From positions 310,001 through 374,000 of the forward strand of contig NZ_JAAORD010000002.1 of NCBI RefSeq assembly GCF_017696205.1: DNA of 64,000 nt, read 5' to 3'. Made by a program: the position numbers and the translations under genes. The notes below the pieces were generated by a model. That model did not search any database, was not told where the DNA came from, and saw nothing but the letters and a program-made list of their open reading frames with translations. Below are positions 1 through 64,000 of the stretch, in pieces (position 1 is the stretch's first letter; every line of letters starts with the position of its first letter). The DNA is from Prochlorococcus marinus XMU1402 (GTDB lineage: Bacteria > Cyanobacteriota > Cyanobacteriia > PCC-6307 > Cyanobiaceae).

Positions 1-60
1 TCTAAAAAAAATAATTCAACAATAACTGATAATTCATTTTATCTAGAAAAAGAATTTTAA
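1..60 (+). CDS. C-terminal end of a gene cut by the window edge
   Basis: Frame 1 is open from the first base to a TAA at 58-60 and gives 19 residues ending in LEKEF. It is probably the tail of a plus-strand gene lying mostly outside the window. It is too short to identify. It converges on the minus-strand gene ending at 64, leaving only 3 bp between the stops. Confidence 0.45.
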   Translation, partial: SKKNNSTITDNSFYLEKEF

Positions 61-63
61 TTT

Positions 64-540
64 TTAAAAGAAATTATTAATTTCTTTTTCTATAGATTTA
101 TATTCGGAATTAATATCTTTAATAAATTCATCGACTTCTTTTCTAATTTTCTTGTATTGATTAATCTTTTGTTTGCTTTTCTCATAGAAAATAGCTTGAA
201 ATGTTCCTGGATTTACCTCCTCAATCCAATATCCTGCCAAACAATAAATTTTATTAGGCACAATACTTATAATTAATGAATTCTTGGAATTTTTATATTG
301 ATCAATTATCTTATTAACTAAGCTTCCTTTAGTTTTATTTGTACTAAACAAAATAATATCTTTTGCAAAAGTCTTATACTTCTTAGAAACGCTCTTACTT
401 TTTTCTAATGAATTTCTAGAGAGTAACTTTTCAAGAGAATAACAATAAGCAATTAAATTAGTGTTTTCTTTATTTGAGGGATAAATAGTTATGAAAGAAA
501 TAATAAATAAAAAAAAAGATAAAATTAAATTCTTAAACAT
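64..540 (-). CDS. Putative exported protein, unknown family
   Basis: 158 residues. The first ~20 residues are a hydrophobic stretch behind a short Lys-containing start (MFKNLILSFFLFIISF), which reads as a signal peptide or membrane anchor. The rest is soluble and Lys-rich with a GYWIEEVNPGTFQAIF segment around residues 104-119 and a charged, probably helical C-terminus. I do not recognise a family. An exported or membrane-anchored location is inferred from the N-terminus only. Upstream (541-600) is A+T rich with no clear operon partner. Confidence 0.6.
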   Translation of the reverse strand: MFKNLILSFFLFIISFITIYPSNKENTNLIAYCYSLEKLLSRNSLEKSKSVSKKYKTFAKDIILFSTNKTKGSLVNKIIDQYKNSKNSLIISIVPNKIYCLAGYWIEEVNPGTFQAIFYEKSKQKINQYKKIRKEVDEFIKDINSEYKSIEKEINNFF

Positions 541-669
541 TTATAATTTAGGTTAAATTTATTATTACATAAAAAAAAAAGAAATTTCAAAACATGCTCT
601 TTATTATCTTTTATATAGTCACATTAGGAAGAATTCTATTACCTTAGCAAACCTTTTTTATAATAAAAA

Positions 670-1050
670 ATGAAAAATTCTATCTTCAAAAATAAAAGTT
701 TCAAATCTTTTCTAGATTTTTTTTCAAGATTATCAATTTCGGCAATATTTATCTCAGCTATACCAGGCAAAATAAATGGTTTTGAAAGAACAGTTGAATA
801 TATTTCTTCAAAAGGTATTCCTGATCCAATTTCGTCAATTCTTCTAGTAGGGGCGATTATATGTCTTATCTTGGGTTCTGGATTTTTTATATTTGGAGAA
901 AACCAAAAAATTGGTTCGTTTTTTTTATTACTTTTTCTTATTCCAACAACAATAATTTTTCATTTATTCCCTCTCCATCAAAGAGCAGTTCTTATGAATC
1001 TCGGTTTGATAGGTGGATTAATTATTTCTGCATTAAGGGAGCCAACATAA
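670..1050 (+). CDS. DoxX-like small integral membrane protein
   Basis: 126 residues with four hydrophobic segments (about 19-35, 55-75, 81-98 and 105-122). The pattern SRLSISAIFISAIPGKINGF near the N-terminus, followed by GIPDP and further membrane helices, matches the DoxX/DoxD family of small four-helix membrane proteins, whose members are loosely linked to respiratory or redox functions. Length is normal for the family. The assignment rests on overall pattern and not on catalytic residues, since none are defined. It stands alone: the next gene is on the other strand. Confidence 0.7.
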   Translation: MKNSIFKNKSFKSFLDFFSRLSISAIFISAIPGKINGFERTVEYISSKGIPDPISSILLVGAIICLILGSGFFIFGENQKIGSFFLLLFLIPTTIIFHLFPLHQRAVLMNLGLIGGLIISALREPT

Positions 1051-1080
1051 ATAGCTTAATAAAGTAAGCCCAAATATTTA

Positions 1081-1275
1081 TTATTTTTTATCTCTGAATT
1101 CTGAGAAGCATTTTGAAATAAGGATTAATTCATAAACTTCTTTACTATTATATTTTTTATTAGGAATTCCACTACCTACCTCTATCCCTCTTTCTTTCAT
1201 CTTCATTAAGATCAATTCTTGTCTTTCACTACTAGACAAAGATTTGAATCGTTTTATTCTTTCTTCTTTATTCAC
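1081..1275 (-). CDS. Small charged protein, unknown function
   Basis: 64 residues, rich in Lys and Glu and with no membrane segment. The start MNKEERIKRFKSLSSSERQELILMK suggests an amphipathic helix; the second half contains GSGIPNKKYNSKEVYEL. No family recognised. It ends 30 bp from the DoxX-like gene on the opposite strand. Confidence 0.5.
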   Translation of the reverse strand: MNKEERIKRFKSLSSSERQELILMKMKERGIEVGSGIPNKKYNSKEVYELILISKCFSEFRDKK

Positions 1276-1318
1276 TAGATCTTAATTTAATTAAAGATTA
1301 TTGTTAAGGCTATATCAA

Positions 1319-1438
1319 TTAGCGATTCATTACATAAGTAAGAAAGCCAGTAAATGTAAGTAATTTAAAACCAATAAAGAAAGGCAAATATTTTTTGACC
1401 TTTTTTCTAACGGGCAATAATTTGTTTAATGAATTCAT
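1319..1438 (-). CDS. 39-residue membrane peptide
   Basis: A short frame from ATG (1438) to TAA (1319): a basic N-terminus (LLPVRKKVKKYL) followed by one hydrophobic helix (FFIGFKLLTFTGFLTYV). This is the usual form of small membrane proteins in picocyanobacterial islands. No strong ribosome binding site is visible. Function unknown. Confidence 0.45.
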   Translation of the reverse strand: MNSLNKLLPVRKKVKKYLPFFIGFKLLTFTGFLTYVMNR

Positions 1439-1562
1439 GATCGTTTACATTACAAACCTATTTTCTCAAATATACTAACGAATTTTTTTTAAATTATCCA
1501 AGTTCGATTTGTATATTTTAAATAATAGATCTAAAGTAAAAGGTAGATGTATCTGATTTTTT

Positions 1563-1949
1563 ATGAATGATAAAGAAACAATTATTTTATTATTAAATGA
1601 GTTTGCTAATCCCAAAAAAATGGCTTCATTTTTTGTTGATAACGCAACTCCAGATTTTTTATTTATAAGGCCGAGTGGTAATCCTATAGATGCAAAAGGA
1701 TTTAAACAAATGATTACTGGTGATATAGTTCAAGAAAAAGCAGAAATAACCAAAATTCACCGATTCGAATTTTTAAGCGAAAATATAGTAATGTGCATTT
1801 TTACACTAGGTTCAAAATTTACTTATAAAGGTACACCTAATGATGACTTACCAACAGTCACATCTATTTTTAAAAAAGTAAATAATGTTTGGAAAATTCA
1901 CTGGATGCAAAGATCTACAGGGAATTCGGATTTATCTTTATGGGATTAG
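1563..1949 (+). CDS. NTF2/SnoaL-like domain protein
   Basis: 128 residues. The order of features fits the NTF2-like (SnoaL/DUF4440) fold: an N-terminal helix with an 'LLNEFANPKKMASFFVD' type start, DFLFIRPSGNPIDAKGFKQM (helix-strand), a strand-rich middle, then a C-terminal pair of strands with VNNVWKIHWMQRS. Proteins of this fold are small cone-shaped pockets that act as enzymes, binding proteins or dimerisation modules, so the exact role cannot be read. Starts at the ATG at 1563. Its last codons overlap the start of the 29-residue peptide at 1940. Confidence 0.6.
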   Translation: MNDKETIILLLNEFANPKKMASFFVDNATPDFLFIRPSGNPIDAKGFKQMITGDIVQEKAEITKIHRFEFLSENIVMCIFTLGSKFTYKGTPNDDLPTVTSIFKKVNNVWKIHWMQRSTGNSDLSLWD

Positions 1950-2029
1950 CAAAGTTAATAGCCCTATTAATGGTCTTACTACTAGTAGGTAGCTCCTTTG
2001 TTGGTTCAATTATTTATTTTATAAAATAA
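1940..2029 (+). CDS. 29-residue membrane peptide
   Basis: ATG at 1940 overlaps the end of the NTF2-like gene in another frame, so the two are probably translationally coupled. The peptide is one continuous hydrophobic helix (LAKLIALLMVLLLVGSSFV) ending in FIK. Function unknown. Confidence 0.4.
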   Translation: MGLAKLIALLMVLLLVGSSFVGSIIYFIK

Positions 2030-2111
2030 AATGGTAAAAAATAAACTATACCTAATAACTATTTCCTTTTTTTGAAATAAATTTCTTCTTTATTGCTAAG
2101 AAATTTGTTTT

Positions 2112-2239
2112 TCAGGTGAAAATATAAACTTTAGAAAGACTAACACCTATATCTAAAGCTAATAAAGCAATTAGTAACTTACTCATTTTTTAGAACTCTC
2201 AACTATTTTTTTGTAAAGTTCTTCAGAAATAGGTTGCAT
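2112..2239 (-). other. Possible pair of overlapping micro-ORFs
   Basis: Two minus-strand frames joined by an ATGA overlap: 2183-2239 (18 residues, MQPISEELYKK...) and 2112-2186 (24 residues, MSKLLIALLALDIGVS...). The coupling and the hydrophobic second peptide resemble other micro-operons here, but both are too short to be sure of. The rest of 2030-2426 shows nothing else that I can support. Confidence 0.25.
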
Positions 2240-2426
2240 AAACTTTTAAAAACTGATTACAAATTAGTAATTTCTAAATTAATTTCTCGTTACAAAATAT
2301 ACGGATATATGAATTTTTAGATAGGCAAAAAATATCTCTATAATTAGTTTTTCTTATGAAGTATTAATTAATACTAAGTTAAAAAAATCCAATAAATGTA
2401 CAAATTTTTTAAAAAAATTAGAAATC

Positions 2427-2528
2427 TTATTTTAAGTATCTAGATCCTCTGTAAGTAAGCTTTATCGCCTTTTCTTCTTGTTTTCTACAATATACAAATG
2501 ACTTTCCATTGAAGTACATGTTAACCAT
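2427..2528 (-). CDS. LTYRG-motif mini-protein, copy 1
   Basis: 33 residues from ATG (2528) to TAA (2427), preceded by AGGAG seven bases before the start. The sequence contains NGKSFVYCRKQEEKAIK and ends with LTYRGSRYLK. The LTYRG motif recalls the cyanobacterial DUF4278 family, though that is tentative because here the motif is at the C-terminus. A second copy lies at 20,943-21,044 with only a few substitutions, and the upstream leaders are conserved too. Function unknown; strong expression is likely given the near-consensus promoter at 2633-2661. Confidence 0.65.
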   Translation of the reverse strand: MVNMYFNGKSFVYCRKQEEKAIKLTYRGSRYLK

Positions 2529-2627
2529 GATGCAGCTCCTAAACTTGCTCAAGTCCCCGTCCTATGGCTTGAGTCGTACTGCGGTCTATCAGATGGTAGA
2601 TCGGACGATTTTGTAGCATTTACTACA
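2529..2627 (-). ncRNA. Conserved structured 5' leader (copy 1) of the LTYRG gene
   Basis: About 100 bases between the predicted transcription start and the LTYRG start codon, conserved with 21,045-21,145. It begins with a stem-loop, TGTAG/CTACA (2612-2627). A CTCAAG/CTTGAG stem (2548-2553 with 2568-2573) follows, and its loop holds GGACG, which can pair with CGTCC at 2603-2607, a pseudoknot-like arrangement. In copy 2 the outer pair of that stem is changed on both sides (C:G to A:T on the plus strand), which supports a selected RNA fold. It could be a riboregulatory leader or an abundant small RNA that also encodes a peptide. Confidence 0.5.
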
Positions 2628-2632
2628 TCCTA

Positions 2633-2661
2633 TTTATAAAGTATTTATACTTAGATGTCAA
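2633..2661 (-). promoter_or_regulatory. Near-consensus sigma-70 promoter, copy 1
   Basis: On the minus strand TTGACA (2661-2656) is followed after exactly 17 bases by TATAAA (2638-2633). The same pair with the same spacing occurs before copy 2 (21,177-21,149). It should start transcription near 2626, just ahead of the first stem-loop of the leader. Confidence 0.7.
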
Positions 2662-2810
2662 CAATTAGTAGGAACTTAACTTCAATTTAAGTTTGGATTC
2701 TGCTCTCAAGAACTCCTTAAAAAGAATAAAGAACATATAACTACGAGTAACTCCCATAAAAACTGAAAAAGATGCTAGAACTACACAAATGGGGCAATGC
2801 GGGAATCCCA

Positions 2811-2969
2811 TTATTTATTTTCCAATATAAATTTTAATTCAGCCTCTGCATTTAAAATATCAATTCTTCTCTTAAATAGTTTAAAAAATTTAATTATTTT
2901 TTTCAAAATTAAACCTTCTGTAGGCATCAATAATAATATTATTCCAAGAATGAATATATCAATGAGCAA
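2811..2969 (-). CDS. Possible small membrane protein with TTG start or a damaged gene
   Basis: A minus-strand frame that stays open for more than 60 codons and ends at TAA 2811-2813. It reads like a real protein: a hydrophobic segment (LLIDIFILGIILLLM), then basic residues (LKKIIKFFKLFKRR) and an acidic helix. The only starts in frame are a TTG at 2969 or an ATG 14 codons later, so the gene may have lost its start. A plus-strand frame over the same bases looks less protein-like. Confidence 0.3.
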   Translation of the reverse strand: MLIDIFILGIILLLMPTEGLILKKIIKFFKLFKRRIDILNAEAELKFILENK

Positions 2970-3148
2970 AAATACTGAATCTATTGATATAACAAAGTTC
3001 TTGTAGCATAACTATACAATAAATAACACCAATATATGCTCAGATACTCTTGATCTAATTAATCAATAAAGGTTGATTCAGAATCAAATATAGTAATTAG
3101 GCCTCTAGCTCCATTGCAGTGCCATTTTTCTTTTGCTACAAAAATAGA

Positions 3149-3336
3149 GCGGGCTAAAGTCCAATACTCCACGAGGATTTAGTCCGCCGCCTTAATTCTG
3201 AAAGTGAAAATTTTTCTAGATCAATATAAATCTATGCTTCAAGAGATAAATATCTTAATTACTTGATAAGTTTTTTTTGTATATTGCGTATACAAAATTA
3301 ATAGGTTATCTTAACTTAGTTACTAAATCCTCGTGG
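3149..3336 (+). promoter_or_regulatory. Leader with alternative pairings, copy 1
   Basis: A local stem pairs GCGGGCTAAA (3149-3158) with TTTAGTCCGC (3178-3187). Overlapping its 3' arm, CCACGAGGATTTAGT (3169-3183) is the exact reverse complement of ACTAAATCCTCGTGG (3322-3336), which covers the GTG start of the small gene at 3333. The two pairings exclude each other. The same layout recurs at 20,318-20,498, where the long-range match is 17 bases. This suggests a leader that can hide or expose the start codon, or a separate antisense-type RNA. Confidence 0.5.
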
Positions 3337-3452
3337 AAAAAGCTTTAGTTAATTTCTTTTACTGGCTACTAATAAGATCAGCCGAATCTCATTATGGAGA
3401 ATCATTTGCATCTATAGAAGTCCCATTTAATTCAATCAAAAGTTTTTCTTAA
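3333..3452 (+). CDS. 39-residue 'EK..NFFYW' peptide, copy 1
   Basis: GTG start at 3333, TAA at 3450-3452. The peptide has the core LVNFFYWLLIRSAESHYGES followed by an IEVP segment. Close relatives occur at 20,493 (also GTG) and 7799 (ATG), so the frame is under selection. It is probably a small membrane-associated peptide. No known family recognised. The start codon lies inside a sequence complementary to the leader. Confidence 0.6.
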   Translation: MEKALVNFFYWLLIRSAESHYGESFASIEVPFNSIKSFS

Positions 3453-3607
3453 TTCTTTAAAGTTTTTTTGAAGTTTTTAATATTTAAATTCATAGATTTC
3501 TTTACCTTGAATAACTTTTTGAGATAATTTAGTTAATTATCTCTATTGCAAATAAAGATAAGGTTGTTATTCTTGCACTTAAAGAAGATACTTAATTTCT
3601 TAAACTG

Positions 3608-3817
3608 ATGCAATTTAATCATTTGAATTCCAACGAAGATGATGGCCTCATGTCAATAGAAGATTTAAGGGCTTTACGTCTTCGAAAAAAGAAAATCGAA
3701 AGTGATAAGAAAGCCAGGAAATATATCCTTGAGATAAATCAAAGATATAGAAAAATGACTTCTTGCAAAAGTAATAACTTTTTAAGGCATATGAACCCTT
3801 TTAAAAAGGCCGCATAA
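3608..3817 (+). CDS. Small basic protein, unknown function
   Basis: 69 residues with no membrane segment. An acidic start (LNSNEDDGLMSIEDLRALRL) is followed by a strongly basic stretch (RLRKKKIESDKKARKY) that could bind nucleic acid, but this is a guess from composition. Stands alone between the EK peptide gene and the hairpin at 3907. No family recognised. Confidence 0.5.
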   Translation: MQFNHLNSNEDDGLMSIEDLRALRLRKKKIESDKKARKYILEINQRYRKMTSCKSNNFLRHMNPFKKAA

Positions 3818-3906
3818 ATTGTTAACCTTGATTTTTTAATTTGTTTAACTTTGCAGCTTGCAGAGTAAGATTTTAATGGTGTTTCTTTGGAAGAGTTTCA
3901 CCAAGA

Positions 3907-3925
3907 GGGGCCAATTTTTGGCCCC
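3907..3925 (+). terminator. Strong GC hairpin, terminator-like
   Basis: GGGGCCAA (3907-3914) pairs perfectly with TTGGCCCC (3918-3925) around a three-base loop, in very A+T-rich surroundings. The tail (TTCTTCG) is only partly T-rich, so it is either an imperfect terminator or the 3' end of a short RNA. The rest of 3818-4160 contains no convincing gene. Confidence 0.45.
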
Positions 3926-4160
3926 TTCTTCGCGGAGACATTTTTTAATTGAAACTCGTTCTAAAATAAAAGTAATACTTTCCTAGAAAGCGAAAGTGAA
4001 AAAATCTTTTGTTTAGAGTTTTTTATTACTACTTAATGAAAACCCTATATCTTCAAATAATTCATCTTATTAAAAAAACAAAAGTTTTAGCTCATGGACC
4101 ATATACCTAAATTTATGGAATTTTTTCAACAATTATAAATTTTTTCATTTGCGATTTTGA

Positions 4161-4364
4161 ATGGCTTCACCTACAAGTTGGGAATTCTACAAAGAAGTTA
4201 AGAGTAAGATTTTATGGGTGAATATTTGTGCCCAAGATTTAGAAGGAGTAGCTATTTCGATCAATAAATGGTGGAAGACAAGATATCCAGCATACAAAAT
4301 TAGAATAGTTTCTAAAAAAGAATTTGAACTAGTAAAAATGCAAGCTGAGAAAAAGGAGCAATAA
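4161..4364 (+). CDS. Small hypothetical protein
   Basis: 67 residues with a compact mixed composition: WEFYKEVKSKILWVNICAQD, then AISINKWWKTRYPAYKIRIV and a charged C-terminal helix. No signal peptide or membrane segment. No family recognised; coding potential looks good because hydrophobic and charged residues alternate as in a folded protein. Confidence 0.5.
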   Translation: MASPTSWEFYKEVKSKILWVNICAQDLEGVAISINKWWKTRYPAYKIRIVSKKEFELVKMQAEKKEQ

Positions 4365-4440
4365 AATTATTATTTGGTAAATATTGATGCTGAATATTTA
4401 ATTTTTGCGGGTATTATAAGTTCATTAAATTAAGAAACAA

Positions 4441-4596
4441 ATGAACTCTGCATTTGCAAAAGTCTCAAATTTGAAGGTTAATAGGGCTTCTAAAATAACT
4501 ATTACTCTCGCATCATCAACTTTCTTTTTGTATGCCTTGGGTCAAGCCCCAATTTTTAAAAATATTTTTGCAGGTGCCTTTTCTTGCTCTGGCTAA
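4441..4596 (+). CDS. 51-residue membrane peptide
   Basis: ATG at 4441, TAA at 4594-4596. Starts with a basic region (KVSNLKVNRASK) followed by a hydrophobic helix (ITITLASSTFFLYALG) and ends AGAFSCSG. Size and layout match other island membrane peptides. Function unknown. It lies 50 bp before the hairpin module at 4647. Confidence 0.45.
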   Translation: MNSAFAKVSNLKVNRASKITITLASSTFFLYALGQAPIFKNIFAGAFSCSG

Positions 4597-4646
4597 ATAA
4601 AATACTATTTTATTAAGAGAAGCTAAAAAGCTAAAATAGACAGTGA

Positions 4647-4689
4647 TTGAGAGTCGATCTACACTAAGAGGGATGAACCCCTCTTTTTT
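4647..4689 (+). terminator. TTGA-GTCGATCT hairpin/T-run module, copy 1
   Basis: Contains TTGAGAGTCGATCT, then a GAGGG/CCCTC hairpin and a run of six T. Related modules are at 15,300, 16,395 and (minus strand) 23,845, where the T-run directly touches a start codon. Here the next start is about 60 bp further on (4749). It can act as a terminator for the gene ending at 4596. Confidence 0.55.
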
Positions 4690-4748
4690 AAAGTTTATAG
4701 ATTTATTTATTAAAAGATAATGACTATTCTTATTTCTCTTTTCTGCTA

Positions 4749-4865
4749 ATGAATATTTCCCCGCACCTATTAATTGATACTGTGATATTAAGCGCTGCCC
4801 TTACAATAACTTTGGTATTAAGAGCAAAAGGTAATGCTGCAAGAGAAGAAAAAGAAAATAAATGA
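4749..4865 (+). CDS. 38-residue membrane peptide, first of a micro-operon
   Basis: ATG at 4749, TGA at 4863-4865. One hydrophobic helix (LLIDTVILSAALTITLVL) followed by a charged tail (RAKGNAAREEKENK). Its stop overlaps the next start (ATGA), the first of two such overlaps in a row of four micro-genes. Function unknown. Confidence 0.5.
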   Translation: MNISPHLLIDTVILSAALTITLVLRAKGNAAREEKENK

Positions 4866-5002
4866 TTATTAAAGAAGAAGAAAAAGAATTTAAAAAACCT
4901 AAATTATATAGATTTTGGAACTTTCTTATTTATGGAAGTTCCATTACTATTGGAGTTTTCTTAGTTTATTTATATTCTGCTTATGTCTTTATAAATAAAT
5001 GA
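4862..5002 (+). CDS. 46-residue membrane peptide, second of a micro-operon
   Basis: Starts in the ATGA overlap with the preceding gene. A charged N-terminus (KEEEKEFKKPK) precedes a hydrophobic helix (ITIGVFLVYLYSAYVFI). Probably a single-pass membrane peptide with a cytoplasmic acidic/basic head. Its own stop overlaps the next start. Confidence 0.55.
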   Translation: MIIKEEEKEFKKPKLYRFWNFLIYGSSITIGVFLVYLYSAYVFINK

Positions 5003-5094
5003 CCAACATGTACACCATAGCGATTACTTATGGAGTTATGAGTCTTTTATTGTTTGGTGGGTTTGCATACTTTACTTTTAAAATGAAACGCTAA
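4999..5094 (+). CDS. 31-residue membrane peptide, third of a micro-operon
   Basis: ATG at 4999 overlaps the previous stop. Almost entirely one membrane helix (TYGVMSLLLFGGFAYFTF) ending in KMKR, giving a positive-inside C-terminus. Function unknown. Confidence 0.5.
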   Translation: MTNMYTIAITYGVMSLLLFGGFAYFTFKMKR

Positions 5095-5099
5095 TTTTT

Positions 5100-5225
5100 A
5101 TGTCCTCTTCAATGAAAGATTTCTTAGATAAATTTTTTGATTTATGTAGAGAATATCAACAAGAAATTCCACCTAAGAAGATGGCTGAGATATTAAGAGA
5201 ATATGCAGATAGATTAGATGAATGA
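5100..5225 (+). CDS. 41-residue soluble peptide, fourth of a micro-operon
   Basis: ATG at 5100, five bases after the previous stop. Unlike its three neighbours it has no membrane helix; it looks like two short amphipathic helices (MKDFLDKFFDLCREYQQ and KKMAEILREYADRLDE) joined by EIPP. It may pair with one of the membrane peptides, but that is inference from position only. Confidence 0.5.
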   Translation: MSSSMKDFLDKFFDLCREYQQEIPPKKMAEILREYADRLDE

Positions 5226-5366
5226 TATATACTGGCAGACCTAAAAAGGTATTAAAAGAATATAATTTCTAGCAAAATTTACACAAAATTTTTAAAGGTG
5301 GAATAAATTTTTTGAAGATATTTTCCTTACAATTATTCATAATTTGAGATTTTTTTTGATCCTTAA

Positions 5367-5400
5367 TCCGTACAATTTTGTTCCTCTAACCGCACACATA
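5367..5400 (+). repeat. CCGTAC...AACCGCACACAT leader motif, copy A
   Basis: A short conserved stretch (TCCGTAC, then GTTCCTCTAACCGCACACAT) upstream of the CP12-tail-like gene at 5461. Close copies lie at about 17,618-17,650 (+) and 21,433-21,470 (-), each ahead of a small gene. Role unknown; probably a regulatory or leader element. Confidence 0.45.
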
Positions 5401-5460
5401 AAACTTGAAATTTACTATTTAAATGAACTAGAACATAGGTGTAGTCAAGAGGTAAGTCCT

Positions 5461-5613
5461 ATGGCACTAAATGACACATTTACTATCCAAGAAATTAATT
5501 TGGATAAAAAAAACCTTTCATTTGATAATAAGCTCGAAGAAATTGAAGCTTATTGGAATAACGAATGTGCAGAACATCCGAGTAACAACCATTGCAAGAT
5601 TTTTTGTGATTAA
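5461..5613 (+). CDS. CP12-tail-like cysteine peptide
   Basis: 50 residues. I chose ATG 5461 because AAGAGG lies nearby upstream and because family similarity begins here; a longer in-frame start at 5344 would add residues encoded by the leader motif. The C-terminus EAYWNNECAEHPSNNHCKIFCD has the Cys-x8-Cys spacing with Pro inside, resembling the C-terminal loop of CP12, the small redox protein that bridges GAPDH and phosphoribulokinase in the Calvin cycle. Related peptides are at 5816 and 21,196. The CP12 link is a motif resemblance, not proof of function. Confidence 0.55.
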   Translation: MALNDTFTIQEINLDKKNLSFDNKLEEIEAYWNNECAEHPSNNHCKIFCD

Positions 5614-5698
5614 AAATTTAACTTTTAGGTATTCTTACGCTTGATTTTTACATAATACCCGTACTAAAAAATAATCAGACAGAAAGGAGGCCAAGCGA

Positions 5699-5800
5699 AT
5701 GACTAATTTAGGTATAGAAATTTTATTTTGGACAATTTTAATTTCTTATCTGGGATTAAGGTTTTCTCAAACTTGGAATGGATTCAAAAAACAGTATTAA
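5699..5800 (+). CDS. 33-residue membrane peptide
   Basis: ATG at 5699 with a strong AAAGGAGG ribosome binding site eight bases upstream, which is unusual in this A+T-rich region and supports real translation. One hydrophobic helix (IEILFWTILISYLGLRF) with a short polar tail. It is followed 15 bp later by the cysteine peptide at 5816, probably in one transcript. Confidence 0.6.
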   Translation: MTNLGIEILFWTILISYLGLRFSQTWNGFKKQY

Positions 5801-5815
5801 TTAGGAGAATAGAAA

Positions 5816-5962
5816 ATGAAACTACAAACTCAGTTCACGGTTCCAAAAAAAGAATTAAAAGATCTTGATTATGTTAAGAAATTAGATTTCTTACAACAAA
5901 CTTTAAACAAAGAATGTTTAGATTATCCAAATCAAGAAGATTGCTTGGTTTGTTGCAATTAG
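5816..5962 (+). CDS. CP12-tail-like cysteine peptide
   Basis: 48 residues; AGGAG lies ten bases before the ATG. Starts MKLQTQFTVPKKELK, similar to MKLFNQFTILPRYLK of the gene at 21,196, and ends NKECLDYPNQEDCLVCCN, again Cys-x8-Cys with a Pro. This pairing of N- and C-terminal similarity shows the two are one family. Redox control of a partner protein is a reasonable guess from the CP12-like tail only. Confidence 0.6.
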   Translation: MKLQTQFTVPKKELKDLDYVKKLDFLQQTLNKECLDYPNQEDCLVCCN

Positions 5963-6041
5963 AAATCAAAAAATAGCTGTTTTTTAAACGTAAACAAATT
6001 TTTATTTGTTTTTATAAATTTTCTAAAAGGGAGTTAGCACT

Positions 6042-6560
6042 ATGGAATTAAGATTCTTCCCAATAAATATTTTTAGAGAGACTCCAAAAGTCACATTCTT
6101 TGATGCAGGCATAGATAGTTCTAATGGTTCTGATGTTGTGATCCATTCTGGGGAAGCTATATCTCCTCCAGATGATTTAAAAGATGAGCAATATTACGTT
6201 CACAATCATCAAATTGACCACAATTTAGTTATCACTGGAGAAAGGAAATTTGTTTTAATAAATCCTTCCTGGGATGAACCTCATCATGTGATTTATTTAA
6301 ATAGATCTATGGGAGCATTAGAAATTCCTACAGGAACTTATCACAGATCTATCTCAGGGAAAGAAGGTAGTATTGTTTTAAACCAACCCAAAAGAGATAA
6401 ATTTTTTGATCCTGCTAAAGAATTTATCCCTCAAAAATTAGACAAAATTAATTTAATTAAGGCAAGAAAAAGTCCGCCTGTTTATTGGATTTACGAAAAT
6501 AACAAAATCAAAAGAATCTATTTTAATCCTCTAGAAAGAAAAGTTAAAACTCTTGTTTGA
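6042..6560 (+). CDS. Cupin-fold protein
   Basis: 172 residues. The two cupin signatures can be traced: YYVHNHQIDHNLVITGE (metal-binding His residues and Glu) near residues 51-67 and GALEIPTGTYHRSISGKEG (PxGxxH) near 91-109. A single-domain cupin binds one metal and may be an isomerase, dioxygenase or sugar epimerase; the substrate cannot be read. AAGGGAG precedes the ATG. Stop and next start are only 1 bp apart, so it forms an operon with the LOG-family gene. Confidence 0.65.
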   Translation: MELRFFPINIFRETPKVTFFDAGIDSSNGSDVVIHSGEAISPPDDLKDEQYYVHNHQIDHNLVITGERKFVLINPSWDEPHHVIYLNRSMGALEIPTGTYHRSISGKEGSIVLNQPKRDKFFDPAKEFIPQKLDKINLIKARKSPPVYWIYENNKIKRIYFNPLERKVKTLV

Positions 6561-6561
6561 A

Positions 6562-7416
6562 ATGAAAAAACATATATCTCATAGTAATAATTTAAAAAAC
6601 CTGAATTTAATTATTAATTCTGATACTTATAAATTGGCTCACGAAGATATTGGCCTACTAAGCCGAAATGAAATGCGTGGAGTTAGAATGCTTCTTGAAA
6701 TTACCAAACCAGATTTAATCCTTGAAGAAAATAAAATTCTTTCAACCATAATTATTTTTGGAGGCGCAAGCATTGCAGAAGAATCAAATACAAAAAAGAG
6801 AATTGAAAATATAAAAGAATTAATTGAAAAAAATCATAAATCGATACTTCTAAAACGAAATTTAAATAGATTAGAAAATTTGCTTCTAATGAGTAATTAC
6901 TATCAATCTGCAAGGGAGTTTTCTAAACTTGCTTCAATTAATAATCAAAATAAAAACTGTAATTCTCATGTGATTGTTACAGGTGGGGGACCAGGAATTA
7001 TGGAAGCTGCTAATAGAGGTGCATTTGAAGCAAATTGTAAGTCTATAGGGTTAAATATCAGTCTCCCTAATGAACAAATACCAAATGCTTTTATAACTCC
7101 CGGTCTTTGCTTTAAATTTAATTATTTTGCATTAAGAAAGATCCATTTTGTTATGCGATCAGTAGCTGCCGTATTTTTTCCTGGAGGTTTTGGAACACTA
7201 GATGAATTATTTGAACTATTGACACTTTGTCAAACAGGAATGAAAACTAAAATCCCAATCATACTTTTTGGTAGAGAGTATTGGAATAAGGTAATTAACT
7301 TTGAATATTTAGCTGATCATGGATTAATTGAAGATGAACATTTAAATCTTTTCCAATATGCAGACACTGCAACAGAAGCATGGAAAATTATCAAATCGTC
7401 AAAAAAGTCAGCCTAG
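6562..7416 (+). CDS. LOG-family Rossmann-fold nucleotide hydrolase
   Basis: 284 residues from ATG 6562 (a TTG three codons earlier is also in frame but overlaps the upstream gene more). The family signature is clear: GGGPGIMEAANRGA around residues 140-153 and PGGFGTLDELFELLTLCQTG around 205-225. These proteins, once annotated as lysine decarboxylases, cleave the N-glycosidic bond of nucleoside monophosphates (LOG, PpnN). The substrate could be a nucleotide made or modified by the cupin partner, which is inference from the operon. Confidence 0.85.
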   Translation: MKKHISHSNNLKNLNLIINSDTYKLAHEDIGLLSRNEMRGVRMLLEITKPDLILEENKILSTIIIFGGASIAEESNTKKRIENIKELIEKNHKSILLKRNLNRLENLLLMSNYYQSAREFSKLASINNQNKNCNSHVIVTGGGPGIMEAANRGAFEANCKSIGLNISLPNEQIPNAFITPGLCFKFNYFALRKIHFVMRSVAAVFFPGGFGTLDELFELLTLCQTGMKTKIPIILFGREYWNKVINFEYLADHGLIEDEHLNLFQYADTATEAWKIIKSSKKSA

Positions 7417-7456
7417 AAAACTACAAGCTGACTTGATAACAAATGTAGAAGAATTA

Positions 7457-7573
7457 TTAATAAGTATTTGATATTTTGTTTTTCATGCTTTCAATCTTAT
7501 TGATTAATTCATCTAACCATTCTGTATTATTTTGCTCTTGTCTTTTATGGCTTTGGCTTTTTTGAGTACTCAT
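7457..7573 (-). CDS. 38-residue WLDxLIN peptide
   Basis: Minus-strand ATG at 7573, TAA at 7457-7459. Polar N-terminus followed by TEWLDELINKIESMKNKIS. The same ending, GWLDKLINNIEDMKNKIS, closes the peptide at 17,717-17,854, which makes this the real gene and the overlapping plus-strand frame (7532-7717) its shadow. Function unknown; the tail looks like a short amphipathic helix. Confidence 0.55.
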   Translation of the reverse strand: MSTQKSQSHKRQEQNNTEWLDELINKIESMKNKISNTY

Positions 7574-7798
7574 AAATTTCTTACTTTTATAATTTATTTA
7601 ATATATCTTCAGAAATTAAAGGAATCAATAAGCAATATTACCAAATCGATTGATAAAACAAGCTTTAGTAGCATTTCATACAAACCTAAACATCACAAAT
7701 TAATTAAGAAAATCTAAATCTCTTAAATTAAGTATTTTCTACGATGTTTTTATTTGAAATTATGATTTGAATTATTATAGGTATCTATGGATGTTCCT

Positions 7799-7906
7799 AT
7801 GGAAAAATCATTTCTGAATTTTATTTATTGGATCCTATTAAAGTCAGCTGAAAGTTACTACGGAGATTCATTAAAAACAGAAGTACCTTATACTCCTTAT
7901 TTTTAG
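7799..7906 (+). CDS. 35-residue 'EK..NFIYW' peptide, copy 3
   Basis: ATG at 7799 (an alternative ATG at 7787 would add four residues). Core NFIYWILLKSAESYYGDSL, then TEVPYTPYF. Clearly related to the peptides at 3333 and 20,493, but it starts with ATG and lacks the complementary leader element seen at both of those. Confidence 0.55.
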   Translation: MEKSFLNFIYWILLKSAESYYGDSLKTEVPYTPYF

Positions 7907-7944
7907 TTTTGGTGGAACTTAACTTTTAAGATTAGATTTCTATT

Positions 7945-8037
7945 TTGAGAGTTATTAGTTTGGAATTAATTTATTTAAAAACACAATATGGGTTACTTAC
8001 TGATTATGAATATAGTGAAATATTTAGAACGGATTGA
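7945..8037 (+). CDS. Possible micro-ORF with TTG start
   Basis: A 25-30 codon frame from TTG (7945 or 7960) to TGA 8035-8037, with LLTDYEYSEIFRTD at its end, which faintly resembles the 'G..s.eEy..l' pattern of SHOCT-type tails. Evidence is weak. Confidence 0.2.
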   Translation: MRVISLELIYLKTQYGLLTDYEYSEIFRTD

Positions 8038-8366
8038 TTAATAATTAATGTTTTATGTATTAAAACTCTTTATTATTTTCTAGAAGTAATACTAGATAAC
8101 AAATTTAGAAAGCAGATAAATTAAGAATTTCAGAAATCCAATTAAACTTAAAATTCAAAATATAATTGGTAGTTGGTTTGATATGTTTTGAATTGAAGGG
8201 AAACTAACTTATGGTCAAATCATATGTGTTAATTTCTAATGTGCGATTGTTCTACAAGAGAAGTTGAGGGAAATCCTTATTTCATTATTAATTGAATTTA
8301 TTTTATTGATAAAAGTACTTGTTTTTTGGGTTAAAATCTAAGTCTTTAATTTTAAACTAAGGGTAA
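8038..8366. other. Gene-free stretch
   Basis: No convincing gene. An 18-codon frame beginning at 8239 (MCDCSTREVEGNPYF...) is present but has no support beyond being open. No strong hairpins were seen. Confidence 0.3.
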
Positions 8367-8681
8367 TCAGCTCCTTCTTACCCAATCAGGAGATCCTTTA
8401 AACCAATCAGCAAGATCATCATTTTTTGGATCAAAATGATTTTCAGTTTCTAAACCATCAAGCCCAAGATTCTGGATTAGTCCATTTATTCCGTCTGAAT
8501 TTTGTTTCCCATATCTTCTCAAGCTGTTAGCTTTCTTAAGCCATGTCCATATAGTTGAATTATGTTTTGAAAACTTTTCTACATAAATTCTTTCCTCCAA
8601 TGAAACATGTGCATCTAGTGAAATCCTTTTCAAAATGTCTTTAATTTTTAAACGAGACTTGTTTGTTAGAAACATATACAT
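8367..8681 (-). CDS. Conserved-looking hypothetical protein, 104 residues
   Basis: Soluble, mostly helical N-terminal two thirds with Arg/Lys and a C-terminal acidic-aromatic tail (NDDLADWFKGSPDWVRRS). Composition and length suggest a real folded protein; I do not recognise the family. A second in-frame ATG two codons later is also possible. Upstream region 8682-8967 holds no gene that I can support. Confidence 0.55.
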   Translation of the reverse strand: MYMFLTNKSRLKIKDILKRISLDAHVSLEERIYVEKFSKHNSTIWTWLKKANSLRRYGKQNSDGINGLIQNLGLDGLETENHFDPKNDDLADWFKGSPDWVRRS

Positions 8682-8967
8682 AAAAGAAGTTAATGCTTTA
8701 TAGAAGTTTTTTTTATGAATGTCTTGTCAATCTTTATTTCAAGAAAAAGTATTTTTTAGAGGGTTTTCAAGGACAAAAATATGGATTTTAAAACAGATTT
8801 ACTAAATTGGTAATATAGACTACTTTTGTTGATTTATATAACTTATGTATTACCCACTCGTTTATAAGTTTCTCTGCCGAATTTAAGATTTAATTTATAA
8901 ATAATGACGAAAATTCATATTGAATTTGGATCAAAGAGAGTTAACCCATAGCCAATAAGTTTGTTTG

Positions 8968-9420
8968 ATGAATAACAATTTAGAAATAATCAAAAACTTT
9001 TATTCATCACTAATGATGAATAAAACTATGTTTGAAGTTAATATTAAAAAAAAGAAAAATATGATTTTTCTTAGGTATTGGCTATTCCCTGCATTAATCT
9101 CTTTCAGCTGGTTTAAATGGAGATTTCAGATCTATAAAAACGAATTTGAAATTATTGATAATGAGCTGAAAGCATGTGTTGAATGGGGTAAATCCCAAGG
9201 AATATTTTTACCTGAAAAACCAAAATATTGGATATTTTTTGTAGTAGAAAGACCTTGGAATTTAGTTTTAATTAATATTATTATCCTGCCAATATTTATT
9301 TTGAATATAGGATTAATTTTCCTTTTCTTATCTCCATGGCAAAAGAAAGTTCTAAGATATAAAAAAGCGATGAATAATCTTAAAATCAAATGGGAAAGAG
9401 AATTTTTTAAAGGATCATAA
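8968..9420 (+). CDS. Membrane protein with two helices, unknown family
   Basis: 150 residues from ATG 8968. Hydrophobic segments around 36-49 (WLFPALISFSWF) and 94-118 (LVLINIIILPIFILNIGLIFLF); the soluble loop between has EIIDNELKACVEWGKSQGIF. The minus-strand frame over the same bases is a shadow. It converges on the S26-like gene with 35 bp between stops. Confidence 0.55.
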   Translation: MNNNLEIIKNFYSSLMMNKTMFEVNIKKKKNMIFLRYWLFPALISFSWFKWRFQIYKNEFEIIDNELKACVEWGKSQGIFLPEKPKYWIFFVVERPWNLVLINIIILPIFILNIGLIFLFLSPWQKKVLRYKKAMNNLKIKWEREFFKGS

Positions 9421-9455
9421 ATTAGCTTCAAAAAAATTTAAAATAAAAATCTCCA

Positions 9456-10145
9456 TCATTTCTTATTTAGCTCTAAATTAGGATTATGAAAAAGATAAAT
9501 ACCAATTATATTATTTATTGGTATTGAAAAATTTTCTAAATAATAATTCAAATATTTTTTATTATCAGGTGCAATTAATATAAATTCGTCTTTAATAGAA
9601 TAAATACGACCTATTAATATATTTAATTTGTATCTACAAATGACTATTTCTCCAATATCTAAATCTGCATGATTTTTATTAAATAACTTATAAACTATAA
9701 TATCTTCTTTACAAATTGTAGGTTCCATAGAATCAAAACCCAAAATTATAGTTCTATGTTTTAATAGTCTATTAATTATTAATCTATAAATAGGATCGAA
9801 AAAATTCAAAGGTGATAAGTAGATATTTTTTAAAGTAAAAAACAATAGCCATCTAAAATCTTTGTAATCGGCTGTCTTTTTTTGCCAATAAGGCCAGTTT
9901 TTAAATAACTTATTAAGAGGATAATAAATTAAATAACTTAAAAATAACGCAGGAGGAGTAATTGAAATAAGCATAGTAGAAACAAAAGATGGAAGAAATA
10001 AAAAACCCAACAAGAATAAGAAAGAGTTACTATCAAACAAATAAAAAATTATTTCTTTTACGAAAAGAAACGAAATTATTACTAAAAGGTATAAACCTAT
10101 ATATTTAACATTTTTATTAATCTTTTTAAACAATTTAAAGATCAT
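9456..10145 (-). CDS. Membrane protein with S26 signal-peptidase-like domain
   Basis: 229 residues, last gene of the four-gene chaperone operon. Two hydrophobic regions at about 13-36 and 42-75, then a C-terminal domain (about 132-225) that follows the S26 layout: GFDSMEPTI with the presumed nucleophile Ser139, CKEDIIVYK, GEIVICRYK, LIGRIYSI, and IAPDNKKYLN before a closing NNIIGI. In signal peptidase I the general-base Lys sits where Arg180 is here, so activity may be lost or changed. It could process or bind the partners of the chaperone genes upstream; that is inferred from the operon. Confidence 0.6.
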   Translation of the reverse strand: MIFKLFKKINKNVKYIGLYLLVIISFLFVKEIIFYLFDSNSFLFLLGFLFLPSFVSTMLISITPPALFLSYLIYYPLNKLFKNWPYWQKKTADYKDFRWLLFFTLKNIYLSPLNFFDPIYRLIINRLLKHRTIILGFDSMEPTICKEDIIVYKLFNKNHADLDIGEIVICRYKLNILIGRIYSIKDEFILIAPDNKKYLNYYLENFSIPINNIIGIYLFHNPNLELNKK

Positions 10146-10160
10146 AGAACTTAAATTACA

Positions 10161-12164
10161 TTATTCTTTATTACAGTTTTTTTGATAAATTTTTTCTATA
10201 TTTTTGTTTTCTGGTGATAATTTCAAAGCAATATCAAAATCTTGACAAGCATCACTTATTTTGTTGAGATTTTTTTTCGAGAATCCTCTATAAAAGTAAG
10301 TAATTGATTTATCTATATTTTTATCTGCATATTTAATTGCTAAGTCATAATAAAAAATAGATTGTTGATACTTTTTATTATAAAAATATGTATCGCCAAG
10401 CAATTGATATGCATACCAATTTCTAATACCTGAATTTGTATACTTTAATAAATCCTTTTCAGCAGAATCATAATCTTCTAATTTCAAATAATTTCTCCCC
10501 CTACCCAAGTATGCTTTAGAAAAGGATCTATCTAATTTAATTGCATTAGTATATGCTTCTGTTGATAATTGATAATTTTTTTGTAGAAACAAATTATCTC
10601 CAAGTTTCAGATATGCATCTCTTTTTTCAAAATTTTCGAATTTCCCAGATATTATTTTTCTAAAATAAGAAATAGATTCATCATAATTATCCAAATAGTA
10701 TAGAGCTAATCCCAGATTGAAAATAGCTTTAAAATAATTGGGATCTAGAGTTAAAGCTTTTTCATAATGTGCTATAGCAGATTTATAATTTTTAGCCTTA
10801 TACTGTTTATTACCTCTAAAAAGAAAGTCTGATTTATTATCAGTTTCACGAATTTTTGAATTTCTAATTACTATCGGATTAAAGTTATCGTATTGTTTAC
10901 CATAAAAATATATTGTTAAGAATACAATACTAATACCTAAAAATAATTTTATAAGATAAGTTTTTTCTGATTTTAAAAAAGATTTAAATTCATTAAAAAT
11001 TGTATATATATTTTTTCTATCCTTTTTATTTTTATTATTCTTTCTTACTTCAGAAAAGTTTTTATATTTTTTTTTCAAAGATTTTGATTGCGTTTTTGAT
11101 TTAGATTTTGATTCAGTTTTCTCCTTGATTTTTTTATTTTTAAATTTAGTTTTTTTGACTTTTATTTTTGCTCCGGCTATGGTTAATGCATTTATATCTT
11201 GGCTAATCAAATCTTTTATTTCTGAAACTTCAATAAATAATCTTTTTAAATCTATTGATATTTCAAGAGATAAATCGATATCCAGATCAGAAATATTTCC
11301 AACAAGTGTTCTAAGAACAACTGCTAAATTCCTACTTTGTGAATGAACAAGCCCTCTTTGTTCAAAATTTATTTGGATCGGTTTTACATATCTTACCCAT
11401 TCATCTATGGATTTAATTAACTTATCTGTCATTAAACTAAGTGAAAGGCTTCCTTTATAAAATTTGGGCGAAATATACTTTTCTATAGCGTCAATTTGCA
11501 TTGATATTTTAACTTCCCCTTCATCAATAATTTGTTTCGCATTTAATTCATATCTATCTACTAATTCTGGAAGTAAGTTATATTCATATTTGCTATCAGA
11601 GTATAAGTCGTAAATTATATTTGAAAAAAAATTAGAATATTCAGAAATAGTTAATTTATCAAAGAATTTATTTATTGTTGATATATAAAATCTCCTCAAA
11701 TTATTAAGCTCTTCATTTAAGTCTTTAGCTTCATTAACAAGTTTTATATTGCTTATTTTTCTATCCTGATTAATTGCTTCAAGTACTTTTTTACTATCAA
11801 TAAAATCAAAAAAAATAATCAGGTTTTTTATTAAAAATAAACCATCTTCATGTAAATCTGAATTTAAAATTGAATAAGCAAAAAAATTAGCCGCAGATAA
11901 ATTAGTTAAATCAAAATCAATTTTTTTTATATTTATATTTTTAATAGATTCTAAAATCCTATTTAGATTTTTATTATCTTCACCTAAAAACCAAGAACAT
12001 TCTGCAAAAATTCTTCTCTTAGGACTACTTAACACAAGTCTAGCTGAGTTAATTTTTGATGAATCATTATTTAGAAGAGCTTCTTCAGAAAGTTTTAATA
12101 ACTTTCTTTTGTCGTCAGTAGTTTTTGCTTTTAATAAATAAAAAGGATTGTCATTTAAATCCAT
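10161..12164 (-). CDS. J-like N-domain, membrane helix and TPR protein (Hsp70 partner)
   Basis: 667 residues. The N-terminus (NPFYLLKAKTTDDKRKLLKL... AECSWFLG, residues 6-61) resembles the small helical domain seen in partner proteins of bacterial Hsp70 operons; it recalls a J-domain but has no HPD motif. A long helical region follows, then a Lys/Ser-rich linker (334-385), one membrane helix (about 403-421) and roughly six tetratricopeptide repeats from 447 to the end (for example SAIAHYEKALTLDPNYFKA). The protein would anchor a soluble Hsp70 to the membrane while the TPRs bind other proteins. It lies 8 bp after the Hsp70 gene and 15 bp before the S26-like gene. Confidence 0.7.
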   Translation of the reverse strand: MDLNDNPFYLLKAKTTDDKRKLLKLSEEALLNNDSSKINSARLVLSSPKRRIFAECSWFLGEDNKNLNRILESIKNINIKKIDFDLTNLSAANFFAYSILNSDLHEDGLFLIKNLIIFFDFIDSKKVLEAINQDRKISNIKLVNEAKDLNEELNNLRRFYISTINKFFDKLTISEYSNFFSNIIYDLYSDSKYEYNLLPELVDRYELNAKQIIDEGEVKISMQIDAIEKYISPKFYKGSLSLSLMTDKLIKSIDEWVRYVKPIQINFEQRGLVHSQSRNLAVVLRTLVGNISDLDIDLSLEISIDLKRLFIEVSEIKDLISQDINALTIAGAKIKVKKTKFKNKKIKEKTESKSKSKTQSKSLKKKYKNFSEVRKNNKNKKDRKNIYTIFNEFKSFLKSEKTYLIKLFLGISIVFLTIYFYGKQYDNFNPIVIRNSKIRETDNKSDFLFRGNKQYKAKNYKSAIAHYEKALTLDPNYFKAIFNLGLALYYLDNYDESISYFRKIISGKFENFEKRDAYLKLGDNLFLQKNYQLSTEAYTNAIKLDRSFSKAYLGRGRNYLKLEDYDSAEKDLLKYTNSGIRNWYAYQLLGDTYFYNKKYQQSIFYYDLAIKYADKNIDKSITYFYRGFSKKNLNKISDACQDFDIALKLSPENKNIEKIYQKNCNKE

Positions 12165-12172
12165 TTTTAGTT

Positions 12173-14659
12173 TTAACCCCTCAAAATATTTGCATCATCC
12201 AACCTATTCTCGTCATCATCATATATAACTAACTCCCAGAGAGAATTAAGAATTTTTCTTAAATTCATTGTATTTTCTTTAAATATCATTTCATTTCCCT
12301 CAGCTATTAGTTTTCTATAATTCTCTTTATCTAAAAAGAGATGAGGTGAATTTTCAAATTCCTTAAATTTTCTAATAATAAATTCATCTTGACGCCAAAG
12401 AATTTTAAAATTTATTTGATGAATTTGATTTAAAGATAACTCAAAATTATTATTATCTAATTCGATAGTTTTACTTGCTGAATTATAAAGAGTTTCAACT
12501 TTATTAGATTCAGATGTAGTTGAATATTCTTTAGAATAATTATTAAAGGTATTCATAGCTTTTTTTAAATCTAATTTACGAATATCTCTTAGATATTCTT
12601 GCCTCACTTCAGCAAGTAATTTTTTGCTCTCTTGAACATTTTCTAAAGATTTTTGAACATCCTCGGGATCATTTACATTGACTTTATTTTTACTTATATA
12701 ATCAACTTTCTGTTTAGCTTTCTGGATTTTTTCATCTGTTATTACAGTTTCAAGTTGCTCTAAGCGCACCATAAGATTTTCTACTTGATCTTGAGCTAAG
12801 TCATACATTGTTTCGGAGGTGTACTTACCATCTTGAATAGAATAAAAATTTTTATTATTAAATATTTCGCCAATTGAAGGTATTTTTAATCCAATTACTA
12901 TATTCCCAGAGTCTAAGATTTCAAATTCACATTCTAAATCTGAACCTACAGGGATAAATCCTTCATAAAAATCATTTCCAGTTATTTCTAAATTACCAAT
13001 ATATCTATTGTCATATATTGGTGATTTTATTTCTCCTTCCCAAAGCTTTATTTTTATAAATCCAGTTTTACCTGCCTGAAGAGATTGGCTGGTTTTGAAA
13101 ATCTTTTTTACTTTTTTTGGGAGAAGATCACCTTCTTTGACAATAAAATCAAGAGTAGAGTTTCCGCCTAATCTATCAAGAACTTCGACACCAATTGAGT
13201 GAGATGCTGGTATTCCATCAATAGATGCTGCTGTTTTAGTAATTGAAATCTCATTATTCTTTATTTTTATTTCAGTTCCATTCTCATCGAAAACTGAAGC
13301 CAAAAATCTATTTATACCACTTTTATAAAGTTGCAACTCCAATGAAGTGCCATCTTCAACTTTTATTCTTCCCGATGACCATCCAGTATCTTTACTTTTA
13401 ATTTCCAATTCAATATTTTTAGGGGCATCTTTCTCCAGAGAAATTCTAAGCCTTGATTGTTTAGATGGAGTTCTAGCAAGGTAGTTAAATTTTAAGCTCA
13501 ATTCGCCAATATCATTAATCTCTGCAGAACTTCGTTTTCGTTCTCTATTTATAGAATCCCAATCAATAGATTCGGCAAATATTGATGCCCCTTCTGATAC
13601 TGCAGTCATAGGATTTAATTCTGTACTTCCTTCAATATTTAGGGATGATGTAATTCTGTCCCTAAGAGGTTTATAGCTTGTCGGTCCCCCAATAAATACA
13701 ATCTTTTGTATATCCTCCTCTTCTAAACCAACTTTTTTTAATGTTTGTCTAATTGAATCAATTGCTTGCTCCAAATATTCCTCAATAATTGAATTAAAAA
13801 TTTTTCTATCAATTGGGATATCAAGATATAAAGGCTCTCCATCAAGATCATTTAATCTTATTTCATTTTCTGAAAGTGTAATTAAAGAATTATGTTTTGA
13901 AGAAAGTTCAATTTTTGCTTTTTCAGCAGCCCAATTACATAACTTAATCAAAGTCGCATAATCCTTCATATTAGAAAAATTTTTGGGTAGCACAAAGTTC
14001 TCCTCTAGCCATGGTTTTATAACTTCTTTAACTAATAATCTATCGAAATCTCTCCCTCCACACATCGCAATACCTCCATGTGAAAGGAGCGATACAGATC
14101 CATCTATACTCTCAGCAATGGCAATATCTAAAGTACCTCCGCCAAGATCAAATATCAAAAAAATGCCATCTGAGTTATCTGACCTCATCACACTCATTAC
14201 AGCTGCAATAGGTTCTTGCATGAGAGCAACTTTTCCTATGCCTGCCATGGAAGCAGCCTTTAATGTAGCTGTTTTTTGTACTTGATTAAAAGCTGCTGGG
14301 ACTGTTATTACAGAAAATGTATCATCTGAATTTCTCATTTCTTCTGGTAGATAACCATATAAAACACTTAAGATTTCTGAAGAACATTCTTCTGGAGTTT
14401 TGCTCAATTCCAATGCTGGAAATTCTATTTTTGTGCTTGTCCCCATAAAACGCTTAAAAAGTTTTGCAGTATTTTCGGAGTTAAAAGGTTCATTATCATA
14501 AGCTCTTTGTCCATAATATTTTGTTCTTTTATTCATAAAAATTACTGAAGGAGTTATATCGTTTTGCTCTGGACTTTTCCAAATCTTTACTTTATCTCCA
14601 TCAAAAGAAGAGATAGAACTATTAGTGGTTCCTAAATCAATTCCAATAAAATTTTTCAT
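12173..14659 (-). CDS. Divergent Hsp70 (DnaK-like) chaperone, 828 residues
   Basis: The nucleotide-binding domain is intact: GIDLGTTNS (6-14), FDLGGGTLDIA (170-180) and VFIGGPTSYKPLRDR (321-335). It is followed by an extra beta-rich segment of about 100 residues (380-490) not found in DnaK, then a substrate-binding-like beta domain with GDLLPKKV and a PVGSDLECEFEILDSGNIVI stretch, and a long helical C-terminus. At 828 residues it is far longer than DnaK (about 640). It is a specialised Hsp70, encoded with its own GrpE-like factor 2 bp upstream and a J-like/TPR partner downstream. The client is unknown. Confidence 0.85.
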   Translation of the reverse strand: MKNFIGIDLGTTNSSISSFDGDKVKIWKSPEQNDITPSVIFMNKRTKYYGQRAYDNEPFNSENTAKLFKRFMGTSTKIEFPALELSKTPEECSSEILSVLYGYLPEEMRNSDDTFSVITVPAAFNQVQKTATLKAASMAGIGKVALMQEPIAAVMSVMRSDNSDGIFLIFDLGGGTLDIAIAESIDGSVSLLSHGGIAMCGGRDFDRLLVKEVIKPWLEENFVLPKNFSNMKDYATLIKLCNWAAEKAKIELSSKHNSLITLSENEIRLNDLDGEPLYLDIPIDRKIFNSIIEEYLEQAIDSIRQTLKKVGLEEEDIQKIVFIGGPTSYKPLRDRITSSLNIEGSTELNPMTAVSEGASIFAESIDWDSINRERKRSSAEINDIGELSLKFNYLARTPSKQSRLRISLEKDAPKNIELEIKSKDTGWSSGRIKVEDGTSLELQLYKSGINRFLASVFDENGTEIKIKNNEISITKTAASIDGIPASHSIGVEVLDRLGGNSTLDFIVKEGDLLPKKVKKIFKTSQSLQAGKTGFIKIKLWEGEIKSPIYDNRYIGNLEITGNDFYEGFIPVGSDLECEFEILDSGNIVIGLKIPSIGEIFNNKNFYSIQDGKYTSETMYDLAQDQVENLMVRLEQLETVITDEKIQKAKQKVDYISKNKVNVNDPEDVQKSLENVQESKKLLAEVRQEYLRDIRKLDLKKAMNTFNNYSKEYSTTSESNKVETLYNSASKTIELDNNNFELSLNQIHQINFKILWRQDEFIIRKFKEFENSPHLFLDKENYRKLIAEGNEMIFKENTMNLRKILNSLWELVIYDDDENRLDDANILRG

Positions 14660-14661
14660 AA

Positions 14662-15048
14662 TTAATTAAGTCCAATCAAAACTGTACCAGATCTTTCAAG
14701 CAAATCACCACACATAACAACTGGCTCTAACATTTTTGTAATTACAAGCTCTTCAGTACCTTTAAACTCCTCAATATTAATTGCTTTAACAGGCATCCCA
14801 ATATCAAATTTACTATCTTCTAAGTTAACAAGTTTAATATTTAAAGTTTCTAGAATATTTTCTAATTTATCGTTAAACCATAAGACCTTCCTATTAAATT
14901 TTTCTTGATCAGTTATGTCTCTATCTTCTATTAATTCTTCAGTAAATTTTGACAATCGCCAAGATTCAATAGCTAGATCAATTATTTGGTTCTTCAATTT
15001 TAAAATTTTTTTATAATAATAAACGATAAGTTTATCTTTGGATTCCAA
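14662..15048 (-). CDS. GrpE-like nucleotide exchange factor, minimal
   Basis: 128 residues, first gene of the operon. The N-terminal part is a long helix (IVYYYKKILKLKNQIIDLAIESW), and the C-terminus forms a small beta domain ending ITKMLEPVVMCGDLLERSGTVLIGLN, which follows the GrpE pattern of 'v..vl.pGy...drvlRpa.V.V'. It is shorter than standard GrpE (about 180-200). Position 2 bp before the Hsp70 gene supports a role in ADP/ATP exchange on that Hsp70. Family assignment is by pattern, so it is moderately sure. Confidence 0.6.
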   Translation of the reverse strand: MESKDKLIVYYYKKILKLKNQIIDLAIESWRLSKFTEELIEDRDITDQEKFNRKVLWFNDKLENILETLNIKLVNLEDSKFDIGMPVKAINIEEFKGTEELVITKMLEPVVMCGDLLERSGTVLIGLN

Positions 15049-15078
15049 ATTAAAAGAAATAAATATTTATGCAATTAA

Positions 15079-15084
15079 ATTATA
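15079..15084 (-). promoter_or_regulatory. -10 box of the chaperone operon
   Basis: A perfect TATAAT on the minus strand about 30 bp before the GrpE-like start. No good -35 is visible at 17 bp (AATATT); a TTGAAA lies only 13 bp away. The promoter sits immediately beside the EVE joint starting near 15,113. Confidence 0.4.
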
Positions 15085-15112
15085 GGATTACTAAAAATTT
15101 CAATATTAGAAA

Positions 15113-15292
15113 TTTTATGGATAATAAATTCATATTGAAGAATGTTATTCTTACTTCATTCAAACTTTTAAATTTAACCGAGATCCCATGCCACAAAAGG
15201 AACCTAGCTACTGGCTAATGAACCATGTGCCAGTAGTCATAGCAATGGATCTCAAAAATCAGATAAATTCCGTCCACACCTCGTCCACACTT
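15113..15292 (+). repeat. EVE joint 1
   Basis: Begins with ATGGATAATAAATTCATATT, shared with the other joints. It then has a tandem 11-bp motif A1 (15,145-15,167: ATTCTTACTTC + ATTCAAACTT), the constant block CCGAGATCCCATGCC with the first codons of the EVE gene, TAGTCATAGCAA, and a second tandem motif B1 (15,271-15,292: CGTCCACACCT + CGTCCACACTT). It matches the start region of the intact EVE gene at 28,001. Confidence 0.75.
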
Positions 15293-15325
15293 TTCGCGAT
15301 TGACAGTCGATCTAACATAGAGTGA
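15188..15325 (+). pseudogene. EVE gene 5' fragment
   Basis: ATG at 15,188 encodes MPQKEPSYWLMN, matching MPQQEPSYWLMK of the intact EVE protein, then runs into unrelated codons and stops at 15,323-15,325. Only the promoter-proximal end of the gene is present, so this is a duplicated scar and not a working gene. Confidence 0.75.
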
Positions 15326-15343
15326 TAAAAACCATCTTTTTAA
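15300..15343 (+). promoter_or_regulatory. TTGACA-GTCGATCT hairpin/T-run module, copy 2
   Basis: TTGACAGTCGATCTAACATA starts 8 bp after motif B1 and leads to a degenerate hairpin (AGAGTG.../CCATCT) and a T-run that ends beside the ATG at 15,344. TTGACA could be a -35 box with a weak -10 (GATAAA) 17-18 bp on. Confidence 0.45.
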
Positions 15344-15697
15344 ATGGTGAAGTTTTTAAATAAATATTGGAAAAATATATTAGGTATTCTTTGGTGGATT
15401 TTTTATTTAAACAGTGGACGGTATCTTCTTACTGGGGAAGGATGGGGTAAAGATGGTGAATCTTCTATTCGTGGTGTTTTTTTAATTCTCTATCCACTAA
15501 CCTTATTTCATTTAAATAGTATTTTAAAAACAGGAGAGTTCTTTTACTTAAATAAAGAACAAGAGGCTTCATTAACTTCTGCTCAAAGAACATTTGTCTC
15601 TTTAACAACACTTGCTTCAGGTCTAGCATTTATATTTTTAAATATGGCTCACGGATTTGTTTTTTTAGGTTGGGTTTATATGCAACTAAATAAATGA
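15344..15697 (+). CDS. Three-helix membrane protein, unknown family
   Basis: 117 residues with hydrophobic segments at about 11-23 (ILGILWWIFYLNSG), 44-60 (GVFLILYPLTLFHLNSI) and 88-112 (LASGLAFIFLNMAHGFVFLGWV). A loop GEGWGKDGESSIRG separates the first two. Not recognised. It is the first gene of the segment after EVE joint 1, and its stop overlaps the MKRLLL remnant. Confidence 0.55.
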   Translation: MVKFLNKYWKNILGILWWIFYLNSGRYLLTGEGWGKDGESSIRGVFLILYPLTLFHLNSILKTGEFFYLNKEQEASLTSAQRTFVSLTTLASGLAFIFLNMAHGFVFLGWVYMQLNK

Positions 15698-15756
15698 AAC
15701 GCTTGCTACTTGCACCTCTTTCTTATTGGCAGATGTCTATTAAGTATAAAAAATAG
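15694..15756 (+). pseudogene. Signal-peptide remnant (MKRLLLAPLS...)
   Basis: A 20-codon frame in an ATGA overlap with the preceding gene. Its start MKRLLLAPL is almost the same as the signal peptide of the secreted protein at 26,430 (MKRLLLTLL), but it stops after KYKK. It looks like the leftover 5' end of a secreted-protein gene. Confidence 0.4.
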
Positions 15757-15927
15757 CTCCTAAATATAGAACTCTTCTTCCAACCTTTTTCCATAAATGA
15801 TTGCGAATACTAGATTTATACACCTCGATTTTTTGCCAATTTTCTTGCTTTTTCCTTATTTTTTCGTAAGTATGAGTATATTGGCTCTAATTTGCTCTAA
15901 AAAACTGTCACATGGGGGTTAACGATT

Positions 15928-16197
15928 ATGGAAATTCCAGAAGAAATGTTGAAAGAAATTAGAGAAAGTGGATACGATCAAGAGCTTGTATATAACTACA
16001 TAAGAGAACTATTAAACAGCGATAAACAAATTAATGAAAATAACAATCTAGAGCTTATAGACAATTACTTATTAGACAAAGATCTACAAGAACCTGCTGC
16101 TGAGATACAGATGGCAGCAGAGCTCATAGACAATTACTTATTAGATAAAAGATTTATGAGAGAGCTTGAAGATGATAAAGAATATGATGCTGCTTAA
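15928..16197 (+). CDS. Acidic helical protein with internal duplication
   Basis: 89 residues, strongly acidic, no membrane segment. The motif ELIDNYLLDK occurs twice (about residues 42-51 and 65-74), and the underlying DNA is nearly identical, so the duplication is recent. A GGGGG stretch lies about nine bases before the ATG. Function unknown; it may be a small helical adaptor. Confidence 0.6.
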   Translation: MEIPEEMLKEIRESGYDQELVYNYIRELLNSDKQINENNNLELIDNYLLDKDLQEPAAEIQMAAELIDNYLLDKRFMRELEDDKEYDAA

Positions 16198-16267
16198 TTA
16201 GATAAAGTACCTATTTTTTCCTATTTATTTAAAGGTTATTCTTTTGAGAAATAACAGGATTAAAACA

Positions 16268-16390
16268 ATGATGAAACTTGCAATCATTTTTTTACCAATT
16301 TTATTTGCAGTTATTTGGGCTGCTTTTATAGGGTTAAGAATAAATAAAGTAGAAACTAGAGATGGAAAAAGAAAATTAATTAATTACTAA
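16268..16390 (+). CDS. 40-residue membrane peptide
   Basis: Starts at one of two adjacent ATGs (16,268 or 16,271). A hydrophobic N-terminal helix (LAIIFLPILFAVIWAAFIGL) is followed by a charged tail (VETRDGKRKLINY). Its stop is 4 bp before the TTGACA of module copy 3. Confidence 0.55.
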   Translation: MMKLAIIFLPILFAVIWAAFIGLRINKVETRDGKRKLINY

Positions 16391-16394
16391 TTGA

Positions 16395-16436
16395 TTGACA
16401 GTCGATCTAACATAGAGGGATAAAACCCTCTTTTTT
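16395..16436 (+). promoter_or_regulatory. TTGACA-GTCGATCT hairpin/T-run module, copy 3
   Basis: The best copy. TTGACA (16,395-16,400), GTCGATCTAACATA, a perfect GAGGG (16,415-16,419)/CCCTC (16,426-16,430) hairpin and six T, immediately followed by the ATG at 16,437. It could end transcription of the upstream gene and also supply a -35 box for the downstream one. Confidence 0.6.
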
Positions 16437-16697
16437 ATGAATACCTTAATAGTTTCTACTTTTGATTGTTCTTTTGAAAATTTCGATAAATTTGTAGCCG
16501 ATTTCCATGAAAAGGAGGGACATAAATATGTCGAAGAATATGAACTCATCAAGGTAAATGACCATAAAAGTCACTTGATACTTAAAGTCAAAGATTTAGA
16601 AGGATTTGCTGCTGCTACAAGTACTCCAGAGATGAAAGAGTGGGATAAAGAAAATGGTTATAAAGACATTTGTTATTCACTAACTCCAGTTGAATAA
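16437..16697 (+). CDS. 86-residue conserved-type protein (small alpha/beta fold)
   Basis: Starts MNTLIVSTFDCSFENFDKFV and alternates strand and helix segments: HKYVEEYELIKVND, SHLILKVKDLEGFAAATST, PEMKEWDKENG. The order resembles ferredoxin-like dimeric alpha/beta-barrel proteins and possibly the DUF3764 family, though I am not certain. No RBS can exist between the T-run and the ATG, so translation would be leaderless or nearly so. Confidence 0.6.
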   Translation: MNTLIVSTFDCSFENFDKFVADFHEKEGHKYVEEYELIKVNDHKSHLILKVKDLEGFAAATSTPEMKEWDKENGYKDICYSLTPVE

Positions 16698-16811
16698 ATT
16701 GAAACGCTTACCAAGATATGATGTGGTCTGATGAATAAAGATTTAATAAATCATTATTAAATCAATCTTAAGGATTCATGCATAATATTTGAGACCGATT
16801 ACTTTATTTAT

Positions 16812-17117
16812 ACGACAGTTCTGGTGATCGACTCGACCAAGGTTGACCAACTAGATCTTCACTAACCAATGGTCTGCAACACCAAGGTAAATTAACTTTT
16901 CTAACCTTTACGGAAAGTAAGTTAAGTGATCAGAAATTAAACTTTCGGGATTAATTCTGAACTATCTTAAAAATTAAGTCGTTTGTAAAGCATGAAGAAG
17001 TGAGTAATCACTTTTACTTCCAAAACTAATTTCTAAGAAAATTCTTAATCTGATTATTAAATAGATCTCCTTTCTGTCGTCACCATTAAAAAAAGACCTG
17101 TAACAGGGTTTTTTTTT
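16812..17117 (+). ncRNA. Candidate structured RNA with intrinsic terminator
   Basis: No coding frame. The ends can pair: ACGACAG (16,812-16,818) with CTGTCGT (17,074-17,080). Inside are TCAGAAATTAA (16,930-16,940)/TTAATTCTGA (16,951-16,960), AAGTGA (16,998-17,003)/TCACTT (17,008-17,013), and further TTAACTT/AAGTTAA pairings. A terminator follows at 17,097. A hairpin GATTTAATA/TATTAAATC (16,740-16,763) lies just upstream. It is not any standard RNA that I recognise (RNase P, SRP, 6S, tmRNA). Confidence 0.45.
17097..17117 (+). terminator. Intrinsic terminator, probably bidirectional
   Basis: CCTG/CAGG stem with a three-base loop, followed by nine T; an A-run precedes it on the other side, so it can serve both the RNA candidate (+) and the minus-strand gene ending at 17,169. 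Confidence 0.65.
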
Positions 17118-17168
17118 ATGTCTTAAATTTTATTGATTTACTGTTAATCCATAAATAACTAAATATTT

Positions 17169-17300
17169 TTATCTCACTCTTTCACGATCAGTTAATGCTT
17201 TTTCAAAAGTAGAAAAAAAAGTAAAAATGCTATTCAATGCAACCAACAAAAGAACTACTGATCTTCCATGTTGATTTAATTGAAGTGTTCTTTGAGTCAT
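17169..17300 (-). CDS. 43-residue membrane peptide
   Basis: ATG at 17,300, TAA at 17,169-17,171. Polar start (TQRTLQLNQHGRS), one hydrophobic stretch (VVLLLVALNSIFTFF) and a charged tail. It follows the gene at 17,305 by 4 bp on the same strand and so is probably in one transcript with it. Confidence 0.5.
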   Translation of the reverse strand: MTQRTLQLNQHGRSVVLLLVALNSIFTFFSTFEKALTDRERVR

Positions 17301-17304
17301 ACTC

Positions 17305-17487
17305 TTAATAATCTTCATTGTAATCGGATGGACTACCAGTTAAAGAACAAACAACTGATTCCTCTTTTTTCATTTCTTTTATTTCCATTATTGGTCTGCC
17401 CATTTTCTTAAGAACATTTATATCTTCTTTAGTCTGACAGCGAGCAATTATGTTTCCTTTTTGATCAAAGCAACTGTAGTAAGTCAT
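17305..17487 (-). CDS. 60-residue cysteine-containing protein
   Basis: Starts MTYYSCFDQKGNIIARCQTK and ends with VVCSLTGSPSDYNEDY; three cysteines, no membrane segment. The 'YYSCFDQKGNIIA' start looks like a small beta hairpin. Family not recognised. Upstream lies the repeated leader at 17,505 on the opposite strand. Confidence 0.5.
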   Translation of the reverse strand: MTYYSCFDQKGNIIARCQTKEDINVLKKMGRPIMEIKEMKKEESVVCSLTGSPSDYNEDY

Positions 17488-17504
17488 TTTATTAAATGCA
17501 ATTT

Positions 17505-17652
17505 AAAGTTTATGGTTGATTTCAGCTGGAACAACGCAACCGACTCATGACAACCATGTTTTTAATCTAAGTCAGCAATAGATTTAAATGGCTAAAAAAA
17601 AGATACCTCTTTCCGTACCAATATGTTCATCAAACCGCACACATTAGATACG
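17505..17652 (+). repeat. Leader repeat with CCGTACC motif, copy B
   Basis: About 150 bp similar, in inverted orientation, to 21,425-21,572. Shared parts are TTTATGGTTG, CTCATGACAACCATG, TACCTCTTTCCGTACC and GTTCATCAAACCGCACACAT. ATGGTTG and CAACCAT can pair. It precedes the small gene at 17,717. A shorter version is at 5367. Confidence 0.55.
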
Positions 17653-17716
17653 CAGTATTTTGTTCAAATCAATTAGAACTTATTTAAGACTTAGAAAAAT
17701 TTACGAAGGAGAATTT

Positions 17717-17854
17717 ATGAGTGGAGATTTTGAGACTCTTGAAATTAATCAACCAAAAATTACATATCTAAAACCAGAAGATAATACAGGATGGTTAGAC
17801 AAATTAATTAATAATATTGAGGACATGAAGAACAAAATATCAAAAGATTCTTAG
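17717..17854 (+). CDS. 45-residue WLDxLIN peptide
   Basis: ATG 17,717 is preferred over the longer frame from 17,660 because GAAGGAG lies just upstream of it. Sequence starts MSGDFETLEINQPKITYL and ends TGWLDKLINNIEDMKNKIS, the same tail as the peptide at 7457-7573. Soluble, probably helical at the end. Function unknown. Confidence 0.55.
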   Translation: MSGDFETLEINQPKITYLKPEDNTGWLDKLINNIEDMKNKISKDS

Positions 17855-17990
17855 AAATTAAAGAAAAGAAACCTTTTTATTAGATCTTTAGTTTGCATGA
17901 GAATCAATTCAAAAAAGAATTTAAATTTTGTATTTAAGGTAACCGCTTTTTTCTGAGCATTATTCAGAATAAAAGTCCGACTATTTTTTT

Positions 17991-18134
17991 ATGCAAAAAA
18001 ATTTAGATGAAAATTCTTATGAAAAAAGAATTGAAAATATAGAAAAAGGAAAATCTTATTTAAAAAGCAATGGATTTTTTAAATCAAAATCAAATCTATT
18101 CGAAGACATACAAAAATTTATCTATAAAAGGTAA
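17991..18134 (+). CDS. 47-residue basic peptide
   Basis: ATG at 17,991 directly follows a T-run. Alternates Lys, Glu and Asn (SYEKRIENIEKGKSYLKSNG) with no membrane helix, and ends FEDIQKFIYKR. Function unknown. Confidence 0.45.
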   Translation: MQKNLDENSYEKRIENIEKGKSYLKSNGFFKSKSNLFEDIQKFIYKR

Positions 18135-18202
18135 TTTAAAAAAATTTTTTACTTTTGATTAATTAATTCTCTCAAAATGAAGTGGGTACTTGATGCTAAA
18201 AA

Positions 18203-18529
18203 CTAAAACCTTCCAAATCCCTTAATTCTTTTTTCTATTTTATATCCTGCTTGTACGAATTGAGTATTATCAGTCCCTACATCATAAAGAGTATAATTTT
18301 TTCCTGCCCCAATACCAATAACAGCTTTTTGAGGAACTTTCTGCTCTTTCTTACGATTTCCATTTAAATCTTCTACTTCAGAATTAACAATCCCCTCTGT
18401 TAATTCAAAGTGAAACTGTTGTTTACTTCTTGCAGTAAATAATCTGTTTACATGAAGACGTGTAAGTCTATCAAGGAGTGTCAGTGGCGGCGTATCTAGT
18501 GTTAAATTTTCGCCAACATTTTTTGAGCT
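18203..18529 (-). pseudogene. 108-codon frame without a start: 3' part of a gene
   Basis: The minus strand is open for 108 codons to TAG 18,203-18,205 and reads as a well-behaved protein: TPPLTLLDRLTRLHVNRLF, then FELTEGIVNSEVEDLNGN and KNYTLYDVGTDNTQFVQAGY. There is no ATG, GTG or TTG in frame; a stop lies directly upstream. Long open frames by chance are rare in such A+T-rich DNA, so this is probably the C-terminal half of a gene cut by a deletion or insertion near 18,530. Family not recognised. Confidence 0.6.
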
Positions 18530-18613
18530 TTATATTTATCTGAGTATTTTTACTTATATGTTGAGTTGAAGACTTTTAATAATTAATGTTTGTTTTGGGT
18601 TTATATATAAGTC

Positions 18614-18769
18614 ATGGATAAAGAACATTTAATTGATTTAATATCTAATAGCATTATTTCTGAGATTAAAGATCTCGAAATTAATGAGGAAAAATTGATT
18701 GCAAATAATTATTTAAATAATCTGAATTTAAATCAGCTTAGAATAATTTCTAAAGAATTTATTTTGTAA
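18614..18769 (+). CDS. 51-residue soluble peptide
   Basis: ATG at 18,614, TAA at 18,767-18,769. Two likely helices (EHLIDLISNSIISEIKDLEI and LNLNQLRIISKEFIL), Asn- and Ile-rich. No family recognised. Confidence 0.45.
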   Translation: MDKEHLIDLISNSIISEIKDLEINEEKLIANNYLNNLNLNQLRIISKEFIL

Positions 18770-18847
18770 TTTTTATTGAATATTTATTTAAATAAATGAG
18801 ATTTTCTTCACTATCATTTGAATTTTAATAAGTTAATACCTCTTAAT

Positions 18848-19033
18848 ATGAATGATTCAGAAGAATTTAAACCTAGCCTTAAACAAATAAATGAGGATAT
18901 CAGACCTACATGGGAAGATATCAAAAAACAATCAGAAGTTTTAGTTAACAAACTTGGTTGCCCTAGATCATTTGTAGGAGGGATGCTTCATGCAATAGCA
19001 AGCGACTTCTCTGATATGAAAACTTGGGAATAA
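18848..19033 (+). CDS. 61-residue hypothetical protein
   Basis: ATG 18,848 is chosen over a TTG ten codons earlier. Sequence SLKQINEDIRPTWEDIKKQS then LVNKLGCPRSFVGGMLHAIA suggests a small helical domain. Its stop overlaps the start of the next peptide. Confidence 0.5.
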   Translation: MNDSEEFKPSLKQINEDIRPTWEDIKKQSEVLVNKLGCPRSFVGGMLHAIASDFSDMKTWE

Positions 19034-19183
19034 ATGAAAAACTTATTACTTACACCACTTTTCAAACTATTCAAAAAAAGCACTTTCCTCTTATCACTAA
19101 ATCAAAACTCGTGCCCTGTTTTAGATGCTGAAGACATAAAAAAGCAAGAACAGGAAGAAGCTATTGAAAGGTTGTACCCGTAA
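19034..19183 (+). CDS. 49-residue peptide, overlapping start
   Basis: ATG at 19,034 overlaps the previous TAA. The start MKNLLLTPLFKLFKK resembles the MKRLLL secreted-protein starts, followed by SLNQNSCPVLDAEDIKKQEQ. It could be a degraded secreted protein or a small membrane-associated peptide. Confidence 0.4.
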   Translation: MKNLLLTPLFKLFKKSTFLLSLNQNSCPVLDAEDIKKQEQEEAIERLYP

Positions 19184-19209
19184 ACTTTTAACAGAAATGT
19201 ATCAGATCA

Positions 19210-19454
19210 CATATACGATGCAGCACGGTCATATGCACCCCCCATGCCACCCATTACTTTCCTAAATTGTGACTTTGATGGATAATGAATTTATAACCAA
19301 AAAAGTTTGGATAACACGTCCTCCAAGCCTTAAAAATCGCCGAGATACCTTGATATGACTGAAGAAAAGTTTTGGCTAATGAAAAGTGAGCGCGTCTAGC
19401 TATTACTGGGATTTCAGGGAATCGTAATTTTTTACTCAAACTTTACTCAAACTT
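19210..19454 (+). repeat. EVE joint 2 (degenerate)
   Basis: Contains ATGCCACCCATTACTTTCCT and GATGGATAATGAATTTATA, as in joint 4. Motif A2 (19,309-19,331, with ACACGTCCTCCAAGCC), CGCCGAGATACC, a fragment ending TTTTGGCTAATGAAAAG and motif B2 (19,433-19,454: TACTCAAACTT twice) follow. This is the most diverged of the four joints. A minus-strand frame across it (19,254-19,439) is a shadow. Confidence 0.7.
19355..19399 (+). pseudogene. EVE gene 5' fragment, decayed
   Basis: A 14-codon remnant (MTEEKFWLMKSERV then TAG) corresponding to the PSYWLMKSEPD region of the intact EVE protein. Confidence 0.5.
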
Positions 19455-19806
19455 TTAAAGACTAAAAAACTAACCGATATTGAGTTCGGTTCGAAGTAAG
19501 AAAACCCTGAAACTATTAATCTCTTTTGATGAATAGTCTTCAAATGACAAAGACACAAAGCACAAAAACTACATTAAGTAGCAAGCTAAGTGTCTTGGAA
19601 GTAATCTGCATTAATTAAAAAGGTTTTTGTACTCGTGTGTAGGAGTGCGGGGTTAACCTTGAAACCGCTAGGCTCAAGTCCTTACGAAAAGGACAAGTCC
19701 TTAGACCACTTATACCGATAAAATATATTCATAACAAGTTTAGGTAACTTGATTCACTAGCCAAAAACTAATGAAAAGGAAGGTAAATTATTTAATAAAT
19801 TTCTGC
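19455..19806. other. Gene-free stretch after joint 2
   Basis: No convincing gene; a 24-codon frame (MTKTQSTKTTLSS...) is present near 19,550. Between 19,645 and 19,705 lie small hairpins (GCGG...CCGC; GTCCTT/AAGGAC). They resemble parts of a tRNA at first sight but do not make a cloverleaf. Confidence 0.35.
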
Positions 19807-20133
19807 TTATAATTCTGGCTTCTCTTCTTCAACTGGCTTCTCTTCTTCAACTGGCTTCTCTTCTTCATCTGGCTTCTCTTCTTCAACTGGCTTCTCTTCT
19901 TCAACTGGCTTCTCTTCTTCAACTGGCTTCTCTTCTTCATCTGGCTTCTCTTCTTCAACTGGCATCTCTTCTTCAACTGGCTTCTCTTCTTCAACTGGCA
20001 TCTCTTCTTCAACTGGCATCTCTTCTTCAACTGGCTTCTCTTCTTCTTCAGAAAATCTTCTTTTTAAAAATTCAGAAATTTTTTGGAAAAGATCCTTTAG
20101 GAATTCAAAAATTTTATACAGAATGTTTTTCAT
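19807..20133 (-). CDS. Acidic hexapeptide-repeat protein
   Basis: 108 residues. An amphipathic, aromatic N-terminus (MKNILYKIFEFLKDLFQKI) could lie on a membrane. It is followed by 13 tandem units of EEE(K/M)P(V/D) covering the C-terminal three quarters. The other minus-strand frame over the repeat (19,788-20,030) encodes a Lys/Arg repeat and is a shadow. The repeat is likely extended and flexible, as a spacer or cation-binding tail. Function unknown. Confidence 0.6.
   Translation of the reverse strand: MKNILYKIFEFLKDLFQKISEFLKRRFSEEEEKPVEEEMPVEEEMPVEEEKPVEEEMPVEEEKPDEEEKPVEEEKPVEEEKPVEEEKPDEEEKPVEEEKPVEEEKPEL
19812..20045 (-). repeat. 18-bp minisatellite, 13 units
   Basis: Thirteen units of 18 bp differing at only two codons (Lys/Met and Val/Asp). 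The unit length keeps the frame, so copy number can change by slippage or recombination without breaking the protein. Confidence 0.85.
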
Positions 20134-20317
20134 AAATAAAATTCCCTATTAGTTTTACGAGATAAAACTTAAACAAAATTAAACACATATTTCTTTTCAA
20201 AGCATTCCGAAAAAATACTTAATTCTTTTTTTAGAAAAAAATATTTTTGAAATTATCTTGGATGTCACATCTAAGAGCTGAATTGCAGTTCAATTTTTCA
20301 TTTGCTAAAAAGATAGA

Positions 20318-20498
20318 GCGGGCTAAAGTCCAATGCTCCACGAGGATTTAGTCCGCTGCCGAAAGGTGAATCTATCCTAATTAAAGTAACTTTCTGCTAG
20401 TTTTGATAAGTATATTGATTACTTGATAAATATTTTTTGTATATTGCTATTACAAAACTAATAAGGTTATCTAGATTAGTTACTAAATCCTCGTGGAG
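20318..20498 (+). promoter_or_regulatory. Leader with alternative pairings, copy 2
   Basis: The local stem is GCGGGCTAAA (20,318-20,327) with TTTAGTCCGC (20,347-20,356). The long-range pairing is CTCCACGAGGATTTAGT (20,336-20,352), exact complement of 20,482-20,498 around the GTG start at 20,493. Sequence between the two arms has diverged from copy 1, while the pairing bases are kept. Confidence 0.5.
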
Positions 20499-20612
20499 AA
20501 AGCTTTAGTTAACTTCTTTTACTGGTTACTAATAAAATCAGCTATATCACATTATGGTGAGTCATTGGTTCCAGTAGAAGTTCCATCTAATTCAACCAAA
20601 CCTTTTTCTTAA
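20493..20612 (+). CDS. 39-residue 'EK..NFFYW' peptide, copy 2
   Basis: GTG start, TAA at 20,610-20,612; same length as copy 1 at 3333. LVNFFYWLLIKSAISHYGES then VPVEVPSN. Differences from copy 1 are mostly conservative, which indicates selection on the peptide. Confidence 0.6.
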   Translation: MEKALVNFFYWLLIKSAISHYGESLVPVEVPSNSTKPFS

Positions 20613-20667
20613 TTTCTAATGGCAGGTATTAAATACTTTAATCAAAAGCTTAGTTAAACTACCTTTT

Positions 20668-20805
20668 TTATTTTAAAACTAGAATTAATACTCCAAAAAT
20701 TAAAGTAGAGGCAACAAATCCAACACCAACTAATCCAGCAATTATTCCAGTATTAAGATAGACCTTTACTGTTGCTAATTCCTTCCCTTCTCCAATAGTC
20801 CTCAT
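20668..20805 (-). CDS. 45-residue membrane peptide overlapping another frame
   Basis: ATG at 20,805, TAA at 20,668-20,670. A polar start (RTIGEGKELATVKVY) leads into one long membrane helix (IIAGLVGVGFVASTLIFGVL). It overlaps the 3' third of the CP12-like frame at 20,753-20,884 in another frame on the same strand, so at least one of the two may be a recent invention or be damaged. Confidence 0.45.
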   Translation of the reverse strand: MRTIGEGKELATVKVYLNTGIIAGLVGVGFVASTLIFGVLILVLK

Positions 20806-20884
20806 ATTTTAAATTTCTTTTTTGATAATCTAATGCGTTCATGTTCTTATCGAGTATGGCAAAAGGAGAATTAGTAAATTTCAT
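20753..20884 (-). CDS. CP12-tail-like family member without its cysteine tail
   Basis: 43 residues. LKYEDYWRREG aligns with FEDYWKRECRE of the cysteine peptide at 21,196, but after this the sequence turns to ISNSKGLS and stops, losing the Cys-x8-Cys tail. AGAGG is about ten bases upstream of the ATG. It is probably a frameshifted or truncated relative. Confidence 0.4.
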   Translation of the reverse strand: MKFTNSPFAILDKNMNALDYQKRNLKYEDYWRREGISNSKGLS

Positions 20885-20942
20885 GGCATAACACCTCTAA
20901 AAAAAATAGTTTATTGAATATTTAATAGATATGAGATTTTAT

Positions 20943-21044
20943 TTATCTCAAGTAACTAGATCCTCTATAAGTAAGCTTTATTGTTTTCTCTTCTTGGCTC
21001 TTGCAATATACGAAAGATTTGCCGTTAAAATACATGTTTACCAT
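20943..21044 (-). CDS. LTYRG-motif mini-protein, copy 2
   Basis: 33 residues, same length and layout as 2427-2528: NGKSFVYCKSQEEKTIK and a final LTYRGSSYLR. AGGAG sits seven bases before the ATG. A plus-strand frame over the same DNA is a shadow. Confidence 0.65.
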   Translation of the reverse strand: MVNMYFNGKSFVYCKSQEEKTIKLTYRGSSYLR

Positions 21045-21145
21045 TATGCAGCTCCTGGTCTTGATCAAGTCCCCGTCCTATGGCTTGATTCGTACTGCGG
21101 TCTATCTAATAGTAGATCGGACGATTTGGTAGCATTTACTACACT
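21045..21145 (-). ncRNA. Conserved structured 5' leader, copy 2
   Basis: Closely matches 2529-2627. The central stem is ATCAAG (21,064-21,069) with CTTGAT (21,084-21,089), where copy 1 has CTCAAG with CTTGAG: both partners changed together. The loop GGACG and upstream CGTCC are kept. Confidence 0.5.
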
Positions 21146-21148
21146 TTA

Positions 21149-21177
21149 TTTATAGAGTATTTATACTCATTTGTCAA
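21149..21177 (-). promoter_or_regulatory. Near-consensus sigma-70 promoter, copy 2
   Basis: Minus-strand TTGACA (21,177-21,172), a 17-bp spacer and TATAAA (21,154-21,149), identical in form to copy 1. Confidence 0.7.
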
Positions 21178-21195
21178 CCCTTAAGATTAAAATTC

Positions 21196-21378
21196 TCAGT
21201 CGCAATAGACTAAACAATGCTGATTAGTTGGATGTTCTCTACATTCCCTCTTCCAATAGTCTTCAAATAAATGGTTATCTCTATCAAGATTTCTTGTTAT
21301 TTCTTCCATTCTGTTTCCAGCATAATTAAATGCTTTTAGGTATCTTGGAAGGATTGTGAATTGATTGAATAGTTTCAT
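21196..21378 (-). CDS. CP12-tail-like cysteine peptide
   Basis: 60 residues; TAGGAGG lies six to eight bases upstream of the ATG at 21,378. The N-terminus MKLFNQFTILPRYLKAF matches the peptide at 5816 and the C-terminus DYWKRECREHPTNQHCLVYCD ends in Cys-x8-Cys-x2-Tyr-Cys-Asp, the closest of the set to the CP12 tail (which ends C-x8-C-x-V-Y-x-D). Conserved leader upstream (21,425-21,572). A role in redox-sensitive binding is plausible by analogy only. Confidence 0.6.
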   Translation of the reverse strand: MKLFNQFTILPRYLKAFNYAGNRMEEITRNLDRDNHLFEDYWKRECREHPTNQHCLVYCD

Positions 21379-21424
21379 TTAGACCTCCTAGATCTATACT
21401 TATATTGTCCTCCTATAGCCTTGA

Positions 21425-21572
21425 AATTTATAGGTCGGTTTGAGGAACTATTAGGTACGGGAAGAGGTATATATTTTGAATCAAAAAATACTAAAGCAGT
21501 CCTAAAATTAATACATGGTTGTCATGAGGCAGTTGCAGGGATACAACTGAAGCCAACCATAAATTATTAGAG
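21425..21572 (-). repeat. Leader repeat with CCGTACC motif, copy C
   Basis: Inverted copy of 17,505-17,652. Read on the minus strand it has TTTATGGTTGGCTTCAG, CTCATGACAACCATG, ACCTCTTCCCGTACC and GTTCCTCAAACCG, then leads to a ribosome binding site and the cysteine peptide at 21,378. Confidence 0.55.
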
Positions 21573-21793
21573 ATCAATTCAAGATTTAAAAGACACTCAT
21601 TATTTAAAAAGAAATCTTCTCCACTTTAGATAAAACTAAAATAAATCAGGATTTGAAAACAATGTAATCATAGATACCAACAGGTATTTAGCTAATTGAT
21701 TATATATTTAACACACGAGTTAACCCGTTCCAATTTGTTGACTCTGAGGTTTTACCGTTGATTCCTTATCTTCTGAAAGTTGTTCCTTGCAGC

Positions 21794-21827
21794 TTTAGAT
21801 TAAAAAACGGTCTTTATTTAATCTAAA
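21794..21827 (+). promoter_or_regulatory. 11-bp stem-loop just before a start codon
   Basis: TTTAGATTAAA (21,794-21,804) pairs perfectly with TTTAATCTAAA (21,817-21,827); the ATG of the next gene is three bases later. It would occlude initiation when folded. The rest of 21,573-21,793 shows no gene. Confidence 0.5.
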
Positions 21828-21829
21828 CC

Positions 21830-21967
21830 ATGCAAAAGAAAATCGTAAAAAAATATGCTGAATTAATGCATCAGGCGCAACAAGCTACTGGAAGAAAAGA
21901 AGCAGTTGGACTAATACATAAAGCAGCAAAGTTAAAAACTAAATTTGATAATTACGAGATGATGTGA
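21830..21967 (+). CDS. 45-residue basic helical peptide
   Basis: ATG at 21,830, TGA at 21,965-21,967. One continuous amphipathic pattern: KKIVKKYAELMHQAQQATGR and KEAVGLIHKAAKLKTKFD. Its layout suggests a helix-turn-helix-like or MIT-like hairpin, unproven. Function unknown. Confidence 0.5.
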   Translation: MQKKIVKKYAELMHQAQQATGRKEAVGLIHKAAKLKTKFDNYEMM

Positions 21968-21997
21968 TCATCTACAAAGCAATTTTCCCAAATAAGA

Positions 21998-22159
21998 ATG
22001 TCATTCTTAAATAAATTCTCGATTAAAGATATCATTCTCTCAAGCAAAGAGGCATATCAAAAGGAACTCAAGAACAACGGTGTGGGTTCACAAATAGGTA
22101 AGTCATTATTTAATAAATTCTCGATTAAAGATTTTTCCTTCAATATTTCCAACAGATAA
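21998..22159 (+). CDS. 53-residue peptide with direct repeat
   Basis: ATG at 21,998, TAA at 22,157-22,159. The segment SFLNKFSIKD near the start recurs as SLFNKFSIKD near residue 36, and the DNA of the two is nearly identical over about 27 bp, so this is an internal duplication or a recombination product. Function unknown. Confidence 0.4.
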   Translation: MSFLNKFSIKDIILSSKEAYQKELKNNGVGSQIGKSLFNKFSIKDFSFNISNR

Positions 22160-22189
22160 GCGTAATTTATAAAGGGGTACCGTCATGAT

Positions 22190-22417
22190 ATATAGAGGAA
22201 AGGGGTACACTTTCCTAAATAGAAACTTTGATGGATAATAAATTCATATTCAAAGAAGTTACCCAAACTTTACTCAAACCCTATATATTCGCCGAGATCC
22301 TATGGTACAAAAGGAACCTAGCTACTGGCTAATGAAAAAAGAGCGAGATGCATTTTGCTAGTCATAGCAAGGGTTTTATTTTTTACAGAAAATTCCATTC
22401 GAACCTCATTCGAACTT
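22190..22417 (+). repeat. EVE joint 3
   Basis: Contains TTTCCTAAATAGAAACTTTG, GATGGATAATAAATTCATATT, motif A3 (22,259-22,281: TTACCCAAACT + TTACTCAAACCC), TTCGCCGAGATCCTATGG with EVE codons, TAGTCATAGCAAGG and motif B3 (22,396-22,417: CATTCGAACCT + CATTCGAACTT). A3 resembles B2 of joint 2, and B3 resembles A4 of joint 4. Confidence 0.75.
22302..22361 (+). pseudogene. EVE gene 5' fragment
   Basis: ATG at 22,302 gives MVQKEPSYWLMKKERDAFC then TAG. The first dozen residues match the intact EVE protein (MPQQEPSYWLMK). Confidence 0.7.
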
Positions 22418-22420
22418 TTT

Positions 22421-23410
22421 TTACTCTAACCACCTTTCCTCACCAGTAAATATAATAACTGGTCCACAATCAATAGAACCGTCAGTTTGCCGGTCGTAAC
22501 CAACATCTACGGTATATTTAAAATTATATATTTGAGCTTTATTTTTATCACTTAAATTCCAGCATTTTTCTTCATCAAGGAGGTTAAGAGGATAAATAAT
22601 TATGTCACCTGATTTTGTGAAATATTTTTTTCCAGTTTCATCAGGATATTCTCCTGGTCCTAAAGCAGCTTTGAATATAGCGAAATACGTACCATCCTCT
22701 AATTGCAAAACATCATTTCTTTCAGGTTGCCATTTATCTTTATTTTCATAATCATCAATAACTTCTAAAGGATCGCCTATAAAATATACGCCTTTTGGCA
22801 AACATCTTTGTTCATAAATTATTTCTTTATATTCCTTTCCATTTTTTAGGGCTTCTTTTTGATATTTTTTGGAAGCTTTTTTAGCTAATTCATATAGTGG
22901 AAAATATTCTTCAGAATAATTACCAGCCATATTAGCCGCCTCAAGAAAATACCAATCTGGTGCCGGTTGTGTTCCTTTTAAGAGATAAAACTTTTCGTTT
23001 AATAAGAGTGCATTAAACAAGCCTTTTTCTATCAAAAAATTAATAGCTAAAATACACTGCCTACAAGCAACTGCAATTGCCAGTGCTATTGGCAAAAGTA
23101 AAGTGACAAATAAATTTGAACTTTGGTTAAATCTTGAAACTACAAAAGCAATAATTAATGACCACGCAATTAAATATAAAAATTTTTTAAGTAACTCAGA
23201 AACTTTGTAGTTTTGAAAGTTAGTAAATTTAATAAATTTATTAAATTTTTCTTCATCAAAAGAAAAAGATAATCTATATACAAAAATATAAAGAAGAAGG
23301 AAAATAAAAACGTAAGGATAAAATTTTATATAAAAAGCACATATAAAAAGCCCTAAATAAAAAAAATCTATAATGTTTATAGATGGTAGAAATTTTTTAA
23401 TTAATTTCAT
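22421..23410 (-). CDS. Large membrane protein, unknown family
   Basis: 329 residues. Hydrophobic segments at about 13-45 (two), 76-95 and 98-125, with a CRQC pair in the last one; the C-terminal 200 residues are soluble with an EIIYEQRCLPKGVYFIGDP stretch and GDIIIYPLNLLDEEKCWNL. It starts 10 bp after the stop of the gene at 23,421 and so is second in a two-gene operon. Function unknown. Its last codon lies 4 bp from motif B3 of joint 3. Confidence 0.6.
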   Translation of the reverse strand: MKLIKKFLPSINIIDFFYLGLFICAFYIKFYPYVFIFLLLYIFVYRLSFSFDEEKFNKFIKFTNFQNYKVSELLKKFLYLIAWSLIIAFVVSRFNQSSNLFVTLLLPIALAIAVACRQCILAINFLIEKGLFNALLLNEKFYLLKGTQPAPDWYFLEAANMAGNYSEEYFPLYELAKKASKKYQKEALKNGKEYKEIIYEQRCLPKGVYFIGDPLEVIDDYENKDKWQPERNDVLQLEDGTYFAIFKAALGPGEYPDETGKKYFTKSGDIIIYPLNLLDEEKCWNLSDKNKAQIYNFKYTVDVGYDRQTDGSIDCGPVIIFTGEERWLE

Positions 23411-23420
23411 CTTTTATATA

Positions 23421-23801
23421 TTAACCCCATAACCATTTCGCTCTTTTTAGGTAAGTTTTTAACTGCCACCCCCAAATGCCATAACCAAAAACCAAAAATT
23501 GAGGGAAAAATTTTATAGCAAGTAAAATAATTCCTCCTTTACCTCTTGCTCTTGTTGATGTTCTTGCGGCTACATTTGGGTCTATCGATGGAATTTCCCA
23601 ATTTCCCCAAATATGAATACCTTTTAGGACCATAATCAAACAACAAAAAGCTCCAAAAATACTCATTAATGAAAGGGCTTTAGCACTCATCGATCCTTGT
23701 ATAATCTTTGGTGATCCATCCTCTTCTTTATTTAAATACATTAGTCCTCCACATAAAAATGGAGATAAAAAACCTATTAAAGCAAACCAAGCTAATACCA
23801 T
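23421..23801 (-). CDS. Three-helix membrane protein, unknown family
   Basis: 126 residues: helices at about 3-22, 43-65 and 92-112, and a soluble loop with PSIDPNVAARTSTRARGKGG. First gene of the pair with 22,421. The ATG is in direct contact with the T-run of hairpin module copy 4, leaving no room for a ribosome binding site. Confidence 0.6.
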   Translation of the reverse strand: MVLAWFALIGFLSPFLCGGLMYLNKEEDGSPKIIQGSMSAKALSLMSIFGAFCCLIMVLKGIHIWGNWEIPSIDPNVAARTSTRARGKGGIILLAIKFFPQFLVFGYGIWGWQLKTYLKRAKWLWG

Positions 23802-23845
23802 AAAAAAAGAGGGTTTTATCCCTCCAATTTTAGATCAACTGTCAA
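23802..23845 (-). promoter_or_regulatory. TTGACA-GTTGATCT hairpin/T-run module, copy 4
   Basis: On the minus strand: TTGACAGTTGATCT (from 23,845), GAGGG (23,824-23,820)/CCCTC (23,813-23,809) hairpin and a T-run reaching the ATG at 23,801. Same architecture as copy 3. Confidence 0.6.
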
Positions 23846-23886
23846 TTATTCAATAATTAAGTGTTCACACTCATTTTCAAGTACAC

Positions 23887-24222
23887 CTACCTCAATTCTT
23901 CGTCTGGTTGGTTTAATTGCTCCATGTTATAGCTGTGAACTAATGCTTCCATTACTCTCCTCATATGCTGTAATTCTCCAATAAAAGAACCAGCAGAATC
24001 TAAAATCTCCTTAAATTGATTAATGTTCTCTTTGTGTTGTCTGCACATTTCATCAACAACTTCGTTCTTGTCTTCTCTGTGGTGTTTCCTTATTCGAGCA
24101 AGTTCATTAACCATGTGAGTTGAGGACCTCATATAACCCTCCATGATGCCCTCTATCCTTTCGAGGATACGTTTGTAATCTTCATCATTTGGTCCATCTG
24201 GACTTGTTAATAAAACAGCCAT
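23887..24222 (-). CDS. Coiled-coil-like helical protein
   Basis: 111 residues, nearly all helical: YKRILERIEGIMEGYMRSS, then IRKHHREDKNEVVDEMCRQH and FKEILDSAGSFIGELQHMRR, with heptad-like spacing of hydrophobics. Soluble, His-rich. No family recognised. Confidence 0.55.
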   Translation of the reverse strand: MAVLLTSPDGPNDEDYKRILERIEGIMEGYMRSSTHMVNELARIRKHHREDKNEVVDEMCRQHKENINQFKEILDSAGSFIGELQHMRRVMEALVHSYNMEQLNQPDEELR

Positions 24223-24360
24223 AATTAATAATTAAAAATCAATAAATACATCATTAAACAAAAAACAAATAAAGTATATAAATCATTAGTATTACTAAAG
24301 TCTGGCTATTTCGCTAATCAACACAGAGGGCGTTCTGTGAGCAATGTAGGTGGTAGTTGT

Positions 24361-24530
24361 GGTATACCCCGATTCGCTACTACGATTTCAAGAAATTTTT
24401 CTCGATTTATAACATATAAGCCTGACTTATCGAAAAAGAGTATTTTCGGAGGGTATACCCCTATTACTAAAGTAATTAACCAAGAATTTCCAAATATAAG
24501 CCAAACTTATCAAAAAATATTCCACACTAT
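24361..24530 (+). repeat. Diverged tandem duplication with GGTATACC palindromes
   Basis: GGTATACCCC occurs at 24,361 and again at 24,452; the second is within the perfect palindrome GGGTATACCC (24,451-24,460). A downstream block also recurs: TATAAGCC..ACTTATC.AAAAA at about 24,415 and 24,497. The unit is about 80-91 bp. A plus-strand frame through it (GTG 24,337 to 24,543) exists but is not convincing as a protein. Confidence 0.5.
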
Positions 24531-24533
24531 TAA

Positions 24534-24587
24534 GCCCTTGTAGCTCAACGGCAGAGCACTTTCTTGGGAAAGGAGTATTGACGGGTT
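24534..24587 (+). pseudogene. Truncated tRNA-like sequence
   Basis: GCCCTTG-TA-GCTC-AACGGCA-GAGC-A fits acceptor 5' strand, bases 8-9, D-stem and loop exactly. It is followed by an anticodon arm CTTTC-TTGGGAA-AGGAG (anticodon GGG by position, with one stem mismatch) and a T-arm start ACGGGTT. The sequence then changes (AATAAGAGG) and the T-stem partner and the acceptor partner CAAGGGC are missing. It is a 5' tRNA remnant, as left by integration or deletion at a tRNA gene. Confidence 0.65.
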
Positions 24588-24608
24588 AATAAGAGGAGAA
24601 CCTGTACT

Positions 24609-24953
24609 TTATTCCTCTTTATCAATATCTATAACATTATTTTTACTTTGTTTTAATTCTTCTTTACCCCAACTCGATCCAACTACTCCTCCTCCTATCA
24701 ATCCCATAATAAGACCAAGAATACCTCCTAAAAAACCAATAATTACAGTGGTCGTTATAAGACTTGATAAGAAACCAGCAAATCCACCACCTGTAATTAA
24801 ATTTATTATCCCAATAAAAATACCCAAAGGAATACCAAAAGAGAAAGAAGTAGAGATAGATCCTTGTATTATTCCTACCAGACCACCTGCCGCTGCGCCT
24901 CCAACTGATCCAACAGTTCCTTTAACTTTCCGTTTTACTTCTCTATCTTCCAT
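24609..24953 (-). CDS. Glycine-zipper membrane protein
   Basis: 114 residues with two or three Gly-rich membrane stretches: GSVGGAAAGGLVGIIQG (16-32), GIPLGIFIGIINLITGGG (40-57) and FLGGILGLIMGLIGGGVVG (73-91), and an acidic C-terminus. Glycine-zipper proteins pack tightly or form pores; the role here cannot be read. It begins just after the tRNA remnant on the other strand. Confidence 0.6.
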   Translation of the reverse strand: MEDREVKRKVKGTVGSVGGAAAGGLVGIIQGSISTSFSFGIPLGIFIGIINLITGGGFAGFLSSLITTTVIIGFLGGILGLIMGLIGGGVVGSSWGKEELKQSKNNVIDIDKEE

Positions 24954-25072
24954 TGTTTAAAAACTTTTTACTAATTATGGATAATAATTTTTTAAGAATA
25001 AATATTCTTAACAAACTAGTCAAATTAAATTGTTGACACTGACTATAAAATTGAATTAATTAGTATCGTTTT

Positions 25073-25231
25073 GTGAAAAGTTTTTTAATATCCGGATTAG
25101 TAGAGGAATACAGAATCAAAACAAATCTCTTCGCTCTCTCACCAAGCCATGCGATCAAAGTTTTTCAACAAAAATATCCAAAAGCTCAAGATATTTTTGT
25201 AATACAAAATTTATTTAAAAAGGGAAAATAA
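25073..25231 (+). CDS. 52-residue peptide with GTG start
   Basis: GTG at 25,073, TAA at 25,229-25,231. VKSFLISGLVEEYRIKTNLF, SPSHAIKVFQQKYPKAQDIF and a basic end read like a real small domain. A TTGACA lies at 25,033, about 40 bp upstream. It stands 5 bp before the gene at 25,237, likely the same operon. Confidence 0.5.
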   Translation: MKSFLISGLVEEYRIKTNLFALSPSHAIKVFQQKYPKAQDIFVIQNLFKKGK

Positions 25232-25236
25232 TTTTG

Positions 25237-25704
25237 ATGGATATAGATAATAATCAAAAACCAAATAAACCAAAAAAATATGGAATATGGGCTTGGGTAG
25301 GAGCTATATATGGACCGATTATTTTTTGGGTTCTTTTTGTAAATCTCCCAAAAGTTGAATGGAAATATGTCTTTGAATCTAATAAAACAAGAGTTGCGCG
25401 CCACCATCAAAAAGCAAAAGATATTGGATTACCTGGAATACCTTATTGGAGAAATACTGGAACAGGAGCAGTACTTTATGTAAATGAAGAGGACATAGCA
25501 TACGCAATGTGCGGTCCTGATTTCTCTTGTTCAGAAAAATTAAATGCAAAAAAAGGTATACATTATTTGCCTGTTGAGGGCGGAGCTAAAAGGATTAAAA
25601 GTAATGTCATATTTGCTTTAAATAGCTATTGGTGCGATAGCTACGAAATCAACAATTCTGGCAAATGTAGATCAGGTGGTTGGGTTAATGGTTCAGAGAG
25701 ATAG
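25237..25704 (+). CDS. Single-pass membrane protein with exported cysteine domain
   Basis: 155 residues from ATG 25,237. Lys/Pro-rich cytoplasmic start (NNQKPNKPKKYG), a membrane helix at about 18-37 (WAWVGAIYGPIIFWVLFVNL), then an outer domain with YAMCGPDFSCSEKLNAKKG and SYWCDSYEINNSGKCRSGGW. The four cysteines suggest disulfides. In pilins such a layout also occurs, but no prepilin cleavage motif is seen. Function unknown. Confidence 0.55.
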   Translation: MDIDNNQKPNKPKKYGIWAWVGAIYGPIIFWVLFVNLPKVEWKYVFESNKTRVARHHQKAKDIGLPGIPYWRNTGTGAVLYVNEEDIAYAMCGPDFSCSEKLNAKKGIHYLPVEGGAKRIKSNVIFALNSYWCDSYEINNSGKCRSGGWVNGSER

Positions 25705-25788
25705 GATCCTATTTAAGAAATCTTTTAATAAAGAATATTATTGACAACTGATTTACCATTAATGTACTTCTTGAATGCCATAATCTAG

Positions 25789-26430
25789 ATGCTTTTAAAT
25801 ATATTAATTGCCTCATTAATTCCTTTCGTTGTTTGGGTAATTCAAAAAATATCTGGGAATACAGGTCCTAAAGCTTCATATTTGAGAAGGAGAATATTCG
25901 CATATGGAATATTAATAATTTTTATTTTTAGCGTTATTGGTTTTATCTCCTTATTTCAAGAGGCACAAGGAAATGGAAAATCAATAGAGATATTATCAAG
26001 AGTCTTAGCAAGAGATAGTGTTTTTTGGGCGATATTATTATGGGCGGGTCTATCAAATAAACCAAATGAAGATAAAGGATTTCTTTATTCAATTTGGCAA
26101 CCCTTTAAAGCTGAATATATTGCTGATAAAAAAAAGATATCTAAATCCCAAAAGAAAATAATTCAGAATAAAGAACCAAAATTTTTAAGTGATGAAACAA
26201 AAGAGGGATGGTTAATTGATCAAAAAAATATCTGGTGCAAAAGATTTTATTTAGAGAAAAATCCAAATGCAGATTTAAAACAATATGTTGTAGAGCAAAC
26301 TGGTAAATTGCTTCCTAACCAACATCCAGAAATAACAAAGGAGCTTAAATTAAAAATTAAAGAAGCAAAATCAGATTGGAAATATTATTTAAATAATGGA
26401 TGGTTACCTACAGATAAAAAATGGGATTAA
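25789..26430 (+). CDS. Membrane protein, two to three helices, unknown family
   Basis: 213 residues. Hydrophobic segments at about 2-18, 36-53 and 73-86, then a long soluble Lys-rich C-terminus with EGWLIDQKNIWCKRFYLEKN and NNGWLPTDKKWD. Its stop overlaps the ATG of the next gene by one base, so the two are coupled. Confidence 0.55.
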   Translation: MLLNILIASLIPFVVWVIQKISGNTGPKASYLRRRIFAYGILIIFIFSVIGFISLFQEAQGNGKSIEILSRVLARDSVFWAILLWAGLSNKPNEDKGFLYSIWQPFKAEYIADKKKISKSQKKIIQNKEPKFLSDETKEGWLIDQKNIWCKRFYLEKNPNADLKQYVVEQTGKLLPNQHPEITKELKLKIKEAKSDWKYYLNNGWLPTDKKWD

Positions 26431-26933
26431 TGAAACGCTTACTTCTTACACTTCTATTATTTGCTAGTCCTTTATTGGCAGAAGAATTACCAAAAAGACT
26501 TTATGGTTCATGGCAATTTACGGGAACAGCTGGTGAAGCTGTAATTGGAGAACTCACAATCACTAAAGACTATGTGGCATACGGATCTTCTCTTAATGGA
26601 GTTTGTAGTGACTCATATAAGGTTAAAAGATTAAAGGATGATAATGACTATCCTGATAATTTGGTTGAAGATACAATAGGTTATATCTCCTACAGGACCT
26701 ATAGATTAATTCTTGATAATCCTGAGAATTGTGTCCACAAAGATGACACGCTCCAAATATCTTTTGAACAGATTCCAATGGGGAAGTTTAAAAATATTTA
26801 TCCTGATGAACCGAAGTTCATTAATAAAATTAACTTGGTTACTTATATAAGTGGGAAAGTAACTGGTTGGTATTCAAATGGATTTAGATTATCGGAATAT
26901 ATTAGAAAGCCCTGGTCATGGGGAGAAATATGA
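26430..26933 (+). CDS. Secreted (periplasmic) protein, lipocalin-like size
   Basis: 167 residues from ATG 26,430 (an ATG three codons earlier would overlap more). A clear signal peptide, MKRLLLTLLLFASPLLA, with likely cleavage before EELPKRLYG. The mature part opens LYGSWQFTGTAGEAVIGELT, a strand-turn-strand pattern like small beta-barrel proteins, and has paired cysteines (GVCSDS, ENCVHK). Coupled to both neighbours by overlapping stop and start codons. Confidence 0.6.
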   Translation: MKRLLLTLLLFASPLLAEELPKRLYGSWQFTGTAGEAVIGELTITKDYVAYGSSLNGVCSDSYKVKRLKDDNDYPDNLVEDTIGYISYRTYRLILDNPENCVHKDDTLQISFEQIPMGKFKNIYPDEPKFINKINLVTYISGKVTGWYSNGFRLSEYIRKPWSWGEI

Positions 26934-27820
26934 TCAGAAATGAGTATCGTCCACTTAATAATAAGTTTAGACTCTTTGGTTACATAGTTTCCCTTGTAGG
27001 ACTATTCAAAATAACAATTCCTCAAAATCAATGGCTTCTTATTCCAATCCTTATTCAGAATTTCTACACTCTTAGAGCTCTAAAAAATGGACCTCATAAA
27101 GATATCTTCCGGGAATTTAAGATAAATGTTAGTCCTCTAAAAGATCTTTTAAGAATTTTTATAGTTGGATTGGTGGGCTTTTTATATGGAATAAACGTTT
27201 CGGCAGGATTTTTAGTAATTATTTATTCAATAACACTAGAGAGGTTTACAGCTGGATTATTAGGAATACTATGCGCTGGGAGCACTCTTTATTTAGTACT
27301 TATAACTTTTAATCCTGATTTTGGAAGTAATATTAACCAAAAAAGTTTAAATCCAAAAGAAGATAAGACCCTTTCAGATGTTCAAGTTAATTGGGTAAAA
27401 GATAAAGTGGATTCTTTTACAACTAGACTTCCAGAAAAAGAAACTATAGAGAGATTAGGAAATATTTATAATCTCACAGTTACTGCATCAGAAAAAATCT
27501 ACCAAGATGCAAAAAAGGTTTCAAAGAATAGAGGTAAATCCCTTCCTGATTTAGAGGACATAAACAAAATACTCTCAGAATCTGCTCTCCAAAGATTAAC
27601 TTTCAATGAAATGGGAGGTCTTTCAATAGATCATGAATATAAAGAACCTAAGAAATCAAAAAGGGAAAATAGTTTAATAAAAAAAAGAGATATAAAATCA
27701 TCATTACCAAAAAATAGTTCAACAAAAGACCAATTAAAAGAATACAAACAATTATTTGATGAAGGCTTAATAAGTGAAGAGGAATATACTTTACTAAAGA
27801 AAAAAGCATTAGATATGTAA
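26930..27820 (+). CDS. Membrane protein with C-terminal SHOCT domain
   Basis: 296 residues from ATG 26,930, in an ATGA overlap with the previous gene. The N-terminal half has hydrophobic segments at about 13-50 and 70-125; the middle is charged and helical; the last 31 residues (DQLKEYKQLFDEGLISEEEY, then TLLKKKAL) are a textbook SHOCT motif, a short oligomerisation tail. It is the last gene of the operon and is followed by a terminator. Overall function unknown. Confidence 0.65.
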   Translation: MIRNEYRPLNNKFRLFGYIVSLVGLFKITIPQNQWLLIPILIQNFYTLRALKNGPHKDIFREFKINVSPLKDLLRIFIVGLVGFLYGINVSAGFLVIIYSITLERFTAGLLGILCAGSTLYLVLITFNPDFGSNINQKSLNPKEDKTLSDVQVNWVKDKVDSFTTRLPEKETIERLGNIYNLTVTASEKIYQDAKKVSKNRGKSLPDLEDINKILSESALQRLTFNEMGGLSIDHEYKEPKKSKRENSLIKKRDIKSSLPKNSSTKDQLKEYKQLFDEGLISEEEYTLLKKKALDM

Positions 27821-27828
27821 CCTATTAA

Positions 27829-27866
27829 AAATCCCAAAAAAATAAAATAAATCTCTCTTGGGATTT
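27829..27866 (+). terminator. Hairpin after the SHOCT gene
   Basis: AAATCCCAA (27,829-27,837) pairs with TTGGGATTT (27,858-27,866). The loop is long (20 bases) and no strong T-run follows, so it is a modest terminator. Confidence 0.45.
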
Positions 27867-27882
27867 ACATATATGCGCAGCA

Positions 27883-28000
27883 TGGAGATAACCCCATGCC
27901 ACCCATTACTTTCCTAAATAGGGACTTTGATGGATAATGAATTTATATCTGAACGAGTTATTCTAACTTCATTCGAACCTGAAATTTTCGCCGAGATCCC
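27883..28000 (+). promoter_or_regulatory. EVE joint 4: intact upstream region of the EVE gene
   Basis: Carries ATGCCACCCATTACTTTCCT, GATGGATAATGAATTTATA, motif A4 (27,960-27,980: ATTCTAACTTC + ATTCGAACCT) and TTCGCCGAGATCCC before the ATG. Its parts recur in joints 1-3. It probably contains the EVE promoter; no clear -10/-35 pair is evident. Confidence 0.7.
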
Positions 28001-28465
28001 ATGCCACAACAGGAACCTAGCTACTGGCTAATGAAAAGCGAGCCTGATGCTTATAGCATAGATACTTTAAAAAATGACGGTGAAACTTTATGGGACGGAA
28101 TAAGAAATTATCAGGCTCGGAACTTTATGAGAAAAATGAATAAAGGAGATAAGGTTTTTTTCTATCATTCGAACTGTAAACCCCCTGGTATTGTGGGACT
28201 TATGGAGGTAATAGATTTAAATATTGTTGATCCTACTCAATTTGATAAAGATTCAAAATATTATGATCCAAAATCGAAACCTGATAATCCGAGATGGGAT
28301 TGTGTAAAAGTAAAATACAAATCTAGATCAGAAAAGATTTTAAGTTTACCTGAATTAAAGATTTTATTTAATGAAGATGAGTTATTAGTTGTGAAAAAAG
28401 GGAATAGGTTATCAATATTACCTGTAAGAAATGATATAGCAAAAATACTACTAGAAAAAATATAA
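28001..28465 (+). CDS. EVE-domain protein
   Basis: 154 residues, full length for a single EVE domain: YWLMKSEPDAYSIDTL at the start, TLWDGIRNYQARNFMRKM, then GDKVFFYHSNCKPPGIVGLM and PRWDCVKVKY. EVE domains belong to the PUA-like fold and bind modified bases in DNA or RNA; in bacteria they often lie in defence-related regions. Here the gene marks the edge between the island and the core genome, and its 5' end has been copied three times into the island. Confidence 0.9.
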   Translation: MPQQEPSYWLMKSEPDAYSIDTLKNDGETLWDGIRNYQARNFMRKMNKGDKVFFYHSNCKPPGIVGLMEVIDLNIVDPTQFDKDSKYYDPKSKPDNPRWDCVKVKYKSRSEKILSLPELKILFNEDELLVVKKGNRLSILPVRNDIAKILLEKI

Positions 28466-28471
28466 AAAATT

Positions 28472-28723
28472 TTAGTCCTTAAAATTCATTGAGAACATAT
28501 TGCCAATATAGAGTCTCGTTAAATCCCTATTTTGAAATCCTTTTTGCATCAAAAATCCTGCAATAGCAGCTTGTATTATCCTATATTGATCCCAGTTAGG
28601 GTGCTCCTCAACAAATTCTTTCATAGCCCTTTGAAGATTTTCTTGAAGTTCACATTTGAAACTTATTACTTCATCTTTATGATTTATAACTTTTGAATTT
28701 TCGTTGTAATTTAACTCTTGCAT
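28472..28723 (-). CDS. DUF2811 family protein
   Basis: 83 residues from the internal ATG at 28,723; a longer frame from 28,795 adds 24 residues that do not look like the family. The core fits DUF2811: ISFKCELQENLQRAMKEFVE, HPNWDQYRIIQAAIAGFLMQ and LTRLYIGNMF. A small helical protein conserved in cyanobacteria, function unknown. The upstream region holds three DnaA-box-like sites. Confidence 0.7.
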   Translation of the reverse strand: MQELNYNENSKVINHKDEVISFKCELQENLQRAMKEFVEEHPNWDQYRIIQAAIAGFLMQKGFQNRDLTRLYIGNMFSMNFKD

Positions 28724-28917
28724 ATTAAAAAATTGTTGAAATTTAAATCTACAAATTCTAGTTTTCTCCAAAATTACTAAATCGTCAACAAGCATTATTA
28801 AAAAATAGTCTCAGGTAATAGAATAATGAGATTCCAGTCATAAAAACAGAGGTCACGGAAATTAATTTTATAAAATTAAATTTCACTGAAATATAAAGAT
28901 TTATGTAAAATCAGAAG

Positions 28918-28982
28918 TTTTCCACAAGGTTTAGATCAATAGATATTTTTTATAAAAATGTTGTGGAAAAGTTGTGAAAAAA
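28918..28982. promoter_or_regulatory. Cluster of DnaA-box-like sites
   Basis: TTTTCCACA on the plus strand (28,918-28,926), the same 9-mer on the minus strand (28,962-28,970) and a one-mismatch copy (minus strand, 28,974-28,982). TTTTCCACA is the form reported for cyanobacterial DnaA boxes. They lie upstream of the DUF2811 gene in the 28,796-29,032 gap. Confidence 0.45.
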
Positions 28983-29032
28983 TTTTTTTTGAAGGGGAAA
29001 TATTTTTTAAAATTTCCAATTTTATTTATCTT

Positions 29033-29404
29033 TTAATCCATTGATTCCCACATGTTTTTTATTTCATAAAATAAATTTTGCGCAATTGGTATCGGCCAAT
29101 ACATTTCGAATGATCTTGTTTGTTCTTGACTTTCAAAAACAAACCTTAAACTCCACTCTTTTTTTTTCCCTTTTAGCTCTATATACCAAGGCAGTTGTTC
29201 TAATTCTAAAGAAATAAATTCCTCATCCATTAATTCATTCTTTATATCTAAAAGTTGTTTATTAATTCTTAAAAGTAAAAGATAAAGTGAATGAAATTCC
29301 TTTTTTTGTAATTCAATTGACCAATTATCTACTCCAATCAAAAAGCAAAATTTGCCTTTTTTAAAATCTTTCAACAATCTCCACTTTTTTTGGTCTTTTA
29401 CCAA
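29033..29404 (-). CDS. DUF1818 family protein
   Basis: 123 residues. WRLLKDFKKGKFCFLIGVDN, then WSIELQKKEFHSLYLLLLRI, LMDEEFISLELE, and a closing MYWPIPIAQNLFYEIKNMWE match DUF1818, a small protein conserved in cyanobacteria and of unknown role. It is 2 bp downstream of rpoZ, the usual neighbour, and probably in one transcript with it. Confidence 0.75.
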   Translation of the reverse strand: MVKDQKKWRLLKDFKKGKFCFLIGVDNWSIELQKKEFHSLYLLLLRINKQLLDIKNELMDEEFISLELEQLPWYIELKGKKKEWSLRFVFESQEQTRSFEMYWPIPIAQNLFYEIKNMWESMD

Positions 29405-29406
29405 AA

Positions 29407-29643
29407 TTAACCAGGTAGTAAATCTGGTTGGTCTTGCTCATCGCTTAGTTCAATAATTGACCTTTGAACGGGTTTTATAGTTGACTCCTCCAATAATCCA
29501 TCAAAATCATCAAAACGTCTTTGTTTAGCTCTAAAAGCAATTTTTACTGTAGTTAGGTATCTATTAGTTGATTTTCTTATTAAACTCTCACCTCTTTTTG
29601 CAAGATCATTAGAGTCGATTCCCGTATTATTTGATATGTTCAT
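29407..29643 (-). CDS. rpoZ: RNA polymerase omega subunit
   Basis: 78 residues. [37 protein letters not shown] and [20 protein letters not shown] follow the cyanobacterial omega pattern (helix with RYxxT, then AKxRR). Omega helps assemble the beta' subunit into RNA polymerase. Start and length are normal. Confidence 0.85.
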
Positions 29644-29739
29644 TAAAAATTTTTTATTATAAAATATATTTTACAGTTTACTGGACAGATTCAAAGCATA
29701 AATTACAAAAAGAACTTAATTAATTTATAAAAATTTCAT

Positions 29740-31308
29740 ATGGAAAAAAATTTATCTGGAACGCTTGCTATTGATTTAGGGAATACTAACACTGTTGTAG
29801 CTTTTCAGGATCAAAAAAATATAAATTATATTTTAGTTGAAATACCAAATATTACTTCATCACCAGGAGTTATACCCACAGCAGTTTGGTACGAAGAGCC
29901 TTCAAAAATTTTAAAAATTGGTAATAGTGCTTTGAAGATGAAATATAGCCCTAATTCGGATTTATTTTTTCATTCTAATTTTAAAAGATTAATTGGAAAT
30001 TCCATTGAAAAAATTAATCAGAAAAATATTTTAAAGCCTATTGAATGTGGCGAAAAATTTTTTAAATTCTTATGGGAAAACATTCCTCAAAAATACGAAA
30101 TCAAAAGACTTGTTTTAACTGCTCCTATTGACACTTACAAGGGTTACAGAAAATGGTTAGTTAACCTTTGTAGGGATTTATCAGTAGAGGAAATTGCTCT
30201 AGTTGATGAACCTACTGCAGCAAGTTTAGGGATTGATTTGCCATTTGGCTCAAAAATTATGACATTTGATATTGGAGGAAGCACTGTAGATATGAACATA
30301 GTCAAATTAGAAGGAGGAGAAGGTAAATCTTCTCCAATAGCTGAATTATTAAAATTTAGAGGGAATGATGTAAGCTCAATTTCAAAACAAAAAATAAGAT
30401 GTGCTGAAATAATAAGTAAAATAGGAACAAAAATTGGAGGCAAAGATATTGATCAATGGATCGTCGATTATTTTATTCCAAACAATAAGTTTGCAAAAAA
30501 TCTTTTAAGGGCAGAAGAAATAAAATGTAAACTCAGTTCATCTGAAATTAAATATGAGAATAAATACACTACGAAATTTTTAATTGAAGGATCTAAAGAA
30601 AAAGAATTTTACATAAGTAAAAAACTATTTGAGAACATTATTATTGAGAATAATTTTCTTAATCTCCTCAACTCCTTACTCAAAGATTTACTGAATGAAG
30701 CAAGAGGTAAATTTTGCACAGTAGATGACTTAAGCGCGATTATTTTAGTTGGAGGGGGTTCCCAAATTCCATTAATTAAAGAATGGATAAGTAAAAAGAT
30801 TCCAAAAATCCCAATAAAATCTCCTCCACCTATTGAATCAATAGCTTTGGGAGCTTTAGCAATGACCCCAGGGACAAAAATTAAAGATATTTTAATAAAA
30901 GGATTATCTATAAGATTATTTAATAGAAGAGAACAAAAACACTTTTGGCATCCAATTTTCTGCAAAGGTCAAACATGGCCAACTGAAAAACCATTTAAAC
31001 TTATTCTTCAAGCTAGTAAAAATAATCAAAAAACATTTGAAATAATAATTGGAGAAACAAAAAATGAAAAAGCATATGATGTTATTTTTGAAAATGGATT
31101 ACCAAAACTTTCAGAGGTTCAAAGTGAAGAAGAAATTATAAAATGGGACAAAAACCCACTCAAAATCGAACTAAAAAATGCATTAAATATAGGAGAAGAC
31201 AACTTAAAACTTTTCTTCAAAATAAATGAAAAAGCTGATTTATTAGTTAAGCATTTTGATATTAAAGATGAATTTCTAGGGGAATATAATTTAGGAAATA
31301 TTTTTTGA
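29740..31308 (+). CDS. Hsp70 (DnaK-like) protein lacking the helical lid
   Basis: 522 residues. The ATPase domain is complete: LAIDLGNTNTVVAF (9-22), DEPTAASLGID, MTFDIGGSTVDMNI and ILVGGGSQIPLIKEWI. The substrate-binding part is short and diverged, and the C-terminal helical lid is absent (DnaK has about 640 residues). It is one of several cyanobacterial Hsp70 homologues and not the main DnaK. It stands between rpoZ and pyrR and is unrelated in layout to the 828-residue Hsp70 in the island. Confidence 0.8.
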   Translation: MEKNLSGTLAIDLGNTNTVVAFQDQKNINYILVEIPNITSSPGVIPTAVWYEEPSKILKIGNSALKMKYSPNSDLFFHSNFKRLIGNSIEKINQKNILKPIECGEKFFKFLWENIPQKYEIKRLVLTAPIDTYKGYRKWLVNLCRDLSVEEIALVDEPTAASLGIDLPFGSKIMTFDIGGSTVDMNIVKLEGGEGKSSPIAELLKFRGNDVSSISKQKIRCAEIISKIGTKIGGKDIDQWIVDYFIPNNKFAKNLLRAEEIKCKLSSSEIKYENKYTTKFLIEGSKEKEFYISKKLFENIIIENNFLNLLNSLLKDLLNEARGKFCTVDDLSAIILVGGGSQIPLIKEWISKKIPKIPIKSPPPIESIALGALAMTPGTKIKDILIKGLSIRLFNRREQKHFWHPIFCKGQTWPTEKPFKLILQASKNNQKTFEIIIGETKNEKAYDVIFENGLPKLSEVQSEEEIIKWDKNPLKIELKNALNIGEDNLKLFFKINEKADLLVKHFDIKDEFLGEYNLGNIF

Positions 31309-31315
31309 ACTAAAG

Positions 31316-31852
31316 TTATTCAAGAAAAACTCCTTCTTCATTATCAATATTATTTAGACGTAAACTAATACTTTCATTTTTACTAGTTGGAACTATTTTT
31401 CCGCAAAAATCTGGTTGGATAGGTAATTCTCTATGACCTCTATCTACCATTACTAATAACATCACTTTTTGAGGTCTGCCCCATGAATATAGGGCATCCA
31501 TTGCAGCTCTAATTGTTCTCCCTGTATAAATCACATCATCTATCAAGAGGATTTCTTGTTTCTCAATAGGTGCTGGAATATCAGTTGCTTTTATTAGGCG
31601 AGTTCCAACTCTATTTTGATCATCTCTATAAAAAGTTGGATCAATTATTCCTCTCCTTATTTTTACACCTGACTTATTAAATAATTCTTTTTCTAGCACC
31701 TCAGCCAAATCAATTCCTCTAGTAGGAATCCCAACCAAAAGAAGGTTGTCGAGGTTTTTAACTTTTTCGATAATTTCGGAAGTTAAACGTGAAATTGTTT
31801 TTCTAAGCTCAACTGCTGTAAGTATTATTACCCTTTTTGTTTTATTAGACAT
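31316..31852 (-). CDS. pyrR: PyrR: pyrimidine regulator / uracil phosphoribosyltransferase
   Basis: 178 residues, normal length. The PRPP-binding motif EILLIDDVIYTGRTIRAAMD is at about 100-119, and LLVGIPTRGIDLAEVLEKEL and IIDPTFYRDD are typical of PyrR. In firmicutes it binds pyr mRNA and has UPRTase activity; in cyanobacteria the RNA-binding role is less certain. It converges on the Hsp70 gene with 7 bp between stops. Confidence 0.88.
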   Translation of the reverse strand: MSNKTKRVIILTAVELRKTISRLTSEIIEKVKNLDNLLLVGIPTRGIDLAEVLEKELFNKSGVKIRRGIIDPTFYRDDQNRVGTRLIKATDIPAPIEKQEILLIDDVIYTGRTIRAAMDALYSWGRPQKVMLLVMVDRGHRELPIQPDFCGKIVPTSKNESISLRLNNIDNEEGVFLE

Positions 31853-31988
31853 GATTGATCAAAAAAATCTCGTAAAGTATTTAAAAATAAATTAGCAAAA
31901 GCTAACTATGTAAAATATAAATTGTTAAAAAGTAGCGTTTAAAGCTAAATTTAAGATTGGATCACAAAACAATAAATTTGATCTAAAT

Positions 31989-33611
31989 ATGTCAAAGATT
32001 ACTAATAACAATATAAATAGATCAAGTATTCCTCAGAGTCCTGTAGTTCTTGCAATACTAGATGGATGGGGACATCGTGAAGACATATCCAATAATGCTA
32101 TAAAAAGTGCCAATACTCCAATCATGGATTCATTGTGGCATGCATACCCTCATACTTTAATAAGCGCTAGCGGCTCTGATGTTGGACTTCCTGATGGCCA
32201 AATGGGGAACTCAGAGGTAGGTCACCTAACCATTGGCTCTGGGAGAATAATCCAACAAGAACTTGTAAGGATTTCAAATGTTATAAAAAATAATCAATTA
32301 GAGATGGTTAGTGAGTTTAGGGACTTAGCGGATTCATTAAAGAAGAACAATTCAACATTGCATATCACGGGATTATGTTCTGATGGAGGAGTTCATAGTC
32401 ACATAGATCATTTGTTAGGTTTAATAAAGTGGGCATCTGATAATGGCATCGAAAAAGTAGCAATACATATTATCACAGATGGAAGAGATACTCCCGCAAA
32501 AAGTGCATCTAAATATCTTAATCAAATAGAGTCATGCATAAAAAAATACAATACTGGTGAGATAGTCTCTATTTGCGGAAGATACTGGATAATGGATAGA
32601 AATCTTTTATGGGACAGAACAGAAAAAGCTTACGCTAATTTAACTGATCCAGATATTAAAGTAACAAATATTTCTCCTCAGGATTACATAAAAAAAAGTT
32701 ATGAAAAAAATATTACTGATGAATTTATAGAGCCTATGAGAATGTCAGATAACTATCTGAAAGATGGGGATAGTTTAATTTGCTTTAACTTCCGTCCTGA
32801 TAGAGCCAGACAAATAATTAAATCTCTTTCAGAACAAAAATTCTCAGATTTTGAAAGAAAAACTTTTCCAAATATTGATTTAGTTACTTTTACTCAATAT
32901 GACATTAGTTTTCCTGTAAAAGTTGCATTTCCTCCTGAATCTCTTAATAATTTTATTGGCCAAATAGTTTCAGAAAACGGACTTAAACAATACAGAACTG
33001 CAGAAACAGAAAAATATCCTCACGTTACATATTTTTTTAATGGAGGAGTAGAAATTCCCTTACCTGGAGAAGAGAGACATTTAATTCCATCTCCAAGAGT
33101 CGCAACTTATGATTTACAACCTGAGATGTCTGCTGAAGAATTAACAATTAGTTGCTCTAAAGCAATTAAAAGTGGAAACTATGCTTTTGTTGTAATTAAT
33201 TTTGCTAATCCTGATATGGTAGGTCATACAGGCAATATGAATGCAACAATTAAAGCTATAGAAAAAGTTGATAAATGTATAGGTCAAATAGTAAATGCTA
33301 CAGGAGAAATGGGTGGAAGTATTCTTATAACCGCCGATCATGGTAACGCAGAGGTAATGAAAGGGGCATCAGGAGAACCATGGACTGCACACACTACAAA
33401 TAAAGTTCCATTAATTTTTATTGAGGGTGAAAAAAGAAAAATCCCGAATATGGGGAATGAGATTAATTTACGCGAAAATGCTGGCTTAGCAGATATTGCT
33501 CCAACCTTACTACAGTTATTAAATCTTCCAATCCCAAAAGAAATGACAGGAAAATCTCTTATTAAAGAGATCGAGTTAAAAGGTTATAATAAAGTCGTAC
33601 AACACGTCTAA
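31989..33611 (+). CDS. gpmI: 2,3-bisphosphoglycerate-independent phosphoglycerate mutase
   Basis: 540 residues. Converts 3-phosphoglycerate to 2-phosphoglycerate in glycolysis. [12 protein letters not shown] carries the first metal ligand; [20 protein letters not shown] contains the catalytic Ser; [10 protein letters not shown] and the C-terminal [10 protein letters not shown] (metal ligands) are all present. Cytoplasmic, Mn-dependent. Probably co-transcribed with secG 22 bp downstream. Confidence 0.95.
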
Positions 33612-33633
33612 AGTTAATACAAGTCAATAAACA

Positions 33634-33861
33634 ATGATTCAAATTTTAAGTTGGATATGGGTATTTTCTGGGGTTCTTCTGATACTTCTAGTTTTACTTC
33701 ACAGTCCAAAAGGCGATGGAATGGGAGGAATAGCTGCCAGTGGAAGCTCAATGTTCAATAGTGCAAGTAGTGCAGAAGCATCTCTAAACAAAATAACTTG
33801 GACTTTTTTAGTTATTTTTCTTTCTCTCGCAATTATTCTTAGTGCTGGCTGGATTTCATAA
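33634..33861 (+). CDS. secG: Protein translocase subunit SecG
   Basis: 75 residues: first helix IQILSWIWVFSGVLLILLVL, then LHSPKGDGMGGIAASGSSMF with the Gly-rich loop of SecG, and a second helix. Part of the SecYEG channel in the plasma and thylakoid membranes. Followed by a bidirectional terminator. Confidence 0.92.
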   Translation: MIQILSWIWVFSGVLLILLVLLHSPKGDGMGGIAASGSSMFNSASSAEASLNKITWTFLVIFLSLAIILSAGWIS

Positions 33862-33872
33862 AGTTAGAACAA

Positions 33873-33903
33873 AAAAAGGGATCATTTTCATGATCCCTTT
33901 TTA
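33873..33903. terminator. Bidirectional terminator between secG and groEL
   Basis: AAAAAGGGATCA pairs with TGATCCCTTTTT around TTTTCA. A-run and T-run on either side allow it to end both the secG transcript (+) and the groEL transcript (-). Confidence 0.88.
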
Positions 33904-33930
33904 AAATTAATTTATTGATTATATGTATAG

Positions 33931-35595
<1,665 letters not shown>

Positions 35596-35619
35596 TTAAT
35601 AATTTTTGAAACAAATATT

Positions 35620-35931
35620 TTAGCCAACTACAGCTAAAATATCTTTTTCTGAGAGTAAGACATATTCATCTCCCCCCAATTTAATGTCTGTTCCAGCGTA
35701 TTTGCTGTACAGGACTTTATCGCCAATACTCACTTCTGGAGTTTGCCGAGAACCGTCGTCATTAAGTTTCCCAGGACCTACCTGAGCAACTTCTCCAACC
35801 TGTGGTTTTTCTTTAGCTGTATCAGGCAAAAGAATGCCCCCAGCAGTTTTTTCCTCAGATGCGGAAACTTTAATAAATATTCTATCTCCCAGTGGTTTTA
35901 CTGTAGAGACTGTAAGTGAAACAGCTGCCAT
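35620..35931 (-). CDS. groS: Co-chaperonin GroES
   Basis: 103 residues: [38 protein letters not shown] (mobile loop) and the closing strands are typical. Forms the heptameric lid of GroEL. A GACGC/GCGTC hairpin lies about 25 bp upstream of its start, at 35,955-35,967. Confidence 0.95.
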
Positions 35932-37611
<1,680 letters not shown>

Positions 37612-37655
37612 ATTTCTGAATTTATAACAATTAACCTCTAAATAATTTCAAATTA

Positions 37656-38060
37656 ATGGCAATTTCTCTTAAAGTTTTAGCTCCCAATAAAAATGTTTAT
37701 CAAGGCGAAGCTGAAGAAGTAATACTTCCTAGTACTACTGGTCAACTTGGTGTACTACCTGGACATATTTCTTTAGTAACAGCTATTGATATTGGCGTTT
37801 TAAGGATGAGAATGAATTCTCAGTGGAAATCGATAGCATTAATGGGTGGCTTCGCTGAAATCGAATCAGATGAAGTCATAGTTCTTGTTAACAATGCAGA
37901 AATTGGATCAGAAATTAATGTTCAAAATGCCGAACAAGATCTTAAGAAAGCAAAATTAACAATTAGTAAATTTACTGAAAATGAAAAAAATTCTGAGAGA
38001 ATAAAAGCTTTGAAGGAAATTTCTAAGGCCGAGGCAAGGATTCAAGCTGCAAAGAACTAA
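37656..38060 (+). CDS. atpC: ATP synthase F1 subunit epsilon
   Basis: 134 residues: N-terminal beta sandwich ([39 protein letters not shown]) and a C-terminal helical hairpin. Part of the central stalk; inhibits ATP hydrolysis. Ends 7 bp from the convergent ycf65 gene. Confidence 0.96.
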
Positions 38061-38067
38061 TTAATTT

Positions 38068-38535
38068 TTAAGCAGTTCCACAAAAGGCTACTTCCGGAAA
38101 CTTTAACTTAGCTTCCTCTAATTTCTTTGTCTTTCCCTCTTCTTGCCAATAATTGATTACTTCTGTTGCTTTATTCAATATCTCAACTCTCTCATTATCT
38201 GTAATCCAACCTTTATTTTCTAATTCACTTTTTAATTTTTCCCAAGCATCATCTCTTGGCCAAAAATAATAAGCAGTGAGAGGGCTTGGGCCTCCTCCTA
38301 CTATTTGATCAACAGCTAAAGCAACATTATCAGGTAACCACAAAACTTTGATAATGAATCTTCCTTCATCAGGTTTAGGGGTATAACCAGTAGGTACTCC
38401 ATCTTCATCTATTGTGGCAGCTGCTAAAACAGCTGTAGCACTTATCATTCCTGTATTGGGTGGAGAATTTTTAGACTTTGGGTCATCACTATTTTTTTCT
38501 TTTGAATTTTGATTTAACTTATCAGATGAAGTCAT
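38068..38535 (-). CDS. ycf65: Ribosome-associated protein PSRP-3/Ycf65
   Basis: 155 residues. After a disordered, polar N-terminus the core has [40 protein letters not shown] and [20 protein letters not shown], the pattern of PSRP-3/Ycf65, a protein of the small ribosomal subunit in plastids and cyanobacteria. The N-terminal 60 residues are longer and less conserved than in plastids. Confidence 0.88.
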
Positions 38536-38641
38536 TCACATATTTATGATTAATTAACAATTTATCAGTTTATGGACACATTTTGATTGATTTTTTCAAA
38601 ATTTCTTGATTTTAGTTATTGATACTTTCTAAACAAAAATT

Positions 38642-38800
38642 TTATCTATCATGCGAAACTTGATAAAAATCATAAATTGTAGCTTCTAATGAATCCCAAA
38701 GATCCTTAGGTATATCGTTTTCTTCTGCAAACATTCCTAGCTGACTAGCTAAGCCTCTTGCTTGAGAGAGTTTCGAATCGTATGAATCTGACTTATTCAT
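38642..38800 (-). CDS. 52-residue acidic helical protein
   Basis: ATG at 38,800, TAA at 38,642-38,644. KLSQARGLASQLGMFAEEND, then IPKDLWDSLEATIYDFYQVS: two amphipathic helices, soluble. Compositional bias is normal for a real protein, and the frame sits between two core genes on the same strand. Family not recognised. Confidence 0.55.
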   Translation of the reverse strand: MNKSDSYDSKLSQARGLASQLGMFAEENDIPKDLWDSLEATIYDFYQVSHDR

Positions 38801-38852
38801 TTTTAAACATTGAGCTTTATAAAAATAAATCTATTAACTAGATAAGTCAAAT

Positions 38853-40178
38853 TTAAAACTCTAAATCAGAAATTTCTTTTAGTGCAGCAATACTTAAAAC
38901 TTCTGGTTTTTTATCTTTAACAAGAACATCATCTTCTATTCTTATCCCAATGCCTTTCCATTTATCGTCAATAAGGGGTTGTCCCTCAGGAACTGGTATC
39001 CTATCGCTTATATATATACCGGGTTCGACTGTAAGAATCATGCCATTCTGCAATGGCATTTCGTAGTCTCCCATTCTGTATGCTCCAACATCATGAACAT
39101 CCAAGCCGAGCCAATGACCGGTTCTATGCATATAAAGATGTTTATAAGATTGATTCTCAATTATCTCCTCAGTACTACCCGCTAATAAACCAATTTCTTT
39201 TAATCCTTCTATCAAAATTGTTAAGGCAACATTATGCACAGAACTAGAATTAGATCCAGATATGGCACTTTTAATTGCATTTTTCTGGGCAGTCAATACA
39301 ATTTCGTAAATTACTTTTTGCTCTTCAGAAAATTTTCCACCTATTGGAATGGTCCTTGTTATGTCTCCATTGTAATAATCAGTTAGTGAGCAGCCAGCAT
39401 CTACCAACAATAAATCATTCTTTTTTAAGGGTGAATTATTTGAGGTGTAATGCAAAATACATGCATTATCTCCTGAAGCAACAATAGAGTTATAGGCTGG
39501 TCCTCTCGCCCCTTTTTCTAAAAAGAATCCTTCTATAAGACCCTGAATTTGTCTTTCATTTTTCTTTGATGAGATAGATTCTCTTACTAGTTCATGAGCT
39601 TCTGCAGAAATTTGTATAGCCTCTCTCATTCTCTTAATTTCAAATTCACTTTTAATTAATCTCATCTCATTTAAGTAAATTTCTGGAGATTTTATAGAAT
39701 TTGCCCCAAATCCTAATCTTGAACGATTTTCAATTTGTTGTGAAAAAATCTCCAGAACTATTTTTTCAATTAATGAATGCTTTCCAATTGAAAAAACAAG
39801 TTCATCAGATCCATCTATGTAACTTGGGAGTAAATCTCTTAGTTCGGTTATTGAGTGAGCCTTATCAGCCTTAAACTCTTTTTCAGCACCTTCCATACCC
39901 CATCTGAAGCCATGCCAAACCTCACTTATAATATCTTTTGGAGCAACAAACATGATAAATCTTTCTCCCTTTGGCTTATGCGATAAGAATAGAGCGATTG
40001 CATCTGGCTCATCAAAACCAGTTAGATACCAAAAGTTACTATCTTGTCTAAAAGGATATTCACAATCAGCATGATGCTTTACAAGATTAGCCCCAGGGAT
40101 AATAGCAGCTTTTCCATCTAATTTATTTAAGAAAATTTCTCTTCTTTCTTCAAAAACTTTATTGTCAGTATTAAACAT
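38853..40178 (-). CDS. pepP: Xaa-Pro aminopeptidase (PepP type)
   Basis: 441 residues. The N-terminal domain (FRQDSNFWYLTGFDEPDAIA) and the pita-bread metallopeptidase domain are both present. Metal ligands: VDAGCSLTDYYNGDITRT (two Asp), GHWLGLDVHD (His), LTVEPGIYI (Glu) and GIRIEDD (Glu). Removes N-terminal residues before proline. Cytoplasmic, Mn-dependent. Confidence 0.92.
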   Translation of the reverse strand: MFNTDNKVFEERREIFLNKLDGKAAIIPGANLVKHHADCEYPFRQDSNFWYLTGFDEPDAIALFLSHKPKGERFIMFVAPKDIISEVWHGFRWGMEGAEKEFKADKAHSITELRDLLPSYIDGSDELVFSIGKHSLIEKIVLEIFSQQIENRSRLGFGANSIKSPEIYLNEMRLIKSEFEIKRMREAIQISAEAHELVRESISSKKNERQIQGLIEGFFLEKGARGPAYNSIVASGDNACILHYTSNNSPLKKNDLLLVDAGCSLTDYYNGDITRTIPIGGKFSEEQKVIYEIVLTAQKNAIKSAISGSNSSSVHNVALTILIEGLKEIGLLAGSTEEIIENQSYKHLYMHRTGHWLGLDVHDVGAYRMGDYEMPLQNGMILTVEPGIYISDRIPVPEGQPLIDDKWKGIGIRIEDDVLVKDKKPEVLSIAALKEISDLEF

Positions 40179-40253
40179 AAAATTGTGTATTGGCGTGTTT
40201 AAAAAAAAAATGGAAGAATGAATTAATACAGATTTAGTATTTAGTCTATTTTA

Positions 40254-41231
40254 ATGGAACCAAGCGTTTACGGTTTAGTTTTTCTTATATTAATTATATT
40301 AATTGGGTCAGCATGTTGTTCGGGAGTAGAAGCTGCTTTTTTAGCTGTAAATTCAATTCGAGTTCTAGAAATAGCATCAAAACAAAAACCAAAAAGTACT
40401 GCAAATCAACTCCTTAAACTTAGAAGACATCTTGGACGGACATTAACTGTAATTACTATTACTAATAATGGATTTAACATAATTGGAAGTCTTATCCTCG
40501 GTGTATACGGAACATTGGTGATTAAGAGTAGTTATGGCTTAACCCTTTTCTCAATTGCTTTTTATATATTAGTTGTTCTAGTTGGAGAAGTACTACCAAA
40601 AGCTCTTGGAACAAGATTTTCCGTACAAATAGCATTACTTTCTGTTCCAATCTTAAGAATATTAAATACTTTAATGCGGCCGTTCTTAGTATTAATAGAA
40701 CAAATATTTCCAGTTATTACTGCAGAAAATGAAATTTCAACTGATGAAGAAGAAATTAGACAAATGGCAAAAATTGGTAGTCAGAAAGGTTTAATAGAAG
40801 CTGATGAGGCAGCAATGATATTTAAGGTTTTTCAATTAAATGATTTAAAAGCAAAAGATTTAATGATCCCTAGAGTATCAGTACCCTGTCTTAATGGCTC
40901 TTCTTCTCTTGAAGAAATTTCAAAACTCATAATGTTTGATAGCTCTCCATGGTGGGTAATTTTAGGGGATAAAGTTGACAAAATACAAGGGGTAGTTAAG
41001 CGCGAGAGTATGTTAGCTGAATTAATTAATGGGGAAAATAAAAAATTATTATCAGACATTAGCGAACCTGTGGACTACATTCCCGAAATGATCAAGGCTG
41101 ATCAATTATTAACAAGATTTGACAAGAATCATAAAGGAGTGAAAGTAGTAGTAGATGAATTTGGGGGATTTGTGGGGATTATTGGTGCAGAAGCTGTTTT
41201 ATCTGTATTAGCTGGCTGGTGGAAAAAATAA
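40254..41231 (+). CDS. CNNM-domain (DUF21) plus CBS membrane protein
   Basis: 325 residues. The DUF21 domain has membrane helices at about 5-25, 63-85, 90-115 and 128-145, with AFLAVNSIRVLEIASK and GEVLPKALGTRFS as typical motifs. A CBS pair follows from about 195 (KAKDLMIPRVSVPCL to GFVGIIGAEAVL). Related to CorC/CNNM-type Mg transporters or regulators ('hemolysin C' annotations are historical). It lacks the C-terminal CorC/HlyC domain. Three bases separate it from the GTPase gene. Confidence 0.85.
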   Translation: MEPSVYGLVFLILIILIGSACCSGVEAAFLAVNSIRVLEIASKQKPKSTANQLLKLRRHLGRTLTVITITNNGFNIIGSLILGVYGTLVIKSSYGLTLFSIAFYILVVLVGEVLPKALGTRFSVQIALLSVPILRILNTLMRPFLVLIEQIFPVITAENEISTDEEEIRQMAKIGSQKGLIEADEAAMIFKVFQLNDLKAKDLMIPRVSVPCLNGSSSLEEISKLIMFDSSPWWVILGDKVDKIQGVVKRESMLAELINGENKKLLSDISEPVDYIPEMIKADQLLTRFDKNHKGVKVVVDEFGGFVGIIGAEAVLSVLAGWWKK

Positions 41232-41234
41232 ATC

Positions 41235-42473
41235 ATGAAAAAGAGGATTAATAAAAATTATTTTCTTTTAAAAAATTGGTGGGAGAGTATTGATTTTACC
41301 AACTATGAAAAAAGTTTTTTTAATAGAGAAATCATTTATTTTAATCAACAACTTTTTAGGTTTAAAGAAAAAAAAATAAGAATCGGCGCATATGGTAAAT
41401 CAGGCGTAGGTAAATCCTCTGTTTTAAATTCTTTATTAAAAAAAGATATCTTCAAAATTGATATAATCAATGGGAGCACAAGAGAAATACAAGCTCAAGA
41501 ATTGAATCTTAAAGATCAAACACTCAATAGTGTAGAGTTTCTAGATTCTCCAGGATTTGATTTCTGCGATATTAAATTCCCAGATAAAGTTTATTCCTAT
41601 ATAAAAAACTCAGATCTAATTTTATTTATAATCTCGGGAGATTTAAATAGAAATGAATTAAGCGAAATTAACTCTTTTATTAAAGATGGGAAAAAAATTA
41701 TTATTATTTTTAACAAAATAGACCTTTTTAATAAACTTGAATTAAGGGAAATAATAGAAAATATAAAACTTAAGCTTCCACAAGATTTAAATATTCCTAT
41801 AATTGTTAATCATGAAAACAATCTTAGAGATTACATAACAGAAATAATAAATCAACATGGTGAGGAATTATTAACACTAAATTCTCTTCAATCAGCTGAC
41901 AAATTGTTTCTGCAGATAAAAGAGCAAAGGTTGAAAAGAAGGCAGAAATTAGCTCAATCAACAATAGGTAAATTTTCGACCATAAAGGCATCAACAGTAG
42001 CTCTTAATCCTTTTATTTTGATTGATGTTGCCGGTAGTTTTGCAATAGATACGGCATTGATTAGTGAATTAAGTAAGATTTACGGCTTTAATTTGAAAGA
42101 TGAATCTACAACAAAAATATTTAAAAATATTTCTATTAATAATTTATTTTTGGGCGTTACCCAAGTCGGAGTTAATACATCTTTCAACCTTATTAAGAAA
42201 GTAATTTTATTAACGGCACCTTTCACCAATGGGCTATCATTGGTACCTTATGGACCTATAGCAATTATTCAAGCAGCAGTAGCAGTGTACTCTACAAAAA
42301 TCCTTGGTAAATTAGCCGCTAAAGAGATATTTATAAGAAGCAAAGCTTCCTTTATAGAACCTTATACAATTATTCAAAATATTAAACTTAATGAACCAGA
42401 GATTTTCAAATATATGAATATCTATCTATCAAAAAGAAATTTAAACAATAATTTTGTTAGTTTTTTACCTTAA
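41235..42473 (+). CDS. GTPase with DUF697-like C-terminal region
   Basis: 412 residues. The G1 loop GAYGKSGVGKSSVLNSLL (51-68), G3 DSPGFDF and G4 IIFNKIDLF are present. The C-terminal half is hydrophobic and helical (VALNPFILIDVAGSFAIDTA, GLSLVPYGPIAIIQAAVAVY), as in cyanobacterial GTPases with a DUF697-like domain. Probably peripheral or integral at a membrane. In an operon with the CNNM gene upstream and nadD downstream. Confidence 0.82.
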   Translation: MKKRINKNYFLLKNWWESIDFTNYEKSFFNREIIYFNQQLFRFKEKKIRIGAYGKSGVGKSSVLNSLLKKDIFKIDIINGSTREIQAQELNLKDQTLNSVEFLDSPGFDFCDIKFPDKVYSYIKNSDLILFIISGDLNRNELSEINSFIKDGKKIIIIFNKIDLFNKLELREIIENIKLKLPQDLNIPIIVNHENNLRDYITEIINQHGEELLTLNSLQSADKLFLQIKEQRLKRRQKLAQSTIGKFSTIKASTVALNPFILIDVAGSFAIDTALISELSKIYGFNLKDESTTKIFKNISINNLFLGVTQVGVNTSFNLIKKVILLTAPFTNGLSLVPYGPIAIIQAAVAVYSTKILGKLAAKEIFIRSKASFIEPYTIIQNIKLNEPEIFKYMNIYLSKRNLNNNFVSFLP

Positions 42474-42481
42474 AATCTAAA

Positions 42482-43060
42482 ATGAAAAAAAGTATTGCAT
42501 TATTTGGTACTAGTGCAGATCCTCCTACCATTGGACATAAAAAAATACTTGAAGAATTATCCAAAATTTATGCTTTCACCATTAGCTATGTGAGCAACAA
42601 TCCCAAAAAAAAGCATACAGAGGATATCTCAATTCGCAGCCATTTATTAAAAACCCTTATACAAGATTTAGATAATCCTAAAATTTTATTTAATCAAAGA
42701 GTTAGTAGCCAATGGGCTGTAGAGTCAATTAAAAAATGTAAAGAAATTTATGAATTTAATAATTTAGATTTTGTTATTGGGAGTGATTTAATTAAAGATA
42801 TTTTCTACTGGAAAAATTTTGACAAAATTATAGAAGAGGTTAGTTTTTTTATAATTTTAAGAGAGGGATATCCTGTGGAGTCAAAGACTCTTAAAATGTT
42901 AAAAAACCATAACGTGAAATTTAAGGTTTCAACCATTAAAATCCCAAAGATTTCAAGTTCTAAATTTAGATTAAATTTTAATTGTTCTAATTTACCAACC
43001 TCATTAATAGATATAGTTAAGAAGAATAATTTATATGAATCCACTAAATTAGTTGAATGA
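42482..43060 (+). CDS. nadD: Nicotinate-nucleotide adenylyltransferase
   Basis: 192 residues. FGTSADPPTIGHKKIL is the nucleotidyltransferase signature; VIGSDLIKDIFYWKNFDKI and ISSSKFR (ISSTxIR position) complete the family pattern. Makes deamido-NAD from nicotinate mononucleotide and ATP. Its stop overlaps the nadE start (ATGA), so the last two steps of NAD synthesis are coupled. Confidence 0.88.
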   Translation: MKKSIALFGTSADPPTIGHKKILEELSKIYAFTISYVSNNPKKKHTEDISIRSHLLKTLIQDLDNPKILFNQRVSSQWAVESIKKCKEIYEFNNLDFVIGSDLIKDIFYWKNFDKIIEEVSFFIILREGYPVESKTLKMLKNHNVKFKVSTIKIPKISSSKFRLNFNCSNLPTSLIDIVKKNNLYESTKLVE

Positions 43061-44754
43061 AGTTTTTACTTGCTCAAATAAATCCAATTGTTGGCGATTT
43101 AGAGGGCAATGCAAAAAAAATACTTTTTATTGCTTCGCAAGCTAGCTCAACTTCAGCTGATTTAGTTCTTACTCCAGAATTATCATTATGGGGATATCCA
43201 GCAAATGACCTGCTTCTAAAAAAACATTTAATCAAAAATCAATATCAAATTCTTGACCAATTAGCTTTAGATATCAAAAAAAAATATGGAAATATGAGTA
43301 TCACAGTAGGGATAGCTGAGATAATAAATGATTCTTTTTTCCCAAATCTTTATAATTCTATTGCATTGCTTGAGCGCGGTGAATGGAAAATAATTGCTCG
43401 CAAAATTATTCTTCCTACCTATGAGGTATTTGATGAAAAAAGATACTTTAGATCAGAAGAAAAAGTTTCCGTATTAATAAAAGAAGTTAATAATAAAACT
43501 TGGCGACTTGGTTTTACTATATGTGAGGATTTATGGGTCAACAAAAATATAGAAGGCAGAGGAATTCATAAAAAGAATCCAATTTTTGATTTAAAGAAAA
43601 AAAAAGTTGATATCTTAGTAAATTTATCGGCCTCCCCATATACCTTCAAAAAGTTAGAGCTACGAACCAAAGTTTCCAGTTTTGCTGCTCAATATCTTCA
43701 AGTACCGTTGATATATGTAAACCAGGTTGGAGCAAATGATAATTTAATTTTTGATGGAAATAGTTTTATTCTTGATAAGAAAGGATCTAAAATTAAGCAA
43801 TTAAAATCTTTTTCAGAAGACCTCTCCAGTTGGGACATTAAGCAAACAAAACCTCAAAATAATAAATTTGAAAAGTCTGATATGTCATCAATTTTTGATG
43901 CATTAGTTCTTGGAGTGAGGGATTATGCTCAAAAATGCGGTTTTAAAACAGCTTTAATTGGACTTAGTGGTGGAATTGATTCAGCACTAGTTTCAGCAAT
44001 TGCGACAGCTGCTCTTGGCAGTAATAATATTTATTGCGTCTCAATGCCCTCCAAGTGGAGCTCATCTCATTCAAAAAGTGATGCGAAGGATTTAGCGAGA
44101 AGATTAAAAATAAATTTCAATAGTATCCCAATTGAAAACTTGATGAGCTCTTTTGAAGAGTCTTTTCTAAAAACCATATCATTCAAGATGGCTGAAATAA
44201 CAAATCAAAATATTCAATCAAGGATCAGAGGAACGCTTTTAATGGCTTTAGCAAATCAAGAAAAGCATTTATTACTTTCTACAGGAAATAAATCAGAGCT
44301 AGCTGTGGGATATTGCACACTTTATGGTGATATGAATGGGGGATTATCGGTAATTGGGGATTTATACAAAACTAATGTTTTTCAATTATCCAATTGGCTT
44401 GATAGTGAGGATTCAATTAATCATAGAAAATCATATATGTTAGATACCAATGTAAATATAATTGGAGAAAATATACGAACTAAAGCTCCAAGTGCCGAAT
44501 TAGGTCCTAATCAATTAGATACTGATTCTCTTCCACCTTATCCTATTTTAGATAATATTCTTAAAGGAATTATTGAAGAGAAAAAAGATTTACAACAACT
44601 AGAAGAAGATGGTTATAAAAAAGAATTACTTTTAAAAATAATCTCACTTATAAAAAAAGCGGAATTCAAAAGAAAGCAGGCTCCACCTATTCTTAAAATA
44701 AGCAGCCAATCATTAGGAAGTGACTGGAGAGTGCCAATTGCAATATCTTATTAA
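43057..44754 (+). CDS. nadE: Glutamine-dependent NAD+ synthetase
   Basis: 565 residues in two domains. The N-terminal nitrilase-type glutaminase has LTPELSLWGYPANDLL (Glu), KIILPTYEVFDEKRYF (Lys) and FTICEDLW (Cys). The synthetase domain starts near 285 with ALIGLSGGIDSALVSAIATA, the PP-loop. Converts deamido-NAD to NAD with glutamine as amine donor. The end overlaps the convergent gene by 4 bp. Confidence 0.95.
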   Translation: MKFLLAQINPIVGDLEGNAKKILFIASQASSTSADLVLTPELSLWGYPANDLLLKKHLIKNQYQILDQLALDIKKKYGNMSITVGIAEIINDSFFPNLYNSIALLERGEWKIIARKIILPTYEVFDEKRYFRSEEKVSVLIKEVNNKTWRLGFTICEDLWVNKNIEGRGIHKKNPIFDLKKKKVDILVNLSASPYTFKKLELRTKVSSFAAQYLQVPLIYVNQVGANDNLIFDGNSFILDKKGSKIKQLKSFSEDLSSWDIKQTKPQNNKFEKSDMSSIFDALVLGVRDYAQKCGFKTALIGLSGGIDSALVSAIATAALGSNNIYCVSMPSKWSSSHSKSDAKDLARRLKINFNSIPIENLMSSFEESFLKTISFKMAEITNQNIQSRIRGTLLMALANQEKHLLLSTGNKSELAVGYCTLYGDMNGGLSVIGDLYKTNVFQLSNWLDSEDSINHRKSYMLDTNVNIIGENIRTKAPSAELGPNQLDTDSLPPYPILDNILKGIIEEKKDLQQLEEDGYKKELLLKIISLIKKAEFKRKQAPPILKISSQSLGSDWRVPIAISY

Positions 44755-45809
44755 TCGCTATAAGAACAATGTTGGATTTTTTTCAAAGGCCGTTTAACTG
44801 AATCAAGGTTAATGCCTTTTTTGATTGCAAGAATTATGCCTGCAGCTTCTAAATAATTATCCACTTCAAAAAGATTGGGATAATCATATAACTTATTTGT
44901 CACATTTAATGTATTTTGATTTTTTACAGAGATAATATTTAAACCTTTTTCAATTCCTGATAGTACTGCTTCTCCACCTAGTGCCCCATCAGGAACAACA
45001 ATAGATTCAATCTGATCAGGGTGAAGTGAGATTAATTCATTTTTTGCTGGCAATTCAACAATGTCAGGTGCATTGCTTAACCCAATCAGTACTGATGGTA
45101 AAAAAGTATATCCTATTTCTTCTGCAGCTGCACGAGGATCTAAATTTTCATTAAATTCAATTGGATTTAAAGCAGGTGCGTGAGCGCAGGGCACTTTTAA
45201 GAATTTGCTTATTAAATGACTTATAACTGCTTCGACTCCAGAAATAGGATCAACTCCTTTTCCTTCTCGATAAATATTTGTTTCTGAAGAATCTGAATCA
45301 TCTGGAAATTTTGCCACAATTGCTATAGCCGTAACTCCTTTTTCTATTAAACATTTTCCAGCATCAATTAGAGTATCAGGATTTTCAATTATGCCTCCAC
45401 TTATTTTTGAAGAATCAGAATCAATAACTATTTTTAATGGTTTTTTTGTAATCACATAAGAATGAACATTAATCCCTAAAGTAGAGACACATGCATCAGC
45501 AACTTGTAAATGTCGTACTAATATTTGACTTTCAATGGCTGAATCAAAAATTATCCCAATTTTCTGTTGCTTAACCCTTTTTAAAGCGATTTCTCCTTTA
45601 GCAAGTCGGTCTAAACTATAGCCTTCAACATAAAAAATATTTTTATCTTTTTCAGAAAGAGTACCGCCATTCATAACATTTGGATGAGTAATTAAACATC
45701 CACTTGCAGATGCTAATAATTTAGCGGTAGGAAGTGCATCCCCAGCAAAACCTCCTACTTCACAGCCAATACCAGTTGGAATAATAAATATTGTTGGTGA
45801 ATTTTCCAT
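44751..45809 (-). CDS. DUF3326 family protein
   Basis: 352 residues. IIPTGIGCEVGGFAGDALPT at the start, HPNVMNGGTLSE, and KVPCAHAPALNPIEF are typical of DUF3326, a protein conserved in cyanobacteria and plants with no assigned activity. The Gly-rich N-terminal turns suggest a nucleotide or sugar-phosphate binding fold; this is not established. Converges with nadE. Confidence 0.8.
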   Translation of the reverse strand: MENSPTIFIIPTGIGCEVGGFAGDALPTAKLLASASGCLITHPNVMNGGTLSEKDKNIFYVEGYSLDRLAKGEIALKRVKQQKIGIIFDSAIESQILVRHLQVADACVSTLGINVHSYVITKKPLKIVIDSDSSKISGGIIENPDTLIDAGKCLIEKGVTAIAIVAKFPDDSDSSETNIYREGKGVDPISGVEAVISHLISKFLKVPCAHAPALNPIEFNENLDPRAAAEEIGYTFLPSVLIGLSNAPDIVELPAKNELISLHPDQIESIVVPDGALGGEAVLSGIEKGLNIISVKNQNTLNVTNKLYDYPNLFEVDNYLEAAGIILAIKKGINLDSVKRPLKKIQHCSYSD

Positions 45810-45836
45810 TAATAAAAATATTTCAATTTATATTTT

Positions 45837-46028
45837 TTAATTAGCTAAAACAGCTTTAATTTTAAGTTTTTTTGTTCCAAAAGTGTCAATAGAATTTTGA
45901 ATATCAACGATTGACCATCGAATTACATCACCTTTTTTTTCTAGACTTATCATGATAAATTGCCTTAAGTTTTTTAATTTTATTGAAACTGGCCAATCTA
46001 AATAAAAATCAACTGAACTTAATTTCAT
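45837..46028 (-). CDS. 63-residue protein downstream of ferredoxin
   Basis: Starts in an ATGA overlap with the ferredoxin stop. DWPVSIKLKNLRQFIMISLE, then VIRWSIVDIQNSIDTFGTKK: a compact strand-helix-strand pattern. Not recognised. Coupling suggests a job linked to the ferredoxin, but nothing more can be read. Confidence 0.55.
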   Translation of the reverse strand: MKLSSVDFYLDWPVSIKLKNLRQFIMISLEKKGDVIRWSIVDIQNSIDTFGTKKLKIKAVLAN

Positions 46029-46351
46029 TTTTGATATTTACCAAATTGATCATTATATAAATCATCTTCTACTTCTTTACCAATAACAATATTTAAATCT
46101 GACTTAGGATATGCCACACATAAAAGTGCAAAGCCCTTTTCCCTTAAATCATCATTTAATCCCATAGCATCTTCTTGATCTACAGATCCTTCCAATATCA
46201 TAGAAGCACAATCTGTACAAACTCCAGAACAACAACTACTTGGTAAATCTATTCCATTCATTTTTGCCGCTGAAATAATATCTTGATCCTCGGGACATAA
46301 AAAACTTAAAGTCTTTTGTTCAAATTGAACTTTTATATTGTATTCAGGCAT
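46025..46351 (-). CDS. Plant-type 2Fe-2S ferredoxin
   Basis: 108 residues. The cluster ligands follow C-x4-C-x2-C (SSCCSGVCTDCAS) with the fourth Cys in FALLCVAYP. Length is close to that of photosynthetic PetF, with a short C-terminal extension (EVEDDLYNDQFGKYQK). The sequence is more diverged than the main PetF, so it is likely one of the minor ferredoxins. Downstream of atpG on the same strand. Confidence 0.88.
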   Translation of the reverse strand: MPEYNIKVQFEQKTLSFLCPEDQDIISAAKMNGIDLPSSCCSGVCTDCASMILEGSVDQEDAMGLNDDLREKGFALLCVAYPKSDLNIVIGKEVEDDLYNDQFGKYQK

Positions 46352-46367
46352 ATCCTAAATCTTATTG

Positions 46368-47318
46368 CTAAACTGATGAACCTCCTACAACTTCTAATAT
46401 TTCTTGTGTAATAGCTGCTTGTCTGGCTTTGTTATAAGTTAGATTCAAAGTACTTGCTAATTCTTTAGCATTATCACTCGCATTATTCATAGCAGTCATC
46501 CTGCAAGCGAGTTCTGAAGCTGCCGACTCTTGAAGCGCTCTTAGTACCTGATTCTGTAAATATAATGGTAATAACGAATCTAATAGTTGATCAGGACTTT
46601 GTTCAAAGACAATGTCTGAAGGTAACTTCTCTAAATCACTTTTTTCAATATTTGATTTTTCAACAAGTAACTTACTATCTTTTGTAGTCAACCTAAAAAT
46701 TTCATCGTTTTCCTCAGCAATTCCTTGAGGGTCAAGTGGCAATAGTGTTTGAACTACAGGTGCGCAACTTACTAGAGTGATGAATTTCGTGTAAATAATT
46801 TCTACCCTATCAGAGTTTTCTGAGAGAAATTCAGCTAAAATTTCATTTGTAATACCCTCAGAGTCCTTCACTGTTGGTACCTGTTCTAGTTCTTTGAAAG
46901 TACTTTTAATTACATATCTATCCTTTCTATTTTGAAAATATCCAATAGCTTTCTTTCCTACCAAAACTAAATTTGGCTGATACCCTTGTTTTACTAATTC
47001 TGCATATCTTATTTCTACCTTTTTTATTATGTTTGTATTATAACCGCCGCATAATCCTCTATCTGCAGTTATGCAAACCAAAGTGATGCTCTTTACATCT
47101 CTCTTGGATAATAGAGGAGAATCGACAGCCTCGAATTGTACTCTAGATTGAATATTTTCTAAGACCCGTGCAAGTTTATCTGCAAAAGGTCTACTCTTAA
47201 GAACTTGATCTTGAGCTCTTCTAACTTTAGCAGCCGCAACTAGTCTCATCGCCTCCGTTATTTTCCTTGTATTTTTAACGGAAACTATTCGATCTCTAAT
47301 CTCTTTAAGATTTGCCAT
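46368..47318 (-). CDS. atpG: ATP synthase F1 subunit gamma
   Basis: 316 residues: NLKEIRDRIVSVKNTRKITE at the start and TYNKARQAAITQEILEVVGG at the end form the rotating coiled coil; ADRGLCGGYN is conserved. The cyanobacterial/plastid insertion lies in the middle. No CxxxxxC redox pair of the plant type is present, as usual in cyanobacteria. Last atp gene of the operon. Confidence 0.97.
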   Translation of the reverse strand: MANLKEIRDRIVSVKNTRKITEAMRLVAAAKVRRAQDQVLKSRPFADKLARVLENIQSRVQFEAVDSPLLSKRDVKSITLVCITADRGLCGGYNTNIIKKVEIRYAELVKQGYQPNLVLVGKKAIGYFQNRKDRYVIKSTFKELEQVPTVKDSEGITNEILAEFLSENSDRVEIIYTKFITLVSCAPVVQTLLPLDPQGIAEENDEIFRLTTKDSKLLVEKSNIEKSDLEKLPSDIVFEQSPDQLLDSLLPLYLQNQVLRALQESAASELACRMTAMNNASDNAKELASTLNLTYNKARQAAITQEILEVVGGSSV

Positions 47319-47337
47319 GGTATCTCCTTAAATATAA

Positions 47338-48867
<1,530 letters not shown>

Positions 48868-48885
48868 TTAAGGTTGATTAAAAAG

Positions 48886-49428
48886 TTACTTGGAAAGGGA
48901 TAAGCCAAGTTTTCTTATTTGTGAAGCAAGGGAAGCATCAATTACTTTTGATCCTACACTGGCGACGAAACCACCAATAAGAGATGGGTCAATTTTAGTT
49001 ACAAGTTCTAATTTTTCTGTTCCAGCAATATTGATGATCTTTTTGGTAATTAAACCTTTCTGTTCATCAGTAAGCTCGACTGCAGAAGTAACAGTTGCTA
49101 AAGCAATATTACTATTTTCTCGGTAAATCTCTAAAAATCTATCAAGAATTGAAGTAAGAATTCCAATTCTCTGCCTATCAGCCAATAGTTTTAAGAAATT
49201 CAGTAAAGAAGAATTAACCTTATTTGAAAAAATTTCAATAATGATTTTCTTCTTAGCATCTGTCTCTAAAATAGGAGAGGATAGTGCCTTCTCCAATTCA
49301 GTGGAATCATTTATTAATTCCAAAAGTTGTTTAACCTCAGAAACCATCTCTTCAGTTTGCGAATTTTCATTTACAACTTGAAGTAATGCCTCTGCGTATG
49401 GTGTAGTAACTGAATTTAAAAGTGGCAT
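48886..49428 (-). CDS. atpH: ATP synthase F1 subunit delta
   Basis: 180 residues; N-terminal helical bundle (TTPYAEALLQVVNENSQTEE) and C-terminal sandwich ending GGFVASVGSKVIDASLASQI. It links F1 to the b/b' stator. Overlaps atpF by one base. Confidence 0.94.
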   Translation of the reverse strand: MPLLNSVTTPYAEALLQVVNENSQTEEMVSEVKQLLELINDSTELEKALSSPILETDAKKKIIIEIFSNKVNSSLLNFLKLLADRQRIGILTSILDRFLEIYRENSNIALATVTSAVELTDEQKGLITKKIINIAGTEKLELVTKIDPSLIGGFVASVGSKVIDASLASQIRKLGLSLSK

Positions 49429-49940
49429 TAGTTCACCTCAATATTATTTATTGATTGAGTCACCAAATTTTCTTGTGTTGTTTTATCAAGTCGATTTGGG
49501 AGAGAATCTAAAGCTTTCTTAATTGCCAGTTCAACAGCTTCTTTTCGAAGTTGAGAAATTGCTCTGGATGCTTCAGAGCTCTCATCAGAGATTGCACTTT
49601 GTTTAATTCGTGCCATCTCCTCTATCGCTTTTTTCTCACTTTCCATTCTGATTGATTCAGATCTTTTAAGAGAATCTGCTTTTATTTGAGAAGCTTTTTC
49701 TTCTGCTGAAGATAAATCTTTCTTTGCCTTCTCTAAAGCTTGAGTTGCATTTAGGAGTCGATTTTCAGCATCCTTTAATTCAATAAGGATTCCTTCTCTC
49801 CTTTTTTGGAGCATTTTACCTAGAAAACCAGGTAAAAATTTATAAAGGCCGAAAACCACTACAGCCCAATTAAGGATATTAGTTTCGAATAAATTGAAAT
49901 TTAGTCCAAAACCTTCTGTAGCTAAGAGAGTTAAATTCAT
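49428..49940 (-). CDS. atpF: ATP synthase Fo subunit b
   Basis: 170 residues: an N-terminal membrane helix ([19 protein letters not shown]) followed by a long charged coiled coil. It is the plastid subunit I type and pairs with b'. Starts in an ATGA overlap with the b' gene. Confidence 0.93.
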
Positions 49941-50398
49941 TTTTCTAGAATCAATCTATTAACAATAAGTTCGCTTAAATCATCAGCCTGTTTAGAAAGT
50001 TGATCACGAGCAGCAGATGTCTGACTTTCAATTTCTTGTCTTGCTTTTTCTTTTGAAGCATTTGCTTCATTGTTAGCAAGTTCTAGTGCTTCTTTATAGA
50101 GCTTGTCAGATTCATTCTCAGCTTCGCTTACAATTCTTTGGGCTTCTGTACGAGCAGTCTGAAGCTGAGTTAATAGATCAGCTTCTAATTTTTTAACCTC
50201 TGAAAGTTTATTTTTGGCCTCAATAATATTATTACTTACAAACTTTTCTCTTTTTTCTACAACATTGCCAACAGGCTTAAAAAAGAGAGAATTTAATATG
50301 TAAGTAAGCGCAACTACTTGTATTGCCATTAGTGGCAAAGTGGCATTTATATCAAATAATCCACCTTCTGTAGCACCAAAAAAATTAAAGGCCAACAT
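49937..50398 (-). CDS. atpF2: ATP synthase Fo subunit b'
   Basis: 153 residues: [20 protein letters not shown] membrane helix, then coiled coil. The second, diverged b subunit typical of photosynthetic organisms (plastid subunit II). Also named atpG in some annotations. Confidence 0.93.
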
Positions 50399-50466
50399 AT
50401 GATTTAGTTGAAGTTAAGAAATTAAATTTAAATATTGCTAATAAGAATTAGAAGCAATATTAACTT

Positions 50467-50730
<264 letters not shown>

Positions 50731-50771
50731 TTAATACTTTTGATAAATCTTTTTTGTCATACACGCTTGGA

Positions 50772-50809
50772 CATTCTTTATTTAAGAATGGGTCTGATAT
50801 TTTCAGACC
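50772..50809 (-). promoter_or_regulatory. Two adjacent hairpins in the atpB-atpE spacer
   Basis: GGTCTGA/TCAGACC (50,791-50,809) and CATTCTT/AAGAATG (50,772-50,790) are perfect and directly adjacent, each with a five-base loop, in the 164-bp spacer. They may stabilise or process the atpE part of the transcript, which is needed in excess for the c ring. Confidence 0.6.
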
Positions 50810-50876
50810 TACGCGATTAGATATTTTGCCAGATTACAGACCCTTTGTAAAAGCGTCTGAATGTATTGGAAGACAG

Positions 50877-51602
50877 CTAATGATGTTCTTCAACAGCTTC
50901 TCCAATGTAGTAGGCCGCTAAAGTTGCGAAAATCAATGCCTGAATTGCACTAGTAAATAAGCCTAGGAACATAACAGGTATTGGTAGAATTAGCGGAACT
51001 AAGAATACTAGAACACCAACAACAAGTTCATCAGCCAAAATATTTCCAAATAGCCTGAAAGAGAGTGATAAAGGTTTAGTAAAGTCCTCTAGTATTTTGA
51101 AAGGAAGCATAATTGGAGTTGGGTGAACGTAGTATTCGAAATATCTCCAACCTTTATTACTTAAACCAGCATAGAAATAAGAAAGTGAAACCAACAAAGC
51201 CAAGGCTATTGTTGTATTGATATCTGCAGTTGGTGCTCCCAGCTCTCCACTTGGTAACTTAATCAATCTCCAAGGAATTAAAGCTCCTCCCCAATTACTA
51301 ACAAAGACGAATAAAAATAAAGTTCCTATAAATGGCATCCAATCTCGATAAACTTTTTCACCTATTTGTGTCCTTGCAAGATCTCTTATGTAATCCCAGA
51401 GAAACTCAAGCAAATTTTGAAGGCCTTTAGGATCATTTTCCATTTTTTTAGTTCCTAGAGAAATAAAAACTAATAACGCTCCCAATAAAATCCAAGATGT
51501 CAAAAATACCTGGCCATGTAGTCTGATATTTCCAATTTGCCAATAAAGATGTTGACCAACTTCTAATGCTGCAAAATTTGTTAGCAAGGAATTAAAGAAC
51601 AT
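50877..51602 (-). CDS. atpB: ATP synthase Fo subunit a
   Basis: 241 residues, five to six membrane helices. [20 protein letters not shown] contains the essential Arg of the proton path; [12 protein letters not shown] ends the protein. Named atpB in bacteria, atpI in plastids. Confidence 0.96.
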
Positions 51603-51624
51603 TTGATTTGAATAAAAAATTTAG

Positions 51625-52101
51625 TTAAGAACGTGAAAAATAGATAATGAGAGAAGGTTTATAAATAAAAAAACCTATCATTGCGGGGAAAATATCCAAA
51701 GATCCTAGCTTGCTTGCAAAAATAAAGAGGCAAACTGGAACTAAAAGTTGCAATTTTGATACACCTGATGATTCTTTACCTAGTTTTCCTACACTTTTAG
51801 CAAGCAAACGTAAGTAAAAAATACCGGCAATTGCACCTATAAAAATACTAAAACCAAAAATAAATCCGAGAAAAATTCCAGTTATTGATGCTACCAAAAT
51901 AGAAACAATAAAAGTAATTCCAAAAATTGTTAATTGCAATTTTGTGTATTCGTCATTTTGAGAAAGCAAATTATCTATTGGATTGGCAATGCCATATTTG
52001 CTGTCTTTGATGATCGAATTTTTTAGAGATTGAGGAAGTTGAACATTCTCATTAGAAGGATGCTCAAGTTTTTTTCTATTTGAGTCCACTGATGTGAACA
52101 T
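51625..52101 (-). CDS. atp1: ATP synthase assembly protein Atp1 (AtpI)
   Basis: 158 residues. A polar N-terminus, then four hydrophobic segments from about 55 (LTIFGITFIVSILVASITGI, FIFGFSIFIGAIAGIFYL). First gene of the atp operon, as in other cyanobacteria. Thought to help assemble the c ring. Confidence 0.85.
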   Translation of the reverse strand: MFTSVDSNRKKLEHPSNENVQLPQSLKNSIIKDSKYGIANPIDNLLSQNDEYTKLQLTIFGITFIVSILVASITGIFLGFIFGFSIFIGAIAGIFYLRLLAKSVGKLGKESSGVSKLQLLVPVCLFIFASKLGSLDIFPAMIGFFIYKPSLIIYFSRS

Positions 52102-52367
52102 AGCTTAAAAACCCCCTCTGAAATGGTTTGAAGTAAGTATATAAACTCACGGAATCTATCACGGAGAGGTACCTTTTAGCTAGTTTTTATTTATAAAAAA
52201 TTAATTCTTAAGATTTGTGATGAATCCATTAACAGTTTTTGTGTCTTGATATTACGGATTAAATATATAAATTTTTATTTGTTTTAGTTAGTTTACGCAT
52301 TAATACGTTCATAAACACTTGCAAAGTCTGAATTTAACGTCTCAATAGTATATCTACAGTTAAAAAA
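52102..52367. promoter_or_regulatory. Divergent region atp operon / ftsW
   Basis: The atp operon promoter should lie here; TATATA occurs on the minus strand about 40 bp before atp1. CACGGAATCTATCACGGAGA contains a short direct repeat (CACGGA). No gene seen. Confidence 0.4.
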
Positions 52368-53603
52368 TTGGAGATAAGTCAAGAAAAAATTAAATATAAA
52401 ACAATTTCCAACCGTAAAAATTTTCTAAATTCTAATTACAAAAAGAATCAAACATTTTTAAAAGAATCTATATTTCCCTTACCTTGGGCCATATGGCCTT
52501 ATGAAGCAAAAATACTAATTATCCTTGTCGGAATTTGGTCTATTCTAGGTTTATTCATCTTAGGGTCTTCAAGTTGGTGGGTTGCCAGCAGGGAGATGGG
52601 GAATTGGGCTTACTTTTTGAAAAAACAAATTATTTGGACAATACCAGGATTGGGCTGTTTTTATTTGATTATCAATACGAAGATTAGAGATCTTTTGAAA
52701 TTTTCAAGATTTATTTTTTATTTTTTATTCTTTTTGATTTTTCTCACCAATATTTCAGGAATCACTGTAAATGGATCTTCAAGATGGCTATTACTAGGAA
52801 ATTTACGTCTGCAACCATCTGAATTGATCAAACCTTTTTTAATTCTTGAGTGTTCTAACCTCTTTGCTCATTGGAATTTAATTAAAAATGATAAAAAATT
52901 AAGTTCAATAATCTCTTATGGTTTGTTAATTTTACTAATACTTAAGCAACCAAATTTAAGTACTGCATCATTAACAGGGATACTTTTTTGGGTAATGGGT
53001 TTGTGTGGAGGCGTCAGACTACGTTCTCTATGCACATTTGCTTCATTAGGATTTATCACTGGATGTATTAGTATCTTCAATAACGAATATCAAAAACTAA
53101 GAGTTACCTCATTTATAGATCCTTGGAAAGATCAGCAAGGCAATGGTTTTCAATTAGTTCAAAGTTTATTAGCTATAGGCTCAGGTGGTTTATTTGGACA
53201 AGGCTTTGGGCTCTCTATACAAAAATTACAGTATTTACCTTTTATGTATACAGATTTTATTTTTGCTATTTTTGCTGAAGAATTTGGTTTATTGGGATGT
53301 ACTTTATTCTTAGGATTTTTAACAGTTTTCTCATATATAAGTTTAAGAATTGCTCTTAAGTGCAGGAATAACTATACAAAATTAGTTGCTATCGGATGTG
53401 GCGTATTTTTGACGAGTCAATCAATAATACATATTGCTGTAGCAACAGGTTCAATGCCAACTACTGGCTTACCACTACCCTTCATTAGTTATGGTGGTAA
53501 TTCATTAATCGCATCTTTTTTTATTGCAGGGATGTTACTGAGATGTTCATTAGAGTCAACAGGTTTGATTGGTATGATTAGTACACGAAAGACTCTTAAT
53601 TAG
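52368..53603 (+). CDS. ftsW: SEDS-family cell division protein FtsW
   Basis: 411 residues from a TTG start at 52,368; no ATG occurs in frame for about 75 codons, so TTG is likely used. Ten or so membrane helices; INNEYQKLRVTSFIDPWKDQ, GFQLVQSLLAIGSGGLFGQG, FIFAIFAEEFGLLG and LPLPFISYGGNS are hallmarks of SEDS peptidoglycan glycosyltransferases. FtsW and not RodA is inferred from the separate position and the usual cyanobacterial gene order. Confidence 0.88.
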   Translation: MEISQEKIKYKTISNRKNFLNSNYKKNQTFLKESIFPLPWAIWPYEAKILIILVGIWSILGLFILGSSSWWVASREMGNWAYFLKKQIIWTIPGLGCFYLIINTKIRDLLKFSRFIFYFLFFLIFLTNISGITVNGSSRWLLLGNLRLQPSELIKPFLILECSNLFAHWNLIKNDKKLSSIISYGLLILLILKQPNLSTASLTGILFWVMGLCGGVRLRSLCTFASLGFITGCISIFNNEYQKLRVTSFIDPWKDQQGNGFQLVQSLLAIGSGGLFGQGFGLSIQKLQYLPFMYTDFIFAIFAEEFGLLGCTLFLGFLTVFSYISLRIALKCRNNYTKLVAIGCGVFLTSQSIIHIAVATGSMPTTGLPLPFISYGGNSLIASFFIAGMLLRCSLESTGLIGMISTRKTLN

Positions 53604-53685
53604 TTAGAATTTAAAAGATTTAACCCAAGCTATCGAATCATTTAATTTAGTTATTTCAGAATTATCTCAAAAGGGTAATCTGCTT

Positions 53686-54342
53686 ATGCAGAATGGTCTT
53701 GATAGTCCTAGTCCATTTACTATATTTTTGGTTTTCAGCGCAGGACTTTTAACAAGTCTTGGACCATGCTCATTATCATTACTTCCAGTGACAATTGCTT
53801 ATATAGGAGGAACAGAAAAAAATAAATTTAAACTTATTAGTTTTTCAGGAGGAGTAGTTTTTGCGCTGGTTGCACTGGGGGCTGCGAGTGGATTCTTAGG
53901 TAAAATATATGGGCAAATTCCAGCTTATTACACTTCGATTGTTGCCTTGATAGCAATAATAATGGGTTTAAATTTACTAGGAATTTTAAAGTTTCAGTTC
54001 CCAAATGGACCTGATTTTAAAATAATTGAAGATAAAATTCCCTCCTTTCTAGCACCTTTTGCCATAGGAACTACTTTTGGACTAGCATCTTCACCTTGCA
54101 TTACTCCAGTTTTAGCAACTCTTCTGGCTTGGGTATCGCAAGCTAAAAACCCGATAATCTCAATTATTTTTTTATTTTCCTTTGGAATAGGCCAAGTCAC
54201 TCCACTAATTATTGCGGGAGCGACGGCAGAAAACTTAAAAAAATTTTTAGAGCTTAGAAAATTTAGTCAAATAATTCCTACCTTAAGTGGGATATTTTTA
54301 GTAGCACTTGGATTATTAAATTTATTTTCAAATTGGATTTAA
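53686..54342 (+). CDS. ccdA: Thiol reductant transporter CcdA
   Basis: 218 residues, six membrane helices. The two redox cysteines are in SLGPCSLSLLPVTIAYIGG and LASSPCITPVLATLL. Transfers reducing power across the thylakoid membrane for cytochrome c haem attachment (System II). No gap to ccs1. Confidence 0.92.
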   Translation: MQNGLDSPSPFTIFLVFSAGLLTSLGPCSLSLLPVTIAYIGGTEKNKFKLISFSGGVVFALVALGAASGFLGKIYGQIPAYYTSIVALIAIIMGLNLLGILKFQFPNGPDFKIIEDKIPSFLAPFAIGTTFGLASSPCITPVLATLLAWVSQAKNPIISIIFLFSFGIGQVTPLIIAGATAENLKKFLELRKFSQIIPTLSGIFLVALGLLNLFSNWI

Positions 54343-55629
54343 ATGATTATTTTTAAGAATCTAATTTTAAAAATATCAAGTTTAAGATTCGCAATATCAC
54401 TGATAATCTTCATAGCTATTACCAGTGGCATAGGCACTTTTATACCTCAAAATAATAATAATAAATTTTATATTGATAATTTCGATAGAGCTCCCATTTT
54501 TGGATTTTTAGATGGAGAAAAAGTCTTAAAACTTCAATTGGATCATATATATACAAGCTTTTGGTTTTTATTTACATTAATTCTTCTTTGCATTTCTCTG
54601 GCAGCTTGTAGTTTCAGGAGGCAAATTCCTTCATTAAAAGCTTCATTAAAATGGATTGAATATAAGAGCGAAAAAGAATTTAGCAAACTGCAACTAACTA
54701 CAAGTCATCCAATCAATCAAGATGGAGAACATATATCAAAAGTAGATTTATTACTTAAAAAAAAAGGATGGAAAACATACAAATTTAATAGTCATATTTC
54801 TGCAAGAAAGGGGTTAATTGGAAAAATCGGTCCTTTAGTTGTACATATCGGATTAATATTCTTACTTATAGGTTCAGCATATGGAAGTTTTACAAGTCAA
54901 TCAAAAGAACAATATTTACTGCCGGGAGAAACTTTAGATCTTGTTAATGAGAGCACAAACTCAAAAGCCAATGTAAAGTTAGTCGATTTTTCTATAGAAC
55001 GTGAAAGTGATGGTGTGCCCAAACAGTTTATTTCAAAATTAAATTTTTCCTCTGAAGATCTAAATTTAAATGAAATAAAAACAACCAAAGTTAATCACCC
55101 AATCAGGTTTAAAGGATTAACTATTTATCAAGCAGATTGGGCAATATCAAATGTTGTTTTAGAAATAGATAATATCCTTTATCAATTACAGTTAAAGGAG
55201 ATTCCAGAAATCGGTAATCAAGTTTGGGGAGTTTTAGTTGAATTAGGATCGGAGACTAAAAAAAATTTCCTTTTAACAATAGATAATGAAAATGGTCCAC
55301 TTAAAATTTCGAATATAGAAAATTTTTCCGGGAATAATATCTTTATCAATGACGATCCTTTAGAAGTAAACTCTTCAAAAGTATCTCTGAAAAAAATAAT
55401 CCCCAGCAGTGGATTAATAATTAAAAATGATCCGTCTATACCATTTATTTATTTTTCTTTTATCTTAATAATTTTTGGAACAATAATAAGTCTTATACCA
55501 ACTAATCAATTATGGATTCTGGTAAATAAAGAATCAAAAAAGTTATCTATTGGAGGCCTTAGTAATAAAAATCTAGTCGGTTTTAAAAAAGAATTTTTTA
55601 AATTATCAGATGAAATAAAAAATTTTTAA
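54343..55629 (+). CDS. ccs1: Cytochrome c biogenesis protein Ccs1 (CcsB/ResB)
   Basis: 428 residues. Three N-terminal helices (for example [20 protein letters not shown]-type start and [20 protein letters not shown] with a His), a large lumenal domain, and a final helix near 365-385. Works with CcsA in System II cytochrome c assembly. Starts one base after the ccdA stop. Overlaps convergent queF by 4 bp. Confidence 0.92.
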
Positions 55630-56036
55630 TTTCTTTTCTGGCCACTAAAAATATCTAACTGCATAGAAACATTCCCTCTGGGGTTAAATGCAGCATTTAA
55701 ATGTATCCAGTGAGGTGAACCTTCATTCACTAAATCATCCATAATTCTATTCACAACTTCCTCATGTGATATTTTTATATCCCTAAAATTATTAATATAA
55801 AGCTTTAAAGACTTCAACTCATAGACTTTCAAATTAGGTTGATAATTAATATTTAGCTTTGCAAAATCTGGATAACCAGAAAAGGGGCACTTACATGTAA
55901 ATTCAGGTAACTGAATAGAAATTTCATAAATTCTTTTCTTATTTGGATTATCGAAACAAATTATTTTTGATTCTTCAATAATTCTTTCACCATATAGCGG
56001 TCTTTGAGTCGAATCTTCTAATTTAGCTGTACTCAT
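55626..56036 (-). CDS. queF: NADPH-dependent preQ0 reductase QueF
   Basis: 136 residues, the short unimodular type. [20 protein letters not shown] holds the catalytic Cys and Asp; [20 protein letters not shown] is the E(S/L)K(S/A)hK-YhxxFR motif. Reduces preQ0 to preQ1 in queuosine synthesis. Confidence 0.93.
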
Positions 56037-56225
56037 TTTTAGTAGAACTTTTTTACTAAACCTATATAAAAACTATATATAAAGATAAAAATTCGCAAAA
56101 GTATCAACAAATATAAGTATTACAATTGGCTAAGTCAAAAGATGTTAAATCTTATTTTTGTATCAACTGTCACATTCATAAAGTCCGCCGAAAGGTTTAG
56201 ATGTGTTTAGTTCAATTAAAAATTA
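56037..56225 (+). promoter_or_regulatory. glnB control region with possible NtcA sites
   Basis: GTATCAACTGTCAC and GTATCAACAAATAT each match the NtcA site GTA-N8-TAC with one changed base in the second half. A TAGAT -10-like box is about 22-25 bp after the first. Weak evidence, but glnB is a known NtcA target in cyanobacteria. Confidence 0.3.
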
Positions 56226-56471
56226 ATGGACATTTGTTTGATAACTATCGATAAAAACTTAAATAAATCCCTTCAACCAAAAACTGCAATTGGAATGTTA
56301 TGGCTTCAAACACACTTTGAGAATGATCAGTGGGAAGCGTTGTCAAATAGTACAGTAATAATTTCTGAAGAAAATTCCCAAATATTAATTGAAGACGCCA
56401 AGAATGCAGGCCTTAATGTTGAATGTTTTTCTGATATTTCAATATTGGATGTTTTCCCAAAAAACAATTAA
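56226..56471 (+). CDS. 81-residue protein upstream of glnB
   Basis: MDICLITIDKNLNKSLQPKT, then AIGMLWLQTHFENDQWEALS and VIISEENSQILIEDAKNAGL: an alpha/beta pattern with no membrane segment. Recurs upstream of glnB in picocyanobacteria as far as I know, function unassigned. Spacing to glnB is 24 bp, so one transcript is likely. Confidence 0.7.
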   Translation: MDICLITIDKNLNKSLQPKTAIGMLWLQTHFENDQWEALSNSTVIISEENSQILIEDAKNAGLNVECFSDISILDVFPKNN

Positions 56472-56834
<363 letters not shown>

Positions 56835-56835
56835 T

Positions 56836-57648
56836 TCAAAGAGTTTCTTTTACTAAATTTTGTATATATTCACTATTAATACTTTTATTTGATTGACTTC
56901 CTAAGGTCATCCAAGCTAGATATTCATGATTCCCAGCAGGACCTACCAGCGGAGAAGCTATCAAATTCTTTATATTCCATTGGAAATTTTTAGCAGCATA
57001 GAGAACAGACTCTATAGCCTCAATATGGAATTTAGGATTGCGAACAACGCCTCCTTTACTGACTTTATCTTTACCCACCTCAAATTGGGGTTTAATTAAA
57101 AATATTCCCTCACTACAATCACCCTCTAATAAATTACCAATAGATTTAAAAACTAACTTTAATGAAATAAAAGACAAATCAGCAACAACAAAATTTGGTA
57201 ATTCATTACTTCTAGATAAAAGGTCATTAGGTTTTAAATTTCGAATATTGGTTCGTTCAAAAAGTAGAACTTTTGGGTTGTTTCTAATCTTCCATGCAGT
57301 TTGTCCATAACCAACATCTATCCCATAAACTAACTTTGCGCCTTGTTGCAATAAGCAATCAGTAAATCCCCCAGTAGAGATTCCTGCGTCAATACATATT
57401 TTGTCTTTTACTTTAATTTCAAGTTTTTTAAATGCCTCCAATAATTTTTCGCCGCCCCTTGATACAAACATAGGCGCGGAATCAATAAAAAACTCAGATC
57501 CAATTAATACTTGTTGTCCAGGTTTATCAAATACTTTCCCATTGATATCTCTAACCTTGCCCGCAAGAATTAAACCTTGGGCTTTTTGACGAGTTTCACA
57601 TAAACCTTTATTTAGAAGATAAAGATCTAATCTACTTTTTTTAATCAT
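56836..57648 (-). CDS. tlyA: TlyA-type rRNA methyltransferase
   Basis: 270 residues. S4 RNA-binding domain (KSRLDLYLLNKGLCETRQKA) then an FtsJ-type Rossmann domain with ICIDAGISTGGFTDCLLQQG for SAM binding and VVADLSFISLKLVFKSI. Family members 2'-O-methylate 16S/23S rRNA; 'hemolysin A' is a historical name. Converges on glnB with 1 bp between stops. Confidence 0.88.
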   Translation of the reverse strand: MIKKSRLDLYLLNKGLCETRQKAQGLILAGKVRDINGKVFDKPGQQVLIGSEFFIDSAPMFVSRGGEKLLEAFKKLEIKVKDKICIDAGISTGGFTDCLLQQGAKLVYGIDVGYGQTAWKIRNNPKVLLFERTNIRNLKPNDLLSRSNELPNFVVADLSFISLKLVFKSIGNLLEGDCSEGIFLIKPQFEVGKDKVSKGGVVRNPKFHIEAIESVLYAAKNFQWNIKNLIASPLVGPAGNHEYLAWMTLGSQSNKSINSEYIQNLVKETL

Positions 57649-57929
57649 ATATTAATCAATAAAAAAAGACTGAATAATGAACTTCTATGAGATTAAGATC
57701 CAAATTCTTTAATACCTTTCAATTTTAAATAAGAACTAAAAAATTACCCATGATTACCGAAAGAATATATGCAAACATTTTTATATTTAAGCTTTCTTTG
57801 TCAGCTTGAAAAATGTTACATAGGAAAATAATAATCGGTCAAATATGTTCAATGGCAATTACATCTTTAAAGGTATAGGGCAATAATTCGATTTTGTTAT
57901 AAAGTTTAAATTGATAATAAATAAAAATT

Positions 57930-59225
57930 GTGATCGAGCGTTACACATTACCCGAAATGGGGAAAATCTGGACTGAAAGCGCAAAATTCCAGAGTTGGCT
58001 TAAGGTTGAAATAGCTGCATGTGAAGCAAATTTTTCCCTCGGGAAAATCCCTGAGAATGCCATGAAAGAGATACGTTCAAATGCAAAGTTTGATAAATCT
58101 AGAATTACAGAAATTGAGAAAGAAGTTAAACATGATGTCATAGCATTTCTTACAAGCGTTAATGAATTTGTAGGAGATTCAGGAAGATACATACATGTTG
58201 GCATGACCAGTAGTGATGTACTTGATACTGGCTTATCTCTTCAGTTAGTAGATTCTTGCGAATTGTTATTAGAAGAAATTGAGAACCTAGAAAATGAGGT
58301 CAGATTATTAGCAAGGAAGCATAAAAATACATTAATGATTGGCAGATCTCATGCAATTCATGGGGAGCCAATTTCCTTCGGTTTTAAACTTGCTGGATGG
58401 TTAGCAGAAATAATAAGGAACAAAAAAAGATTGTTAACTCTGAAAGATTCTGTAGCAATTGGTCAAATAAGTGGTGCAATGGGAACTTACGCTAATACGA
58501 ATCCTAAAGTAGAACAAATAACTTGTGATTTACTCGGCTTAAAACCTGATACAGCAAGTACGCAGGTTATATCGAGAGACAGACATGCAGAATATGTGCA
58601 AACTATTGCACTAGTTGGCGCTTCTTTAGATAGATTCGCAACTGAAATAAGAAATTTACAAAGAACTGATGTTTTAGAAGTTGAGGAGGGCTTTACAAAA
58701 GGGCAAAAAGGGAGTTCTGCCATGCCTCATAAAAGAAATCCTATTCGAAGTGAAAGAGTAAGTGGTTTAGCAAGAATTTTGAGGAGTTACGTCTTAACAG
58801 CACTTGAAAATGTTCCACTTTGGCACGAAAGAGATATAAGCCATAGTTCAAATGAACGTATCATGCTACCTGACGTTTCAATCTGCTTGCATTTTATGCT
58901 CAGGGAAATGCAAGATATAGTTAGCAATTTAGAAGTTTATCCAAAAAATATGCTCAAAAATTTAAATATATATGGTGGTGTAATCTTTAGTCAGAAAGTT
59001 TTACTTTTGCTTGTAGAGAAGGGCTTGTCTAGAGAAAAAGCTTATAGCTTAGTACAAAAAAATGCGCATCAGGCCTGGAATACTCAGAATGGGAATTTCA
59101 AACAAAATATAGAGAGAGATAATGAAATTATGGATTTTATTGATCAAACTGACTTAGAAGAATGTTTTAATCCTTCAATTCATCTTAATCATTTAAGTGT
59201 AATATGGGAGAAGTTAGGTATCTAG
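57930..59225 (+). CDS. purB: Adenylosuccinate lyase
   Basis: 431 residues from a GTG start (MIERYTLPEMGKIWTESAKF). The signature loop GSSAMPHKRNPIRSERVSGL, the HVGMTSSDVLDTG and the GRSHAIHGEPISFG segments are complete. Acts twice in purine synthesis: SAICAR to AICAR and adenylosuccinate to AMP. The 280-bp gap before it holds no gene that I can support. Confidence 0.96.
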   Translation: MIERYTLPEMGKIWTESAKFQSWLKVEIAACEANFSLGKIPENAMKEIRSNAKFDKSRITEIEKEVKHDVIAFLTSVNEFVGDSGRYIHVGMTSSDVLDTGLSLQLVDSCELLLEEIENLENEVRLLARKHKNTLMIGRSHAIHGEPISFGFKLAGWLAEIIRNKKRLLTLKDSVAIGQISGAMGTYANTNPKVEQITCDLLGLKPDTASTQVISRDRHAEYVQTIALVGASLDRFATEIRNLQRTDVLEVEEGFTKGQKGSSAMPHKRNPIRSERVSGLARILRSYVLTALENVPLWHERDISHSSNERIMLPDVSICLHFMLREMQDIVSNLEVYPKNMLKNLNIYGGVIFSQKVLLLLVEKGLSREKAYSLVQKNAHQAWNTQNGNFKQNIERDNEIMDFIDQTDLEECFNPSIHLNHLSVIWEKLGI

Positions 59226-59273
59226 GATTACTGAAAACCTTATCTAAGTTAAACCAGTGTTTTCAGAGGATTA

Positions 59274-60659
59274 ATGACCAAAAAATTTAGAATTGAAAAA
59301 GATAGTATGGGAACAATAGAGGTTCCCATGGAAGCTTTGTGGGGTGCTCAAACACAAAGATCGATAGTAAATTTTTCTATTGGAGAAGAATTAATTCCAA
59401 TTGAGTTAATTTATTCACTGACCCTCATAAAAAAAGCTGCTTCAATTGCGAATTTCAATTTAGGTTTAATAAATAAAAGAAAAAAAGATTTGATTGTAGA
59501 AGCATGTACGGAAATACTTGATGGGCTTCACGATTCACAGTTTCCCTTAAAGGTTTGGCAAACAGGTAGTGGCACGCAAACAAATATGAATGTTAATGAG
59601 GTAATTTCAAATATTGCAGCTTTAAAAACTAATTCAAAGCTTGGTAGTCATCAACCAATTCATCCGAATGATGATGTAAATAAATCTCAGTCAACTAATG
59701 ACACTTTTCCTACTGCTATTCAAATATCTGTTGTTAATGAAATAATCAAAAATTTAGTCCCAACGATCAGAGAACTTACTAAGGTCCTTGATAAAAAAAG
59801 TGAAGAATGGAAAGACCTTATAAAGATAGGAAGGACCCATTTTCAAGATGCAGTTCCCCTTACTTTTGGGCAAGAAATATCAGGATGGTCAGAGCAACTT
59901 AAAGATGCTGAGAATGCAATTATTATGAGTCTGAATGAATTGTATTTCTTACCATTGGGAGGAACTGCGGTTGGTACAGGGATTAATTGTCCAAAAGGAT
60001 TTTGTGAAGAGTCTATAAAATCAATTTCCGATGATACTAATCTAATGTTCTATAAATCAAAAAATAATTTTTCTATCATGGCCTCGCATGATCGTCTTGC
60101 TCAAGTAATGAGTCAGATAAAAATACTAGCAGGTGCATTATTTAAAATTTCAAATGATATAAAAATTCTATCTTCTGGTCCAAGATCAGGAATATATGAA
60201 CTAATTATTCCTCAAAATGAACCTGGAAGTTCTATTATGCCTGGTAAAGTAAATCCAACTCAATGCGAAGCCTTATCAATGGTATGCACTCAGATAATGG
60301 GTCTTGAATATGCAGTCTCAATGGCAAATTCTAGCGGCACTTTACAGATGAATGAATATAAGCCTCTTATTGGATTTAATATTCTTACAAGTTTAAAATT
60401 ACTTAAAAGTGTAATTGAAAACTTCAGAATAAAATTAGTTGATGGGATGGAACCTAATCAAAAGAGAATGAAGTTAAATTTAGAAAATTCACTAATGTTG
60501 GTTACAGCCATAGTGCCAAAAGTTGGTTATGAAAAAGCAGCTGAAATTGCAAACCTTGCCTTCAAAGAATCATTAAATTTAAAAGAGGCAACAATTAAAT
60601 TGGGTTATTTAAACGAAAATGAATTTGATGAAGCAATGAATATCAATTCAATGATTTGA
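59274..60659 (+). CDS. fumC: Fumarate hydratase class II
   Basis: 461 residues; GALWGAQTQRS-type start (EALWGAQTQRSIVNF), GSGTQTNMNVNEVISNIAA, GRTHFQDAVPLTFGQEISGW and GSSIMPGKVNPTQCEALSMV. Interconverts fumarate and malate. No iron-sulphur cluster is needed, which suits iron-poor water. Confidence 0.96.
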   Translation: MTKKFRIEKDSMGTIEVPMEALWGAQTQRSIVNFSIGEELIPIELIYSLTLIKKAASIANFNLGLINKRKKDLIVEACTEILDGLHDSQFPLKVWQTGSGTQTNMNVNEVISNIAALKTNSKLGSHQPIHPNDDVNKSQSTNDTFPTAIQISVVNEIIKNLVPTIRELTKVLDKKSEEWKDLIKIGRTHFQDAVPLTFGQEISGWSEQLKDAENAIIMSLNELYFLPLGGTAVGTGINCPKGFCEESIKSISDDTNLMFYKSKNNFSIMASHDRLAQVMSQIKILAGALFKISNDIKILSSGPRSGIYELIIPQNEPGSSIMPGKVNPTQCEALSMVCTQIMGLEYAVSMANSSGTLQMNEYKPLIGFNILTSLKLLKSVIENFRIKLVDGMEPNQKRMKLNLENSLMLVTAIVPKVGYEKAAEIANLAFKESLNLKEATIKLGYLNENEFDEAMNINSMI

Positions 60660-60669
60660 TTAAAAAAAT

Positions 60670-63396
60670 TTAAAAATTATTGTCAATTCTTTTTGTTGCA
60701 GGATTAATATCTTCAGAGACTTTTATAAGATCATTAGATTCAGAAACAGGAAAACGATTAATAGCTTTTAATGCTATTTTAGCTTTGCTTTTTAATTTAT
60801 TACTAACACCAATACAGTATTGCACTTGAGAAAGGACATCAATTGATCTTCTAATAATCCTCACCACATCACCTTCGTCTAATGAAGTATTAAAAACTAA
60901 ATCTTTCCATTTTTTTCCTTTTGCCCATTCGGAAATAATTCCAGTCAACTCTGTTTCTAAATAGATAGGAATTTCAATATGATACTTATTTTGTTGAAAA
61001 GAGACTAATTTTCTTAATCCATCTAATTCATTAAAAACATCTATTACCTTTAAAGAAGGCTTGAAATTACACCAAAGATTAGGCCTCCTTACATCAACAC
61101 ATATAGCTTGAATAATTGCAGCTAACTCAGGAGGATCTAAATCGTCTAAATAACCACTAACTAAAACAAGACCAATCCATAATTCATTTTCACTTCTTAT
61201 TGCACCAACTGTTTGTCCAACTTCTGTCAATTCCAAATCATTTAAACAACCAAAATGATTCAAAATTTTAATCAAATCAGTAAAAGTTCTCCAGTGTTGA
61301 TTTTCTTTATCCTCAAGAAGTTTTTTTCTAATATTTATTTCTTGTTCAACATCAATAATTCTTTTTCTATATTTCTTTAATTTCTTGGAGTCTCCAAATC
61401 TGTGTGCGGGATGATCAGTAACTGTTTCTTCTAAATTATTAATTTGTTGCTTTTGTGCCAAAACTTCCGTTGTCAAATCATATTGTGGAGTTTGTAAATC
61501 AATTTTTTTAGAAACTTCTAAAATTCGATCCGCATAACACTGCGACATATCATCTCCCCTAAATACCTCTCCAGAAAAATACATCTTTGGCGCTTCAAGT
61601 CCTAAAACATCAATTGCATCCAAATCATTAAAAATACTTACTATGTATGAAGGTTTTATAAGAATAAATATATTATCAATTGTCAAACACAATAAACTCT
61701 TAATTTTTTGGGATTCATATATTTTCTTACAAATTAATCCTGGAACAATTTTTCTTTTAATTTGGGGAGCTTTGATTGAAATTAAGCTTCCATCTTTAAT
61801 AAATGGAAGTGCATTTGTTATCTCTTCTGATAATTTTTCTGCTGATTGTTTTTCTAAAATTTTCAAGAGTCTTCTCTCTTCTTTAAGACGATTTTTTAAC
61901 TTTTCGTATGCATCAAAATCTTTCCATGAAACGTTAGATGTAATTTTTTTTAACTCAATTAAATCCTTATCTAAATTTTCAAGAATTTTATTCTCACCTG
62001 ATGATTCACCTAAATATAAAAAACTACCAAAACTTCTTTTAATTAATTCTTTAGACTTCTCTAAAGTATAACTTTGTAAAAGATTAAGTACCATTCCATA
62101 GCTTGGAGTGAATTGACTTTCTAAAGCATTTGGTTTACTTATAGCCAGTGCACTTGCTTCTTTGGCACCTTCGAATCTTGTTTGTAATGTAACAACATAT
62201 CCCTGGGTATCTTTTCCTCTTCTTCCAGCTCTTCCTGACATTTGCAAAAATTCACTGCTAAATAATAATCTATGGCCATCTTCTGTCCTTTTTGATAAAG
62301 AAGAAATAACAGTTGTTCTTGCAGGCATATTTATTCCTGCAGCAAGAGTTTCAGTTGCAAAAACAACTTTTATTAAACCTTGCTGAAATAATTCCTCAAC
62401 CAATTCTTTCCATGCAGGCAATAATCCAGCATGATGCGATGCAATACCGCGTTTTAATGCCTCGCATTGAGATTTATCTTTAATTGCTTCCTGATTATTT
62501 TTAAGATAAACATCTAATTTTTGGGATATCATATTTGCTTCTGAATAATTTACTAAAGTTAAATCTTTTATATTCTCAATAGCCTTGTCACATCCTCTTC
62601 TACTAAAAATAAAGTAAATAGCTGGCAACATACTCCGTTCAGCTAGTTTCGAGATCACAAAGCCAATTGAAGGAGACTTTGGTTGCATTATCCTGCCCAC
62701 TTTCCCTCTTGTTTTCTGCCCTTTAGGAGCTCTCCAAATCTTACAGTTTGGATGAATTCCATTACCCTTATTATTTAAAAGTGGATGGAAGCCTTTAACA
62801 CTACAAAAAATAAAATCAAGTGGGACTGGTCTCTTATCACTATTAATTAGTACTGTGGGGCCATGAACTTTTTCTATCCAATTTTGCAATTGATCTGCAT
62901 TGGCTATTGTTGCTGATAAAGCAATTATTTGAGTTCTAGTAGGGCAATGGATTATAGTTTCTTCCCAAACTGTACCTCTTTGGGGGTCATTCATATAATG
63001 ACATTCATCAAGAATTACAGATTCTAAATTTTCTAAGGGATCATCAAATTCATCAAATTCGCCATAAAGCATGTTCCTAAAAATCTCAGTCGTCATGACT
63101 AAGATTGGTGCTTCTCTATTTATGCTGATATCTCCTGTTAAAAGACCAACTTTATTCTCACCATATTGATTAGCAAAATCTCTAAATTTTTGGTTTGATA
63201 GGGCCTTTAAAGGTGTTGTATAAAAAACTCTGCTCTCATGAGATAAGCCTCTATAGATAGCAAATTCACCTATCAATGTTTTACCCGAACCTGTTGGTGC
63301 TGTTAAAACAACAGAATTTCCGCTATTAATAGCTCGTATTGCTTCTAATTGGAAATCATCTAGCGGAAAGGGGAAATATTCCTCTAAATTAAGCAA
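60670..63396 (-). CDS. Ski2/Mtr4-like DExH RNA helicase
   Basis: 908 residues. Motif I TAPTGSGKTLIGEFAIY, motif II VILDECHYMND, motif III IALSATIAN, and motif VI QMSGRAGRRGKDTQGYV. The C-terminal half is long and helical, as in Ski2-like helicases (including the cyanobacterial DSHCT type). Likely unwinds RNA in decay or processing. Confidence 0.92.
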   Translation of the reverse strand: MLNLEEYFPFPLDDFQLEAIRAINSGNSVVLTAPTGSGKTLIGEFAIYRGLSHESRVFYTTPLKALSNQKFRDFANQYGENKVGLLTGDISINREAPILVMTTEIFRNMLYGEFDEFDDPLENLESVILDECHYMNDPQRGTVWEETIIHCPTRTQIIALSATIANADQLQNWIEKVHGPTVLINSDKRPVPLDFIFCSVKGFHPLLNNKGNGIHPNCKIWRAPKGQKTRGKVGRIMQPKSPSIGFVISKLAERSMLPAIYFIFSRRGCDKAIENIKDLTLVNYSEANMISQKLDVYLKNNQEAIKDKSQCEALKRGIASHHAGLLPAWKELVEELFQQGLIKVVFATETLAAGINMPARTTVISSLSKRTEDGHRLLFSSEFLQMSGRAGRRGKDTQGYVVTLQTRFEGAKEASALAISKPNALESQFTPSYGMVLNLLQSYTLEKSKELIKRSFGSFLYLGESSGENKILENLDKDLIELKKITSNVSWKDFDAYEKLKNRLKEERRLLKILEKQSAEKLSEEITNALPFIKDGSLISIKAPQIKRKIVPGLICKKIYESQKIKSLLCLTIDNIFILIKPSYIVSIFNDLDAIDVLGLEAPKMYFSGEVFRGDDMSQCYADRILEVSKKIDLQTPQYDLTTEVLAQKQQINNLEETVTDHPAHRFGDSKKLKKYRKRIIDVEQEINIRKKLLEDKENQHWRTFTDLIKILNHFGCLNDLELTEVGQTVGAIRSENELWIGLVLVSGYLDDLDPPELAAIIQAICVDVRRPNLWCNFKPSLKVIDVFNELDGLRKLVSFQQNKYHIEIPIYLETELTGIISEWAKGKKWKDLVFNTSLDEGDVVRIIRRSIDVLSQVQYCIGVSNKLKSKAKIALKAINRFPVSESNDLIKVSEDINPATKRIDNNF

Positions 63397-63535
63397 TAAT
63401 TGTGATTGAAGAGAGGATGAGTTAACTTCTTAATATATGATCTATATAGATATTAATAAACAAAAAATACCTTGCAAACTTTAAAAGTAAATCTAAATCT
63501 TTTTAATTAAATCCAATATATTTTATTTTGCCAAA

Positions 63536-64000
63536 ATGAAAAAAGTAAAAATTCCAAAAAATAGAATCCGTGAATTAAAAACATTTTCTTTAGGTAAAAA
63601 ATCCTTCGAACTTCTAAGTTTAAATTCGCAAAATAAAAAACTTATAGACTTATGCAGTAATGATTATTTTGGATTAAGCAGGGACAAGGATTTAATAAAA
63701 GCTGCTTACGAAATAAGCTTGTTAGAAGGCTTTGGTTCAGGAAGCTCTAGGTTTATTACAGGTTCAAGACCAATCCATAAATTATTAGAAACAGAACTTG
63801 CCAAGTGGCTTGATCAAGAGAAAGTATTACTTTTCCCAAGCGGATTTCAAGCAAATATAGCCGCTATCCAGGCTTTAGCAAACAGAAATAGTATCGTAAT
63901 AGCAGATAAATTGATCCATAACTCTTTATTGGTTGGAGTCAAAGCTGCTCAAGCAAAACTAGTTCGATTCTCACACAATAATTTAAAAGATTTAGAAGAT
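63536..64000 (+). CDS. bioF: 8-amino-7-oxononanoate synthase, 5' part
   Basis: 155 codons to the window edge. LIDLCSNDYFGLSRDKDLIK, GFGSGSSRFITGSRPIHKLL, FPSGFQANIAAIQALANRNS and DKLIHNSLLVGVKAAQAKLV are the alpha-oxoamine synthase pattern. Joins pimeloyl-thioester and alanine in biotin synthesis; PLP-dependent. The PLP lysine lies beyond the edge. BioF is preferred over Kbl by the wording of the N-terminus. Confidence 0.88.
   Translation, partial: MKKVKIPKNRIRELKTFSLGKKSFELLSLNSQNKKLIDLCSNDYFGLSRDKDLIKAAYEISLLEGFGSGSSRFITGSRPIHKLLETELAKWLDQEKVLLFPSGFQANIAAIQALANRNSIVIADKLIHNSLLVGVKAAQAKLVRFSHNNLKDLED

Follow-up and report, generated by a model that had tools for sequence, protein, structure and literature searches.

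We put at about even the chances that the four-gene operon at positions 9456-15048 of the window (the whole 64,000-nucleotide stretch of Prochlorococcus marinus XMU1402 DNA that was analysed) specifies an accessory, membrane-tied and horizontally transferred Hsp70 machine that would be used in defence. The defence role is the part that we infer, from the many non-cyanobacterial copies which lie among anti-phage genes and from the movement of the set between bacterial families and probably phyla.

The four open reading frames all lie on the minus strand and, in the ORF list of the window, are separated by 2, 8 and 15 bp, in agreement with the sequence-only reading (gaps of 2-15 bp). They encode a GrpE-like nucleotide exchange factor (14662-15048), an 828-residue Hsp70 family ATPase ending in ANILRG (12173-14659), a 667-residue protein with an N-terminal helical domain, one predicted membrane helix and C-terminal TPRs (10161-12164), and a 229-residue membrane protein with an S24/S26-type peptidase-like domain (9456-10145). 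Promoter-like sites at the operon are below the shuffled range and terminator-like sites are within it. As defined by blastn, the operon sits in a block common to other Prochlorococcus genomes (9430-15081) and in a flexible island (8906-27827) without counterpart in genome G004, where position 8905 joins 27828 via about 510 bp. Positions 9430-15021 are found again, about 89% identical and between different flanks, in genome G025, and positions 10329-15081 at the same site in genome G090; 4 of 266 Prochlorococcus genomes carry the cassette, at two sites or more. Because of this ~89% copy with other flanks, and of the presence of a three-gene core in other phyla, the four-gene block goes beyond chance.

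The Hsp70 matches Pfam HSP70 over residues 5-389 (E 9e-55). Within its nucleotide-binding domain (residues 1-365, 13565-14659), nine ATPase-site positions (phosphate, Lys70, Glu171, adenosine) are conserved in 83 of 83 members, two of the nine being partly enforced since the choice of rows already required the first phosphate motif; at the level of sequence conservation, the ATPase site is shown to be intact. The protein scores 204 bits against the NCBIfam DnaK equivalog, below the cut-offs of 648 and 822.55, and the genome (G000; two contigs, 99.95% complete) has, elsewhere, two housekeeping-type DnaK genes (C1:848675 and C2:620810) and five J-domain matches, which bears out the proposed separation from the housekeeping machine. 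Of the 'extra beta segment' announced earlier, an extra segment in an 828-residue protein stands: it is placed by exclusion at residues ~380-505 (~385-500 in the feature list, 13160-13507), between the nucleotide-binding domain and a weakly matching substrate-binding part. Compared with a DnaK of the same genome, it occupies the site of the hydrophobic linker, and no DnaK-type linker was seen. The probable substrate-binding beta domain (residues ~506-593, 12881-13144) is assigned from a weak PDB profile match; hmmsearch of the Hsp70 profile against the PDB gave a weak hit to the mitochondrial Hsp70 chain 31gn_A (profile positions 127-291, E 0.008).

The GrpE-like frame would give 128 residues from the TTG at 15048, and more likely 111 residues from the TTG at 14997, since the first start in the two close Prochlorococcus copies (L019 and L020, 111 residues) is 17 codons further in. 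By sequence, no GrpE family match to the window protein was found in Pfam or NCBIfam at E 0.1, and its profile (window plus 67 of 83 loci, excluding L010-L015, near-copies and a few others) gave no GrpE match in the PDB at E 10. The AlphaFold2 model (pLDDT 94.7) has the GrpE architecture of long paired helices and a C-terminal beta wing: its best eight Foldseek PDB matches are all GrpE (E 0.001-0.073) at modest TM values (0.35-0.53 by query length), and VIA-align paired it with six GrpE entries at Z 9.1-9.8 (rmsd 4.2-5.7, 113-127 residues aligned), the best unrelated entry reaching Z 7.1 over 51 residues. With GrpE chains at the top of both searches, the minimal GrpE-like factor suggested at first agrees in fold, and the model shows, at the level of the fold, a private GrpE-type exchange factor.

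The conserved helical domain of the 667-residue protein (residues 1-335, 11160-12164) is modelled as all helical (pLDDT 92.4); beyond it lie a single hydrophobic helix by hydropathy scan (residues 404-422, 10899-10955) and a TPR region (residues ~450-661, 10182-10817) with four TPR_2 stretches (Pfam, E 2.4e-26). The one membrane helix and the TPRs are thus as first described, and through this helix the machine is predicted to be tied to the membrane. Of the accompanying claim of a J-like N-domain devoid of HPD motif, the lack of HPD stands, and the J label is tentative. HPD is absent from the first 70 residues in all 66 members (0/66), 58 of them have an A(R/K)..L..P..R-like stretch, as in J-domains, and the helices of the modelled N-terminus (7-11, 19-29, 35-46 and 48-56) suit a four-helix J fold. 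However, Pfam DnaJ is not among the first 25 of the 79 families listed for the 66 members, and hhalign of residues 1-62 of the domain profile (window plus 65 of 74 loci, excluding L010-L015, near-copies and a few others) against J-domains of relatives gave 0.23% with a first set (22 found, minus 2 of noise, with identical sequences merged) and 2.06% with 27 J-domains, the latter alignment being limited to 15 columns at A...L..P..R. Segment 31-92, overlapping with residues 1-62, had nearly the same score, and the best segment with the first set, 130-205 (0.63%), is another part of the domain. No J structure appears among the Foldseek and VIA-align matches listed; most of these are helical repeats or designed bundles, and they say little about residues 1-60.

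Relatives were sought by a pattern search in 84,980 genomes, one per species, which yielded 91 and left 80. A GrpE-like gene, an Hsp70 and the same 330-residue helical domain are together in all 60 loci with enough flanking DNA, a sample that includes near-copies, plasmid and IMG/VR loci and in which a helical domain or membrane partner was counted on whichever side of the Hsp70 it lay; genes of the whole-genome loci were called by a simple longest-ORF rule. The S26-like gene, searched with a profile built from one sequence, matches in 3 of 90 loci (that of the window and two closely related Prochlorococcus copies) and was not found in the fourth, diverged Prochlorococcus copy. The four genes were therefore rejected as a conserved unit: co-conservation holds for three of them, and the dedicated chaperone machine, with its own Hsp70 and its own GrpE-like protein, is a unit of three. 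That the 229-residue protein is an S26-peptidase-like membrane protein agrees with its two hydrophobic helices (16-34 and 42-60, hydropathy scan) and its match to PF00717 (Peptidase_S24) at the curated cut-off (23.3 bits, E 5.3e-05; 38.7 bits for the L020 copy). The aligned copies keep the catalytic Ser (3/3), but what we take from LexA and LepB to be the general-base position is Gly in 3/3, which makes the protease-like partner doubtful.

The larger versions of the set contain further conserved parts. An AAA ATPase with the C-terminus IGF is present in at least 53 of the 60 complete loci, a lower bound because the position rule was narrow, and a GF-tagged membrane partner in 53. The GF tail is found in 71 of 75 AAA proteins, and an N(I/L)x tail in 81 of 84 Hsp70s. 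The membrane partners, several with a peptidoglycan-binding domain, begin with a GF(A/S)GL tag, seen in 76 of 88 of them as opposed to 2 of the 1090 other ORFs and 1 of the 330 control ORFs, with a pattern written after the sequences had been seen and a membrane-partner profile that includes the tag region. In PADLOC, the AAA ATPase of locus L010 matches IetA best (E 2.9e-26), then TRIP13. The window genome has only distant AAA matches (24-33% identical); an assembly gap as the reason for the missing gene was rejected, given the two contigs and 99.95% completeness. Extended operons of relatives also encode peptidoglycan-binding and EGF-like domains and two extra genes with signal-peptide-like starts (by eye), and glycosyltransferase-type genes surround the copy in G025. 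Such features would suit a chaperone for surface-protein assembly or export, with the Hsp70 readying one secreted or membrane client and the membrane partner placing it in the envelope. We find this quite improbable, as only part of the loci have the extra secreted genes, none being seen at the window copy, and the sparse spread (4/266 Prochlorococcus) fits conflict genes better than envelope building.

In a tree of 82 Hsp70s (quick method; sequences under 780 residues or without the start motif excluded), the window clade sits on a long branch, and Pseudomonadota, the main group of the sample, account for 58 rows. Near-identical Hsp70s occur in different bacterial families. The cassette is Tn7-like cargo in Shewanella and Aeromonas, and was found on plasmids and, by alignment scan of viral contigs, on three IMG/VR contigs; contigs from MAGs may carry contamination. 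We conclude that it has been transferred across bacterial families and, probably, across phyla. A single-protein scan of viral contigs with the window Hsp70 gave no match; in phage records, all 48 tblastn matches stay below 80% coverage of the Hsp70 (43-50% for the 20 listed, which fall within residues 1-413), and blastn with the Serratia Hsp70 DNA gave none. Tyrosine integrase homologues (single-sequence phmmer) are at 3 of 20 loci versus 1 of 20 controls and are not clearly enriched. ARAGORN placed tRNA genes in 5 of 35 loci (L193, L019, L099, L046 and L064), but only those of L193 and L019 are within ~350 bp of the cassette; a tRNA site is thus not a general rule. Presence on plasmids, Tn7-like elements and the IMG/VR contigs could also mean that the set helps a mobile element in replication or transfer. 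This is very unlikely in our view: the carriers differ, many copies are on chromosomal contigs, and a membrane and cell-wall anchor would not be expected of such a helper.

The defence neighbourhood was assessed in whole genomes for 24 of the 80 loci, picked for long contigs, 20 of which entered the PADLOC comparison. Among the names listed, PADLOC gave 22 for the full set of 216 neighbour ORFs and 7 for 216 ORFs drawn at random from the 330 controls of the same genomes; these are model or protein names rather than proteins (several models can match one protein), one listing covers 25 of 36 families, some names are generic (WYL, methylase, helicases), and controls from random genome regions do not tell a defence gene from any gene of a mobile island. 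Near the copy in E. coli HeN100 are rdrB of RADAR, a dptF fragment and, on the other strand, both a GTPase-family gene and a fragment of a YfjP-family GTPase; a dptF fragment is also close to the NH-21 copy, and zorA lies ~4 kb from one copy. As the E. coli search compared DNA with DNA, it would overlook copies of greater divergence. In relatives, ZacC, Hhe and TmtA, which had been selected for their occurrence near the loci, were likewise placed near the cassette; of the 14 named control genomes, two have an Hhe match as well. By annotation, two of six plasmid loci have clear or likely defence genes, and the Shewanella, Aeromonas, Vibrio and Aminobacter stretches no recognised defence gene. 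Near the window copy, Pfam names none except an EVE-domain gene at the island edge. Co-occurrence with defence genes, as anticipated, is thus seen in the non-cyanobacterial relatives but hardly at the window copy. No killing or nuclease domain was found in the core. PADLOC 2.0.0, which is without a model for the core, gave no match for the four window proteins or for the GrpE-like, Hsp70 and helical-domain proteins of L010, and our literature search found no description of the core set.

The chaperone parts, the membrane and cell-wall domains, the mobility and the wide but sparse spread would also be at home in a mobile quality-control cassette against heat or envelope stress. The known islands of this kind, transmissible loci of stress tolerance (tLST), consist of other gene families than the Hsp70 set; sHsp20 is among their named genes, and ClpK, HdeD, KefB and DegP mark them. 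In the operons of the window and L010, no protein matches any of these four families. As mobile protein-quality-control genes (PMC8407380, PMC8290217), tLST do show that such islands exist; the Hsp70 set of relatives differs in its defence-rich neighbourhood, defence models being matched much more frequently by its neighbours than by control regions of the same 20 genomes, and we regard the stress reading as unlikely, if the most serious competitor of defence.

Several known systems come close to the set. It has in common with DnaK-GrpE-DnaJ an Hsp70 ATPase site, a GrpE-fold exchange factor and a third partner gene, and differs from it by the extra segment, by the lack of HPD and of a visible DnaK-type linker, and by being accessory, mobile and linked to AAA and tagged membrane proteins. 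IetAS, with a subtilisin-type partner, is approached through the AAA ATPase of the larger versions, whose match to IetA covers the AAA part; the L010 operon proteins match no peptidase family. Zorya (ZorAB), whose zorA lies near one copy, resembles it by function only, as an inner-membrane protein tied to the cell wall with cytosolic ATPases, and we know of no protein family common to both. The GAP1-N2 systems, predicted conflict loci centred on a GTPase, likewise combine HSP70 and GrpE with DnaJ-FNIII or TPR proteins (PMC7159879); in contrast, no operon protein of the window or L010 matches a GTPase family, and the relatives, mainly Pseudomonadota in our sample, have an AAA ATPase and GF-tagged membrane proteins. 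Hsp70-like units in a defence setting are also described for CoCoNuT Type III-A, where CnuD units occur joined to McrB/McrC-type proteins, with degenerate Walker A-like motifs (PMC11090510), whereas the window Hsp70 is stand-alone and the nine ATPase positions are kept in 83/83.

If the set does act in defence, a partner anchored in the envelope may mark or sense the proteins of a phage (or plasmid) at the membrane, as it enters or is assembled. GF tags and IGF tails would be docking peptides recruiting the soluble machine to the inner membrane, where the helical-domain protein may stand in for a J-protein, the window version also carrying the membrane helix and TPRs. The Hsp70 would then bind the marked proteins repeatedly, its own exchange factor driving the cycle, and the AAA ring of the larger versions would pull them apart. 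In the Prochlorococcus version the AAA part was lost or was never present, and one protein would serve as both anchor and adaptor. Chaperones are things that phages need. Host DnaK, DnaJ and GrpE help some plasmids and phages, and immune proteins can rely on chaperones too, as bNACHT25 does on DnaJ (PMC12169576).

To conclude, a broader proposal can be made tentatively, and with less confidence than the defence role itself: that these loci represent a bacterial immune system of a type of its own, with a private Hsp70-GrpE cycle at its heart. An envelope-anchored sensor would recruit the Hsp70 together with a helical adaptor and, in most cases, an AAA unfoldase by way of the GF and IGF docking peptides, and invading phage proteins would be disarmed at the inner membrane; marine picocyanobacteria would have a stripped version. 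The conserved tails and tags give docking predictions, and the enterobacterial copies allow the use of laboratory strains. If the proposal is true, the chaperone itself would be a weapon or a sensor in defence islands.

The four minus-strand ORFs at 9456-15048, spaced by 2, 8 and 15 bp, were as the sequence-only reading had described them: they encode a GrpE-like protein, an 828-residue Hsp70, a 667-residue protein with a helical N-terminal domain of ~330 residues and TPRs, and a 229-residue S26-like membrane protein. With a G+C content of 26.5% (versus 30.7% for the window), the operon sits inside a flexible island of this 1.70 Mb, two-contig genome (G000): in G004, a genome without the island, window position 8905 is joined to 27828 with ~510 bp between. 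The block 9430-15021 is present on its own in G025, where its flanks differ and include a tRNA-Ala and glycosyltransferase-type genes, and most of it lies in G090 at the same site as in the window. The C-terminal half of the Hsp70 was matched in 4 of 266 Prochlorococcus genomes (G000, G025, G090 and G583), with identities to the window copy of 96-97% among the Prochlorococcus relatives and of 43% in G583. The latter has GrpE-like and Hsp70 genes and one for a 518-residue helical-domain protein, the C-terminal part of which holds two hydrophobic helices; none of its genes matched the AAA, membrane-partner or S26-like profiles. Of 386 genomes drawn evenly across the cyanobacterial phylum, two matched at E 1e-6: that of the window itself and another in which the match was short and weak.

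A ~130-bp repeat, 80-86% identical between copies, occurs at 15098-15222, 22208-22344 and 27911-28038, and in part at 19256-19307. Its third copy overlaps the beginning of a gene for an EVE-domain protein (28001-28462), whose first codons are repeated in the other two full copies; it looks as if the island cassettes were joined at the 5' end of this gene. Other features were recorded in these genomes. Stretches 77-86% alike lie at ~2430-3480 and 20283-21184, and relatives match them twice. A divergent Hsp70/MreB-like gene (29740-31308, 522 codons, Pfam HSP70 matching residues 229-443 only) lies outside the island, in a stretch common to the window and G004. A tRNA-Ala (ggc) adjoins two diverged Prochlorococcus copies (L193:12679-12754 and L019:12405-12478), and in Prochlorococcus AG-347-I04 a 368-codon gene fusing sigma-70 region 4 to a DnaB-type helicase domain is directly upstream of the cassette (L020:7350-8456).

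Relatives were found well beyond the cyanobacteria. By tblastn, 13 plasmid records matched the C-terminal half of the Hsp70, four at 37-41% identity (Shewanella, Aeromonas, Vibrio, Polaromonas) and nine rhizobial ones at 20-21%. By blastp, the plasmid counterparts were 25-42% identical for the GrpE-like protein, 48-49% (closer group) or ~30% (rhizobial) for the whole Hsp70, and 21-31% for the N-terminal 330 residues of the 667-residue protein. Scanning 84,980 genomes by pattern, each standing for one species, gave 91 relatives, 80 of which were kept, and a scan of viral contigs gave three. Among 90 loci (the window and L010-L098), many with genes lost at contig ends, profiles matched the GrpE-like protein in 85, the helical domain in 78, and two further cassette genes, for an AAA protein and a membrane partner, in 80 and 74. 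The gene set is conserved: at the 60 loci where the Hsp70 is complete and both flanks are long enough, the GrpE-like protein and the helical domain were always present, the AAA protein in at least 53 and the membrane partner in 53. Most often (41/60) the genes run in the order GrpE-like, Hsp70, AAA, membrane partner, helical domain. The 10 loci without an AAA match comprise three related Prochlorococcus, two rhizobial, two Synergistaceae and three on short contigs or broken. Seven loci (L010, L022, L023, L028, L037, L040, L097) have an extended operon, with all or part of a set of ~214-, 165-, 349- and 217-codon genes 3' of the helical-domain gene; two of the products have signal-peptide-like starts and the 349-residue one carries the GF tag described below.

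The ATPase domain of the Hsp70 matched Pfam HSP70 (E 9e-55), with scores far under the curated cut-offs of DnaK and HscA. The ATPase site is conserved, nine positions being identical in 83/83 members when matched to a DnaK of the same genome; the hydrophobic linker of DnaK was seen in none of the rows compared. The C-terminal half has an extra segment, followed by a weak likeness to the substrate-binding domain of mitochondrial Hsp70 (E 0.008), and a tail, N(I/L)(I/V/L/M/T), is conserved in 81 of 84 full-length copies. In an Aeromonas caviae plasmid (L011) the Hsp70 is annotated in two pieces and is apparently broken.

For the GrpE-like protein, Pfam and NCBIfam named no family and a profile search of PDB sequences gave no GrpE match. 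Its AlphaFold2 model (pLDDT 94.7) nevertheless supports the original label, as a predicted GrpE fold: the best eight Foldseek matches were GrpE chains (E 0.001-0.073, TM 0.35-0.53), and in VIA-align six GrpE entries scored Z 9.1-9.8 (rmsd 4.2-5.7 over 113-127 residues), the next entry Z 7.1 across 51 residues, and the Thermus GrpE 5.8. The helical domain was modelled as all-helical (pLDDT 92.4). Residues 1-60, earlier called J-like, do have helices ordered as in a J-domain, and a J-like A(R/K)..L..P..R stretch occurs in 58 of 66 of these proteins; however, since HPD is found in 0/66 and Pfam, hhalign, Foldseek and VIA-align gave no significant J match, we do not call it a J-protein. The S26-peptidase-like domain stands, just at the cut-off of PF00717, but probably not as an active peptidase, judging from the residues at the catalytic positions: the Ser is kept and the base position is Gly in 3/3 copies.

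The AAA partner of the other loci has an AAA domain (E 3.7e-31), IetA providing the nearest PADLOC models, and its tail is also conserved, with (I/V/L/F)GF in the last 25 residues of 71/75 copies (those of at least 400 residues and clear of contig ends). A membrane helix, as an anchor, is predicted by hydropathy in 80 of 89 membrane partners, and peptidoglycan-binding domains were found in three of four examined (L010, L012, L015). A tag, GF(A/S)GL, lies near the start of 76/88 membrane partners versus 1/330 control ORFs. By eye, a Synechococcus protein encoded 3' of the helical-domain gene (L096) has the tag ahead of apparent ankyrin repeats.

The cassette is mobile. Two plasmid copies adjoin TnsD and TnsE of a Tn7-like element, and the neighbours of the Aeromonas simiae copy are homologous to those of these two. 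In the Hsp70 tree, near-identical proteins occur across families (e.g. Methylotetracoccus and Lysobacter, L027 and L097) and the Prochlorococcus copies form a long branch inside a mixed group. Among 5426 complete E. coli genomes, two have a DNA-level match, one of these to just part of the set. On a 52.8-kb IMG/VR contig (L018) the gene order around the cassette is that of Serratia grimesii (L076); the contig, though classed as 'viral', may thus be an island of bacterial origin or a prophage.

Outside cyanobacteria the context is rich in defence genes. The Polaromonas plasmid copy is ~4 kb from zorA; the Sinorhizobium copy adjoins a TaqI-like specificity protein, a UvrD-like helicase and an ATP-dependent endonuclease; that of E. 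coli HeN100 lies in a tRNA-Phe island holding rdrB of RADAR and a dptF fragment, and that of E. coli NH-21 has a dptF fragment ~4 kb downstream. Among the genes named around the copies of Shewanella, Aeromonas, Vibrio and Aminobacter, no defence system was recognised, save a Vibrio toxin-antitoxin pair. PADLOC (E 1e-20) was applied to 216 ORFs around 20 of the loci and to 216 from 20 stretches of 20 kb picked at random in the same genomes; the cassette neighbours matched 17 and 36 models in two sets and the controls 1 and 7. The neighbour matches listed (25 of the 36 models of the second set) carry 22 protein names: TmtA, HmaB, HmaC, ZacA, ZacB, ZacC, HEC-09, HEC-06, DUF499, RTasPolA, MTase_II, PDC-M68A, LmuB, PDC-S37, Hhe, SoFic, WYL, C3a139, AbiEii, Orf5, DrmD and BrxH, or about 19 systems by our own grouping, some generic. 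The controls gave seven (C3a214 (GlgB), AbiEi, PDC-M37B, mad3, DolB, SspA and DndA), of which GlgB, SspA and DndA look like housekeeping relatives. Distances of three families describe the association and do not test it, because the families were chosen after turning up near the loci: ZacC is in 2/24 genomes, at distances of ~4 and 16 kb; Hhe has eight genes in 7/24 genomes, four within ~30 kb (G480, G486, G495, G502), three on other contigs and, in G492, one ~19 kb away if the chromosome is circular; G494 has two TmtA genes less than 5 kb away, and G487 one ~43 kb off. The proposed co-occurrence with defence genes holds outside cyanobacteria, in the PADLOC comparison and in named records; next to the Prochlorococcus copies no defence gene was recognised (the PADLOC comparison covered other loci).

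Excerpts of published work report HSP70, GrpE and DnaJ- or TPR-proteins in predicted conflict systems centred on GAP1-N2 GTPases (PMC7159879), Hsp70-like units in CoCoNuTs (PMC11090510) and a requirement of bNACHT25 for host DnaJ (PMC12169576). Among the literature matches listed, mostly openly accessible papers, none describes the present gene set in its title or the start of its abstract.

We conclude that the cassette very probably encodes an accessory, mobile Hsp70-GrpE machine. In it the Hsp70 would go through a cycle driven by ATP and served by a dedicated exchange factor, with the helical domain standing in for a J-protein, the tags acting as docking peptides and the AAA ring working as an unfoldase. 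That the machine serves defence is the reading we lean towards, if only slightly; the narrower idea that its clients would be proteins of phages or plasmids, bound at the membrane, is put forward tentatively.
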